Shown here: positions 1 through 64,000 of the stretch, piece by piece
Numbering within the stretch: position 1 is the first letter of the stretch
How the letters are laid out: every line of letters begins with the position of its first letter
DNA from: Malania oleifera
Taxonomy: Eukaryota > Streptophyta > Magnoliopsida > Santalales > Ximeniaceae
Direction: 5' to 3'
Length of the DNA stretch: 64,000 nucleotides
NCBI RefSeq assembly: GCF_029873635.1
Contig: NC_080422.1
Coordinates: 17,266,049 to 17,330,048, forward strand
Translations under genes and position numbers: made by a program
The notes under the pieces: generated by a model
The model's input: only the letters and a program-made list of their open reading frames with translations
What the model was told of the DNA's origin: nothing
Database searches by the model: none

Positions 1-1909
1 CAGAACCACCACGAGGTTCGTAGGATCGTTCTCTATAAGGCTGTAGGAGCTGATCGTTGGTTTAAGAGATTTGAGAAACAACCCAAAATCAAGGTAAGTG
101 AGTTATTTTGGAAATTTCTTAACGAATATTGTTATTTGGAGCTTAGGGAGTATTAAATAAGTATTTTTCTTAAAATTTGAGTCAGTTAGAGATATTTGAA
201 TTAAACTAGGATTTTTGGATTTAGGGTCCAAGTGAAGCTGTGGGTATCAGTTCAGAGATCCTGCCAGCGTTGTTTAAAAGTCAGGTAAGGGGAAATTTTA
301 TATTAAATTAGATTTTATGAAATTAAAGGAAATAAATTATGTTATATTTAAGTTATGTTTTGGTGTGGATTGTTAAAATGCCAACCATGTAACCTATGTT
401 TTTTGAGCCTAGGATTGCATATATAGCTATGTATATGTGAAAATAAACTAATGAAAGTGAAAGGTATTTTCTAGGAAATTATGTAAGAAATGAAAAGTAT
501 GTTCAGTATATAAACGTTAAATGTGGGTTGATTTATTTTACAAGAAATATGTATGAATTTTACAATTAAAATTATGCGTGGCATGAGTAAATGTAAATTT
601 TTGTGTAAATATATGTTAAATGTATGAGATGCAAACTAAGTAAGTAAAGCGTGAAGAATAAAATATGTTAAGGACTATGCTGCCTGTGTATGTTAATGCA
701 ACCATGTAAATGTAAGCCAGCTCAAAAGAGCCATGTTAGTAGATTCTAGTACATTTTTTTGTAAACTAACTGATGACGACTAAAAAGAGCTGTAGACTAA
801 CTGATGATGGTTAAAGACTAACTGTAGTACGAATGAAAGAAAGGAAAATGCAATGTAATGATAATATAATGAAATGTGAAATGTGAACGATATGATTGGA
901 AAGAGTCACTTAAAGTAAAATGTAATGTTATGTTTAAGTTATGAACATGAATAAATGTGAATGGTTGAATAATGGCAGAAAGAATAATGTATTATGTTAT
1001 TAAAAGTATTTATGCTATTAGAACATGTTATGATTGGGTGAGGCATACTCTTCGCCTGAGGGCTTGTTAAGAAAGGCAAGTGCGCAAGTAACTCCAGATG
1101 TGGCAGTAGCTGCATAACGAACCAGGCAAAAGGAACCTACTTATATGGGCGGGTAGATTTCCCTATCCTTGGGGCCTTCACTGGTAAACTTTTTTTGAAC
1201 TGTATGAGTATGCGATCAATCTAATACTTGAGGGCTTACTGAGTAAGGTGAGTGCCCTGGTATGCTTTAGTTGTGACCTTCTGGTTGCCAAAAGTATCAG
1301 AGCAAAGGGATGCTACTTATATGGGTGGGTAATCACCCCTATCCTTATGTAATCTCGTGGGTTAAACCTTTTGCATGTGTTTGATTAGGCTCAGAGAATG
1401 ATTTTAGTGTTTATGCTAATGTTTTGCAAATGTTATTAAAATGATATTTATAAACCTCATGTTAGCCACATGCTGTTTTAATATACTGTTTCTCTCCTTA
1501 CTGAGATGTGTCTCCCGAATATGATTATTTCTTTTTCAGGACATCATCGTGGTCGGGCTTAGAGAGCTCGAGGGTTTTTAGCATTTTTAAGGAGTAAAGA
1601 TAAGGTATATTTTTGATATATTATGGAGATCGTATAAAGTTTAAGTGTTTGTTTTATGTTGTTATGTTTTAAGTTTGTTGAGGAAGAAATGATTGTGAAT
1701 ACTGAAATGATTTTGGAGATATGTGAATATATGGAAATGTAGGTGAAAAATGGATAATATGGATTATAGATAGGAATTAGTAAACTTTGGTATTATGGTA
1801 TTATATGTATGGAGATCATGTTTATGTTTTCCATTGCGTATATTATGGAATAATAGGATTTTATCAGATATAACGCATCAGACCCAGAATTAAGGGTTCG
1901 GGGCGTTAC
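1..1909 (+). mobile_element. Right part of a family T LTR (element i)
   Basis: No ORF of substance. The segment ends in GGGGCGTTAC, the degenerate form of the GGGGTGTTACA end seen at 32887-32897. Blocks shared with 10640-11561, 28015-32897 and 42008-43958 identify the family. One is an ACCAC...GGAGCTGATCGTTGG block near position 30, like 42434-42485. Another is CTTACTGAGATGTGTCTC followed by TTTTTCAGGAC near 1500-1545. The 5' end, with the expected palindrome array and TATA box, lies outside the window. It is probably a solo LTR of a Gypsy-type element. The lineage is unresolved. Confidence 0.6.
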
Positions 1910-4400
1910 GGTTTGATTATTAATCAACTCATCAAGCATGTTAGACTTGGGGTATTTTGAACAATCAAGAGTATGAAATAAAAGTTGATCACCCAATACC
2001 AAACTTAGGCTAGGATAAAGGATGTTCCTTGTTTGACTCAAGATCATTGCCAATGAATTTGGATATCTTGATCATTCTTGATATTATTTTCATTTCCATG
2101 ATTGTCTTCCTTTGTTATTAGCAAGCTTTAATGAATCTTCACCCAAATAGGTCTTCTTGTATTCTTCATTTCTGGCTGAGTCAGATTCTTCCTCCTCCTC
2201 AGTATAATCGGCCACCGAAGAGTCTTCATAAATTTCGGCTTCATCCTAAAAGTATATTTCATATTGTTCATATTTCACCACCTAAAATCCTCATCCTCCT
2301 TATTATGTTCAACTTCTAAGGAGTTATGGTAATTTTAGGATTTGGTCTCTTATCCTTTTCTTTATAATAGGCCAATAAATCATTTTCATGATCTTCATAG
2401 CTTATGTTCTCTAAATGAGAGTTCATTGTCCCCAATGTTGTTGAGTCTAGCCCAAATCATTATAGGTTATGGCTTGGCCAATAGAAATGGTGAGGTGAAT
2501 GATACTTGCCTCTCTAGCACCTAGTTGCAAAAGAGTAGGGTTACTAAGTCCATCCTAATATTTATAGGAACTGGTTGGTCGGCCAAGAGGAGATGATGGG
2601 GCGAATAACACTTGCCCCTAGCATCTACTTGCAGAAGAGTAGGCTACCTCAGTCCATCACAATAATTAACAGTGATGGGACAGCCACTCATGTAGAAGGA
2701 CTATGGGCAATCTGCAATGGAGGCTTTCATGGGTGTTTCTATTGTGAGTCTCAAACAACCAAACATCTATTCACATGTTTTCCATCCAAGCTCTCAATTT
2801 TCTCTTCAAATCGCCCATGGTTGTATTCATCACGGTTGCTACCACATAAGAGGTGTAAGTGACTGCAAAAACTTTCTTTGGAAAATTGTTGCTGAATCAC
2901 CGCCAAATATGTATGAATGAGTCTGATTGCTTCAATGACATTGTGTCTTTACTCGGTACATCTAGTAATAAATGATATAATGTTTCTTGCACAAGTGTGC
3001 CAAATTGTTCCAACAAATAATTATTTGTGATAGGTTGATGGTGAAATGGATTGATGATGGTGAGATAAATGAAAAAGACTCATTATGTCAGCCCCCGTCA
3101 GAGGTGTAGAAGTAGTTATCCTATTTCACAAGCGATACCTTGTGAAGTCATAAAAATCGTAAAATGAAAGAGAAAATGGGGAAGATAAACGGAAAAAGAT
3201 TAAAAGGGATAGGGAGAATTAAAGAAGGGATAGATTAAAGAGGGAATGAGAGTTAGATAATGAGAGAGAGAGGGATTAAAAGCACTGGGCATGTTCTTAC
3301 ACTAGACAATATTGACATGTTGAAATTGATAGAATTGTTGGGCATCATTATAACTAAAACTAATCAATATTTATACCCTCTCCAAGCCAAATTTGAAGTT
3401 ACAATTTATCCAAATTGTGTCCAAAATATAGATATGGTTGCAAGTCATAAATTCAAAGCATTAATAAAGGCTCAATCGTAATTTGAGACAATTTCTAAGC
3501 ATTAAAGTTCACACTCACATGTCATGTCCTATGATTTCATGCCTTGTTGCACGGTGACTAGAGCACCTTCTTCTAATGACTAGGCGACCTCTGCCACCTA
3601 GGAGTCACTTATAGCTCCTTTTAGCTTGTGCTTGGAGAAAAAGTTGTTCCTCTGGCCTAGTGACTCGATGACCACTCTGATAGTTGAGTGATCTTCCTTG
3701 TGATTCCCTGGACCATTTGGCATGAATGGGTCGCGTTGCATGGGCAACTACCATGTGTGTAAGCAACACTCATCATGTGCCTAGACAATTGTCAGCACAA
3801 AGATGGAACGAACATTCTCTTATTAAACTTATGACTTCTACTATCTACAATAACATCTAGTACATCAATTTTATGACTTCTGTTAGGCTACACATAAGAG
3901 AACACAGTCAATTAATTTTTAGGTGATTCATCATTCTTTCAACTAACGCCCTTGATTACTAGGTTATGAAAGTACTATCAAAACCCTACTATGTTCATAT
4001 ATGTGTACGACTCTATAAGTGTTATTAGAAACTCATTTCACATTGACCAATGGCTTTCTTAAATCACATCTTAATTAGTCAGATGCGAATTTCTTCCCCT
4101 TTTGTAAGAGACGCAATAGATCTCATGTTGTACTTTCACACACCTCTATATTTATCATACTAAACCCAATATATATGCATTTAAGTTTCTTTATAAGAAT
4201 ATTAACACAAAAGGCGTCTAAGAACTCAAAATGAAGCAATTATGAAACCTTAGGTTTAAGCATAATTCATACAATTGTAACTAAGGGTATATAGCTCTAT
4301 TTTGGGTTTTCATAAGCTATTATATAGCAATAACAAGGAACGAAATGAGCACTTCCTTGATGATTTAAAAAACAAAAGCAAGCACACATGTATAGAACTT
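1910..4400. other. Unassigned AT-rich intergenic DNA
   Basis: No convincing gene is visible; short ORFs here have no recognisable domain. The only structure I can point to is a roughly 107-bp direct duplication (separate entry). The stretch probably contains decayed repeats, but I cannot assign a family. Confidence 0.4.
2471..2680. repeat. Diverged tandem duplication of about 107 bp
   Basis: The segment beginning GGCTTGGCCAATAG (2471) recurs as GGTCGGCCAAGAGG (2577). Both copies contain ACTTGCC...AGCA, TTGCA(A/G)AAGAGTAGG and AGTCCATC at matching offsets. Two copies are visible. Function unknown. Confidence 0.5.
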
Positions 4401-4423
4401 CCTTTTTTTCTGCTTCTGGGGTA

Positions 4424-4503
4424 GTAATTAATCCACCTTAATTCTTCTATATATATATAACTTTCTTTTCTTCTACGCTAGTAATTAATCCACCTTAATT
4501 CAT
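4424..4503. repeat. Short direct repeat in gene A 3' flank
   Basis: The phrase AGTAATTAATCCACCTTAATTC occurs twice, about 58 bp apart, with a TTCT-TATATA spacer between the copies. It lies beyond the putative polyadenylation signal of gene A. Confidence 0.45.
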
Positions 4504-4580
4504 CAATAATTATTATACAGAAAGTGCTCACAAGTTACAAGATAGAAATCTCCAACAGCTTAAAAATTACACACCCACGG

Positions 4581-4586
4581 TTTATT
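4581..4586 (-). promoter_or_regulatory. Possible polyadenylation signal of gene A
   Basis: AATAAA on the minus strand, about 140 bases downstream of the gene A stop codon. It is the first canonical hexamer I see in the 3' flank. The hexamer is common in AT-rich DNA, so this is only suggestive. Confidence 0.3.
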
Positions 4587-4726
4587 TATATAAGACCACA
4601 TACATAGAACACATGCAAAAGTAAATGCACTAACAGGTACAAAGCCATCCACACCCAGCAACTCCAATCCCATATACGAGTAAAGCTTAGTATTTAGACA
4701 GGATATGGCTAAATATTAAGCTAGAA

Positions 4727-7392
4727 TTATGCCTCCACTCCACAGTAATCATTGACACATGGTACAGCCTTTCGACTGATATCATGATCTGAAGTGAAGA
4801 AATTGAGTAGACCATAATTACTAAACGACTTGAACTTTGCAGGGTGTTCATCGTCAACTAGCTCTTTTGGTATTTCTATTGTACCATTGTGGAATGAAAA
4901 TAACCCAACTGAGTATCTTGTTTCATTCCCACTTATGATGACTTGGTGTTGAGGAGAATGTATTCTGCCATTGCTCCATGCCTGTGCCAAGCAAAAGAAT
5001 CATCTTTGTGAACCTTTATAATATCAAACAAAGAAATGCATATGAAAGCAATCATGTTTTTTGAATTTTGGTTTAAGCTAGCTCACATTAATTACTTATT
5101 TGAAAACTTATTTCCTTTTTAAAAAAAATTAGTAGTTCAATAAAATCATGCACTCCCTTTCTCGGGAGATAGCTAGCTCAACTGTTTAATCATGGGATAT
5201 TCATATTTGATGTGCTTGACTCAAAACATTAAAAAAGAAAAATGAAAAATGAACGACAAAGGTTAACCATCATATGTATTCTAGGTCCAATATATACACC
5301 TACGACTCTTTTCAATACATATATATATATAGATCTATGACTAAAAAAAAAAATCCTAATTGTTATTATTTGAAAATTTGAGTACGAATGTTTTAAATTA
5401 ACTATAAAAAAAAATATTTAGCAGTTTTGGTGAAAATTTGTCATGTTAGAAATAAACTTGCATGCAAGTTGTTTTATGTTTATTAAAATAGTACCTACTT
5501 GTTTCTATATATTCCTCTTCGAATCACAATTATAAATCTTATTATGTTGTGAAGATACAGTTATGTTTATCAATCTCACCTTCTTCTATTCTTAGAATCA
5601 AATATAATAATATGCTAACTAACCACCGTCTTAACTCATGCAGAGATTACTTTTCCTCTTGAAAAATAATAACTGGATCCCACTATGGGACATGTGGATC
5701 TGAACTTGTGGATAGATAGAGGACTCCTATGTGGGAAAACTTGTTTGGACAATGTGCCCCATTGTTTCTAATCTGATATAGAAGCCAAAATCATATTGTT
5801 AGGAGATCCTTACATTTTCATTTCATTTTCAGCCTTAAAACATCAAATATTTACTACTTTCAACCCATAACTAACACATCATTAAGGAGAGTTGGGGGAT
5901 GATATTCGCAAAAGAGTTATTTTTTCAATTTATGTTGTTTTTAATAGCCAAATATTTCTAAAATTATTTCATTTTCTTTTGCATTTTTTTCTTAAAACCA
6001 ATCAATAGGATTGTAGTAACCCACCAAGAGTGCATCACCCGCGAAGACCACGAAGGTTGAAGGGATATCTTCATGATCAAACTCGATCCAGCCACCATCC
6101 TTTGTTCTAATCTCCAAACCATTGACTTGATTTTGATGAATTATGGTCACGACACCCTTGTCAGTGTGACAATGTGCGCCAATATTGGACTCATTCCCCT
6201 TCGGCACTCTATATTGTATGAGTCGCAGAAGATAATTGGTCGATTCAATAAATTTGTCAAAATATTTGCCTGCCCCATAGCTTTCGAAAATCATCTTCTT
6301 GACCAAGCCATCCAATTTCGATGCCAGTTTTGCATAAGTGCACACATTTTCACTAGCAAGAACGATAATAAATAAATAAATAAATAAATAAAGTATATAT
6401 TAAAAACAAAAAAAGAACAAAAGACTAAAAAAAATGAAAATGCATTGATTACATATAAATCCATTCATCAAGCGTGGTAGAAGAATACAGGTGAGAGGAA
6501 CTTAAGATATATAAGATTTGTAACTTTTCAAATAATAGTCATAAGTGAGTAAATATGAGAATTTTTGTTTTCAATAATGATGGGAAAATCACATCTCCTA
6601 ACATGTAATACGTACTTTGGAAAATAGACTCACTAGTAGACCTACCAGCCTACTCTTCTTTACTTAAATGCCATATGAGTTTAAACTTTATTTGAATATT
6701 AAGTTTGTATACTAATCTTTGTTAAAATTTGCTGACCTGTTTTGAGATTTTAAAAATTCTATGAATCTCTCTTAAAACATGATTTTCAAGGCACTTAGGT
6801 GACCCCAATCAATGATTTTGATCACTCAATAAAATTTTGAAACACTAATGTTTAGTGTTTGACACACATAAAACACCACAACGCCTAGCAATTCACCAAC
6901 TATTTTTTATTGAGATGTTTCAAGCCGATCTTCCTGTCTGGAGTGAAGATCAAATACTAATAAATTAGTATTCATTCGTTAGTTAATCTAAAATGGTTCC
7001 AAGTACTTATACCAGAAACGGTCGTTTCCATTTGGCCACATGAGCTTAGTGAAATCTTGAGTTGCTTCAAGAGTCTGTGCGTGTTCAATCCCCAGGCTCT
7101 CGTGGATGTCAGGAAGAGGCGCCTTAGCCCCGAGATAGCCATGCAAAGGCCTCACGTTCGTGTTCAGAGCTTTGGTCTCTCTCGGGAGTTCAAACAACTC
7201 CAACAATGATCCAAACAATGCCTTGTCAAACTCCGGCGATACATCAGGATACACGGCCACGAAGCAGCCGTACTCCTCCAGCGCTCGCCGGACGTCGTCG
7301 CTGGTCGAGGCCCAAGAACGTTTCAAATTTTCCGGCGAGAAATCAATCACCGGCAGCTTGCGCTTTGGCTGTGCTGTTTGGTCAGAACCCAT
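4727..7392 (-). CDS. AOP1-like 2-oxoglutarate/Fe(II)-dependent dioxygenase (gene A), three exons
   Basis: Exons read on the minus strand are 7392-7013, 6352-6025 and 4981-4727. Both introns (660 and 1043 bases) have GT-AG borders, and the exons join in frame to 320 residues. The N-terminal DIOX_N region (about residues 12-95) has PVIDFS, EEYGCF and HGYLG. The oxygenase core has the iron ligands H189-T-D191 and H248 (in SPQHQV), plus R258-Y-S260 for 2-oxoglutarate. PWP-like MWPNGN and the C-terminal ELVDDEHP and YCGV words are typical of the AOP1-like group. In Brassicaceae, AOP relatives modify glucosinolate side chains; in other dicots the substrates are mostly unknown, so no reaction is assigned. 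The enzyme is expected to be cytosolic, since no signal peptide is visible. The start codon is the first Met of exon 1 and aligns with that of gene B. The first intron's acceptor tract contains a (TTTA)n run. The gene appears intact. Confidence 0.88.
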
Positions 7393-7407
7393 GATTAATA
7401 ATTTTAT

Positions 7408-7427
7408 CCTTTTTTTTTTTTTTTTGT
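7408..7427 (-). promoter_or_regulatory. A-rich 5' leader of gene A
   Basis: A near-homopolymeric T run on the plus strand gives an A-rich 5' leader about 16-35 bases upstream of the gene A start codon. It may affect translation, but only the composition is seen. Confidence 0.35.
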
Positions 7428-7498
7428 TTTTGGCTGGAGTGGCTAGCTTGGAGCGTGGTAGGGTTATGCTGGTGATGATACTTGTAATCTTAAGCTTC

Positions 7499-7505
7499 TT
7501 ATATA
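7499..7505 (-). promoter_or_regulatory. TATA box of gene A
   Basis: TATATAA on the minus strand within GGACTATATAAGAAGC, about 107 bases upstream of the ATG. This is the right distance for a plant core promoter with a leader of about 70-80 bases. Confidence 0.6.
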
Positions 7506-7619
7506 GTCCTCCGAATGACGCAATTGCATGCGTCTGGCAAACGGTAGAAAATTTTAAAAAGTGCAGGGTGATATACAGACTGATAGGGAGATATTAGATT
7601 CAGTATTTTTAATTTTAAT

Positions 7620-9216
7620 TTCTTGCACTAGAGGGATAATGAATATAATATGTTGTTGGCCCACAAACCACCTCATGGGCCTTTGGCCCAGTGGTCCATG
7701 GCATTAACCCCCACATCATGATTGATTTATTTTTATTTTTAATATTCACTAAATATGACAAAATGAATAAAATTGCATCAATCAAAATCAAAATCAATCG
7801 GCCTAGAGTGACCCGTATTGATCCGATTAGCATTGTTAAATGATTAATTGTATATGGATTGCAGTTTATTCATCTAATTATTTAATTTGAATATATAATA
7901 TGTCACAAATTGTTTGATTCGATCCAATTTACCAAATTTATGGCCAACGCTATAAAACAAATCAAATCACTTTATCATATTTAAGATAAAAATATGTCCA
8001 TGATAATTAAAATTGTTAAGGAAAAAATTATTATTCAATTTTTTTTGAAAATTAAATATTTTTTAAATTTTTATATATTTAAAATTTGATGGGAAATTAC
8101 ATTGTTATTATGATTTTTTTTTTATCACTTTTTGAGAATTATACATTTAAGAATAGTTATGTTTGCAATTTAGGTTTTAATTTGTTAGATGTTATGCATT
8201 TACAACTTTAGTTAGAAGAATAATAAATATTTAATAATTTTTTAAATTATATTAAATTAAAAAATATTTTAAAAATAATAGATTATCCGCCAATCACCAT
8301 AAATTATTCAATCTAAACTCACACTTAATTAAATTGAATATAAATTATAATTTATTTTCTCGATAATCTACTTAACTGACGATACATTATCTAATCTGAT
8401 ATGCTAAGTCAACAATTGACTTTTATTTGGGTGGTAACCATTTTTTTTTTTTTTTTTTGGATTACGCACCGGATATTCACGCGTGCGTTTTATAGTCCAC
8501 GTGACTAATACATATACATGTTTTTGTATCTAACTCATAATGGAATGGTATATTTAAGATATAAATGCCAAAGCAGTTAATTATTTCTTAGACCAATTTT
8601 TGGGTTTCCTGTAACCATTAATAAATAGAAAACTAAAGCCTTGTATCAATTAAAATATAGGTGTGAGTGGAAAGTGGCCTTACAAGGCTTTCTAATTATA
8701 TAGTCCTTGAAAGCTAAAAGCCTACAATCAAGTGATTAAATTCAATAAAATTAGGACTAGATGTGGAACACCTATAATCAAACACTATAGAGCATTTATT
8801 AAACTTTTAGCTTACTTTAATCTTACCTTAAAATTTGAATATGACTATTTTATCATGATCAATGCTTTAAGGTTCCATTTGGAACTCAGAAAGTATTAGG
8901 AAAAGGAAAAAAATATGAAGTAATTCACATTTTCATGTTTGGTTATCAAGAAAAATGGGAAAGAATATAAAAAATATATCAGATCTATGAATAAAATTTT
9001 GATTTTATATATCATTGATATTTAGTTTTTCTAATTTTTTGTCATGTTAAAACGAAATATAATTTTTTATATAGTATTTTATATAGAAGGAAAATATAAG
9101 AGAAAAAAAGTTTCCACCTTATTTTCCTTTCCATTCGTTTCTACAAACAAAATCCATGATCAAAATGGAATCAAATTAAATAGTGTCCTAGCATTCCTTT
9201 GCCATGAAACTAAAGA
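7620..9216. other. AT-rich region upstream of gene A, no gene seen
   Basis: Long A/T stretches, a poly(T) run near 8441 and one CACGTG near 8498. There is no ORF with a recognisable domain and no clear transposon terminus. It probably contains the gene A upstream region plus decayed repeats. Confidence 0.4.
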
Positions 9217-9643
9217 TGTAATCCCAAAAGAGAGGTGAATTGGGTATTTAAAAATTATTAAGCATAATTTTGATTTATTTTAAATTATTTAAATTAAACC
9301 AATCACAACCTCACACCAATATCAAATACAATCAACTAATTAGTGACCGTACTATACCAATCAACAATCCAAGATATATATATATATATGAGAAACTGAA
9401 AATATAATCCAAATTTTTACCTTCAGCAATTTCAGTAATTAGCTAGTTCAATATTCAAAATTGAATTTCAGCAACAACCAAATATTCTTCTTAAGGCCAA
9501 ATTTCAATAATCTAAATTAGATAAGTTAGATGATTATGCTTTGAACAATTTGAACAACCAAAATAGCTTTGACCTCAACCAACCACAAACAAATTCAAGT
9601 ATTAGTACTAGTGTGAATTTTTAGCAAGAAATATAAACCATAC
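9217..9643 (-). mobile_element. Truncated Copia-type LTR end, minus orientation
   Basis: TGTAATCCCAAAAGAGAGG followed by TGAATTGGGTATTTAAA is the reverse complement of the end of the Copia LTRs in this window (TTTAAATACCCAATTCACC...GGGATTACA). The outermost bases are missing, and it is cut by the next LTR at 9644. Confidence 0.5.
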
Positions 9644-9985
9644 TGTTGACTTTATTGTAATCCTAAAAGGGGGTGAATTGGATATTTAAAAATTTCTTTC
9701 CTATGTCAACTAACCACCAGAAGTATTTCACAAACCTAGGGTCAATTTAGAACATGTAAGAAGCAAGCCAATAAATTCAACTGTAATTAATTTGCTCTAA
9801 ATAAATCAAATAACCACACACAATATAGTAAAGCAAATAAAATAAGGATAACACTAAATGTGTTATCGAGGTTCGGAAAAAGTGCCTACGTCCCTGCCTC
9901 TAACTCGCAAGCCCGAGGATTCCATTAGAGCTCACTTAACGGGTGGAGTGGTACCTGACAAAGTTGTTTCTTGTTTCTAGATGAG
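9644..9985 (-). mobile_element. Truncated Copia-type LTR, minus orientation
   Basis: It begins TGTTGACTTTATTGTAATCC and runs into AGGGGGTGAATTGG, the reverse complement of a Copia LTR 3' end. It carries the conserved block GTGCCTACGTCCCTGCCTC at 9883-9900, which is the reverse of GGCGAGGACGTAGGC. It ends where a plus-orientation LTR piece starts, so the two pieces are head to head. Confidence 0.55.
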
Positions 9986-9989
9986 TCAA

Positions 9990-10640
9990 GGTTGTTGGAT
10001 TGTCGTGCCAAGTGAGGGGATATCGTTTGGAGAGGCAGGCTCTAGCCTAATCAAAGGAGTGTGATAAACGGTGTTATTTTGCCAGGTAAAGGAACTGACC
10101 TAGTGAATCCTTTGGTGGTTTGCCAAAGGCGAGGACGTAGGCTAGGTATAAGGCGAACCTAATAAAACCTTATGTTCCTCTCTCTCTTCCCTACTCTTTA
10201 ATTTTCAGCATACTTTACAAATTGCGTGGATGCTTTATAATTTTTGAATTCTGAGTGTTTGGTTATTAAATAGACTGTAAGATAATTTGTTTTTGTTTGA
10301 TCAGCACTGATTGCAGAAATCGAAAGGGATTATGTTGGTTGATCATCATAAACTTATTAAACTGAAGCTTTATTTAAAAGCTGAACCTTGGGAAGAAGTG
10401 CGATTTTGAATTTCAACAAGGCTTATCCAAATTCAACAAGTATTGCATGTTACTATAGAGCTATTGTCACAAAAATCAAGTGCTTGGTTATTTTGTATTG
10501 ATTGTGGTTGATTTGGATTGATTATTTTGCAAGTACTTTGTGATTGTGTTTGGGTTGTGTTTATTATTGTAATATAAAAACTTTTAAAAAGAACACAAAT
10601 CTTTTAAAACCCAATTCACCCCCCTATTGGAAACTATATC
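9990..10640 (+). mobile_element. Truncated Copia-type LTR, plus orientation
   Basis: Carries GCCAAAGGCGAGGACGTAGGC (10124-10142) and ends in CCCAATTCACCCCCCTATTGG near 10630, both hallmarks of the 3' half of the Copia LTRs here. The 5' half is missing. Paired with 9644-9985, it makes an inverted arrangement of partial LTRs. Confidence 0.55.
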
Positions 10641-11561
10641 CTATTTTCAGATATGTTTTGTGGAAAAGTGTGCCGGTTAACTATCGTAGGCTGTGAGTAT
10701 TTGAAATGAGATATAGGAACGTGAGTTCCAAATTGTTCCAAGTTTTTGAAAATGCCAAGTCGGGATAAAACTAAAGGCCTAGGACAATCGAAGTGTGCCG
10801 GTTAACAACTGAAGGCTGAGATATAAGGCATGCTAGAATAATATCGCAAGCAGCGATATCTAGCTGGAGGCCGAGGGTGTGCAATACCACCTATGATTCC
10901 GGTTGGTCACCAAAGGGTATGAGTTTGTACCATGTTTGCACGGATTGAACCCTGTGGGGCTTAGGCTACGCCAGGTTACTAGGGGCGCCGTGTCGTGTGG
11001 TCGTCTTAGGCCGAAGAGTGTGATGACACTAGACCAAGATGTTTTGTGAGATGTATACTGGAACTATTTAGAGAAAATACTAGAATTGTGAAATGTTTAC
11101 GTTTTACTGTTGAAATAACACTCATGTTCCACACACTGATATAACCAGTTTCTCTCTTACTGAGAGGTGTCTCACCCCTATCATACAAATGTTTTTTAGG
11201 ACTCTCGAGTAGCCGACACTAGTGTCATAGCGGTTCAAGAGCGTGGTGGTTGGTTAGCATTGTCTAGGTACTTGTGTAAGTACTAAACCGTGGATTGAGT
11301 GTCATTTTGGGTTATGTGCATACCTGGGGACTATGTTTTGTATTATGGGACTAGATCCTATTTTGTATAGACTCAGGTATGGTTTTATGAATGTATTAGG
11401 TAGAATTTTCTGCTACGTATATATGTTGTGTATATGATGATGGATAGGGTATACGTGAACCCTACGGGGTTGGACCCTTATATTGTGTAGTATCATGGAT
11501 ATTGTATGATACAAGGACAGGTTAGGGCCCTGGGTCTCATTTTCGAGTTCGGGGTGTGACA
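10640..11561 (+). mobile_element. Family T LTR fragment (element iv)
   Basis: Ends in TTCGGGGTGTGACA. Contains the family block CTTACTGAGAGGTGTCTCACCC followed by TTTTTTAGGACTC at about 11157-11205, matching elements i, ii and iii. The 5' half is missing where it meets the preceding LTR piece. Confidence 0.55.
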
Positions 11562-12246
11562 ACTGTGCATGAGTTAAAACAAATTTGGGAATTGTTGAAA
11601 GCTGAGATTGATTTGAGGAAACTGAGATTGAATTAAGATCACTTGTGAATCTCATGAATGATTTAACTTTCATTGTAAATCGAACGCTGTTGATATTATG
11701 AATTCTAAATTGATTTAAATCGGCTGAGATCGTTTTAATTGAGTTGAATAATTGTTTAAATACAAGAAGAGTACTTTCTAGTTAAATTGTTAGGATTGAT
11801 TGATATTGTAATATTCATTGTCTAAATACAATATCAATATTTGTATATATTGTCAACTATTTAAATCAGTTAAGCCTTGTGTTTTAATTAAATATATATT
11901 TATGATTGTTCATTAGTATAGTCGATCACTGATTAGATATTTGTGGTGATCGAGACTACACCATTACTTTCAGATCATCGTTGTGGGAGAGAGTCAAGAA
12001 AAATTGGCCTTAATGTATTAATTTGCAATTGGAAAAAAAGTGTTTGGATTGTATCCCTTGATGTATTTTTATCCTATTTGGAAATGTTGTATCTCTACCG
12101 TTGGGGCCTAATTAATGAAAATAGGTGTTTTGATGTTTAAAAATTTTAGCAATGATATGAACTTTTTTGGATCATATAGGCATTCCTTTTAGGATCGTTG
12201 TCATAATTCTAAGGCTTTGGTCAGCAAAAGAGAAAGTCATTGTTGT
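11562..12246. other. Unassigned AT-rich DNA
   Basis: No domain-bearing ORF and no clear repeat boundary. It lies between the family T fragment and the decayed Copia RT. Confidence 0.35.
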
Positions 12247-12884
12247 GATATGTGGCTCATATATTTAATGGGATGCATGTACAATGAGAGGACATAGTGT
12301 AAAAATTATAGTGCTGAGGAGCAGTAAGGAAACTATCGATGGTTTGGCTATGATCGTCGACGATTTGGCACCTGAATTCAAACAATTTATGTCCAAAACC
12401 AATTCAATAAATTCTACTAAGGCAAGTATTTTGTTGTTTTTTGTAATTAACATGTCAGTAGTTAGGAAGGTTTCAACTAAGGTAAATCAGTCAGGGACTC
12501 TGTTGACAAAAGAAGTTGACATGAAGGTTTTAGGTGCTGCCAAAAGTATTCTTGGATTGGAGATTCTCAAGGATAAAGTTACAAGAAGATTGAGATTATC
12601 TCGGGGTGACTTTGTAGTCCTAGTTACAAAAAGATTGGTTTTATCTCAGGGCGGATGTATGGACAAAACTACATGGAGATTGTGGTTATCTTAAGGTGGT
12701 TTTGGGGATCAGGTGTTGGTGATGTTTAGCATGGTTAGTGTTAAACCGGTCATCGGTACACCATTGGAGAATCTAAGTAAACAGTCTATTGCTCAGTACT
12801 CGAGAATGAACGATGATGTTCGGGTCATGTCAAAGGTTTCCCATGCCAATGCAAATGGGTACTTTGGTGGGCAATAGAGGGTTT
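12247..12884 (+). pseudogene. Decayed Copia reverse transcriptase, 5' piece (older element)
   Basis: Plus-strand translation from about 12515 reads VDMKVLGAAKSILGLEI, the degenerate form of the Copia RT phrase FDMKDLGAAKKILGMEI. It continues with RLRLSRG and, in another frame, KPVIGTPLE and MSKVSHANANGYF, the KPVSTPL / YASAVGS region of Copia pol. The open frame 12284-12694 spans part of this. Upstream, a stretch near 12247 resembles the start of the LTR at 22325 (ATGTGGCTCATAT), suggesting internal rearrangement. The protein is interrupted by Copia-1 and resumes at 21989. It is non-functional. Confidence 0.65.
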
Positions 12885-14774
12885 TGTTGACTCTACGAGT
12901 CCAATCTTGTTTTGATAATGAAAAGTCACTTAATATTCGATCTGTGCATTGAGTTTGTGAACATGACTTACACTAAGCATGCACGGAAAGTTAACAAATC
13001 TTGGCAAGATCCATGGAACTCAAAGAGTACGGGAATCAAGATGTAAGAGGCAAAGTTCAAGAATATCTTGGGAAAGGGTATTTAGAACTCATGTACTAAC
13101 ATTTTTATCTGATTTAATTTGAGGCTTATTATAACTTATAATGGTTTTAAGATTCATGCATTTCATGTACATCATTAGGAAACTCTCATGGACCTTGAAA
13201 TGTTTTCAAAATCATGAAAAATATATTTAATGAAAGATCCAAGAAAAGAAGCCAAGTAGATTTTTAGTTAGAAATAAAAATTTGAGAGAATGGGTAGTTC
13301 GGTCGCCTGAACTCAAATCTCAGTAGCCTGAAGAATTTCTTTGGTAGTCTGAAGATTAAGTTTAGTTGCCTGAAGAATTAAATGGAGAAGACAGAACCTG
13401 GCCGAGGCTCTTCGGTCGTCTGACCTTGGAACTTCAAGCGCCTGAAGTTGACACTTCAGGAGCCTAAAGTTGAGTTTGGTTGCCTGAACTCGCGGGAAAG
13501 CCTAAAAATCAGCTCTTTATTAAAAAGACACGAGAAGTATCTTATTGATCCAATGACTGAGATTAATTCTAAGGGTAATATAATATATATTATGAATATC
13601 TAAACCCTAGAACATAAGCTAAGGGACACAACAAGAAAGATGTACTTCTCATTGCAAGATTTGAACCCTAGAGCCAGTTTTCTGCACTTCAATCTTCTTC
13701 CATCTTCGTCTGGGAAAATCTCTACTGAAATCAAAAGGGAATTCATTCATCCAACTAAACTTTGATCCAGTATTAAGATTTGATCTGTCAAGTTATTATT
13801 TTTTCAAGAACCTCTCATCTCTTTACGTGTTTATCGCTAGAAAGAGGTTTTAATCTTGAGTGTGTATTCATATATAAAAATTGATTTTTAGGAAGATCAT
13901 GTTTTGAGAAAAACTTGTTAGCTTGGTTGATTGATTTGAAATTCAAGAAGTACATAAACACATATTCATATATATATTGTTCATTGGGTTTCTTATTGAA
14001 AAACCTACTTTGATTAAAATATTGGAACTTGAAGGAAAACTTTGTGATTTTTGATTGAGTTGTATTCAAGTCAAATTTTTGTTAAATAGCTCACTTCAAA
14101 TATACTTGAGCATCTTTACAAAGTGAATCAAGAACCCTAGTGGACTCCAAAGCATTTCAAATATATTTTCACTTGGGAGTTTTGATTAAATACAAATTTG
14201 TGTGTTGACACATATCATACATCAAACGATTGTATCGTTTTTCATACATTCTTGAGCTTCAAGTTATATCATATGTTAATGTACTAGGAAATTGAATTGT
14301 ACTCACAAGCTTTTGTTAGAAGCATTGTTTTGAGTGTTATTTTTAGATTTCATTGTAAACATGGTTCGGGTTGTGAACCGGGTGTAAGGAGGAAGCTGTA
14401 CCTCTTGTGAGCAGCGGATAAGGAGGGAGCTGTACCTTTTGTAAGCAACGGTTTGTAAGGGAAGCTCCATCCCACTTTAAGGAGCAGGGTTTTTAGTGAA
14501 TCCTTGAGTGGTTGCTCAAGGCGAGGACATAGGCCAAGTCGGCTGAACCTCGTAAAATCACGTTTGTCTTCTCTCTTCCTTTTACTTTTTATTTTCCGCG
14601 TTATATTTAAATTGAGTATATTGCATGCATAGATAGGATTGTCACACTCACACATAATTGAGCAACTAGAGGTAGTTGGTAAACTTATAAGAAGTGTGTA
14701 AAAGAAAATTAAGTGAATTATTTTTTTTTAATATCCAATTCACCCCCCCTCTTGGGATTACACCTTAATCAACA
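12885..14774 (+). repeat. Copia-1 5' LTR
   Basis: Starts TGTTGACTCTACGAGTC and ends GGGATTACACCTTAATCAACA. It has a short-palindrome array at 13298-13490, a TATA-like TAATATATATTATG near 13581, and the conserved block CAAGGCGAGGACATAGGC at 14516-14533. Confidence 0.9.
13298..13490 (+). repeat. Palindrome array in Copia-1 LTR (TTCGGTCGCCTGAA type)
   Basis: About eight degenerate copies of an imperfect palindrome, TTCGGTCGCCTGAA / ACTTCAGGAGCCTGAAGT, spaced 15-50 bases apart. The array ends about 95 bases before a TATA-like sequence. The 3' LTR carries the same array at 20515-20706. Confidence 0.7.
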
Positions 14775-14777
14775 TTT

Positions 14778-14789
14778 GGTATCAGACCG
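14778..14789 (+). other. Copia-1 primer-binding site
   Basis: TGGTATCAGACC, four bases past the 5' LTR end, is the usual plant Copia PBS complementary to initiator tRNA-Met (TGGTATCAGAGC), with one mismatch. Confidence 0.8.
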
Positions 14790-14829
14790 GGTTTACTTAG
14801 ACTTGATAGTTAATTTGTAAAACGATCAC

Positions 14830-16506
14830 ATGGAACACATTGGTGTAACTCCATTTGGTGAGGGACACTCATCCACTAGACCCCCCATTTTCTGTGGTGT
14901 AAATTACACCTATTGGAAACGTAGGATGAACATATATTTACTGAACGTAGATTGGAAAGTTTGGAAAATTGTGACTAAGGGAAATCACATTCTCATGAAA
15001 GTAATTGATAAGATTAATATACTTAAAACTGAAGATGAATATACTGAAGAGGATTGGAAGTTAGTTCAAAGTAATGCCACAACCATGAATATACTTTTCT
15101 GTGCACTAGATGTCAATGAATTTAATAGGGTAATGGCATGTAACTCAGTTAAAGAAATTTGGGAAAAATTAGAAGTTACATATGAAGGCACTAAGGAAAT
15201 AAAGGATAGCAGGATAGACATGCTTACTAGTGAATATGAAGCATTTAAAATGATGGTCGATGAATCCATACAATCCATGTACACTAGATTCACACACATC
15301 ATTAACTTTTTAAATGCTCTTGGAAAAACTTACCCTTCTTATGAGTTGATCAGGAAAATACTCAGGGGATTACCTCAAGTGTGGGAAGCTAAATCTACAG
15401 TAATAGCAGAAGGGAGAAACCTCAAGGAGATGTCGGTGGACGAACTCATTGGCTCACTTATCACCTATGAGCTGGTGATAAACGAGAGGAAAAATGAACA
15501 AAGCAAAGCTAAGAAGGTCACTACACTTAAGGCATTATCAAGCTACTCAAGTGAAGGAAGTGATTCCGAAATGGATGATGACATGACCTTGCTAACAAAG
15601 AAGTTCGGAAAGTTCTTAAAGAAGAACAAAAAGTTCAAAAGAAAATTTTGGAACTCTAAATCAGAAAGAGGAGAGCAAAGTATGAAGAAAAAGAAGAAGG
15701 ATCCACCTACATGCTACAATTGTTGAGAAGTTGGACACATCAAGCCTGAGTGCCCCAAACTCATGAAAGCTTCAAGGAAAAAGAAGAAGGCGTTGAAAGT
15801 CGGCTGGGATACACACAACACTAGTAGTTCAAAATATGAATCTAGCGACGACGAGATTGCCAATCTGTGTCTAATGGCACATGATGACTTTGAGGTACTA
15901 TCATCTCATTCATCATCTTTATACTACTCTAGTGAATCTAAAAATGAAAATGATATGATGTCATATGATGAACTGAAACAAGAATACCTATACACTATTA
16001 AAATACTTGAGAAGAAAACAAAGAAAATTTCTAAGTTAAGAAGCCAAGTCAAAGAACTTTCAAATCTTATTGAACACCAAAATGAATCCCATGCATCTTC
16101 CATGAAGGATAAAGAGCTGAAAATTGAGGAATTAGAAAAGGACTTGAAAGACAAATTTGAAATTATTTGTAAATTTACTAAAGGACAAAACAACTTTGAA
16201 AAGCTCTTAGGATCTCAAAGAAATTCTCTAGAAAAAGAAGGGCTTGGTTTTAATGGTAAAGAAAATATAAGGAAAAGACAACTTTACATGGGGTATTTCA
16301 CAAAAGAATCAAATTCATTTGTTCCAACTAAGAATCATTATAGATATACTACATGCTTCAAATGTAGAAGGTTGGGTCACATACAATTTGAATGCCCTTT
16401 CAAAAGCAAAGATGTAAAAATTAGGAAAGTATGGAAGATTAAAGGTGAATCTAGCACTAACCCTCTTGGACCCAAGACAATCTGGGTACCAAAGCTAGTT
16501 GTTTAA
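14830..16506 (+). pseudogene. Copia-1 gag (nonsense-interrupted)
   Basis: The ATG at 14830 opens a gag protein with FCGVNYTYWKRRM near residue 24, then the UBN2-type capsid region (KEIWEKLEVTYEGT, SEYEAF, ILRGLP, VDELIGSL). A lysine-rich stretch leads into a zinc knuckle that starts CYNC. A TGA at 15724-15726 sits exactly where the glycine of CYNCGEVGH is expected. The frame resumes (EVGHIKPECPK, open again from 15763) with an acidic and coiled region and a second knuckle, CFKCRRLGHIQFEC. It ends in IWVPKLVV at 16506. Known role of the family: particle assembly and RNA packaging. Here the full protein needs readthrough of one stop. Confidence 0.85.
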
Positions 16507-19500
16507 TTGTATCTTGCAGATTTGCTTAAGAACCACTTCTTCAAAAGATAGATGGTATATGGACAGCGGATGCTCACATCACATGACCGGAGACAAATCA
16601 AAATTCACATCCTTCACACTCAAGGATGAAGGGTTTGTTACTTTTGGAGATAATGCTAAGGGAAGGATCACAGGTGTCGGGAAAGTCGGTAATGATTCCT
16701 CACTCATTATTGATGATGTTTTATTAGTTGAAGGTCAACAGAACAATTTATTAAGCATAAGTCAACTATGTGATAAAGGGTACAATGTATCATTTGAACA
16801 TGATAAGTGCATAGTTGAACACAAAACTGATAATAAGATACTATTCATTGCTAAGCGACATGAAAACATATACACCACAAGTTTTGATAACCTAACTTCA
16901 CAAAGTGTAACATGCTTATCAGCTATGAATGAAATAAATTGGATTTGGCATAGGAGACTAGGACACGCAAACATGGATTTAATTTCAAAATTAGTTAAGA
17001 AAGAATTGGTTAAGGGACTGCCCAAGACAAAATTTGTGAAAGATAAAATTTGTGATACATGCCAACTAGGAAAATAAGCAAGAACAAGCTTTAAGAAGAA
17101 GAAAGAGATCTCCACTACTAGGCCACTTCAAATGCTGCACTTAGACTTATTTGGACCGAACCAAATTCAGAGTTTAGGAGGAAAATCATACGCTTTTGTC
17201 ATACTTGATGGCTTCTCAAGATACACATGGGTACTATTCTTAGGTCATAAAGATAAAGCATGTGAAAATTTTATTAATCTATGCAAGAGAGTACAAAATG
17301 AAAAGGGAAACACAATTACCAAAATTCGAAGTGATAGGGGTAGAGAGTTTAAAAATCAAGGCATGGAAGACTATTGCAACTCATTAGGAATTATCCATAA
17401 TTTTTCAGCTCCTAGAACACCACAATAAAATGGCGTAGTTGAAAGAAAGAATATATCTATACAAGAAATGGCCAGAACTATGCTTAACGAACGTAGATTA
17501 CCCAAATACTTCTGGGCCGAGGCAGTGAATACTGCCTGCTATGTACTAAATAGAGTTCTAATTAGACCATCACTTAATAAGACTCCTTACGAGTTATGGA
17601 ATGGCCATAGACCAAACATATCATATTTTCATGTTTTTGGCTGTAAGTATTTTGTGCTTCGAGACAATGAGCATTTAGGAAAATTCGATGTAAAATCTGA
17701 TGGAGGTATCTTCCTAGGGTATGCCTTAGATAGTAAAACTTTTAGAATGTATAATAAATGAACATTGACGGTCATAGAATCTATTCATGTAGTGTTTGAT
17801 GAGACAAATCCCTTCTCCAAAAGAATTGATGAAGATGAACCTAAATTAAACAAGGAACTAAAAGAACTATCAATTGAGAATGATTCAGAAAAGAAAATTG
17901 AACTTAGAGAACCATCCATTGAAATTGAAGAAACTACAACTGAGGTAAATGCACCACCCAGAGAATGGAAATACATAAAGAATCATCCCATAGATCAAAT
18001 AATAGGTGAACCACAACGAGGAGTATCCACTCGCTCCTCTTTTAGGAACATGATGAGTCATTGTGCATTTTTATCACAAGAAGAACCTAAGAATGTGAGT
18101 GAAGATATAGAGGATGAATCTTGGGTGCTATCCATGTAAGAGGAATTAAATCAATTTGAAAGAAATAGAGTATGAACTTTAGTTCCCAGACTAGAGGATA
18201 AGTCAATCATAGGGACCAAATGGATATATAAGAATAAGAAAGATGAAAATGGAATAGTTGTGAGAAATAAGGCTAGATTAGTAGCTCAGGGATATAACCA
18301 AGAAGAAGGTATAGATTTTGAAAAAACATTTGCCCCTGTAGCTAGGATGGAAGCCATACGAATGTTATTAGCATATGCAGCTTTTAAGGATTTCAAGCTA
18401 TATCAAATGGACGTGAAAAATGCATTTTTAAATGGCTACATAAATGAGGAAGTGTATGTAGAACAACCCCCTGGGTTTGAAAACCACAAGAACTCTGATC
18501 ATGTTTATAAACTAACAAAGGCCTTGTACGGTTTAAAGCAAGCTCCTAGAGCTTGGTATGAAAGGCTAGGAGGATTTCTGTTAGAAAATGGATTTATAAG
18601 AGGAAAGATAGATACAACTCTGTTCATAAAGACTAAGGAGGATGATATTCTCCTAGTGCAAGTATATGTAGATGACATCATCTTTGGCGCTACCAATAAA
18701 GAATTGTGTAATGAATTTGCCAATATACAATGCAAAATGAATTTGAGATGAGCATGATGGGTGAATTAAATTTCTTCCTAGGACTTTAGATTAAACAAGA
18801 AAATCATGGAATTTTCATAAATCAATCAAAGTATATTAGAGACCTACTCAAAAAATTTAAAATGGAAGACGTAAAAATATTAGGTACACCTATGAGCACT
18901 TCATTGAAATTAGATAAAGATGAACGAGGTATACCAGTAGATGTCAAACTATATCATGGAATGATAGGTAGCTTGTTATACCTTATTGCCAGTAGACCAG
19001 ATATAATGTTTAGCGTACGTTTGTGCGCAAGATTTCAGTCTGCTCCGAAAGAGTCTCACTTGCTAGTTGTTAAACGTATACTTAGATATTTGATAGGAAC
19101 CGTGGACATTGAGTTATGGTATCCTAAGCACACATCATTTGAGATTTTTAGTTATTCAGATGCTGATTATGTAGGTAGTAAAGTGGATAGAAAGAGCACT
19201 AGTGGTACTTGTCACTTTTTAGGACACTCCTTGGTCTCTTGGTTTTCCAAGAAACAAAATTCAGTCGCTCTTTCCACAGCTGAAGCTGAATACATAGCGG
19301 CAGGTAGTTGTTGTGCTCAAACGCTTTACATGAAGCAACAATTGAAGGATTTTGGATTAAGTAATGAAACAATTCTCATAAGATGCGATAATACGAGTGC
19401 AATAAATATCTCAAAGAATCCCATATTACATTCACGAACTAAGCACATAGAAATACAACATCACTTTCTTCGTGACCATGTACAAAAAGGGGATGTAAGA

Positions 19501-19588
19501 CTTGAGTTTGTATGCACAGATGAACAATGGGCCGATATATTCACAAAACCACTTGCAGAGGATAGATTTATCAAATTAGACGTGAATT
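16499..19588 (+). pseudogene. Copia-1 pol (protease-integrase-RT-RNase H), broken
   Basis: In family order: protease with MDSGCSHHMTGD (aspartyl D-S-G) near 16560; the integrase zinc-finger region WHRRLGHANMD...CDTCQLGK; the integrase core with LHLDLFGP, FVILDGFSRYTW and IRSDRGREF; RT with YVDDI near 18666; and RNase H with SDADYVGS, STAEAEYIA and TKHIEI. Stops interrupt at 17075, 17426, 17759, 18137, 18173 and 18787. Frameshifts lie near 16500 (the gag to protease junction is out of frame) and near 18722. Six of the seven premature stops in the element fit C-to-T or G-to-A changes. The reading frame is therefore a recently decayed copy. Confidence 0.88.
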
Positions 19589-20084
19589 AGGTCTCATGCA
19601 TAGTCGAGAGGTTGCTTAGAATCATGATTAAATGATATAATTCTGGGGGAGCAACATCTCTTACGACTTAATCACTTGAACGTGCATATTATTAATATTT
19701 GGTATCAACTTTTGGATACATTCAAAACCTTAAGATCTCTAAAGGGAAAAGAACATAAGGTTGCATCTACTCATGCTTTATTTGTTTACACCTTTTTGTT
19801 GATGTCAAAAGGGGGAGAAAATCTGGAAAAGCAAAAATAGTAAAATGGAAGCAAAGAGTCTTGGTGGTAAAACTAATTTGCAAAGGGTGAGATATTCAAA
19901 GGGAGAAATCTAGCATATTATATTCATTATGAGCATATTTCTTATTTCATTTAGATTCAAGATAAACACTTTGTGTATGAACATGAGCATATTGTCATTC
20001 ATTGAATATTTGATGCATTAATTGAGGGGGAGCCTTGTTAGGCATAACCTATTATATATATTTTTACTCGTGCATTTGTCATCA

Positions 20085-20100
20085 TAAAAAAGGGAGAGAT
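20085..20100 (+). other. Copia-1 polypurine tract
   Basis: AAAAAAGGGAGAGAT directly abuts the TG of the 3' LTR at 20101. This is the expected place for plus-strand DNA priming. Confidence 0.75.
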
Positions 20101-21988
20101 TGTTGACTCTACGAGTCTAATCTTGTTTTGATAATGACAAATTACTTGATATTTGATCTGTGCATTGAGTTTGTGAATATGACTTACACTAAGCATGCAC
20201 GGAAAGTTAACAAATCTTGGCAAGATCCATGGAACTCAAAGAGTACGGGAATCAAGATGCAAGAGGCAAAGTTCAAGAATATCTTGGGAAAGGGCATTTA
20301 GAACTCATGCATTAACATTTTCATATGATTTAATTTGAGGCTCATTATAACTTAGAATGGTTTTAGGATTCATGCATTTCATGTACATCATTAGGAAACT
20401 CTTATGGAACTTGAAATGTTTTCAAAATCATGAAAAATATATTTTATGAAAGATCCAAGAAAAGAAGCAAAGTAGATTTTTAGTTAGAAATAAAAATTTG
20501 AGAGAATGGGTAGTTCGGTCGCCTGAACTCAAACCTCAGTAGCCTAAAGAATTTTTTCGGTTGCCTGAAGGTTAAGTTCAGTCGCCTAAAGAATTAAATG
20601 GAGAAGAAAGAACCTGGCCGAGGCTCTTCGGTCACCTGACCTTGGAACCTCAGGCGCCTGAAGTTGACACTTCAGGAGCCTGAAGTCAAGTTTGGTTGCC
20701 TGAACTCACGGGAAAGCCTAAAAATCAGCTCTTTATTAAAAAGACACGCGAAGTATCTTATTGATCCAACGACTGAGATTAATTCTAAGGGTAATATAAT
20801 ATATATTATGAATATCTAAACCCTAGAACATAAGCTAAGGGACACAACAAGAAAGATATACTTCTCATTGCAAGATTTGAACCCTAGAGCCGGTTTTCTG
20901 CACTTCAATCTTCTTCCATCTTCGTTTGAAAAAATCTCTACTAAAATCAAAAGGGCATTCATTCATCAAACTAAACTTTGATCCGGTATTAAGGTTTGAT
21001 CTGTCAAGTTATTATTTTTTCAAGAACCTCTCATCTCTTTACGTGTTTATCGTTAGAAAGAAGTTTTGATCTTGAGTGTGTATTCACATATAAAAACTGA
21101 TTTTCAGGAAGATCATGTTTTGAGAAAAACTTGTTAGCTTGGTTGATTGATTTGAAATTCAAGAAGTACATAAACACATATTCATATATATTGTTCATTG
21201 GGTTTCTTATTGAAAAACCTACTTTGATTAAAATATTGGAACTTGAAGGAAAACTTTGTGATTTTTGATTGAGTTGTATTCAAGTCAAATTTTTGTTAAA
21301 TAGCTCACTTCAAATATACTTGAGCATCTTTACAAAGTGAATCAAGAACCCTAGTGGACTCCAAAGCATTCCAAATATATTTTCACTTGGGAGTTTTGAT
21401 TAAATACAAATTTGTGTGTTGACACATATCATACATCAAACGATTGTATCGTTTTTCATACATTCTTGAGTTTCAAGTTATATCATATGTTAATGCACTA
21501 GAAAATTGAATTGTACTACCAAGATTTTGTTAAAAGCATTGTTTTGAGTGTTATTTTTAGATTTCATTGTAAACACTGTTCGGGTTGTGAACCGGGTGTG
21601 AGGAGGAAACTGTACCTCTTGTGAGCAGTGGATAAGGAGGGAGCTGTACCTCTTGTAAGCAGCGGTTTGTAAGGGAAGCTTCGTACCACTTTAAAGAGCA
21701 GAGTTTTTAGTGAATCATTGAGTGGTTGCTCAAGGCGAGGACGTGGGCCAAGTCGGCTGAACCTCATAAAATCGCGTTTGTCTTTTCTCTTCCTTTTACT
21801 TTTTATTTTTCACATTATATTTAAATTGAGTATATTGCATGCATAGATAGGATTGCCACACTCACACATAATTGAGCAACTAGAAGTAGTTGGTAAACTT
21901 ATAAGAAGTGTGTAAAATAAAATTAAGTGAATTATTATTTTTTAATATCCAATTCACCCCCCTTCTTGGGATTACACCTTAATCAATA
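20101..21988 (+). repeat. Copia-1 3' LTR
   Basis: Colinear with 12885-14774 from TGTTGACTCTACGAGTC to TTAATCAATA (the last bases are CAATA instead of CAACA). It includes the palindrome array 20515-20706, a TATA-like sequence near 20798 and the conserved block at 21731-21749. Confidence 0.9.
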
Positions 21989-22324
21989 GGTTCCATCAGC
22001 TATGAGGTTCGCAGATGGAGGCTACATAAGAGACTTGGAATACATGGGGCTTGCAATGGAATATGTTAAGGGAAGGGCTAATTGTTGGGAGTTGAGGATA
22101 CAGTCTCAGGGTGCATTGGTAACAACTAGATCATAGTTCTTTGCACAGGCAGAGGCTGCCAAGGTAGCATTTTGGTTCAGAGGTTCGTTCAAGGAGCTGA
22201 GTGTTTAGTTACGTCTCCAAGTGTTAGAAGGGAGTTAGGTCCCAATCTATTAGCTCGGGTGGAGCAGCAAGGGATTACACTTTCGGAGTTCTCTTAAGTG
22301 GCGAACATTCGCCAAGGTGGAGAT
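21989..22324 (+). pseudogene. Decayed Copia RNase H, 3' piece of the older element
   Basis: Resumes the reading of 12247-12884 after Copia-1. FADGGY...GLAMEYVKGRANCW matches the DADYAGD...RSTTGYVF...SW region in degenerate form, and AQAEAAKVAFWFRGSFKEL matches TEAEY..A.EA.KEA.WLRGL. It is followed by CCAAGGTGGAGAT (22312-22324), a typical Copia polypurine tract before the LTR. Confidence 0.65.
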
Positions 22325-22948
22325 TGTTGGGGATGTGGCTCATATTCTGAGCGGAACACATGTACAAGGGAAAGCACCGTGAAGCGAGGGACCAAAAGAG
22401 AGATGCAGGGTGTAGTCATAGAGGGCAAATCGTCGACGGTTTGGGGTGTAACCGTCAATGATTTTCTGTAGTTGCTGCTAGGGGTTTCTTTCTATTCCAA
22501 ATTATAGAAGGTTTCAGTCGATGCAAGTAACAGATTTTCGAATCGAAGAACAGTAGATTGGGCTAATCGGAGGGATTTCCTTCGGGAAATTACTTTAGAA
22601 GTGTTTTAGATCAATTATAGGTCTTTTGCATGCATTAGATTGTCATATAATGATTATTATGTAACCATAGATAAGATTGGGCTTGTATTCTTCCTTGTTC
22701 ATAGTGAAAACAATCGCTGCTCCTGTGGACGTCGGCAAATTACCGAACCATGCGTGTAAATTCTTGTGTCTTTTTATTGTTGCTTTCATTGATTCTCATT
22801 GTTGAGTGATTGTTAGGTATGTATAGTTCATCATCAAGTTCTTGCATTAGTTGTTTGTTTGATTCGTGAGTGAGTGAGAGTGTGCTTCTGCTGCGTATCG
22901 GCGAAAATCAACAAGTGGTTTCAGGTTCTAGTTGCTTTTGTCGCAACA
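22325..22948 (+). repeat. 3' LTR of the older Copia element
   Basis: Starts TGTTGGGGATGTGG directly after a polypurine tract and ends TTTGTCGCAACA. It contains two TCG-palindrome words near 22430 (AATCGTCGACGGTT). Unexpectedly, a tRNA-Met-type primer-binding sequence (ATTGGTATCTGAA) follows it at 22949, which normally follows a 5' LTR. Confidence 0.6.
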
Positions 22949-23160
22949 ATTGGTATCTGAATTGTGTACTTGTTGGTGGGAATCGAATCACAACAATAAT
23001 TGAATGATTGCATTAGTTGTTTGTTTGATTTGTGAGTCTATGAGAGTGTGCATCTGCTGTGCATCCTCAAACATCAGCAAGTGGTTTTAGGTTCTAGTTG
23101 CTTGTCATAGCAATTGGTACCTGAACCGAGTGTTTTTTTGTGGGAATCGAATCACAACAC
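22845..23160 (+). repeat. Tandem duplication of an LTR end plus PBS-like sequence
   Basis: The segment from GCATTAGTTGTTTGTTTGAT through CAATTGGTATCTGAA to GGGAATCGAATCACAACA (22845-23003) is repeated with changes at 23006-23160 (CAATTGGTACCTGAA, GGGAATCGAATCACAACA). Each copy is about 158 bases. Confidence 0.65.
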
Positions 23161-25213
23161 AGTCTACAAATACCCACATTGGAAGCAAAAAAGAAATGAG
23201 AATTTATGCTTAATTTGTTGATAAGATCTTTGGAAAATTATTGTCAATTATACTTAAATAATTTATCTCCTATTTTGGGTGTCATATATAGGCCAACAAT
23301 TAATGGCATTCATGCTAATTAAATACTAGTATCAAAACAAGTGTTTTATCCAAGATTTTCCTAAAAGTGATTGCAAATGACATCCATGCTAAGTATGTTT
23401 TTTGCTGAAGGGTCATCTACAAATGGATCATTACTTTTAGTGGCACTAACCACATACAATGGAAAAAAAAAAATAAAAAACAAAAGGAACTTATGGTCAA
23501 CTTGTTGATATGATCTTTGGAAAATTAGTATTAATTGTCTTTAAAGTCCTATTAAATTTGTGAATGAGATTAGTGTTTTTAAAATTGAGAATGAATGAGA
23601 TGATCTAGATGATAGAAAAATGTAAACATAATGCTAAAGTTATGAATGTTGTGTAACATTCTTTTGATCTTAATCAATTTAATCATGTGTGTGCATATAT
23701 GTGAATCCACACACACAAAAAAAAAAAAAAAAAAAGAAAAGAAGGAAAGAAAGTAGAAGTGACATATGAAGTTACTAATCAAGTAAAAGGAATTTAAAAT
23801 TGAAATTTGTTTATACATGAGCACAAAATTAATATTCTGCATGAAAAGGAATGACTGAGAGCTTCTCAAAACGTATTCTAGATTTATGGGCATTATCAAG
23901 ACTTAATGAAACTATTGCGTAAACGTTATATTAATTGTGACTTTGTTAGAAAGATTGATTCATAGATCTTTGCCACTAAGGAGAGGTCAATATTTTTTGC
24001 TTGCTTTGATATTGGATAATTGGGACTCCAATGAAAGAGCATGATTATGGATGAAAGTTCCTGAGGCAAAGGAATTAGCTTTTTATTCATTTGGAATATC
24101 ATGATATATCTTTTTGCAAATACAGTAATAAATTTGAGTTTAAAGAACAATCATGCCCTTCAATATCTTCAAGTTAATTATGTTAATAGTGGTTCATCTC
24201 CAGTCTCCAAAAGATATGACTAGGGTTTGATTCCTCCAAAGAGAAGGAAATGCAATTAGGTTCTTTCGGGTTGGAGTGGGGAGGGAAAGGAGGTAGACAC
24301 GGAAGGGCTAAAGAAATGGGGATAAGATTGATTATATGGAAGCACTTAGGAAATGGAGGAGATATGGAGCTCCCATAAGTCAAATTGGATAATGTGTAAC
24401 GCTCCAACTTGGGTCTGTCAGGGAGTACTGCGTCTCTCCTCCTCCACCTAGACTAGACAACAAGAGGGGCAGGCCTTATTGGACTAATGACTCGCCCCAC
24501 AAACTAACACGTGTCTTTTTCCGTGTATTTTGTCCTTACTCATACACTTCTTGAGAAAACTTCCCAAAAGGTCATCCTTCAAGCCAAGCACGCTTAACCG
24601 TGGAGTTCTTATGAGAAGACTCCCAAAAATAAAGGTGCACCTTGTTGATATGGGTAGTAACATCTAATCTTTGTAAGCCTTTCTTCCACGAAATATCACA
24701 TAATGCTAATACAGTTCAAAAAGGCTACCTAAAGCGTGGACCTTCCCCAATTTTAGAGGCAATATAAACACTATCATTTGCTATCAAAAGGATCTTCAAT
24801 GACCACAAATCAGTCGACACTAATCATGTTTTGAATCCTAGCGAACCTTTACTAGTGGACTTGTTCCCTATAGAAAAACAATTTCAATACTTCGGCTGAT
24901 TTCACCTCTATTTTCCCACTCCAATAGTTGTGATTTTGATCAAGAGGCAGTAATTTTAACCCCAAGTTTATGCATTCCCTCCTTGTATATATATTTCCTT
25001 CTTAGGAATATGTTCTAGCTTACCTTTAAAAAAAAAAAAAAAATATTGATTGTATTATTGCCCCTAGAATCACTTGTAGATGGCAATCCGTGCAAATAAA
25101 AATAAATAAATGAACAATCTTATCAAAATTGATTAATAAATTTGTTAACAGATCACATCTAAGAACAAAAAAAGGTGAGAAATATAGTACAGCAAAATTT
25201 TTTTCCCTGCTAC

Positions 25214-25266
<53 letters not shown>

Positions 25267-25781
25267 CAATTCAAAACTCTAGTCTTGCAATTGTCACAAT
25301 ATTTTAAAATAGACATGACTTTGCTAGATGACTGAGCCATATGATTAAAAAAAAAAAAACCTTCACCTAAATTGTACCTTTGTTTTTTGAAAAATTATTA
25401 GGTACATTTGGTTTATACATTAGAACAAAAAAGATTTACTAATATACAAAAAAATTATTTATAACTGTCAAATTTAATATACACTCTGTACTTAATATAT
25501 ATCATTACTATTTAAAAAAAAAAAATATTTTGTTGACATATTGCCTATCTTTACTTTTTTCGCATTAAACATGGACAATTATTCAATAGCACATAACAGC
25601 ATAAGATTAACATAAACCAATTTGATATCATACTTTGCCAGAAAGAAAGAAAGACAATGTCGGAAAGAGACCCATACACCACACAGCTTGTACAAAAGCA
25701 CAGGACACGCTAAACAAGTTTGCCTTGATCGAACAGATACAAACATATATTAGCTTTTAGCTGACAGAGACCTTTAATTAA
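23161..25781. other. Intergenic DNA downstream of gene B, no gene seen
   Basis: Contains a diverged direct repeat of about 100 bases: the phrase TTGTTGATA(A/T)GATCTTTGGAAAATTA occurs near 23216 and again near 23501. There are also poly(A)/poly(T) runs and a TA microsatellite. ORFs here lack recognisable domains. Confidence 0.4.
25216..25263. repeat. (TA)n microsatellite
   Basis: An uninterrupted run of about 24 AT dinucleotides, some 520 bases downstream of gene B. It creates spurious open frames on both strands. Confidence 0.95.
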
Positions 25782-27041
25782 TTAAGCAGCGCAATAGGCA
25801 TTGATAGCTTTGACTGTTTTATCGGTAGCCCTGCCCTCATCAGAGTAGTAGAAAGCAAGGAACCGAAGATGATCAAATGGCTTAAACAGTAATGGGTGCT
25901 CCTCATCAACAAGCTCTGCTGGTATTTCTATCATCTTCCGAAAGAACGAAAACAGCGCAAGGCTGTATCTTGTTGTGCTCCCCTTCATTACCACTCGATG
26001 CTTCGGAGAATGTATTCTCCCATTGCTCCATGCCTGTTTAATTATGCCAACCAAAATAAACCCAGTCATTGTTTAAAGTGTGACAATGCCATTCTCAAAC
26101 TTTTAAGATGTCGATCCAATCGAATAGGGGTTAAATCTAGGCTACATAGGAAACTTTAAATATCAAATTGTGACGATTTAAATTTCATGGAGTACTTGTA
26201 AGTGTAATCAATTTACAGTGAAAATAACATGAAGCCAGCGTTGACTAACCATGGCTGCATCTCCGGCAATGACGATAAATGACGAAGGGGATAGATCAAA
26301 AGAGATCCACTCTCCATCCCTTATTTGCAACTCCAAACCATTGATTTCATTTTGATGAAGCACAGTCAAGAAGCTCTTATCCGTGTGAGTGACAAAACCA
26401 TCACTGGTCTCATTTGTTTGAGGCACTCTGTATTTCATGAGCCTAAGAAGATACGACGTAGACCCAATGTAAGACTCACAGTACTTCCCCACACCATAGC
26501 TGTCAAAAACCATTCTACTTGCCATTTGTTCCATCTCCGCCAGCAGCTTTGAGAATGAATACACACTTTCACTAACCAAAACAACACAACAAAAAAATGG
26601 ATAACTAAGCTTAGGCCAATTTCCTATTTTTGAAGTTCTTGAAGAGAAGGGATGGCAAAAAGAATACCAGAACTGATCATTTCCTGCTGGCCACATGAGA
26701 TTTGTGAAGCTCTGAGTGCCTTGGAGAGTCGCAGCGTTGTCGATGCCCAGGCTTTCGTAGAGAGGGAAAAGGGGAATTCGCCCAACATAGCCATGGAAAG
26801 GCTTGTGGTGAGAATTCTGAGTTTTGGTTTCTAAAGGGAGATCAAACAGCACTTGCAATGAATGGAAGAGCCCATTGTGCTGTTCAAGGGAGAGGCTACT
26901 GTGCGATATGATGAAGCAACCGTACTTTTCGAGTGCGTCGCGGACGAGGTTGCAGGCTGGGAGCCAAGACTCTGTGCCAGGCTTTGGATTTTCGCCGGAT
27001 AAATCAAGGACGGGGACCTTTGGTGGTGTTTGGAAAACCAT
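25782..27041 (-). CDS. AOP1-like 2-oxoglutarate/Fe(II)-dependent dioxygenase (gene B), three exons
   Basis: Minus-strand exons are 27041-26668, 26571-26250 and 26033-25782, with GT-AG introns of 96 and 216 bases and a joined frame of 315 residues. The first intron is in frame with both flanking exons, so an unspliced reading is also open. The rule that decides it is the match to gene A: both first introns split the Cys codon of the FCE word. DIOX_N words: PVLDLS, EKYGCF and HGYVG. Iron ligands: H187-T-D189 and H244 (SPKHRV). 2-oxoglutarate binding: R254-Y-S256. Family words also include YESLGI, MWPAGN and ELVDEEHPLLFKPFDH. It is closer to the AOP1 consensus than gene A at several places (HRV instead of HQV; PFHGYVG). 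The protein is intact and presumably cytosolic. Substrate unknown. Confidence 0.9.
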
Positions 27042-27084
27042 GTTTTCTGTTTTCCCTAGTCTATCTGTGGCTTGCCTCGCTAGG

Positions 27085-27092
27085 TTTTAAAA
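27085..27092 (-). promoter_or_regulatory. Possible TATA-like element of gene B
   Basis: TTTTAAAA, about 44 bases upstream of the start codon on the minus strand. It would imply a very short leader, so the real promoter may lie further upstream. Confidence 0.25.
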
Positions 27093-27099
27093 GTTCATG

Positions 27100-28014
27100 G
27101 TGACGGTTCATGCCAATTAATACCTATGCGCCCTTTTGTCATTATAAAATTAGTAAATCTAAATTTAATCTCAAAATCAAAGTAAATCTAAATAAATGAT
27201 TTTGTAGAAGCTATAGCGGCAAGTGTAAGACTTTCAAACAGGGGCGGTAAAACAGGTCGGGTCCGGACTGATCGTAAACGAATCGGAACATAAACGGATC
27301 GATGTTTAATGAGTCACACCCCTGCCAACCCTCACTCACCCGTTTAATAACAGACGGGTCACGGGTTATCCATTTAATAAATATAATTTATTTATTTTAA
27401 TTTTTTTTAAAAAAATTTATATAAAATTACATTAAAAAAAACACTCCATTTTATTTGTTAATATCTAAATAAAAACAATACAAAATGTAAAAAATAAAAC
27501 ATCATTTTAATTGATAATTTTTTTAAAAAAATGTACAATTTTTTTTTAAAATAAAAAAACACCTATTAAATATGCATAATGCACGCATAAAATATTTACA
27601 AAAGATAAATAAAAAAAATCAAAAAATCACTATGAAAAAACAGAGTTCAAGGGCCTTCTAGTATATGGCTTCCCGAGAGCTAAATATTTCAAGGCCAATC
27701 AATCAGCAGAAAGCAAAAATTGCAAACTTTTTGAGCTCCCATAAAAGGTATCCACTGAAGCTCATGAAGCCAAATACTAGAAGGACTTTGAACTATGATT
27801 TTTCAAAGTGATTTGTAATAAATTTCTGATGAAATGAAATCCAGCTTATCTAGGGTGGATATTGTGCTCAAGTAATCAACCGACATATTAAAGAATGCTC
27901 TAATATGCAATGGTAGATCGAAAAATCAAAAAATCATAACTCATCTCCACCTTTGGTCCTTAGAATGGTAGATCTGCGTCTATGGATCATGAGGGAGCTT
28001 GATTTGACCGTCGA
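27100..28014. other. Upstream region of gene B, AT-rich, no gene seen
   Basis: A GC-richer patch at 27237-27370 (GGGGCGGTAAAACAGGTCGGG and ACGGGTCACGGGTTATCC) resembles the ends of plant DNA transposons, but no matching terminus was found. The rest is A/T-rich. Confidence 0.35.
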
Positions 28015-28100
28015 TGTAACAACCCCAATAATAATAAAAAGAATAAAAATAAAATAAATTATATTATATTAAATTAAAAATTAAAATTAAAAATAATTAT

Positions 28101-28102
28101 TA

Positions 28103-28139
<37 letters not shown>
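28101..28139. repeat. (TA)n(GT)n microsatellite
   Basis: A TA run passes directly into a GT run, within the left end of family T element ii. Confidence 0.9.
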
Positions 28140-28624
28140 GTCGCGGGGTGCGTGTTTAATGTGTAGGAGTTTCGTGATCGCAGAGCCAATTTCATTGTAA
28201 TTTCCCCCCGTATGATACCAGTCCCCTCTCTCTTCTCCTTCGTCCCTTTCTCTCCTTCTCTCCCCGTTGCCCTGATCTCTCTCCCTTTCTCTTTCTCTTT
28301 CAATTTCTTGGCCATTTCTTGACCAAATTGCTCTCAAAAGTAGTTGATTTGTAACGTGAGCAAACATATTCCATTTTTGAATGAAAAAGCCAAAGTGAGC
28401 ATCAAACAAAACATGTCTTAAGACTCTAACATCAAAAAGGTATAATACAACAGAATTAAAATTGACAAACAAATAATGGCCTCTATCATTATCAGGTGCC
28501 CTTGGTTCGGGAATAAGCAGAGATATATAAATGAAGAGTTCTTTTGTAGAAACCTAAACCCGAAAAAATAAAGGAAATAAATAAGAAAAGAAGAGGGGAA
28601 AAATAAAAAGGGGCAAATAGCAGG

Positions 28625-28815
28625 ATTCGTTGACAAAGCCCCTGATTTTGTTGATGAAGGTTCTTCTGTGGTTCGTCGATGAAGTTCAGAGCTTCGTTGA
28701 CGAAGAAATCTCAAGCGACAGGAAAATATCAAATTTAAGGTTCGTTGATGAAACCCTCCTTTGTCCACAAACGGTCTTCTGTGATTCATCGATGAAGTCG
28801 CTGATTCATCGACAA
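28625..28815 (+). repeat. Palindrome array in family T element ii (TTCGTCGATGAA type)
   Basis: Copies begin near 28625, 28647, 28672, 28693, 28741, 28787 and 28805 (TTCGTTGACAAA, TTCGTCGATGAA, TTCGTTGACGAA, TTCATCGATGAA and similar). TATAAAT follows about 20 bases after the last copy. Confidence 0.75.
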
Positions 28816-28890
28816 GGGTGATCGGGTCAATGACTTATAAATGGATTTTTGGGTTTCTTATTCATTAAGAAACTTATTTTTCTTACACAC

Positions 28891-31186
28891 TGTTGACCTT
28901 ATAGGTTACGCCCTGATTTTGATAATGATAAATACTCTTGTATTTAATAAATATCTAGTTCATGTGCAGGTTCAAATTAGCATATTGTTAATGGCACATG
29001 AAAGCTCAAAGCTTGAAGAAAAACTCATGCTCTTAATTGTAATAATTTTTTTTAGTGAAATTTTTCTGTAATAGTAATTAAGGTATTCGGTTTGTAATAA
29101 GCACACACATCACATGCATGGTTTATTTTGTAAGCTCAAACCAAATACAAACAAAAAATAACCATAGAAAGACCTTAGGGTATTATTCCCTTCGGTCGAC
29201 CGACACTGGACTTTTTCGATGTCTTCAAATTGGACCCCAAGTGCCCCTAGGACACTCACACTTTCACATATATTTGTTAGGCACTTGAATAGGGCTTGTT
29301 TGCTTCAATACGGGACCGAAATGCACACACGATGCACTTTCGGTTGACCAGCCAAGCCAGTTCATTTTGGCCTAGTCGACCGAAACACCCTGGGTCAAAA
29401 GTTTGACCATCGGTTGACCGAACCAGGTAGTTCAAAAGGCCCTGGTCGACCGAAACCCCCTGGGGTCAAAATTTTGACCACCTAGTTGACCGAACTAGGT
29501 AGTTCAAAAGGCGCTGGTCGACCGAAACTCCCTGGGGTCAAAAGTTTGACCACCTGATCGACCGAATCAGGTAGTTCAAAAGGCCCTGATCGACCGAAAC
29601 CCCCTGGACTCAAAAGTTTGACCATCTGGTCGACTGACCACTTTTGTACTACAACTACCTGGTCGACCAGAGGGTTCTCGGGAGAATTCCCAGTGGTCTA
29701 GTTGACCGAACTAGGAAGTTCAAAATGCCCTGGTCGACCGAAACTCGAAAAATTGGGAAATCGCCCTCTCTTGGTCGACCGTGTCCTTAGTTCAATATTT
29801 TCTGGTCGACCGAACCATTTAAGACTTGGTCGACTGAAACATTTTTGGTCGATCGGACCTCTTGGGTTGTCATCATTTTTACCGCGGGTTAAATATTTTT
29901 AAACAGGGTTAAATTGATTTAAATGTCATTAATCTTTTCTAACATTCCTTAATAGGTCCCCAACGGTCAAAAACTTTGGTATGTCTATATATACTCTTTC
30001 ATTTGGTGGATTAAGCATCGATTAGCAAAAAGATTAAGAAAATCTCTCTCAAGAAAAAATACTTTCTTTTGATTCCCATTTGCTCATACTCTTCCAAATA
30101 CACTCTAGCTTACATTCAATACCCGTAAAATCATTTGTAAGTATTCTTGAGTGCTTAGATAGGAAGGTTTACTCTCTCTTGGTTGTGAGATTGATATAAT
30201 TTTATTGAGAGCTAAACCAAAAGGATTCTTAGGGTACTTAGCCAATAAGTTCATCCTAAGAAGACTTTACTAGGTCTTCTGAGATTGTATATTTGTTGCA
30301 ATATCTTAAGAAGCCCATTTTTGCTTTTGGTTGCGAAATCTTTTCAAAATCATTTACAAATATCTATTGCTCTTTATTTTGAAAACCATTTGAGGAGATA
30401 TTTGTATTTGAGGTGAAACATCTTTGTTGTAATATTTATTCACTCAAATATTTTTGCTGAAAACAAAGATCCTATATATTTTGCAATCCAAGCATATACA
30501 TACTTCCATGATTGAGATATTCTATTGATTGATATTCTTGAGGTTTATCTGATATTCTGTGTGAACACATTTGATTGAAATACCTTGAGATACACAGATT
30601 GCTTGTTTGGCACTCTCACGTACTTACTACACTGATAGAAAACATAGTTGAGAGTTGAAATATTTAGACCACACAGAGCTTACATTTTAAATCATCTGTG
30701 GTGTTTGTGTTTGTGCGCATTTGTGGTACAAATCTGCTTTACATGAAAGCACCCATATATTGTACCGTTTGATTGTATATCTGAGAGATTCCAAGCGTGG
30801 CCTGAGGGGGCTGTAATCCAGCCCGGTAAGGATTGGTATAAAAGTTGAGGTCAGCCCTGTGGTAATTTGACCTGGTTTGTATAGGTGATGCTCCACCCGT
30901 TTAAGTGAGCAAGTTATTGTGATAATCTTTGTGCTGGTTAGCCAAGGCGGGGACGTAGGCAGTTGGCCGAACCTCGATAACATATCTGCATGTCACCCTT
31001 CATTTACTGCTTTTTGGTGCTTGTGCGATTAATTAAACTGCTTCATTTAATTTCTGATATATTTACATTATTTGCATTAGATTGACCATAAGATTGTGAA
31101 CATACTGCTGTTAGGAGGAATAACTAAGGGTTAAATTCTAAAAATACCAATTCACCCCCCCTATTGGGATCACGGTAAAGCTAACA
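28891..31186 (+). mobile_element. Nested solo Copia-type LTR (family 3)
   Basis: Begins TGTTGACCTTATAGG and ends GGGATCACGGTAAAGCTAACA. It is bordered by CACAC on both sides, although the right copy lies in a CA microsatellite and so is not decisive. It has a TATATATA at 29986 and the conserved block GCCAAGGCGGGGACGTAGGC at 30941-30960. There is no internal domain, so it is a solo LTR. The same family is present in reverse at 61987 to the window end and, more distantly, at 52310-54417. Confidence 0.8.
29191..29857 (+). repeat. Palindrome array GGTCGACCGAA in family 3 LTR
   Basis: About 17 copies of GGTCGACCGAA and variants (GGTTGACCGAAC, GATCGACCGAAT, GGTCGACTGA), many alternating with the phrases CCCTGG and AAAGTTTGACC. 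The array ends about 130 bases before the TATA box at 29986. Confidence 0.85.
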
Positions 31187-31204
31187 CACACACACACACA
31201 CACA

Positions 31205-31242
<38 letters not shown>
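31184..31242. repeat. (CA)n and (CT)n microsatellites
   Basis: A CA run followed by a CT run, downstream of the TATA box of family T element ii. Element iii has a CT run at the matching place (42306-42367). Confidence 0.9.
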
Positions 31243-31244
<2 letters not shown>

Positions 31245-32897
31245 AGCCGGCGCCCTACTCTCTCTTCCTTTGGTTTTTTAGCCGTTCATCACCCGAATCG
31301 ACGATCGAAGGTTACCACAAGGATGAGGGGAAAATTCCCTGCAAGTCTAGCAGAGTAGATTCTTGAATGAGGTTTTTCCAGGCACCACTCCAAAAACAAT
31401 GTAAGCAAGTATTATGAAGTTTTTATGTCATTTTGAAGTATAGGGGGGCCTAGGGAGTGTTTAATGAAAAGTACTATGTGGGTTGGGATGATTAATTTGA
31501 GGAAAATGTATTTCAGCGTTTTGAGCTTTGAACGCCATAGGGCATGGATTAAGGGTGTCAGAAGGCTATTCTGTAAGATAGGCAAGGGGATTAAGTTAAG
31601 TTAGAAGTTTTATTAAAGTTGTACCTAATAAAATGCTATATATGCATATTTATGTTTTGAGTTGTTATTTCAAAACCGAAACGTTCAAAATGGTCTTTGC
31701 AAACCTAGGATATATGATATGATATTTCCAGTGAATATGAACGGTGGGAAGTACAGTTGACATTATAAATAAGATATAATGTATACGAAAAATTGTGTGG
31801 CAGGTCAATATTATTTCGAGGGTTATCGTGTAACCGAATTTATGAATGCTTGTGAAATACTAAAAATGCTTGTGAAATACTAAAATGTTTGTGAAATAAT
31901 GGAACTATTTGTGAAACGCAGGAAGTTTTATATGATGGACATAAGGGTTGAGTTTTATATGTATGATGGCTGCGAGGGCCAAGTTTTATATGAGGGCCTT
32001 GAGGGCGTAATATAACATGACAGATTTTTATACAAAATGAGTTTGAAATACAGTTTTTGTTACTTAAATTGCATGATATGCTTTAGGAACCTTGGGAACC
32101 ATGTGCGGCCACACTATTCGTGAGGAGGTGTAGGGTGGTCTCAGCCGATTAGCCTCAGTAGAGGGGTACCTTCCCACGAAGACCGAACTTTTAGGATGTG
32201 GTGGGGCAATCGGATTCCCGCAAGCAAGTTACGGATGCCTGCGTAGTCATAGTAGATGCAAACGTATGTTTTGACTTAGTCTGGGTTGATATGCCCTAGG
32301 GCTAAGTCCAGCATTTGGGCCACACAACCCGTACCATGGGGGAAGTAATGGTGTTTAGTCCAAGGGAGTGTCTTTTATGCATATATGTAGATTTATGTGA
32401 ATGGTACTATTTATTTACTAAACTGTTTATACCATGGAAATGAGATGAGTATTTTCTACAGTCTAAAGTGAGTACAATGTATAAATGTTATTTTTAGTTA
32501 AATGATGGATGAATGTTTTTCTGTAAACACTTTATGCATGCTAACCACACATTGATGTTAACTTAATCTTCCCTATTAAGAGGTGTCTTGCCCCAATTTA
32601 CAAACTATCTTTTCAGGACCATCTTGAGGTCAGTAGAACTATGGTTGTAATTAAGTTGGGTTTGAAGCCTGAGTATATGACATGGATATATAAACTGAGT
32701 TAGTTTTGGTATTGTACTATGGTTTGTACTATGAGTTCAGAGAGATGTAATGTAAAGTAGTAGCATAGAACTCTGGTAATGAAGAATGGAGACTATTTTA
32801 TTTATTTCCACTGCAATTATATAATGATTATGGTATAAGGTACACAAATGTCACTAAAGTAGCACCTCGGGCCTACGTGGTGGGTCGGGGTGTTACA

Positions 32898-33527
32898 TCT
32901 TTCATACATCACCATGGCAGCATATTGTATGGCATCATCATAATTGACTACATGCTATACGGGTTGTTCATGTTACTAAAAGGATTGAACGCATCTGAAA
33001 GAAGGCCAAGTTTAATGTTGCGAGGATCACTAGAAAACCACGAATGTATTTTATTAAACTAGGCCCAAACTTTCGAGTCCATTGGATGGCTAAGGGTGCT
33101 TTCCTCTTGAATATGTTTCTCTTTATGTCATATAATATACGTAGCAGCCTTTCTATACATGTACAATTTTTGCAGCTGTGGTATTAATGGATAGTATTGT
33201 AAAACTTTTTGGGGGATCCTTTTACCCTTCTTCTGAATGGTTTTATACCTCGATTCACCACATTCTAGGTACTCGTTCACATTTTTAAGCTCATATTAAA
33301 AGAGTGCATAATCATACCTACAAGCATGTATTGGAGTGTAACCAAGACCCAATTCATGCATGTATGTCTTCACCTCATAAAAGGACATTGGAAGCATTTC
33401 ACCATCAGGCAATGCTGCCTTAATGAGATCTTAATGCATGTTAAATGCGCTTTGAGATAACTCATGCATTGTCCTTGCATGAAACAACTTTATCAGGAAC
33501 TCCAATTTTGAAATTTGATACAATTTG
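32898..33527 (-). pseudogene. CACTA (En/Spm) TNP2-like transposase, central part, broken
   Basis: Minus-strand reading from 33527 downward gives, with stops and frame changes, LEFLIKLFHARTMHEL, then LPMSFYEVKTYMHELGLGY, IHACRYDYALF, PQKVLQYYPLIPQLQKLYM, HKEKH, LSHPMDSKVWA, DPRNIKLGLLSDAFNPF and PYNMLPWWCMK. These are ordered words of the plant CACTA transposase family (transposase_21 region). In-frame stops and at least one frameshift make it non-functional. The preceding N-terminal part is at 44335-44631, on the far side of Copia-2. The C-terminal continuation is absent to the left, where family T element ii begins. Confidence 0.8.
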
Positions 33528-35928
33528 TGTTGACTCTATGAGTCTAGTCCTATTTTAATAATGACAAATCACTTGGTATTTGATATGTGCATTGAGATTG
33601 TGAACAAGAACAATATTTAGCATGCACGGAAGGTTAGAAATTCATGAAATCCATGAGAATTAAAGGATATACAACTTGACACAATCCATGGAACTAAAAG
33701 AGTAGAAGAACGAAGATGCAATCGTCAAGTTCAAGATTGTCTTGGGAATGGGTATTTAGAACTGAATGTATTTATATATTTTATATGATTTAATTTGAAA
33801 CTCAAAATATATCCTAGACTGACCTTAGGACCCACGCATCTCATGAAAATCTTTTTGGGATTATTCATTAACTTAGAGTCTCTATTTAAAACCCCGAAAA
33901 ATGTTTTATGAAGAAGCAAAGCGAGAAAGCAAAAATGGATTTTGAAAACAAAATAAAAACACTAAAGTTTGACTACTCAGACAATTGAGGATTACCCTCA
34001 AAAGTCTAAAGATGCAACTTCAGACGACTTAAGTTTTACTTCAGAAGTCTGAAAAATTTCCTCAGAAGACTGAAGAATTAGTTCAGTTATCTGAATAATT
34101 AATTTTGAAACACAGAACAACGAGAACACCTTAAGACGTTTGAACATTCAGTTCAGTCGTTTGATCTAGGACTTCAAAAGACTGAACCTATAGTTCAGTC
34201 ATCTGACCCTTTATCGAGACTATGATTTTTAGGGCTTTAAGGAACTTCAGTCTTCTGAACCCGAGACCTCACTTGTCTGAACTTGCAAAAACTTCAAAAA
34301 TCTAGTTTTTAGTGAGAGAACATGCGAGTCGTTTAACTAATCAAGTTGATCCAAAGGTAAAGACTTAACCTAGGACCGAGAACACTTATAAAATCAACCT
34401 CTAGACTCTAGTGCCTCACTTTTTACATATGATTGAGGAGTTTTGAACATTCTTGCACATCTCTTGAGAAGCTTTGAATACTATTGCTAAGAATCATAGC
34501 CTGCACTGCAAAGAACACACTTTTACTTGGGCATTCGCATATTTTTAGATCTAAGCAAATACATACGCAACTTCTGGTAAATGTAGGTGTGATCTTGAGG
34601 TTTAGAAAAATAGTTTATTGAGCTTTCAATTTTTTATTAATCGATCATCTTCTCCATTATTCGTTTATTGAAAAATCTTTTTGGGAGTAAGAAACTTATT
34701 TGCCTATAGTTATTTATTTGAAAAATCTTTTGGAAATAGCTTTCTAAAGTTTGAATCCTTGTGATATTCAAAGTTGTATTTTTTGTCTAAGGGATCTATC
34801 TTATTGGTGCAAAAAGTATTTGAAAAATATTACTTAAATCTTTAAAATATTCAAAGTCATATTTTTATTTAAAGATTTAATCGTACGAGTTATTTGATAG
34901 CAAGAACTTAGATCGACATAATACTCAAAGATTTTCTCATCTCACAAACTTATTCTTGAATATTCATTTTGAGAGATCGGAATTATTTGATTACAAATAA
35001 TAAGAGCCTATAAATACATATCTTTGAAGAATATAATTTTTGAAGCATAGTATTTAAATCTTTGCAATATTCAAGGTCGTATATTTATTCAAAGATTCAA
35101 AATGAAAAATTATTGATAACAAGAATATAAATCTGTGCATTATCAAAAAATTATTTTTTGAAAGTATCTTGTTCTCTAATCTTGCTTAAAGTATTCTAAA
35201 ATTGAACCTTATTTTTTCTCCAAAGCATTTATTTAAAAAATCATATTTGGGAGATATTGATTTAAAGGATTGATTTGTAAAACATATGATTCATATAACG
35301 ATATCATCATTACATACATACTGAGCTTCATATTTTATCTTATGAGTACATGTTAGGAATTTTTATTGTACTCATTAGCTTCTTCAGAACCATCGGAGTG
35401 TTCAAAATTTTCACCAATCTATTGTATTGATGGTTCAGGTTGTGAACCAGGAAGGAGGAAGTTGTACCTCGTGTAAGCAGCAGAGTAGGAGGAAGTTGTG
35501 CCTCTTGTAAGTAGCGAGTTTGTAACGAGAAGCTTCATCCCAGTTAAAGAAGGGAATTAGTGCAATGCTTGGGGGTATTGCCCAAGGTGAGGACGTAGGC
35601 AGGGTTTGGCCGAACCTTGTTAAAAATTTGGTGTCTGCGCTTTATCTCTTTATCTCTGTTTATATTTCTGCACTTATATTCATATTATATCTGCTGTGCA
35701 TGTGTTAAATATCGATATATATGAATATCTAAATTACGTGAGAATAATTGGGTAATATATAATTAATTGAGATATCCATGGATTAAATCAAGTGAGTTGT
35801 ATAATACTAAAATCAGTGTGTATCCAAATTTATACTTGTATGTCTGGGTTTTCAATTAAGGATTAAACTACCAAAATATTTTTAAATACCCAATTCACCC
35901 TCCTCTTGGGATTGCACCTAAATTAACA
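33528..35928 (+). repeat. Copia-2 5' LTR
   Basis: TGTTGACTCTATGAGTC ... CACCTAAATTAACA. It has a palindrome array at 33976-34285 with TTCAGTCGTCTGAA-type words, then ACTTATAAAATC near 34385 as a likely TATA box. The conserved block CCCAAGGTGAGGACGTAGGC is at 35581-35600. The first 120 bases are clearly related to the Copia-1 LTR. Confidence 0.85.
33976..34285 (+). repeat. Palindrome array in Copia-2 LTR (TTCAGTCGTCTGAA type)
   Basis: About ten degenerate copies, such as TTCAGACGACTTAAG, TTCAGAAGTCTGAA, TTCAGTCGTTTGA and TTCAGTCATCTGA. The array ends about 100 bases before the TATA-like element. The 3' LTR has the same array at 40404-40712 in more eroded form. Confidence 0.7.
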
Positions 35929-35983
35929 TTTGGTATCAAAGCCTTGTTACATAGACTTAAACGTTTTTTGTAAAAAGATCACG

Positions 35984-37314
35984 ATGGATAATTTTGGTGT
36001 ATCCCCATTTTATGAGGGAAAATTCTCTACAAGCCCTCCAATATTCTATGGTGAACATTTCGCCGATTGGAAACTAAGATTGACTGTTTTTATCTAATCA
36101 ATAGATTGGAAGACTTGAAGAGTAATTGCTCAAGGGAATTTTATGCCCATGAAAATTGTAAATAATGTTGAAATTCCAAACTTAGAAAATGAGTTTAATA
36201 AAAATGACATGGAATTGATGCACATAAATTTCAGTGCCATGAATATTCTATTTCTTGCCTTAGATACTAATATCTTTCATGAAATTAAATCATGTCAAAG
36301 TGCTAAGGATATATGAGAAGAACTTGATAGGAGATTTGGAGAGACCAAAGGAAAGAAGTCCACCACTTGGGAAAATTCATGCTCAAATAATCAGGTAGTG
36401 GAAAATTGTGGCCTGATTGCATTAGTTGATGAAGAGGTACACTCTACTCATTCTACTTCTCATAATGATTCTCAAAACGATTCATGCAATGATTGTGATA
36501 CATCTTATGTTACATATTATGATAATTCTGGTAGTGAATATTATGATGAATTTGATAATGATAACATGCCATCTTATGAGGAACTACAAAAGGGATTTGC
36601 TAAGGCTTATAAAATTTTAACAAAGATGTCTAAAAATAAAATAATATTGGAAAATGAAAATAAAGACTTGGAAAAATAGTTAGAATATTTTAGAGAGTCT
36701 CATACTTCTTGAGAAAAAGAAAAGATTGAAAAGGAATTAGAAATTAAGAGATTAGTAACCAAGAATGAGGCATCACTGAAAGATTTAGAATCAAAAATTA
36801 GTGTTGAAAAAGAAAAGGATTTGAAAATTATGAAATTAGAAAACAAGAATGATATGATGGCAAAAGAGATGAAAGAGTTAAGATCCAAGATTTCGAGTGA
36901 TAATGCAAAAGATATTCAAATTTCTGAACTTGAATGTAAAGCAAACAAAATGGCCGATGAATTAAAATTACAAGTTGTTTGCAAAGGCTTAAGGAATTTA
37001 AAAATTCAAGTCCTATAAAGAAAAATAGAGGACGAAGCTAAGATCATCCTCATATTTACTGAGGGAAAAGAAAATTTTGACAAGCTCTTAGGTTCTCAAA
37101 AGATGACCTTAGATAAAGAAGGTATAGGTTACAATGTAATTGAAAACAAAAGAAGAAAGAACCTATACATGGGGTACTTTGTTAAAGCGTCAAAATTCTA
37201 TGCTAGTACCTCCTCTGGTCCGTATGCTCACACCACCTGCGTATTATGTAAAAATAAAGGACACATTAAATTTGATTGTCCATTTAAAAGGAAAGGTATG
37301 AAGCCAAAATAGGT
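35984..37314 (+). pseudogene. Copia-2 gag (interrupted)
   Basis: The start MDNFGVSPFYEGKFS parallels the Copia-1 gag start (MEHIGVTPFGEGHSS). Then come PPIFYGEHFADWKLRL, FSAMNILFLALD and AKDI, followed by an internal loss: the ILRGLP/VDELIGSL capsid half is missing. An acidic region with NDS repeats (open from 36398), a long Lys/Glu coiled-coil stretch and a zinc knuckle CVLCKNKGHIKFDC (near 37241) complete it. Stops occur near 36096, 36117, 36315, 36678 and 37017. No pol follows. Confidence 0.8.
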
Positions 37315-37429
37315 TTGGTGAGTCAAAGAAAAATGAGTACCTGAAACAAACCCTAAAAACTTCTCTTTAGACTTTAGGATTAAGAATTTAGTTGAGTCAG
37401 CCACATAATCAAAAGGGGGTTGTGATGAC

Positions 37430-39958
37430 TAATAGGCTTGGGGAATAGTATATGCTTAAAATGTAAATCTTAGTATATGCATTTACTAGACTATTATTAT
37501 ACTAAGAATCCTACAAGAAAGTTAAGCAAATATGATTCCTTTAAGCAATATATCCAATCTAACTACCTAATACTTTTATATCATAATGATTGGGTAAAAT
37601 GTTAAAATATTGGATAACATGCAAACCTTGATGTATTCAAAGTGAAGGTTGAGAAATTAACTGTCTAAAATATTAGAAATCTTGCTTTATAAAATGAAAA
37701 ACATAAATCACATCTTCAAGAAAATCTCAAAAGCATGCTCTCTGAAATACACATCCAAATGGACAATGTAACTGTGCCTGGTAGATAATTCTTATTGCTT
37801 CACCCTTGCTTAAATATTAAAATCCTAAGTTTAGAAGATCATGTCCATTGCATAAGACTGGGCCTTAGGAATAAACCATATATTAAAAATTATCTAATCC
37901 TAAACTCATTCTTGAAGCGTCAAATGGTTAAATCAGTCATCGTTCTAGACACAAGAACTAATAAATCATAAACTCTATATCTTTTAAGTGCTCATTAAAA
38001 GATATCCCGTTATAATCAAATCACTGGAATTCTCTAAGGGATCAAATTGTTTACCAAAACATTTTTAATAAATATTCCCTTTGTGCTTAAAATGTAACAA
38101 TCCCTAATTTTGCTTTGTGATTAAGCAATTTCCTCCACAAGAAATCTTTACCATACCATGATTATATCTAGTAAAGATTCATCTATTATAGGCTCGTACC
38201 CTTGCTTAAAATTGAAGACATACTTAAAGGTACCATCCAATGATTGGATAATTAGAAATACCCAAAGAGCGTTACTCAAAAATTAATATTCTCCCAAATT
38301 GCTTGTTGTCTAACTAGTGGGATATATTCACTTCCATGAAAATATTTTGAATATTGTCCACACACAATGAATATTCTTCTAAACTTAATGATAATTAAAT
38401 TGTTAAGGCTACTTGCAAAATCTCACTTCACAAGCTCTTAAACTTCAAGTCAAATCTATTAGAAGATTTTGAATATGTCAAATGGCTAAGTTATATGTTA
38501 TAGGTTTCAATCTATATGATAATGCAAATGACTAGGAAACCTATGCATTGAGATCCATAAGAAAAGAAGCAATATAGGCTTATGACTCCGAAGTAGAATT
38601 GTTTATGACTTTTTGGTCCTCTAAGCTAAAGCAGGTAAAGTCAAGTATAAATCATTCAAAATCTTAGAACATTCGGCTAAACTGGTGAAGAATGATTACA
38701 AAAGACATAAGAATATGATAAGTGCATAACTGAAGGGGAGCAAATTAACATGAAAATACTATGGCTTTGAAACATAAGCATAATCACATTTAGTATCATA
38801 TTTTGTATTTACATCTGGTATCAAATCATGAATAGTATGTGTACATTCTTTTGTGCATATTTGATGCAACATGTTAACCACATGAATTTTTTTTAAACTA
38901 CACTGAACTAAACTTGTTGTATGCTTGAAAATATTTGGAGGAGCTTAGCTCCATTCCTAGAGAAAGAGCATAAAGAACTCATGTGCATCATAGTGTCACT
39001 ATAGTTGGTCTTAAATATTTTATAATAATTGCTTATATGGCTTAGAACTAGTAGTGAAATTAATCCTTGATAAGTATAATCATTTTTTTTTTCATCTACG
39101 CAAGTATCCAAATTCATGGGGGGAGCATTTGGAAATTATTTCCTATCTTATTATGCTTAACAATATTTCTTTTGCTTAGATGTGCAGTGAACTTTCTGTG
39201 GCATGCACTCAATTGTGATGATCATATTCAATACTCTAAATGAAAAATATATTGCTTTGCAAAAAATTCCTTGAGTTAACCATATGATCTTATTTTGAAA
39301 TGCATTGATATAATTAGGATTTGTATGGTTAGTTTTTCTGGTTATAATTCTTTTCAGAATGTACTTAAAGCAAAAATCTAGAGCACAATTTGTTTTGAAG
39401 ATCCAAAAGGTGAGCGATATATACTAAAGCAAATTTTTGATAAGAACTAAATGGAGAGAGAAATTTTTTTTTAGATAAAAAGGGGGAGAGATATTTTTGT
39501 TTTAATTGCATAATCTACAATGTGTATGAGTTTAAATAAATAAAAAGGGGGAGAAGAATAAAGAACTATAGCAAAAATAGCAAAAATAGTTTGGTTTGCA
39601 AGGGGGAGAAGTACATTGAATAACATTGGGAGACATATTTTACAGTGCAATTTTTGAAATCTGAAGGTTGCATATTTAAAAAAAATGAGATTTAATTATG
39701 TCTGAACATTTTTGTTATATACCTGTTTGTTGATGTCAAAAGGGGGAGAATAATATAAGGTTATAGCAAAAAAAATTGGCAAAAGTACATAAGTACATGA
39801 GTTATACGTGTAAAACTATTGCCTATTTTCAATTTTGTATGAGCATATTTCATATTGTTGAATATTTGATTGTGCATTATTTGAAGGGGAGCCTTGTTAG
39901 GTGTAATCCATTTTATATTTTTACTCGTGTATTTGTCATTATAAAAAAATGGGGAGAT
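37430..39958 (+). other. Non-coding interior of Copia-2
   Basis: About 2.5 kb without RT, integrase or protease words. Near its end AAGGGGGAGA-type purine tracts recur (about 39480, 39545, 39600, 39740 and 39885), before the true PPT at about 39950. Confidence 0.55.
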
Positions 39959-42090
39959 TGTTGACTCTATGAGTCTAATCCTATTTTGATAATGACAAAT
40001 CACTTGGTATTTGATCTTTGCATTGAGATTGTGAACAAGAACAATATTTAGCATGCACGAAAGGTTAGAAAGTCATGGAAGTCAAAAGGATTAAAGGATA
40101 TACAACTTGACACAATCCATGGAACTAAAAGAGTAGAAGAATGAAGATGCAAGCATCAAGTTCAAGATTGTTTTGGAAATGAGCATTTATAACTGAATGT
40201 ATTTACATATTTTATATGATTTAATTCAAAACTCAAAATATATGCTAGACTGACCTTAAGACTCATGCATCTCATGAAAATCTTTTATAGGTTATTTATT
40301 GACTTAGAGACTCTATTTAAAACCCCAGAAAATATTTTATGAAGAAGCAAAGCAAGAAAGAAAAAATGGTTTTTGAAAACAAAATAAAAAAACTAAAGTT
40401 GGACTACTAAACGATTAAGGATTACCCTCATAAGTCTGAAGATGCAACTTTAGACGACTGAAGTCTTACTTCAGGCGTTTAAAGAATTTCCTTAAAAGAC
40501 TGATGAATTAGTTTAGTCATCTGAAGAATTAATTTTGAAACACTGAACAGGCAGAATACCTTCAGACATCTGAACCTTCAGTTTAGTAGTCTAATGTAAG
40601 ACTTCGGAAGACTGAACCCAGAGTTTAGTCATCTGACCCTGTATTGAGACTATGACTTTCAGAGCTTTAAGGAACTGCAGTTGTTTGAACACGTGACCTC
40701 AGTCGTCTAAACTTGCAGAAACTTTAAAAATCTGGTTTTTAGCGAGAGAACACGCAAGTCATTCAATTATTCAAGTTGATCCAATGGTCAAGACTTAACC
40801 TAGGGCCAAGAAAACTTATAAAATCAACCCTAAACCCTAGTGCCTAACTTTTTACATATGATTGAGAAGCTTTGAACATTCTTGCACATCTCTCAAGAAT
40901 CTTTGAATACTATTGCTAAGAATCATTTCTTGCACTGCAAAGAACACACTTTTATTTGGGCATTCGCATCTTCAAGATTTGAGCAAATACACACGCAACT
41001 TCTATTAAATCTAGGTTTGATCTTGAGATTTGGAAAAAGCTTTCAATTTTTTATTAATTGATCATCTTCTCCGTTATTTTTTTTATTGAAATATCTTTTT
41101 GGGAGTAAGAAACTTATTTTCCCATAGTTATTTATTTGAAAAATCTTTTGGGAATACCATTCTAAAGTTTGAATCCTTATGATATTCAAAGCTGTATTTT
41201 TATTCAAAGAGATCTATCTTATTGGTACAAAAAGTATTTGAAAAATATTATAATCTTTGAAATATTCAAAGTCATATTTTTATTCAAAAATTTAGTCATA
41301 CAAGTTATTTGATAGCAAGAACTTAGATTGTATATTATTCAAAGATTTTCTCATCTCACAAACTTACTCTTGAATATTCATTTTGAGAGATTGGATTTAT
41401 TTGATTGCGAATACTAAGAGCCTCTAAATACATATCCTTGAAGGATATTATTTTTGAAACATAGTGTTTAAATCTTTGCAATATTCAAGGTTGTATATTT
41501 ATTCAAAGATTCAACTTGAAAAATTATTGATAGCAAGAATATAGATCCGCACATTATCAAAGATTATTTTTTGAAAGGATCATGTTCTCTAATCTTGCTT
41601 AAAGTATTCTGAAATTGAACCTTATTTTTTTCTCCAAAGCTTATTATTTATCAAATCATATTTGGGAGATATTGATTTAAAGAATTGATTTGTAAAGTAT
41701 ATCATTCATATAATGATATCATCGTTACATACATACTGAGCTTTAATTTTTATCATATGAGTATGTGTTAGGACTTTTTATTGTACTCATTAGCTTGTTT
41801 AGAAGCATCTGAGTGTTCAAAAATTTCACCGATCTATTGTATTTACAGTTCGGGTTTTGAACCGGGAAGGAGGAAGCTGTGCGTCGTGTAAGCAGCGGAG
41901 TGGGAGGAAGCTATGCCTTTTGTAAGCAACGGAGTAAGAGGAAATTGTGCCTCTTTTAAGTAGCGGGTTTGTAATGGGAAGCTCTCTCTGAGTTAAAGGA
42001 GCATATTTGTAGTGACTCGAAGAATAATAGCATTTTAATAATAATAAGAGGGCGAGAAATAGAAATAGAAATAGAAAGAGGTCGTAGACT

Positions 42091-42258
42091 TCGTCGACGA
42101 GTGGATAAGGAAATTCGTCGACAAATAGAGGGATTCGTCGATGAGAAAATACCGAGCGAGGTTTTTGGCTGCTCTGAATTTCATCGACGAATACAGGGTT
42201 TCATCGACAAATTTAATGAAGGACTCGTCGATGAGGTGACGTGTCTTGTTGACGAATC
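42091..42258 (+). repeat. Palindrome array in family T element iii (TTCGTCGACGAA type)
   Basis: Copies at about 42091 (TCGTCGACGA), 42114, 42134, 42181, 42201, 42223 and 42245, as TTCGTCGACAAA, TTCGTCGATGAG, TTCATCGACGAA and TTGTTGACGAA. TATAAATAG follows seven bases after the last one. Confidence 0.8.
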
Positions 42259-42305
42259 TGGCCCTATAAATAGCTAAAAACCAAATTTTTATCCATTTTT
42301 CAACG

Positions 42306-42320
42306 CCTCTCTCTCTCTTT

Positions 42321-42367
<47 letters not shown>
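42306..42367. repeat. (CT)n microsatellite in family T LTR
   Basis: A CT run about 40 bases after the TATA box, hence probably in the transcribed leader. It is matched in position by the run in element ii. Confidence 0.9.
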
Positions 42368-42369
<2 letters not shown>

Positions 42370-44334
42370 GTCACTCTTTCCCTTCTTTATTCGATTTTGG
42401 CCCCGCCAGTCTTTAAATCGAAGATTTGAGACTACCACGACACTCCCGGTGAAGTTCTCTACAAGACTACTGGAGCTGATTGTGGGGAAAACAAAGTTGG
42501 ATTTTATCCCAAATTCAGGGTAAGGTCTTTTAGTCCCTTTTTGGCCTTATGACAATTATAGAAATTGATATAGGTAGAAAAATAATGATATTTTGTTCTG
42601 GCATATGTTGGTTTCAGGGTGTTGTGTAGGAGACCCTGCGGGTGTTAAGCTAGTATTCCATAGAGGCTTTCCAATAGCAGGTAAGGGAAATATGCTATGC
42701 TAGGTATTTTTAAAAATATTATATAGTTTATTAAATGATGAAAATTATGTATTACAGTATCGTGTAGCTTTTGAATATGAATATAGTACGAATATATGTT
42801 TTATGATATTTCAGTGTTATGATTTTACGATATTTCGGTACCATGATTTTATGGATTTTAGTACCATGATTATACAAATTCTAGTACCATGATTATACGA
42901 ATCTCAGTATTATGATTATGCAGTTTCAGTGTTATGATTATACGATTCTTAGCAGTACGACGTATGAATTACAGTACAGTTTATGCAGCATCATGGTTAT
43001 TTCAGTATTTCAGAATCATGGTAAATCAGATAGATGTATATATATAAAAATATATTATATGATATCAGACCCTGTTGGACTATGCAGCTACAGAGCACGG
43101 TACCGTTGCTACAGATATTATATTACTTTATGAGTGCAATCACCTATTTAGATAATATGTGGTAAGGTTGATCACCTAGGCCCTAAAGAGGATAGGCTCC
43201 CCATCCATATATGGGTTGAGGTGGGCAGATCGACCGATGGAGTATAGTGATTTATTCCTAGTTGGCTAGCTAGGGTAAATCCTGCCTATGGGCCACGCAA
43301 CCCTATCATGAGGGGGTAAGTCATGACACACAGATAGCAACAGGGAACAATTTCAGTTATTATTACATATGTATAGATTTGCAGAAACAGGGAGCATACT
43401 TACTTATACTAGAAGTATTTTGAATAATAAACTCCAATACTGTCATGTTAAGCAATAGGGATAAGGGTGGTGGATTTTATCACTTATACTTTGTTTATAT
43501 ATTCAGTTATATATGCTTATTTAAAAATAAATTTCATGATATAGTAGCTCATTTGCCACACACTAGTAATATCATATTTCTTCTTACTAAGCGTTGGCTC
43601 ATCCCAGTGTTGAATCATTTTTCAGGTGATCCAGATAGGCGAGCATACCAGGCTCACAGATAGAGGGGCTTCAGTAGTGCCCTGTTAGAGAGTGAGTATA
43701 TTTTGGGAGTGTTATGTATAACCTTAGCTAGTTGAGGGTATTTTGGGGAACAAATATATGTACTTATTTTGGAAAACATGTAGTACTCTGGTATTGTTTG
43801 GTGATGTATGGTATACAGTTTCATATGGTTATGTTTATTTGATTTTGCTTCTTGCTGCTTAGGTTAATGATTGGGTTTATTCCCAGAATGGTATTAGAGC
43901 ATGTTATATGTAGATTATAAAAAAAAAAAAACCCCAGTTTATTAAGCAGGTCATTACAATATTAGTGCTATCCTTGGGGGTTTTGCCCAAGGTGAGGATG
44001 TAGGCCGGGTTTGGCCTAACCTCATTACAAATTTGGTGTTTGCACTCTATCTATCTTTCTCTCTTTATATTTTCGTAGTTATATTCATATTATATCTATT
44101 GTGCATGTGTTAAATATTGATATGTATGAAGATCTAAATTACGTGCGAATAATTGGGTAATACTTAATTAATTGAGATATCCACAGATTAAATCAAGTGA
44201 GCTGTATAATACTGAAATCAGTATGTATCCAAATTTGTACTTGTATGTTTGGGTTTTCAATTAAGGATTGAAATACCAAAATATTTTTAAATACCCAATT
44301 CACCCCCCCTCTTAAGATTACACTTAAATTAACA

Positions 44335-44631
44335 GTTTGGATATACGGGCACCTATGCATCCCTCGCGAGATTAGCAAATGGTTTACCAAGTCGATTTAA
44401 CATACTAGGATCGCAAGGTATGGTACCTGCTAAAGTAGATTCATCACCAGTATACGACACACTGATGTCATTCGTGTCCACTGCAATCCCTCTTAGCAAG
44501 TCACCTAACATTTCAATCAACACTTGCGAACGTGTATAACCACCTATTATATTTGCCCCCTTAGCTTCATATTCATCATCAGCACTCTGAACTACGTAAT
44601 CTTCACCAAGGAACACCCATGTTGTGTAGCA
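44335..44631 (-). pseudogene. CACTA TNP2-like transposase, N-terminal-side part
   Basis: The minus-strand frame 44616-44353 (87 residues) contains EDYVVQSADDEYEAKG, LIEMLGDLLRGIA and NRLGKPFANLARDA, then a TAG stop followed in frame by VPVYPN. The family has a similar DAxxPLYPGC word just before the region found at 33527. Rejoining across Copia-2 with its duplicated 5-mer continues the word into C-I-K-F and, after a one-base slip, LEFLIKL. The link is therefore strong by position. The first 60 residues I do not recognise on their own. Confidence 0.6.
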
Positions 44632-44634
44632 TTT

Positions 44635-46200
44635 TTATGAGTCCCTAAAATGCATGATTTTAGACATTCATTTATCTTTGTTTATCCTCATTTTACTATG
44701 TATTTGCCCAGAGTTATTATTGTTCAGAGTTATGCAAGGTTTGTTTGCCTTTTCAGGAAAAACAGGTTAAAACCATGGAGTTAGGTATTATGAGAAGCCA
44801 GAGAGGATTTGGAGGACTTAAAGTCCAAATTAGATGCTCAGCCAAGTTCTTGAAGCTTCAGATCATCAATGGACAAGAAAATGATGCTTGACTATGTGGC
44901 ATGGCCAGCAACACACAAGGGCGACGTAGTTTCCACTGCAGACTCCAAGGTTCAGAATGAGATCAAAATGTTGCAAGGTTCAACTAAGTCCTCGACCAAG
45001 TGACTCTCCAGGGTGACCACATCGAGATACTGAGATGGAATTGAGAGTAGAATTACTAAGAATCTCGACAAAGTGTTCAACCAAGAGACATTAAGGGGCG
45101 ATTATGTCGAGTTCCTAAGATTTCCTAAAGATCGAGATCCTACAAGTTTCGACCATCAGCTTGACCAATAAGACCTTGAGGCACAACATAGTCAAAGACA
45201 TTGAAGATTCGAATTCCTAATTTCCAACAAGTCTCAACCAGGGCGCACACAAGAATGACATAGGGGCAACTTGGTCAACATGGACAATCTTATATGCCAG
45301 ATTTGCGGCAAAATTTCCTAACTTGTAAAACAAACTTTGTAAACCCTAGAGCCTATAATTATTCACTGCGAACATGAGCTCTGGGTTCTCTTTGGCCTCC
45401 TTCGATTAGTGGCAAACTTAAGATATCATTGAGAGCCACTTTAGAATAGGAGTACAGTAGATTTCAATTCTTATTTCGATTTGTGCATGAAGTGTCTGAC
45501 AGACTGTGACAATTGGCGGCACTCTTGTACTTCTGTGTATATTACACGATCTTCTTTTGTACTTCCTAGCGTTAGTGACAAACATGATGAATGCAAAGAG
45601 ATGATCTTTTTACATGCTTTCTCTTTAGTGCTTTCATTTATTGTTTGGATTGTGATGATGTTTAGTGGCAAGATTAGCATCTCTATTGCTTCAGTCAGGT
45701 ACACGTATTAGGCATAGTCTCCCAAAGAGGTTCTCGTGATCATTTATGATAGAGTATACCCCAATTACCGACGGTGCTCTAGATAGCTGGCGCACCCTTG
45801 CTACTCTATGGCATTGAATGGCTCCTTGGATTGTTTATCCGGTTTCCAGTTAGTTTAGTAAGGTAAACTCACTGAACTTAGATTACATAAAACAACATCC
45901 AAAACTATATTCATGTCTAAACATTGCTTTGTAGGAGCAGGGTTAATTTAGATTTATTTGCTTTCTTTTTTCACACTTTCTTGTAGATTGTTAGACATCA
46001 CCCATTGAAAAATACGACGTTTTTACTTCTCTTTTATACAAGGCTACATGAAACTAATTTGGAAGAGGTATCACAACTGCGCTTTAAGTCTCTGTGGATC
46101 GACACCTGACTTATCCACTTTTTACTGAACTTGGGATGAGTTAGGTTATATAAATTTTATCTTTGTTAGTTAAGGACCCAAGCCTTGGTGAGCCTACCAA
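44635..46200 (+). repeat. Gypsy-1 5' LTR
   Basis: The stretch ATGAGTCCCTAAAATGCATG ... GATCAAAATGTTGCAAGG (44635-44980) matches 51975-52309 with scattered changes. The 3' limit is set by the PBS at 46201. The exact 5' base is uncertain by a few bases because the two copies differ there. Confidence 0.65.
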
Positions 46201-46218
46201 AATTTGGCGCCGTTGATG
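46201..46218 (+). other. Gypsy-1 primer-binding site
   Basis: TTTGGCGCCGTTGATGGG resembles the TGGCGCCGTTGCCGGGG site common after 5' LTRs of plant Athila/Tat-type Gypsy elements. Confidence 0.65.
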
Positions 46219-46427
46219 GGTACTTGACTACGGTTATGAACCAACTTCTAAGTTAGGGTATTATTGCCTTGTTCTTTTAATTTGCTCTGCTTTTATTTTC
46301 ACTTTCTTTATTGTTTTTATTTTTATTTTTAGTTTTTGTTTACTGTTGTTGAAGTTTGAATCTTTGTGCTTAAAAGTATGCATATTTGGTGTGCATTCTT
46401 TGGAACCCAAGATAATTCTCATAGATC

Positions 46428-47300
46428 ATGAGATTTAAAAATCTCGTAGATCCCTTACGTAACTTATCTCTAATCCAAAGAAGGCTGTGTCGTCTGAATC
46501 TGAAAGTCGTGGTTGAAAATAACCCATCGGTTCCCAGTAAACAAATCCCAAAGCCCCAAGCTCCTTGCCTACTTGTGGTAGGAGAGCAACCTCTTTGGTC
46601 TCATAGGGACTACTTTGTACCTAATGCATACACCTTGTCGTCTTGCATTCGGTTCTCGAATATCCAGGCTGTGCAGTTCGAGATTAAAACTTCAATCATC
46701 TCGATGCTGCCCAACTTTAATAAGAACCTTATTGAAAATCCATATCAGCATCTAGATGAGTTCTTGGAGATTTGTTCCACCATCTGTATACAAAATTTTA
46801 GTGATGACGCACTTCGTCTTTGGCCTTTTCTGTTCTCTCTAAAAGATAAGGCCAAATATTGGTTGACTTCCTTAGAACCGAATTCGGTGACCATCTGGGC
46901 CACCACGCAACATGAATTTTTGAAAAAGTACTTCCCAATTAGGAAGACTAACCAGCTGCGAAGGGCAATCACAAGTCTCATAAAAATGGATAGGGAACTC
47001 TTCATTGAGACCTGAGAGCGTTTTAGGGACCTACTTCATAAATGGCCACATCTTCAAGTCCCCAAGCGCAATTAGTTCAAACTTTTTATGAAGGGTTAGC
47101 TGAGATAGATAGGTCCATTGTTGATGCTTCATGGGGAGGTACTTTCCTCACAATGCACAAGAATGAGGCCTGACTTCTCTTTGAAAATTTTGCTGAAATC
47201 TCTCAATAGCACATGGTTGCCACTCATAGACTACCTAATCCATCAACCTTTAAATCTAAGGGAGTTTAGGAGTTGGCGAGAAGCCAGGACTTAGTCCCTA
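46428..47300 (+). pseudogene. Gypsy-1 gag (Retrotrans_gag), broken
   Basis: The frame 46428-47015 contains PNAYTLSSCIRFSNIQA, NPYQHLDEFLEICST, then the conserved LKDKAKYWLTSLEPNSV, EFLKKYFPIRKTNQLRR. The usual ETFYEAWERFKDLL follows as LFIET, a TGA stop at 47013-47015, then ERFRDLLHKWPH. Further stops follow. This is the capsid region of Ty3/Gypsy gag. The product is not full length now. Confidence 0.8.
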
Positions 47301-48339
47301 CCTTGCATGCCATATCAAAAAAATTATACCAGCACTTGTCCATAGGACCGCAGACAATGGCATGTGCAGAGGTTTGTGCAATTTGCTCTGACCCCTCCCA
47401 TACATGTTATAATCGCCCTCCATGCGAATTCCCAACTTGAGTTTGTGCAAGGGGAAGTAAAGGCCACCCACAATTGGTATGATAAGTCGTCCAATGACCC
47501 TTATTCAAATACCTATAACCCCGGGTGGAAACAACATCCCAACTTCTCCTAGAGGCCGCAAGCTCTGGGTTTCCAATCCTAAAGACCTCCACAAGTCCCT
47601 AGTCCTTTGCCTCCATGCCCATACCAAAAATTCCAAAATCATTCTGATTCAGCCCCCATATCTTCAACCGTTCAGCAATTGCCTCCACCTAAATATGAAA
47701 CATTTCAAAAGACAATGTTGAGAACCCTTAAGAACATTGAGGCTGATTGCCAAGTGGATTAACAACTCCTTCACTCTCACTCCCAATCCATCGTGAAGTT
47801 AGAAGGCACCTTGGGGCAACTAGCTACTACCTTGAGTCGGAGAGACAAGGGCAAGTTGCCAAGTCAGCCCATAGTGAATCGTAAAGGATAATATAGGGAG
47901 GAATGTGAATCGGATGATGGTCCCTCATCATAACCTAAGCAAGCCCAGGCAGTAACCACCCTCCAAAGTGATAGGATTATAGATAAACGAGGCAAGGAGC
48001 AACCGAGTAAGGGAGAGAATAAGGATGAAAAAAGGGTAGTGCCCAATGATAATTCATGCACCCAATCCTTCTCTAGTTGGGTACACAAATCCTTGATTCC
48101 CACACGTGCAACTAGAAGGACCAACCCTCACTTCACCCCCATAGAGCTTTTCATAGCCCCTCAGTTGCATATCCTATAGCCCCTTTTGCACCTTCTATAT
48201 TCAGGAAAGAGGCCTCAACCGAGTCAATTTGGGACATGTTTAAATGAGTGAGAATTGAAAAGCCTCTCCTAGAAGGCATTAAGCAATCACCTACATTTAC
48301 AAAGTTTCTTAAGGACTTATCAACGTAGAAGCAAGAGTC

Positions 48340-48780
48340 AAGGGTGCATATGGATGGTTTAGTCAAGCAAACAGAGCATATGAGCTCCATGATACTAGGG
48401 CACCTTGTTCCTAAACTAAAAGACCCCAGTTCCCCCACTATTTCGTGTGTAATTGGCGGTTACACCATTGATAGGGCTCTTCTAGATTTAGGGGCGAGCG
48501 TGAACATCCTTTCATACTTAGCCTATCAACAACTTGACCTTGGAAAAATGAAGCCCACTTCGATAATAGTGAGTCTTGATGATTGATCTCTTAAGCAACA
48601 CCAGGGTGTGGTAGAAAATATGGTGGTAAAGGTGGGAGACTTCCATTATCCTATCAATTTCATCATTTTAGATATGGAGTCTTCCACCAATCCGATCTCT
48701 GTCCTTCTAAGACGGACATTTCTAGCCACCGTCAATGCTTGCATTCGATGTAGGATGGGGATTATGGACATTTCATAGGG
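48340..48780 (+). pseudogene. Gypsy-1 aspartic protease, partial
   Basis: The frame 48344-48586 reads LKDPSSPTISCVIGGYTIDR, ALLDLGASVNILSYLAYQQL and LGKMKPT. The DLGAS motif is the plant Gypsy version of the D-T/S-G active site. After a TGA stop at 48584, homology continues (VVENMVVKVGDFHYPINFIILDM) towards an RTFLATVNACI word, then decays. The normal next domain, RT, is not seen. Confidence 0.8.
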
Positions 48781-48959
48781 CCATAGGAGACTCATGCTGA
48801 ACACATTTACCTGCCCCCAACAACATGCACTTAAAACTATACAAGTTGTGGACGGAGACCTAATTGATATAATTACTACGGAAGAGGCTCCCCCACTTTT
48901 ATGGAGGGACCCATTGGGTAAGGTACTTCCACTTGAATACTCTGCATGATTGAACTAAG

Positions 48960-51900
48960 AGACTTCGATGATCACACTTCTACAAGTCCTGATGTGGTAG
49001 GGAAGTCCAACATCACCTTCAAACTAGGATAAGTTTGAAGTGAACTTAAATCCGTCTGGCTGAAGATGGTAAACTTAACGCTTCCAAGAGGCAACCTGAT
49101 AATTTTTCTTTTCTTTTTGAGTCCATAGGTTGGTTAGGGTAGATTAAGTATGAGTTTAGCGTCTTTAGAGTAGAATGTAGGATAAGTTAGGGGTGTGACT
49201 AAGAGGGCGATCATTATGTATGTGGGTGACTAGGTCTAGTCCCTGAACTCTACTGAAATCCAAAAATAATAAGAGGGTTGACCATGTCTGTGACTAGCAC
49301 TAAGTTAGGGTGTGCCTTGGTTAACAACACCGAGAGTCGTTTAAATGCAAGCCTCGACTCTTCATCTCTGACTTCTTCCTTCCCCCTTAGACCTTATTGC
49401 CTGCATCCATTTGCACTCACCACAATGTCTTCTTCACCTATCCCAGGGCACAGTTCACCCCTTCTCCAAACTTGTCCCATGCCTCGTCACCAATTCCTCC
49501 TATATCTCAGATATGGGAGGAACTATGCCTTTTGCTCCAATAATTTGAGTTCCTCCAATCCTCCATTCCTCAATCCCACACAAAGTTATGGAAGCAAATT
49601 GAGGAGGGTGTTCAGAACATCATCGCACTTACTCATCACATCGATTCCAATTCAGTAGCACTGAACCCCCCCCCTAGAACAGCTATGACAATTTTTTTAG
49701 GCCATACGAGGGCACCACCCTCATCCCCCATTTCGATGGAGGTTGTTGTTCATGGAATGGAGGAAGCTTTACCTACTCATTCTGATGGGGCTAGCCAGCC
49801 TTATTTTGACACTGGGGCAAGCCACCCATTTGAAGCCTCCATGGATTTCAGAGGTCGGGATTTGAATAACCATTTCCAAAGGGCAACTGACCACGAGTAG
49901 GATAGAGTCTGGACTGGTCGGTTCAAGTATTTTGGGTGCACCTACACTATGTATTGTGCTTCTGTGACACACTTTTGTTTTGTTTTTCTTTTCCTCTCTA
50001 TTGTCCCACCATGATTTTTTGGCATTCTTGATGCTTGTAATGACTTTATCTACTTTGTGATGCCATTTTGAAAATTAATGAAAACTTTCAGGGTGCTTTT
50101 GGTTACTACATGTCTTTTGTGGTATAGTATATTCTTGTATGCATACTATTTATAGATTCTATAATATGTAGGTACACTATTTGTATTAGTGGCACCATGC
50201 ATTGTCCTCTCCCATTCCTGGATTCTATCTTTCTTTCTACATTTCAGTGAGGATACTGAGGTTCAATGTTGGGGGTAGGGGGTAGCACATTACAGGGCAC
50301 ATTTCGCATTGCATGACACATTTCATTTCACGCATAAAAAAATGAACAATTTTAAATTTTTTGAAAAATTTCGAGTGAACTCTATCTGTTCAAGCCATGC
50401 TAACATATATTTTATACCCTCTACATATACCTATATAACCTAATGTTACAAGCATAGGCTTCTTAGTTACATGATTTTATTATGCTGACTAACAATGCAG
50501 TGAATTAGTTGTGTAAAATTCACATAACATGGCCAATATCTTGGTATTACTCCAGACAGTTTGACTAGTGGTTTGTTTGGGTTAATACTATTGTGTAAAC
50601 TCTTGAATTTACATGGTACTTCATGGGGCTAAAAACACACTTACACGTGATTTGTAGCACTTAGGGCTCTTTGAGAGCACTGAGAGAACATCCGTGGTGA
50701 TTATGACACCTTGTGAGGTACCATTGAGTCATTTGTTCATTTCTCGAGTTGTTGATGTCAAACTCTGAGGTTATAAAACTCAACCTTCCTTTTTTATTTT
50801 TATTTATTTATTTATTTATTTTTTGCGAGATTTCCTTTGCCAACTAGTCTTTATTTTTTTGCATTTGCTAGCCTAGAAGTGACATCAAGTGGGGAGATAT
50901 AAATCTAGGTCTTGTAATTTACTCAAGACATGAAGATTAAGCCACCCCTTGAGACAGAATTTTTTCTATGGACTCCTATTCAAGCTACATTCCCATTGGA
51001 AATATGAAGACAATAAAAGAGTATAATGATTGTCTTAGCTGACCATGCAATGAATGAAATTGAAAAAGGAATAAAAACTTGGGCAAAGAAAATGAAAACA
51101 AAAACATACATCTGCTCCAAACAAGTATAAAGAGGTCGAACTAAATGCACGACACCACAATTCTACACGTAAGAAGAATCTTCTGCTAACCAATGCACTT
51201 GCTGAATTCATGCTTAGTCCATGAATAATATTATCTAGGGTGGTCTTGATTGAATGTGATGAGTAAGTGAGAAGATGTTAGGGTGAAGGACTCAACACCT
51301 CAGTAAAGGCTGGATTCCTTTCCTAAAAGACTAATCCACTCAACATTTCTAGCATTAGTTCTTTGAATATATGAGACATTTGATGATGACACTCTTCCTC
51401 AAATATAAGGGTGAACCCATTTTCTTGAGTGAATTTTGAGGGAATAAACCAGTGAGGCTAAGTCAAGACGACCGTTTTATAGGTGTCCCAAAGCACTCTG
51501 AGTGAGACAAATCATATACCTTACACATGCCTTGTGAAGTTGCCTATTCATACCTGGATTCACATGCTAATATTAAATCTAAATTATAATCATGGGTTGA
51601 TTCTCTATGAGTTGTGTTTTGAGATGGCTGTGTATTGTTGAGATTTGCATGATTGAATTGCTACAGAGTGTGTGTATAGTAGAGTCATGTACGAAGGAAT
51701 CTATATGTAATAAGGTTACATCTCTGCATGTAAAATGGTATGATTGTGCTGCAAGTGTTCTCAACTTTTGTCCATTGAACTGGTGTTTATGGTATCACCC
51801 TAGAAACCCTCATAAGATTCGAGCTCGTCCACTAGGATCAACCTAAGGGTTTAAAGCCATGTTGTATACGGTAAATTCAACTATGTTTCCCGCGAAAGAG

Positions 51901-51970
51901 AATGTAGGTAGGATATAGTAGTTTTCTTAGATTTTGATTTACTAAAGGACTAGCAAAGTGTAAGTTGGGG
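48960..51970 (+). other. Gypsy-1 interior without recognised domain
   Basis: Two open frames (49278-49658 and 49685-49900) have no recognisable domain. The phrase GAGGTTCAATGTTGGGGGTAGG near 50261 is of the kind found after pol in Athila/Tat elements. The rest has no ORF. Confidence 0.45.
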
Positions 51971-51974
51971 GTTG

Positions 51975-52309
51975 TGATGAATCCCTAAAATGCATGATTT
52001 TAGACCATTATTTATCTTTGTTTATCCTCATTTTACTATGTATTTACCCAACGTTATTATTGTTCAGAGTTATGCAAGGTTTGTTTGTCTTTTCAGTAAA
52101 AACAAGTTAAAACCATGGAGTTAAATATTACGAGAAGCCAAGGAGGATTTAGACGACTCAAAACTCAAATAAGATGCTCAACCAAGCTCTTGAAGCTTCA
52201 AATCATCAAGGGATAAGAAGATGATGCTCGACCTTGTGGCGCGACCAGAAACACATAAGGGCAACTTAGTCTTTCACCACAGACTCCAAGGTCAGACTAA
52301 GATCAAAAT
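51975..52309 (+). repeat. Gypsy-1 3' LTR, truncated by Copia-3 insertion
   Basis: About 335 bases matching the start of the 5' LTR. It stops after GATCAAAAT at the Copia-3 LTR boundary. AAAAT (52305-52309) is the presumed target site. Confidence 0.75.
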
Positions 52310-54417
52310 TGTTAACTTTACCATGATCCCAAGAGGGGGAGTGAACATTTTAAAATTTATGCCCCAAGGTGAGTATCCTAACAGCAGTATAATCACAACC
52401 CTATTGACAATCTAGTGCAGGTAAAGTAAATCAATTATAATATCTACTAGAAATTAAATCATGCAATTTAATTAACTACACACGCACCACAAAGCAGTAA
52501 GGAAAGTGACACATAGAAATGTTAACAAGGTTCGGCCAATTGCCTACGTTTCTGCCTTGGCTAATAAGCACAAGGATTGCCACTATAATTGCTCACTTAA
52601 ATGGGTGGGGCAGTACCAAAACAAACTAGGTCAATTAGCACAGGGCTGACCTCAACCTTTACAACCAATCCTTACCGGATTGGATTACCGCCCCCTCTGG
52701 CTACACCTGAAAACACTTAGTAATTTCACAACAATGAAATTGGTACAGTGATTATGCTTTAATGTAAAGCAGATGTGTATCTAGTTACGTGCAATCACAT
52801 ACACCACCAAATGATATAATGAAGTAAGCTCAATGTGGTTTTAGATGTCTACTCTCAAATATATATTTGCAATCAATGTAATTAGTGCATGAGAGTGCAA
52901 ACCATATGATCTTTGTATCTCAAAATGTATTCAATCTAAATGCTCAAACAAAGGTATCAGTCAAACTTCATATAATTCAACCAGTATGTTTTCTCAATGT
53001 ATAATGCTTAAGTAATGTATGAGTTTGGTTTGCAAAAAGGATTTAATCTTTGTATTCAACAAATGATATAACTCAATGAATATTGCAATAAATATTTTTA
53101 TCACATAAACAAATATCTCTTCAAAGATTTGTCAAGATGAAACACACTAGATATTTGAAAGTGATTTGAAAAGATTTTGTAACCAAAATCAAATACGAGC
53201 TTCTCAAGATGTTGTAATGAATATGCAATACTCAAAAGATCAAATGAAGTCTTCTTAGAAAAAGACTTATTAATAAAGTCCTCTAAGAATACTTGAGGAT
53301 TTGATCTCAAATAAAATCGTATCAATCAAGTACAACACTTAGGAAAGCAAACCTATAGAACAATCAACACTCAAATCAAACTTACAAAGGATTTTGGCAG
53401 TATGGCAAGGTAAGAATGAGTGCATGAAGCTTAAAAATTAGTAATATGAATTTTGGAATTGAGCGAGAATTCACTAATCGGGTTTGCTAATCTTGTTACT
53501 AATCATTTCAAATGAAGGGGTATATATAGACTTCCCCTTGATTATAACTGTTAAAGACACAAATCGAATAATTATAAAAGTTTTAATATTGTTTAATTAA
53601 ATTAACCCCGTTTAAAAATATTAACTGCGGTAAAAAAAATAGGGCAACCCGAGAGCACCGGTCGACCGAGGCAAGTTCAGTTGACTGAAGTGCTTGAGGT
53701 TTTGTCAACTGGGCATTGAATGAACTATAAGTTCGGTCGACTGGACTTGTAAGTCCAGGGGCGATTTTTTTGTCTTTGCGTGGTTTGGTTGACCGGGGAC
53801 ATTTTGAACTACCTCGGTCTGTTGACCAAACCATTGAGTTCCCATATGTGGGAACTCGGTTGACCAGGGCGTTGATATGTATTTTATGCTTGGTCTACCA
53901 AATGGTCCATTATGTTGACTTCAAGGGAGTTCGGTCGATCAGATTCAAATGACCAAAGTTAGTTCAGTCGACCAGGCTATGGTCAACCTATTGACTTGGT
54001 CTTGGTTTGGTCGATCGGGGGCATTTTGTGCATGGGAGTTTGGTCGACCAAACATGTAATTTTCATACATTTAAGTTCTTTTCAATTTTTGCAAACACCC
54101 TAATCAAATAACCAAATATATAAATGCATGAGTGAGTGTCATAAGGTCATTTCTAGGTCTTTTTTAGTTTTGAGCTTGCTCGTCACATCATGCAGGTGAT
54201 GCATGCAATTATTACAAGTCAAGCCCTATTTACTATTACAGACCCTTTTAAAAATAATGAAATAAAATACAACAAATATTGGGTCTTCAACTTCAATCTC
54301 TCTTTGTGCTATCATTATGATTTGCCAATTAGAATACCTGCACATAACCTCAAATGTGTATTAAATATAACATATATTTGTCATTATCAAAACCGGGCGT
54401 GACCAATAAAGTCAATA
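52310..54417 (-). repeat. Copia-3 3' LTR
   Basis: Plus-strand ends are TGTTAACTTTACCATGATCC and GACCAATAAAGTCAATA. It contains TATATATA near 53521, a palindrome array at 53659-54053 (upstream of the TATA box in its own orientation), and the conserved block TGCCTACGTTTCTGCCTTGG at 52541-52560. Confidence 0.8.
53659..54053 (-). repeat. Palindrome array GGTCGACC in Copia-3 LTR
   Basis: A dozen or so copies such as CCGGTCGACCGAGG, GTTGACTGAA, GGTCGACTGGA, GGTTGACCGGG, GGTCGATCAG and GGTCGACCAAAC. They are followed, on the minus strand, by a TATA box about 130 bases on. Confidence 0.8.
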
Positions 54418-54432
54418 TTCTCCCCCTTTTTG
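54418..54432 (-). other. Copia-3 polypurine tract
   Basis: AAAAAGGGGGAGAA on the minus strand, directly before the LTR at 54417. Confidence 0.65.
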
Positions 54433-56845
54433 ATGATGACAAATACATCAAGTAAAAATATGAGTTTAGCCTTAGAAGGCTCCCCTTATCAATATGCATT
54501 AAAGAAAACATAATTTTTAATCCAATCAATTTTGCCCTCTTCATCTCCCCCTTTTGGGAACAGCAAAAAGGGCCATAAAATAGCAGTGCTAGACAATGGG
54601 AAACATCATTGTTATACATTATAAGTTTTGGAAAGTTTTTGAAAAAATTCGGCAGAGTGCTGTTTGAAAATAGGACTTTCCAAAACAAATCATGTATAAA
54701 CAATGACCTATTTGAGTTTATAAATCTTAGAAATTTATCCACAACTACTCAAACAGTTCTAGTATGATTAAAGCAATAAAATATGAAGTCCATCATTATC
54801 ATGCTATAGATGTGAAAAGTATGCATTACAAACAGCAAGCAATATTCACAAAGTCTAAGCCAAAAAGAAACACCAATAGTAATATTAATTGCTAAGACCT
54901 GTAAATTTTACTTAAAAGCTCCCCCTAAATTTATGCACACTATGAAATATCTAAGAAGTTTCTCTACTGTGCATTAGACCTAACTTACGCCTAATTTTTA
55001 TGAACCTGTCTTCGAGAAGTGGTTTAGTAAATATGTTCGCCCACTACTCATTGGTACATACAAACTCAAGTGCAGCATCCCCTTTCTACACATAATCACA
55101 AAGGAAGTGATGTCTAATCTCAATGTGTTTAGTTTGTGAACGTGAGATAGGATTTTTAGAGATGTTGATTGCACTAGTATTATCACATTTAATCTGTGTT
55201 GTATCATAGTGCAATCCAAAATCCATAAGTTGTTGTTTCATATAAAGAGTTCGAGCACAACAATTTTCAGCCGCAATATATTCCGCTTTGGCTGTGGATA
55301 AGGCAATTGAGTTCTATTTCTTAGAGAACCAAGAAACAAGAGATTGTCCTAAATAGTGACAAGTGTCATTGGTATTTTTTCTATCAACCTTACTACCAGC
55401 AAAGTCAGCATCCGTATAACTTACAATATCAAAGGTATTATGCTTAGGGTACCATAAGCCTAACTCTATAGTCCCAACTAGATACCTAAGGATTTGTTTA
55501 ATTGCCTTTAGATGGGATTCCTTAGGAGCAGCTTGAAACCTAGCACATATACACACACTAAACATAATATCATGCTTACTAGTAGTGAGGTATAGGAGAC
55601 ACCCAATCATGCCACGATACAATTTTCACATCAACAGGTATTCCTTGCTCATTTTATCAAACTTAATGGAAAAGTTTATAGGCGTACCAAAAATTTTACA
55701 ATCTTCCATATTAAATTTCTTTAGCAAGTCCCTGATATATTTAGATTGGCATATGAAAGTTCCACATTGAGCTTGCTCAATTTGTAACCCTAAAAGAAGC
55801 TAAATTCACCCATCATGCTCATTTCAAATTCACTTTGCATCCACTTGGCAAACTCATTACACAACTCATCATTAGTTGCTCCAAAAATGATATCGTCCAG
55901 ATAAATTTGAACAAGGAGCATATCATCATTTTGGGTTTTGATGAAGAGTGTAGTGTCAATTTTGCCACGGGTAAACTCATTTTCTAGTAGAAAACTACTA
56001 AGCCTCTCATACCAAGCTCTAGGAGCTTGCTTCAATCCATACAAGGCCTTAGACAACCGGTAAACATGGTCCAGATATTTATAATTTTCAAAACCGGGTG
56101 GTTGTTCTACATATACTTCTTCATTAATATAGCCATTTAGAAAAGCGCTTTTTACATCCATTTGAAATAATTTAAAATTTTTAAAAGCAGCATAAGCAAG
56201 TAGCATACGAATGACTTGTAACCTAGCAACGGGAGCATATGTTTCATCAATGTCAATTCCCTCTTGCTGATTATAACCTTGGGTAACTAGTTTAGCCTTA
56301 TTCCTAGTTACTACCCTATTCTCATCATTTTTATTTCTATATACCTATTTAGTTCCAATAATCGTATAATCACTAGGCCTAGGAACTAGAGTCCACACTC
56401 TGCTTCTTTCAAATTGATTAAGTTCTTCTTGTATGGACATCACCCAAGACTCATCTTCTATGACATTTTAATATTTTTAGGTTCATCTTGGGATAAGAAA
56501 GCAGAATGACTCACTAGGCTTCTCAAGGAGGATCTTGTGGCTACACTATGGGATGGTTCACCTATGATTTGATCTATAGGATGGTTTCTAATGAATTTCC
56601 ACTCTAGGCAACTCTTGAATTTTGTTTTCATTATCTTCAGATGATTTTTCATTTTCTTCTGAATTTTTCACTTGCGTTGTTTTTAATAGATAATTTATCT
56701 AAGCATTTTAAAATACCAATATCATCTTCATCATCTTTCTTAGAAATTGGATTAGATTCATCAAACACAACATAAATAGATTCAATGACAGTCAATGTTC
56801 TTTTATTAAAAGCCTTTTATGCTTTACTATTAAGTGCATAACCTA

Positions 56846-57700
56846 GAAACTTTACGAGGTCGTTTCTAACCCTTTCGTCTTAATTTTCACCATTCAGATT
56901 CTTCTTTTGAGTTTCCCCCCTTTGTGTTAATTTCTTGCACAGCCATATCACTGCCGCAGCAGTGGAGTCATTGGCGTCTGCGCATTCAACTAGACAAAGC
57001 CAATCGAGTGGCGATTTCTTGTCCGATCAATGCGAAATTTTACGAGGTCGTTTTTAACCGTTTCTTCTTAATTGTCACCATTCAGATTCTTTTTTGAGTT
57101 TTCCCCCTTCATGTTAATTTCTTGCACAGCCGTATCACCGCCGTAGCAGTGGAGTCATCGGCGTCAATGCATTCAACTGGAAGAAGCCAATCGAGCGGCG
57201 ATTTCTTATCCGATCAATGTGAAACTTTAAGAGGTTGTTTCTAACCCTTTCTTCTTAATTGTCACCTTTCAGATTCTTCTTTTGAGTTTTTCCCCTTTGT
57301 GTTAATTTCTTGCATAGCCGTATCACCGCCGCAACAGTGGAGTCATCGGCATCTGTGCATTCAACTGGATGAAGCCAATCGAGCGGCGATTTTGTTTTCG
57401 ATCAATGCAAAAATTTACCAGGTCGTTTTTGACCCTTTGGTCTTAATTTTCACCATTCAAATTATTATTTTTAGTTTTACAACTTTATTTTAATTTATTG
57501 TACAGCTGTCTCAGCACTGCAACAGTGGAATCGTCGGCGTCTGCACATTCAACTAGATGAAGCCAATCGAGCGGCGATTTCTTATCTGATCGATCTGAAA
57601 CCTTACTCGGTTGTTCCTGACTCTCCCTTGTTAATATTTACTGGTTGAATTAATTTCTTTGAGCTTTGTAATTTTATCTTCATCTCTTGGACAACTTGTT
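56846..57700 (+). repeat. 188-bp tandem repeat, about 4.5 units
   Basis: Units start at about 56846, 57034, 57221, 57409 and 57597, each with GAAA(C/T)TTTAC-AGGTCGTTT, ATTCTT-TTTGAGTTT, CAGTGGAGTCATCGGCGTC and GCCAATCGAGCGGCGATTTC. The fifth is diverged and fades after about 100 bases. Confidence 0.85.
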
Positions 57701-59147
57701 CACACACCCACAACACACTGCCTACACGTACACTGCACACGCTAAATATAGGCTGTATATTATTATATTTATTATAATATTGTCAAGTTCTTATATTTCT
57801 ATTATATTGTATTATTCATAAGATCTTTTAAGGTGTATATGTTAGTAAGTTAATTGCTTTTTAGTCATAGTATCACTTATATATCTATCTTGAGTTTTGG
57901 GTTTTTATTATTGTGGTATTTATCGTAGACATTAACTAGCCTATTCTCTTTGTGGTAGGATTTTAATAATTTTCTTATTTCAATATATTTGTTGTAGATG
58001 TTAATTGATTTATTGTTATTCTCGTTATTTGTTTTATTATTTATTGTTAAAATTTTGTCTGTTCGTTTTTCCCGTATTGTCATGTATTTATAATATGTGT
58101 TGATTATTTTGCATTTAGGGTTTTTGTCATAATTAAGGTTTACATGTGGGGTTATTATTATTTTGTATATTTAGTGTTTATATCATATGTACATTAATTT
58201 TTGATTTGATTTATTTCCATAATTTCCCATTTGATGGTCATATTGGATATTTACATATTAGTATTAGTTTTAAATTGTTTCCATAGTTTCACAGCTTGCT
58301 TACCTTTTGTATAATTACCTGCTAGTTTTAGGGTTACTTGATTTAATTTGATGAGTAGATTGTTTCCTTAGTTTTGGCAATTTTGTTTATATATGTATTG
58401 ATTGTGTGTTCCCATTAGGTAAGTTGCTATTATAATATATAGAATATTATGGTATTACTATTATACTTACATTAGGTATTATCTATTAAGATATATATTT
58501 TTTAATTTCTAATATACATGGTATTACCTTTTATGATGTCTTTAGTATCTTGATACATATATTATCTTATGATAATTTGTTACTTATTATCCTATTATTA
58601 TATATTAAAACCTCCCATACTAGTATTTTCCTATAAAAAATTTAATACAATTTCAAAATTTGGGATTGTATTTTCTTAAAAAAAATTTTAATTTTTTAAT
58701 TCCTATGATTTTAATGCTAGGGTATGAGCCTTTGGGTTTTTATGTACCTTTAGTTCTGAGGGAATATGTAAATATTTAGATTTTACATATATTTTTGTAT
58801 TATTTATTTACTTATTTATTTATTCACTTTACACGTGTTTTAATAAATTTACTATAGGAGTAATTTTAAAGACTTTTTAGATTAACTTAGGGATAATTCT
58901 AAATTAATTAGGTACTGTTCGTAAGAACGGGAGCGTAGGGGGTGCTCGTACCTTCTCCTCGCGTAACCGAACTCCCGACCCCAGCTCTGGTAACGTAGAC
59001 CCATTCTACTCCTAACGGGGTAGTAATCATATGTTCTAACCACACTAAAGGTTAGTGGCGACTCCGATATTCTTGTTTTTCCCGAAAATATAAAAATTGG
59101 TTTTTATTTCGCTACCCAGGGCACCCGCGTGCCGGGACGTCGCGACA
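56848..59147 (+). mobile_element. Partial Gypsy (Tat/Ogre-like) LTR inserted in Copia-3 integrase
   Basis: It ends in CGTGCCGGGACGTCGCGACA after GTTAGTGGCGACTCCG, with an upstream CTCGCGTAACCGAACTCCCG. These phrases are typical of the 3' end of Tat/Ogre-type LTRs. The left end has no TG terminus and starts inside a tandem repeat, so it is 5'-truncated. About 250 bases of integrase sequence are missing at the site. Confidence 0.55.
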
Positions 59148-60109
59148 CTACCCATTTCTTGTAGTGACCTATTCTTTCTTTCTACCACATCATTTTGTTG
59201 AGGTGTCCTAGGTGTAAAAAGTTATGTGATATACCCTCCAATTCACAATAATTTTCTATGCCCTCATTTTTATATTCCGTGCCTGTATCACTTCTTATAT
59301 GAGTTATCTTATATCCCTTTTCATTTTGAATTCTCCTATAAAGTTTGGTAAACTATTCACATGATTCATTTTCATGTGCAAGAAATAACACCCATATGAA
59401 CCTAGAGAAGTCATCTACAATAACAAAAGCATATGATTTACCACCTAGACTTTGCATAGAATTAGGACCAAACAAATCCAAATGAAGCATTTCAAGTGGT
59501 CTAGTGGTAGATATGAATTTCTTTTTCTTAAAACTAGATTTTGTTTGCTTACCCATTTGACATGCATCAAAAATTTTATATTTTACAAATGAAATTTTAG
59601 GCAAGCCTTTTACTAATTCTTTTCTAATAAGTATAGACAACAAGTCCATGCTAGCATGTTCTAAGTGCCTATGCCATAACCAACTATCTTCATTTAGAGC
59701 AAAAAAGCAAGTTACTTGTTGTGAAGTTAAGTTCTCAAGAGAAGTAGTATAAACATTTTCATGGTAATCAGCAGTAAAAAGAACTTTGTGATCTGATTTA
59801 TTTTTTACTATGCATTTATCATTTTCAAAAGATAACTTATATCCTTTACCACAAAATTGACTTATGCTTAGTAAATTATGCATCAGCCATCAACCAATAA
59901 AACATTATCAATAGTAAGAGAAGAATCCTTACCAACCTTACCTACTCCGATGATGCGTCCTTTTGCAATGTCGCCAAATGTCACATATCCTCCATCCTTG
60001 GGAATGATTGATGCAAATTTACCCTTGTCGCCGGTCATGTGCCGTGAGCACCCGCTATCCAGCTACCACCTGTCCTTGGAGGAGGACGATCTTAGGCATA
60101 CCTGCAAGA

Positions 60110-61788
60110 TAAACTAAGTAACTGATGCTGGTCCCCAAATTTTGTTGGGTCAGTAGCTGGATCACCCTTAACTACCCATACTTTCCTAATTTTAGCGTGC
60201 CTATTCCTAAGTGGACAATCAAATTGAATATGGCAAATTTGTTTACATTTAAAATATTTTATTCTACACCTAGGATCTTTAGGAGGGACATGAGATTTTG
60301 ACTCACGTGTGAAGTGTCCTAAGTAAAGATTAGGTCATCTAACATTTTCAAGACCATTAAAACCAAGACCCTCTTTACTTAAGGAATTCCTTTGGGCACC
60401 AAGTATTTTTTTCAAAATTGTGTTTTCCCTCAATGAATTTAAAAATAATTTTGGAGCTATCCTCCAATTTTCTCTCAAGTTTAGCAATAGTCACATATTT
60501 TCTTTTAAAATGGAAGCATGAGATGTTTTTGCAATACCAAACAATTTTGACCAATTTTTACATTTCTTTTTCAAATCATCATTTTCTTTGGTCATTTTGC
60601 TCAATAGTTTAGACACATGAATATATTCAAATTGTAATTCTCTAAACGTAGGCATGCAATCAGAATCACAATCATCATATTAATAATATGAAGAAAATGA
60701 ACAGGAAGATGATACCTCATCATCGTATGCCATCAAGCATCGGTTAGCGACCTCTGAGTCGTTGTGGTTTGATTTTGAGTGACTGCTGCTTAATTTGTCC
60801 TATGACGTGCCTGCCTTCATGACTTTCTTCTTTTTCTTAGCCTCCTTTTTTCAGTAGTGGGCAGTCCAACTTGATTGTCCAACTTTGTTGCAATAGTAAC
60901 ACGTGGAAGCATTTGATTTTTCTTTTCTTTTGCTAGACTCTCCCTTCTCGGATGTAGATTCCCTATATTTTTTTGTATGGCTTTCTATTCTTCCTGAAGA
61001 ATGTGCTAACTTTTCTGGTTAGCATTGCCATATCATCGTCAGTGTCAGGTTTGCTGCATTTACTAGATGAGTTAGTGGAAGTTTTCAATGTAGTCACTTT
61101 CTTTGCCTTATTGTGTTTATTGAGTCTTTAATTTATGGCTAACTCATAAGTGATCAGGGAACCTATCAATTCATCTAGAGTTATGGTCTTAAGGTCTCTA
61201 CTCTCAGCAATTGTCGTAGCCTTGGCTTCCCAAATAGGAGGTAAACCTCTAAGGATCTTCCTAATCATCTCATATGTGGGATAGGTATTTCCTAATGCAT
61301 GCAGTGAGTTTATGATGTGTGTGAATGTAGTGTACATGCTTTGAATTGACTCACCTACATTCATCCTAAAGGCCTCATACTCACTAGTCAACATATCTAT
61401 CCTACTATCTTTCACATCCCTAGTACCCTCATATGTAACTTCTAATTTATCCCAGATTTCTTTTGCAGTAGAACATGCCATAATTTTGTTAAATTCATTT
61501 ACATCAAGACTACAATACAAAATGTTCATAGCAGTGGCATTTAAACTAATAGCTTTTATGTCATCATCATCATCATCATATTTATCTTCAGTTTTAGGAA
61601 CTCTAGTTGCACCCTCAGTTTTCATAGGGATATAATTTCCCTTGGAGGCGATCCTCCACACCTTCCAATTAGTATTTTAGAGGTAAATGTGCATCCTCTG
61701 TTTCCAGAAAGTATAATTAACACTACCGAAAATAGGAGGTCATGTGGAAGATGGTCTCCTAGGGAAAAGGGTCATGGAGCTATGATCC
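60110..61788 (-). pseudogene. Copia-3 gag, broken
   Basis: The start (about 61788) is followed by PPIFGSVNYTFWKQRMHIYL, then the open frame 61661-61128 with AKEIWDKLEVTYEGT, SRIDMLTSEYEAFRM, ILRGLPPIWEAKA and LDELIGSLITYELAIN. This is closely similar to the Copia-1 gag. Beyond a stop at 61128 come the basic region, a weak first zinc knuckle (CYYCNKVG near 60890), an acidic stretch and a second knuckle (KYFKCKQICHIQFDC near 60230). Stops and shifts are frequent. Confidence 0.8.
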
Positions 61789-61827
61789 ATATATGATCTT
61801 TTGCAAAATAACTACTAATCTATGCTA

Positions 61828-61845
61828 CGTGGCTCTGATACCAAT
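61828..61845 (-). other. Copia-3 primer-binding site
   Basis: ATTGGTATCAGAGCCACG on the minus strand, a perfect match to the plant initiator tRNA-Met site, directly after the LTR end (GGTAAAGCTAACA). Confidence 0.85.
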
Positions 61846-61986
61846 TGTTAGCTTTACCATGATCCCAAGAGGGGGGCGGGAGTGAATTGGTACTTTTTAA
61901 AATTTATGCTCTAGGTGAGTATCCTAATAGCAGTATATTCACAACCCTATGGACAATCCAGTGCAGGTAAAGTAAATCAATTATAA
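61846..61986 (-). repeat. Copia-3 5' LTR, terminal fragment
   Basis: TGTTAGCTTTACCATGATCC through AAATCAATTATAA matches 52310-52445. It is cut at 61987 by another LTR. TATAA (61982-61986) is the presumed target site. Confidence 0.8.
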
Positions 61987-64000
61987 TGTTAGCTTTACCG
62001 TGATTCCAAGAGGGGGGGGGGGGTGAATTGGTATTTTTAAAATTCTATCCCCAAGGTGTTCCTCCTAACAGTAGTATGTTCACAAACCTATAGTCAATCT
62101 AGTGCAAGTAATATCAGAAGTTAATTAAAGCTGTTTAATCAATTACACATGCACCAGAAAGTAGTAATGAATACGGTAACACACAGATATGTTATCGAAG
62201 TTCGGCCAACTACCTACGTCCCCGCCTTGGCTAACCAGCACAAGGATTATCACAATAACTTGCTCACTTAAACGGGTGGAGCGACACCTATACAAACCAG
62301 GTCAAATTAACACAGGGTTGACCTCAACCTTTACATCAATCCTTACCGGACTGGATTACTGCCCCCTCAGGCCATGCCTGGAATCTCTCAGATATACAAT
62401 CAAAAGGTACAATATTGGGTGCTTTCATGTAAAGTAAATTTGTACCACAAATGCGCATAATCACAAACACCACAGATGATTTAAAATGTAAGCTCAGTGT
62501 GGTCTAGATAATTCAACTCTCAAAAGGTATTTTCTATCAGTGTAATACGTACGTGAGAGTGTCAACAAGTAATCTTTGTATTTTAATGTGTTCTCAATCA
62601 AGATGCTCAAACAAAGATATTATGCAAGTTTCAAATATTTCAACTAATGTATGTGTTTGGTTTGCAAAACTAAGCAATCTTTGTATTCAGCAAATAATAT
62701 AAACTTGAATAGATATTGCTACAAAGATTTATATATCAAACACAAATATCTTTTCACAATAATGTCAATATGAATACCACAAGATATTTGAGTAAGTTTG
62801 AAAATATTTTTGTAAGCCAAAAACAAATATAGACTTCTTAAGTTATGGCAATGAGAATGCAACACTCAGAAGTTTAACAAGTCTTCTTAGGATAGGCATA
62901 TTAGAAAAGCCTCCTAAGAATACTTAGGTTATGCTCTCGTAAGAAAAATCGATTCAAAGCACTTCAAACAATGAGAGCAAACCTCTAAACAACAACACTC
63001 AATACACTTACAAATGATATAGAGAGATGAAGAAGGTAAGTTTGAGTGGATTTTTGCTAGAGTATGAGAAGTAGGATGTATTTTGCTTGAGAGAGAATTT
63101 TTGAATATTTTTACTAATAAATCTTAATTCTCCAAAATGAAAGGGTATATATAGACATACCCGAATTTTTTACCGTTAGGGACCTATTAGGGATTATTAG
63201 AAAAGTTTAATGATGTTTAAAACATTTTAACCCTGTTTAAAAATTTTAATTGCGGTAAAAAATTAGGTGCAACCCGAGAGGTCCGGTCAACCAGATTAGT
63301 TTCGGTGGACCAGGACTCATATGATTCGGTCGACCAGGGGAATTTTGAACTAAGTGGTCGGTCGATCAAAAGGCCTTTTCCAAAGGCGATTTTTCATTTC
63401 TCTGAGGTTTGGTTGACCATGCCATTTTGAACTGGCTGGTTCGGTTGACCAGACCGCTAAGATTTTTCCCAAGGACCCTTGGTCGACCAGGTAGTTGGAG
63501 TTCATTTTTGTCTCGGTTGACCAAATGGTCAAATATTTGACCCTAGGGGGTTTCGGTCGACCAGGAGTTTTTGAACTACCTGGTTCGGTCGATCAGGACC
63601 TTGGTCAAATGTTGACCCAGCGAGGTTTCAGTCGACCGGGGCTTTTTGAACTGCAATGGTTCGGTCGACTAGGACCTTGGTCAACTGTTGACTTAGGTCC
63701 AATTCGGTTGACCAGGCCAAAATGAACTGTGTTGGCCGGTCGACCGAAAGTGCACCAAGTGTGCATTTCGGTCCCGTCTTGAAGCATATAAGCCCTATTC
63801 AAGTGCCTAACAAGTATATGTGAAAATGTGTGTGTCCTAGGGTCACTTGAGGTCCAATTTTGAAAACACCGAAATAATCTGATGTCGGTCAACCGAAGGT
63901 CGACCAAAGGGAAAACCCTAAGGTCATTTTTGCATTATGATTGGTGAGCTCACAAAATAAACCATGCATGTGTTGTGTGTGCTTGTAACAAACAAAATGT
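61987..64000 (-). mobile_element. Nested family 3 Copia-type LTR, incomplete at window end
   Basis: Begins on the plus strand TGTTAGCTTTACCGTGATTCC with a G-rich tract and is the reverse orientation of the family seen at 28891-31186. The conserved block TACCTACGTCCCCGCCTTGG is at 62211-62230 and TATATATA at 63147. Compared with the 2296-base copy, about 280 bases lie outside the window. Whether it is a solo LTR cannot be told. Confidence 0.8.
63282..63908 (-). repeat. Palindrome array GGTCGACC in the nested family 3 LTR
   Basis: About 17 or more copies such as CCGGTCAACCAG, CGGTCGACCAGG, GGTTGACCAG, CGGTCGATCAG and GGTCGACCGAAAG. The array lies upstream of the TATATATA element on the minus strand. 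Confidence 0.85.

Follow-up and report, generated by a model that had tools for sequence, protein, structure and literature searches.

Arrays of repeated CpG-centred palindromic boxes stand shortly upstream of a TATA element in both Copia and Ty3/Gypsy LTRs of a 64-kb Malania oleifera window (the whole stretch of DNA analysed here, C6:17266049-17330048 of the 1.49-Gb genome). We regard them as probable U3 cis-regulatory box arrays, made of dyads suited to dimeric host DNA-binding proteins. As judged from sequence, the arrays in the Copia LTRs are Sirevirus RM boxes, and that of a Ty3/Gypsy LTR family, termed T, is RM-like and of the same design. The Gypsy-LTR array and a test indicating selection on its boxes appear to be what is new, the Sirevirus half being a rediscovery.

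Many LTR retrotransposons are nested within the window. The features concerned are listed below, with plus values giving the distance in bp past the last box of an array.

12885-14775, plus strand: Copia-1 5' LTR (Sirevirus), from LTR comparison, terminal hallmarks and domain matches
about 20100-21988: Copia-1 3' LTR, 95% identical to the 5' LTR
13299-13487, plus strand: Copia-1 5' array, 7 boxes of the TCAGGCGCCTGA type, TATATATA at +97
20515-20703, plus strand: Copia-1 3' array, 8 boxes, spacings 21, 21, 21, 50, 22, 22, 20
starts at 33528 and 39959: Copia-2 LTRs, the second broken by the solo LTR T2
33977-34280, plus strand: Copia-2 5' array, 12 boxes of the TCAGACGTCTGA type, mostly at 21-bp pitch, TATAAAA at +107
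40428-40710, plus strand: Copia-2 3' array, 12 boxes
ends at about 61987 and 52307, minus strand: Copia-3 LTRs
53658-54051, minus strand: Copia-3 3' LTR array, 12 boxes of the TCGGTCGACCGA type, TATA at +130
63283-63907, minus strand: Copia-3 5' LTR array, 17 boxes, TATA at +130
28545-32897, plus strand: T1, a solo Ty3/Gypsy LTR (TGTAG...GTTACA) with the 5-bp target site duplication TCTTT on both sides
28626-28816, plus strand: T1 array, 8 boxes of the TTCGTCGACGAA type, spacings 21, 25, 21, 48, 19, 25, 20
28836-28842, plus strand: T1 TATA element TTATAAATGG, 20 bp past the array
28891-31186, plus strand: family 3, a solo Sirevirus LTR with target site duplication CACAC
29192-29856, plus strand: family 3 array, 16 boxes of the GGTCGACCGA type, partly in a 72-bp higher-order unit
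29984-29995, plus strand: family 3 TATA element GTCTATATATAC, 130 bp past the array
42008-43958, plus strand: T2, a solo Ty3/Gypsy LTR in the Copia-2 3' LTR, target site duplication ATATT
42090-42256, plus strand: T2 array, 7 boxes of the TTCGTCGACGAA type, spacings 24, 20, 46, 20, 24, 21, TATAAATAG at +9

The two solo LTRs T1 and family 3 are nested, family 3 lying in T1 just past the T1 TATA box, between that box and the T1 CT tract; to the right of the insert T1 is collinear with T2. Extra palindromes (GTCAAAAGTTTGAC, GAACCAGGTAGTTC) occur between the boxes of the family 3/Copia-3 arrays (29191-29857, 63282-63908), partly within the 72-bp unit. Elsewhere in the window, a Gypsy element with a PF03732 gag (44637-52309) shows no palindrome array in the first 401 bases of its LTR, and its second LTR copy ends at the start of the Copia-3 LTR. 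Two dioxygenase gene pieces, both on the minus strand, flank Copia-1 (6991-7593, with DIOX_N, and 26211-27086, with DIOX_N and 2OG-FeII_Oxy) and share about 70% DNA identity in parts, and about four tandem copies of a 188-bp repeat occupy 56846-57606 in the Copia-3 internal region. An Rfam search gave no match at gathering scores, the Copia reverse transcriptase had no relatives in the viral_contigs or genome_contigs collections, and two-box patterns found no match in viral_contigs.

Because a previous sequence-only reading of this DNA had picked its palindromes by eye, we used an unsupervised search over all 4,096 perfect 12-bp palindromes, allowing at most 3 mismatches at non-overlapping sites, and compared the best palindrome of each array with 100 dinucleotide shuffles. 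All nine arrays exceeded every shuffle, having 6-15 sites where the shuffles reached maxima of only 3-5. No such excess was seen in any of eight control segments from other LTR parts, the Gypsy LTR at 44637 and non-LTR DNA; their values were reached by 5 to 94 of 100 shuffles, from an AT-rich motif in the family 3 U5 at the low end to the best palindrome of the Gypsy LTR (3 sites, 94 shuffles). The best palindrome was CG-centred in 9/9 arrays, and each family returned its own consensus. TTCGTCGACGAA came up independently in T1 and T2, which agree at about 66% over 157 bases past the array; family 3/Copia-3 gave TTGGTCGACCAA or TCGGTCGACCGA, Copia-1 gave TCAGGCGCCTGA and Copia-2 gave TCAGACGTCTGA. 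The palindrome excess, the CG-containing dyad core, the family-specific palindrome and the count of 7 to about 17 per array (7-17 boxes here), all claimed in the sequence-only reading, are thus borne out.

A blind scan that divided the window into 638 stretches, each of 200 bp, and used palindromes with at least 4 G+C led to the same places. At least six boxes were present in nine stretches, every one inside six of the reported arrays, while the Copia-1 5', family 3 and Copia-2 3' arrays peaked at five. Nineteen stretches held at least five boxes; 17 of them overlapped arrays and two lay elsewhere (36401 and 42801). A plain count of any palindrome was weaker, failing for the Copia-1 5' array, whose value 276 of 500 shuffles reached, and performing poorly for T2 (45/500) and the Copia-2 5' array (30/500). 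With the plain count weak and the unsupervised test strong, the significance rests on the repetition of a family-specific palindrome.

The first TATAWA past the last box lies at +20 in T1, +9 in T2, +97 in Copia-1, +107 in Copia-2 and +130 in three family 3/Copia-3 LTRs. TATAWA is present in 0.18 of random 130-bp window stretches, so the TATA link is modest from the window alone. Genome copies of one family vary little in this distance, in keeping with the positional link that had been proposed: among the matches listed, it is 97 bp in 24/30 Copia-1, 107 bp in 26/29 Copia-2, 130 bp in 16/20 family 3 and 20 bp in 23/27 T copies. The palindrome excess likewise extends beyond the window, with 28/30 Copia-1, 28/30 Copia-2, 20/20 family 3 and 27/27 T copies above every shuffle among the matches listed. 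In those copies the best palindrome was CG-centred in 30/30 Copia-1, 27/30 Copia-2, 20/20 family 3 and 26/27 T arrays, against 2/30, 0/30, 0/20 and 1/27 for the stretch past the array.

For Copia-1, Copia-2 and family 3 the queries lay outside the array, and the copies are 30, 30 and 20 of the best 40 each, scored out of 2067, 2051 and 4971 candidates, so that the sample consists of the closest matches. The 27 T copies were fetched with the array itself (best 40 scored of 569 candidates), which biases their box counts upward. Free of that bias are eight T2-type copies found with a query beyond the array (best 40 of 7776 candidates), of which seven carry at least five boxes among the matches listed; TATAWA stands at +9 in four of these eight listed copies, and none follows the last box within the fetched stretch in the other four. 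The copy sets include the window's own elements (L001, L009, L011 and L059). In one Copia-2 type LTR, L077, the U3 array contains an inserted T-like array with 8 boxes. Because a T-like LTR sits in the array, L077 was left out of the Copia-2 box and TATA counts; it was kept in the shuffle test (28/30).

Judged by their terminal hallmarks, Copia-1, -2, -3 and family 3 are Sireviruses. The polypurine tract (PPT), primer-binding site (PBS) and inverted-repeat hallmarks were read in Copia-1, -2 and -3, family 3 being a solo LTR. Exact copies of the PPT octamer AGGGGGAG lie upstream of the 3' LTR in Copia-1 (2), Copia-2 (4) and Copia-3 (3); the terminal octamer is changed with AT/TG kept in Copia-1 and Copia-2, and exact with AT/TG changed in Copia-3. 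The 5' LTR/PBS junction CA/ATTGG-TATCAGAGC is exact in Copia-3 and a few bases off in Copia-1 (TTTGGTATCAGACC) and Copia-2 (TTTGGTATCAAAGC). An inverted repeat at the PPT/3' LTR junction, read by eye in all three, has TTTGTCATnAT before and ATAATGACAA after the junction. The polyC-rich integrase signal near the LTR 3' end, CAATTCACCCCCCCTCTTGGGAT or variants (TCCCCCTCTTGGGATC in the Copia-3 3' LTR), was judged by eye against the written description in the excerpted text of PMC2829016. Retrotran_gag_2 and RVT_2 matches were obtained in Copia-1 and Copia-3, and no Copia domain in the three Copia-2 ORFs scanned.

The sequence-only reading had treated the array-bearing LTRs as distinct families and knew of no description of their design. 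Gypsy and Copia LTRs are indeed both present, but the families are not all independent: the Copia-1 and Copia-3 internal regions share 67-72% DNA identity, and Copia-1 and Copia-2 share one 127-bp piece at 74% plus matching LTR pieces. As the Copia families are related Sireviruses, their likeness can follow from common descent, which removes the need for convergence among them. Nor is the Copia half undescribed. Palindromic RM boxes, mostly in the upper half of Sirevirus LTRs and upstream of the TATA box, were published by Bousios et al. in 2010 (PMC2829016), which makes this half a known feature. According to the excerpted text of that report, they were found in 13 of 21 Sireviruses at 8 to 32 boxes per element, mostly form CpG islands, which the TATA box follows at a mean distance of 37 bp, and were compared with Tnt1 box I, no factor common to the boxes being found; the survey dealt with Ty1/copia only, and RM were absent from all non-Sirevirus Copia elements it covered. 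With RM in 13 of 21 Sireviruses only, the array design is not obligatory. The Copia-1 and Copia-2 boxes agree with RM in position, copy number and symmetry. More generally, a 2023 paper, as excerpted, describes cis-regulatory regions of transposable elements across families as often being arrays of sometimes palindromic repeats (PMC10760457).

Family T is Ty3/Gypsy and no Sirevirus, since its two-LTR copies carry broken Gypsy coding pieces. L039, with two LTRs and broken frames, has gag at 3120, RVP_2 at 4001, RNase H at 5334, Integrase_H2C2 at 5916 and SH3_Tf2-1 at 6471, the domain order of Gypsy (gag PF03732, protease, RNase H, integrase last), although the polymerase domain of RT gave no match. 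L041, also with two LTRs, has RNase H and SH3_Tf2-1 pieces. In L040 a single domain was found, a Copia RT running on the opposite strand, which we ascribe to a nested insertion. SH3_Tf2-1 was found, and no Chromo match, in the T pieces scanned. L039 has LTRs of about 2.1 kb and a PBS-like TGGTATTAGAGC; the T termini are TGTAG...TTACA. That T copies bear arrays upholds the claim that the design occurs in Gypsy as well as Copia LTRs. In the literature searched, which included few subscription journals, we met no account of arrays of this kind in Gypsy LTRs of plants.

The T array usually comprises 8 CpG-centred boxes at 20-25 bp pitch, arranged as four, a 46-48 bp gap and four; TATAAA follows the end of the array at 20 bp in the T1 type and at 9 bp in the T2 type. 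It resembles RM in that its box is palindromic, in high copy, CpG-rich and shortly upstream of TATA. Among the matches listed, the layout of four, gap and four is found in 22/27 T, 3/8 T2-type, 16/30 Copia-1, 22/29 Copia-2 and 0/20 family 3 copies. The gap sequences of T are unlike those of Copia, and are alike within each group. In T (42146-42180; L001-L008) the gap holds AAATCCCGAGCGA / AAATACCGAGCGA and variants, alike in both subfamilies, and this sequence is possibly a second type of site.

The two T subfamilies allow boxes to be compared with spacers. Box by box, T1-type and T2-type boxes are 0.76 identical, against 0.37 for spacers and 0.36 for shuffled spacers (20/27 T1-type and 5/9 T2-type copies in register, among the matches listed). 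Because boxes had been chosen by motif likeness, the comparison was repeated with a motif-blind alignment and boxes defined in T1 alone, giving 0.75 for boxes and 0.39 for spacers; boxes were the more alike in 109 of 110 pairs, the pairs being interdependent. With boxes about 75% alike in register and spacers at the shuffled level, the comparison indicates that the T boxes have probably been kept by selection. Inside a single subfamily the boxes have no advantage over the spacers (0.79 vs 0.82 and 0.84 vs 0.85), as expected of dead copies, which suggests that the constraint acted in active lineages. The contrast between Copia-1 and Copia-2 is small, at 0.66 for boxes, 0.60 for spacers and 43% for shuffled spacers.

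These comparisons bear on the view that the arrays are neutral minisatellites without function, produced by slippage or unequal exchange. The arrays are tandem-like, several were reported by Tandem Repeats Finder, and divergence is greater in the array than in the remaining LTR in 27/27 Copia-1 and 15/15 Copia-2 usable comparisons (27/29 and 15/29 copies, the others being left out for length; among the matches listed, one reference copy being shared per family). But a neutral repeat predicts a joint fate of boxes and spacers, and the T subfamilies show otherwise; nor would unrelated families be expected all to reach a CG-centred dyad before TATA. We consider neutral origin very unlikely.

Somewhat better, though still improbable, is the proposal that the arrays are kept for RNA structure, as U3 hairpins at the 3' end of genomic RNA serving stability or packaging. 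All nine fold more stably than shuffles on both strands (z -1.1 to -10.6), with 17 of 18 strand tests at z -2 or lower; the lowest z of eight control tests was -2.65, the others lying between -0.94 and 1.07. Such folding, however, follows automatically from palindromes, and hairpins need neither a CG centre nor a fixed TATA distance. CpG decay in T boxes showed no preference for keeping pairs (112 wobble-compatible vs 98 incompatible changes, p 0.37), in what is a weak test as most copies are probably dead.

A third alternative, by analogy with maize Sirevirus palindromes, would make the arrays primarily host silencing targets that nucleate small-RNA directed methylation. CHH methylation is the mark of small-RNA directed silencing in plants. 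Between paired LTRs, the array exceeded the rest of the LTR in the frequency of non-CpG C/G transitions for Copia-1 (13/83 vs 45/532, p 0.04), for Copia-2 (29/116 vs 84/491, p 0.06) and for both pooled (42/199 vs 129/1023, p 0.002). Among the genome copies in the matches listed, compared with one shared reference copy per family, CHH-context transitions were highest in the array for both families (Copia-1 0.146 vs 0.069-0.130; Copia-2 0.246 vs 0.148-0.221). Taken with the CHH mark, these raised rates hint, if modestly, at small-RNA targeting of the Copia-1 and Copia-2 arrays. The arrays are also CpG-denser than the rest of the window (19-95 vs 14 per kb), and T boxes show C-to-T/G-to-A at 297/1278 CpG bases against any change at 58/1278 other bases, a concentration that fits methylated copies. 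Maize Sirevirus palindromes, moreover, are reported as small-RNA hot spots in the excerpted texts of PMC10760457 and PMC5311732.

Set against this, transitions in the array did not exceed those in the rest of the LTR in the CG context (Copia-1 0.233 vs 0.243, Copia-2 0.220 vs 0.331) or the CHG context (0.159 vs 0.194 and 0.232 vs 0.272), in the same comparisons. Array-specific CpG methylation is therefore not supported, array CpG rates not being above those of the rest of the same LTRs. Of the suggestion that the arrays are silenced through their CG sites, one part stands, in that box CpGs decay like methylated cytosines; they do so no faster than other LTR CpGs. Silencing alone would also give the element no reason to keep boxes through spacer turnover. 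As the primary role of the arrays, silencing seems to us unlikely, if less so than the two preceding explanations.

The U3 regulatory reading therefore remains the one we prefer. U3 is the promoter-bearing part of the LTR, and binding sites for dimeric activators commonly occur as repeated dyads ahead of a TATA box. The appearance of a regulatory array, pointed out in the sequence-only reading, holds up: repeated CG-centred dyads lie upstream of TATA in Copia and Gypsy LTRs. We count in its favour that the same anatomy is published for Sireviruses in the excerpted account of PMC2829016. Counted against it are the unclear helical pitch in T, the lack of a common motif, the small box-spacer contrast of Copia-1/2 and the T2-type copies without TATAWA; RNA folding and the non-CpG changes fit the RNA readings. 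On the regulatory reading, dimeric host factors would bind the box dyads and drive transcription from the LTR promoter, and methylation of box CpGs would block that binding in silenced copies. As U3 is also transcribed at the RNA 3' end, its palindromes could, by analogy with the maize elements, fold there in genomic RNA and feed small-RNA silencing as a second effect.

No single motif joins the families. Heat-shock elements and other known plant sites were rejected as the common box by inspection, their half-site spacing being a misfit. A W-box was rejected as the general box, as it fits family 3/Copia-3 alone: the three arrays of this type contain 26 of the 51 TTGACC in the window, and the centre has decayed to TG or CA in 53 of 291 boxes of this type among the matches listed. 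CpG decay turns GGTCGACC into GGTTGACC, which contains TTGACC, a WRKY W-box word. Helical phasing was likewise discarded as a general rule, being strong in Copia-1/2 (mean cosine at 10.5 bp of 0.81), moderate in family 3/Copia-3 (0.44) and unclear in T (0.18, with 0.11 by chance).

A bolder reading, which we hold only tentatively and think doubtful, is that one regulatory grammar operates in plant LTR promoters of both superfamilies. It would consist of some eight CG-centred dyads, spaced by about two helical turns and split into two sets of four 46-50 bp apart, directly upstream of TATA; a methylation-sensitive dimeric host factor, or a small family of such factors, would read it, and unrelated elements would have converged on it or exchanged it between LTRs. 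LTR promoters drive much of plant genome transcription and expansion, and to our knowledge the host factors that read them are mostly unknown. Boxes that outlive their spacers, in a like design in two superfamilies, offer a short DNA probe for such a factor, and the proposed conflict between promoter function and silencing becomes testable through them.

Among known systems, the closest are the Sirevirus RM boxes, which, as described in the excerpted text of PMC2829016, the Copia arrays resemble in palindromes, CpG richness, copy number and pre-TATA place. The grape RM CGGTCGACCG given there has the same core as the family 3/Copia-3 box. The boxes of Copia-1 (TCAGGCGCCTGA) and Copia-2 (TCAGACGTCTGA) are without the full CGG-CCG signature, as is Tnd-1 in that source. 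The T box TTCGTCGACGAA departs further, having no CGG-CCG core and a host LTR that is not a Sirevirus. The U3 boxes of Tnt1, to which the sequence-only reading likened the arrays, are also symmetric elements upstream of an LTR promoter but belong to another Copia lineage and have another sequence. In maize, a 2016 Sirevirus study (known through the excerpts of PMC10760457 and PMC5311732) described clustered palindromes that lie, as here, in the regulatory portion of the LTR and are predicted to form strong RNA structure; small-RNA data tie those maize clusters to silencing. The likeness between T and the Sireviruses may stem from convergence, from LTR segments exchanged long ago or from a factor common to both. 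For exchange there is a precedent in einkorn, where a Gypsy LTR motif (RLG_Quinta) is proposed by the authors to have come from a Copia LTR (RLC_Gisela); in the excerpted text of PMC11302176 that segment is tied to nucleosome positioning and is no palindrome array. With this Copia-to-Gypsy motif on record, exchange is as possible as convergence for T.
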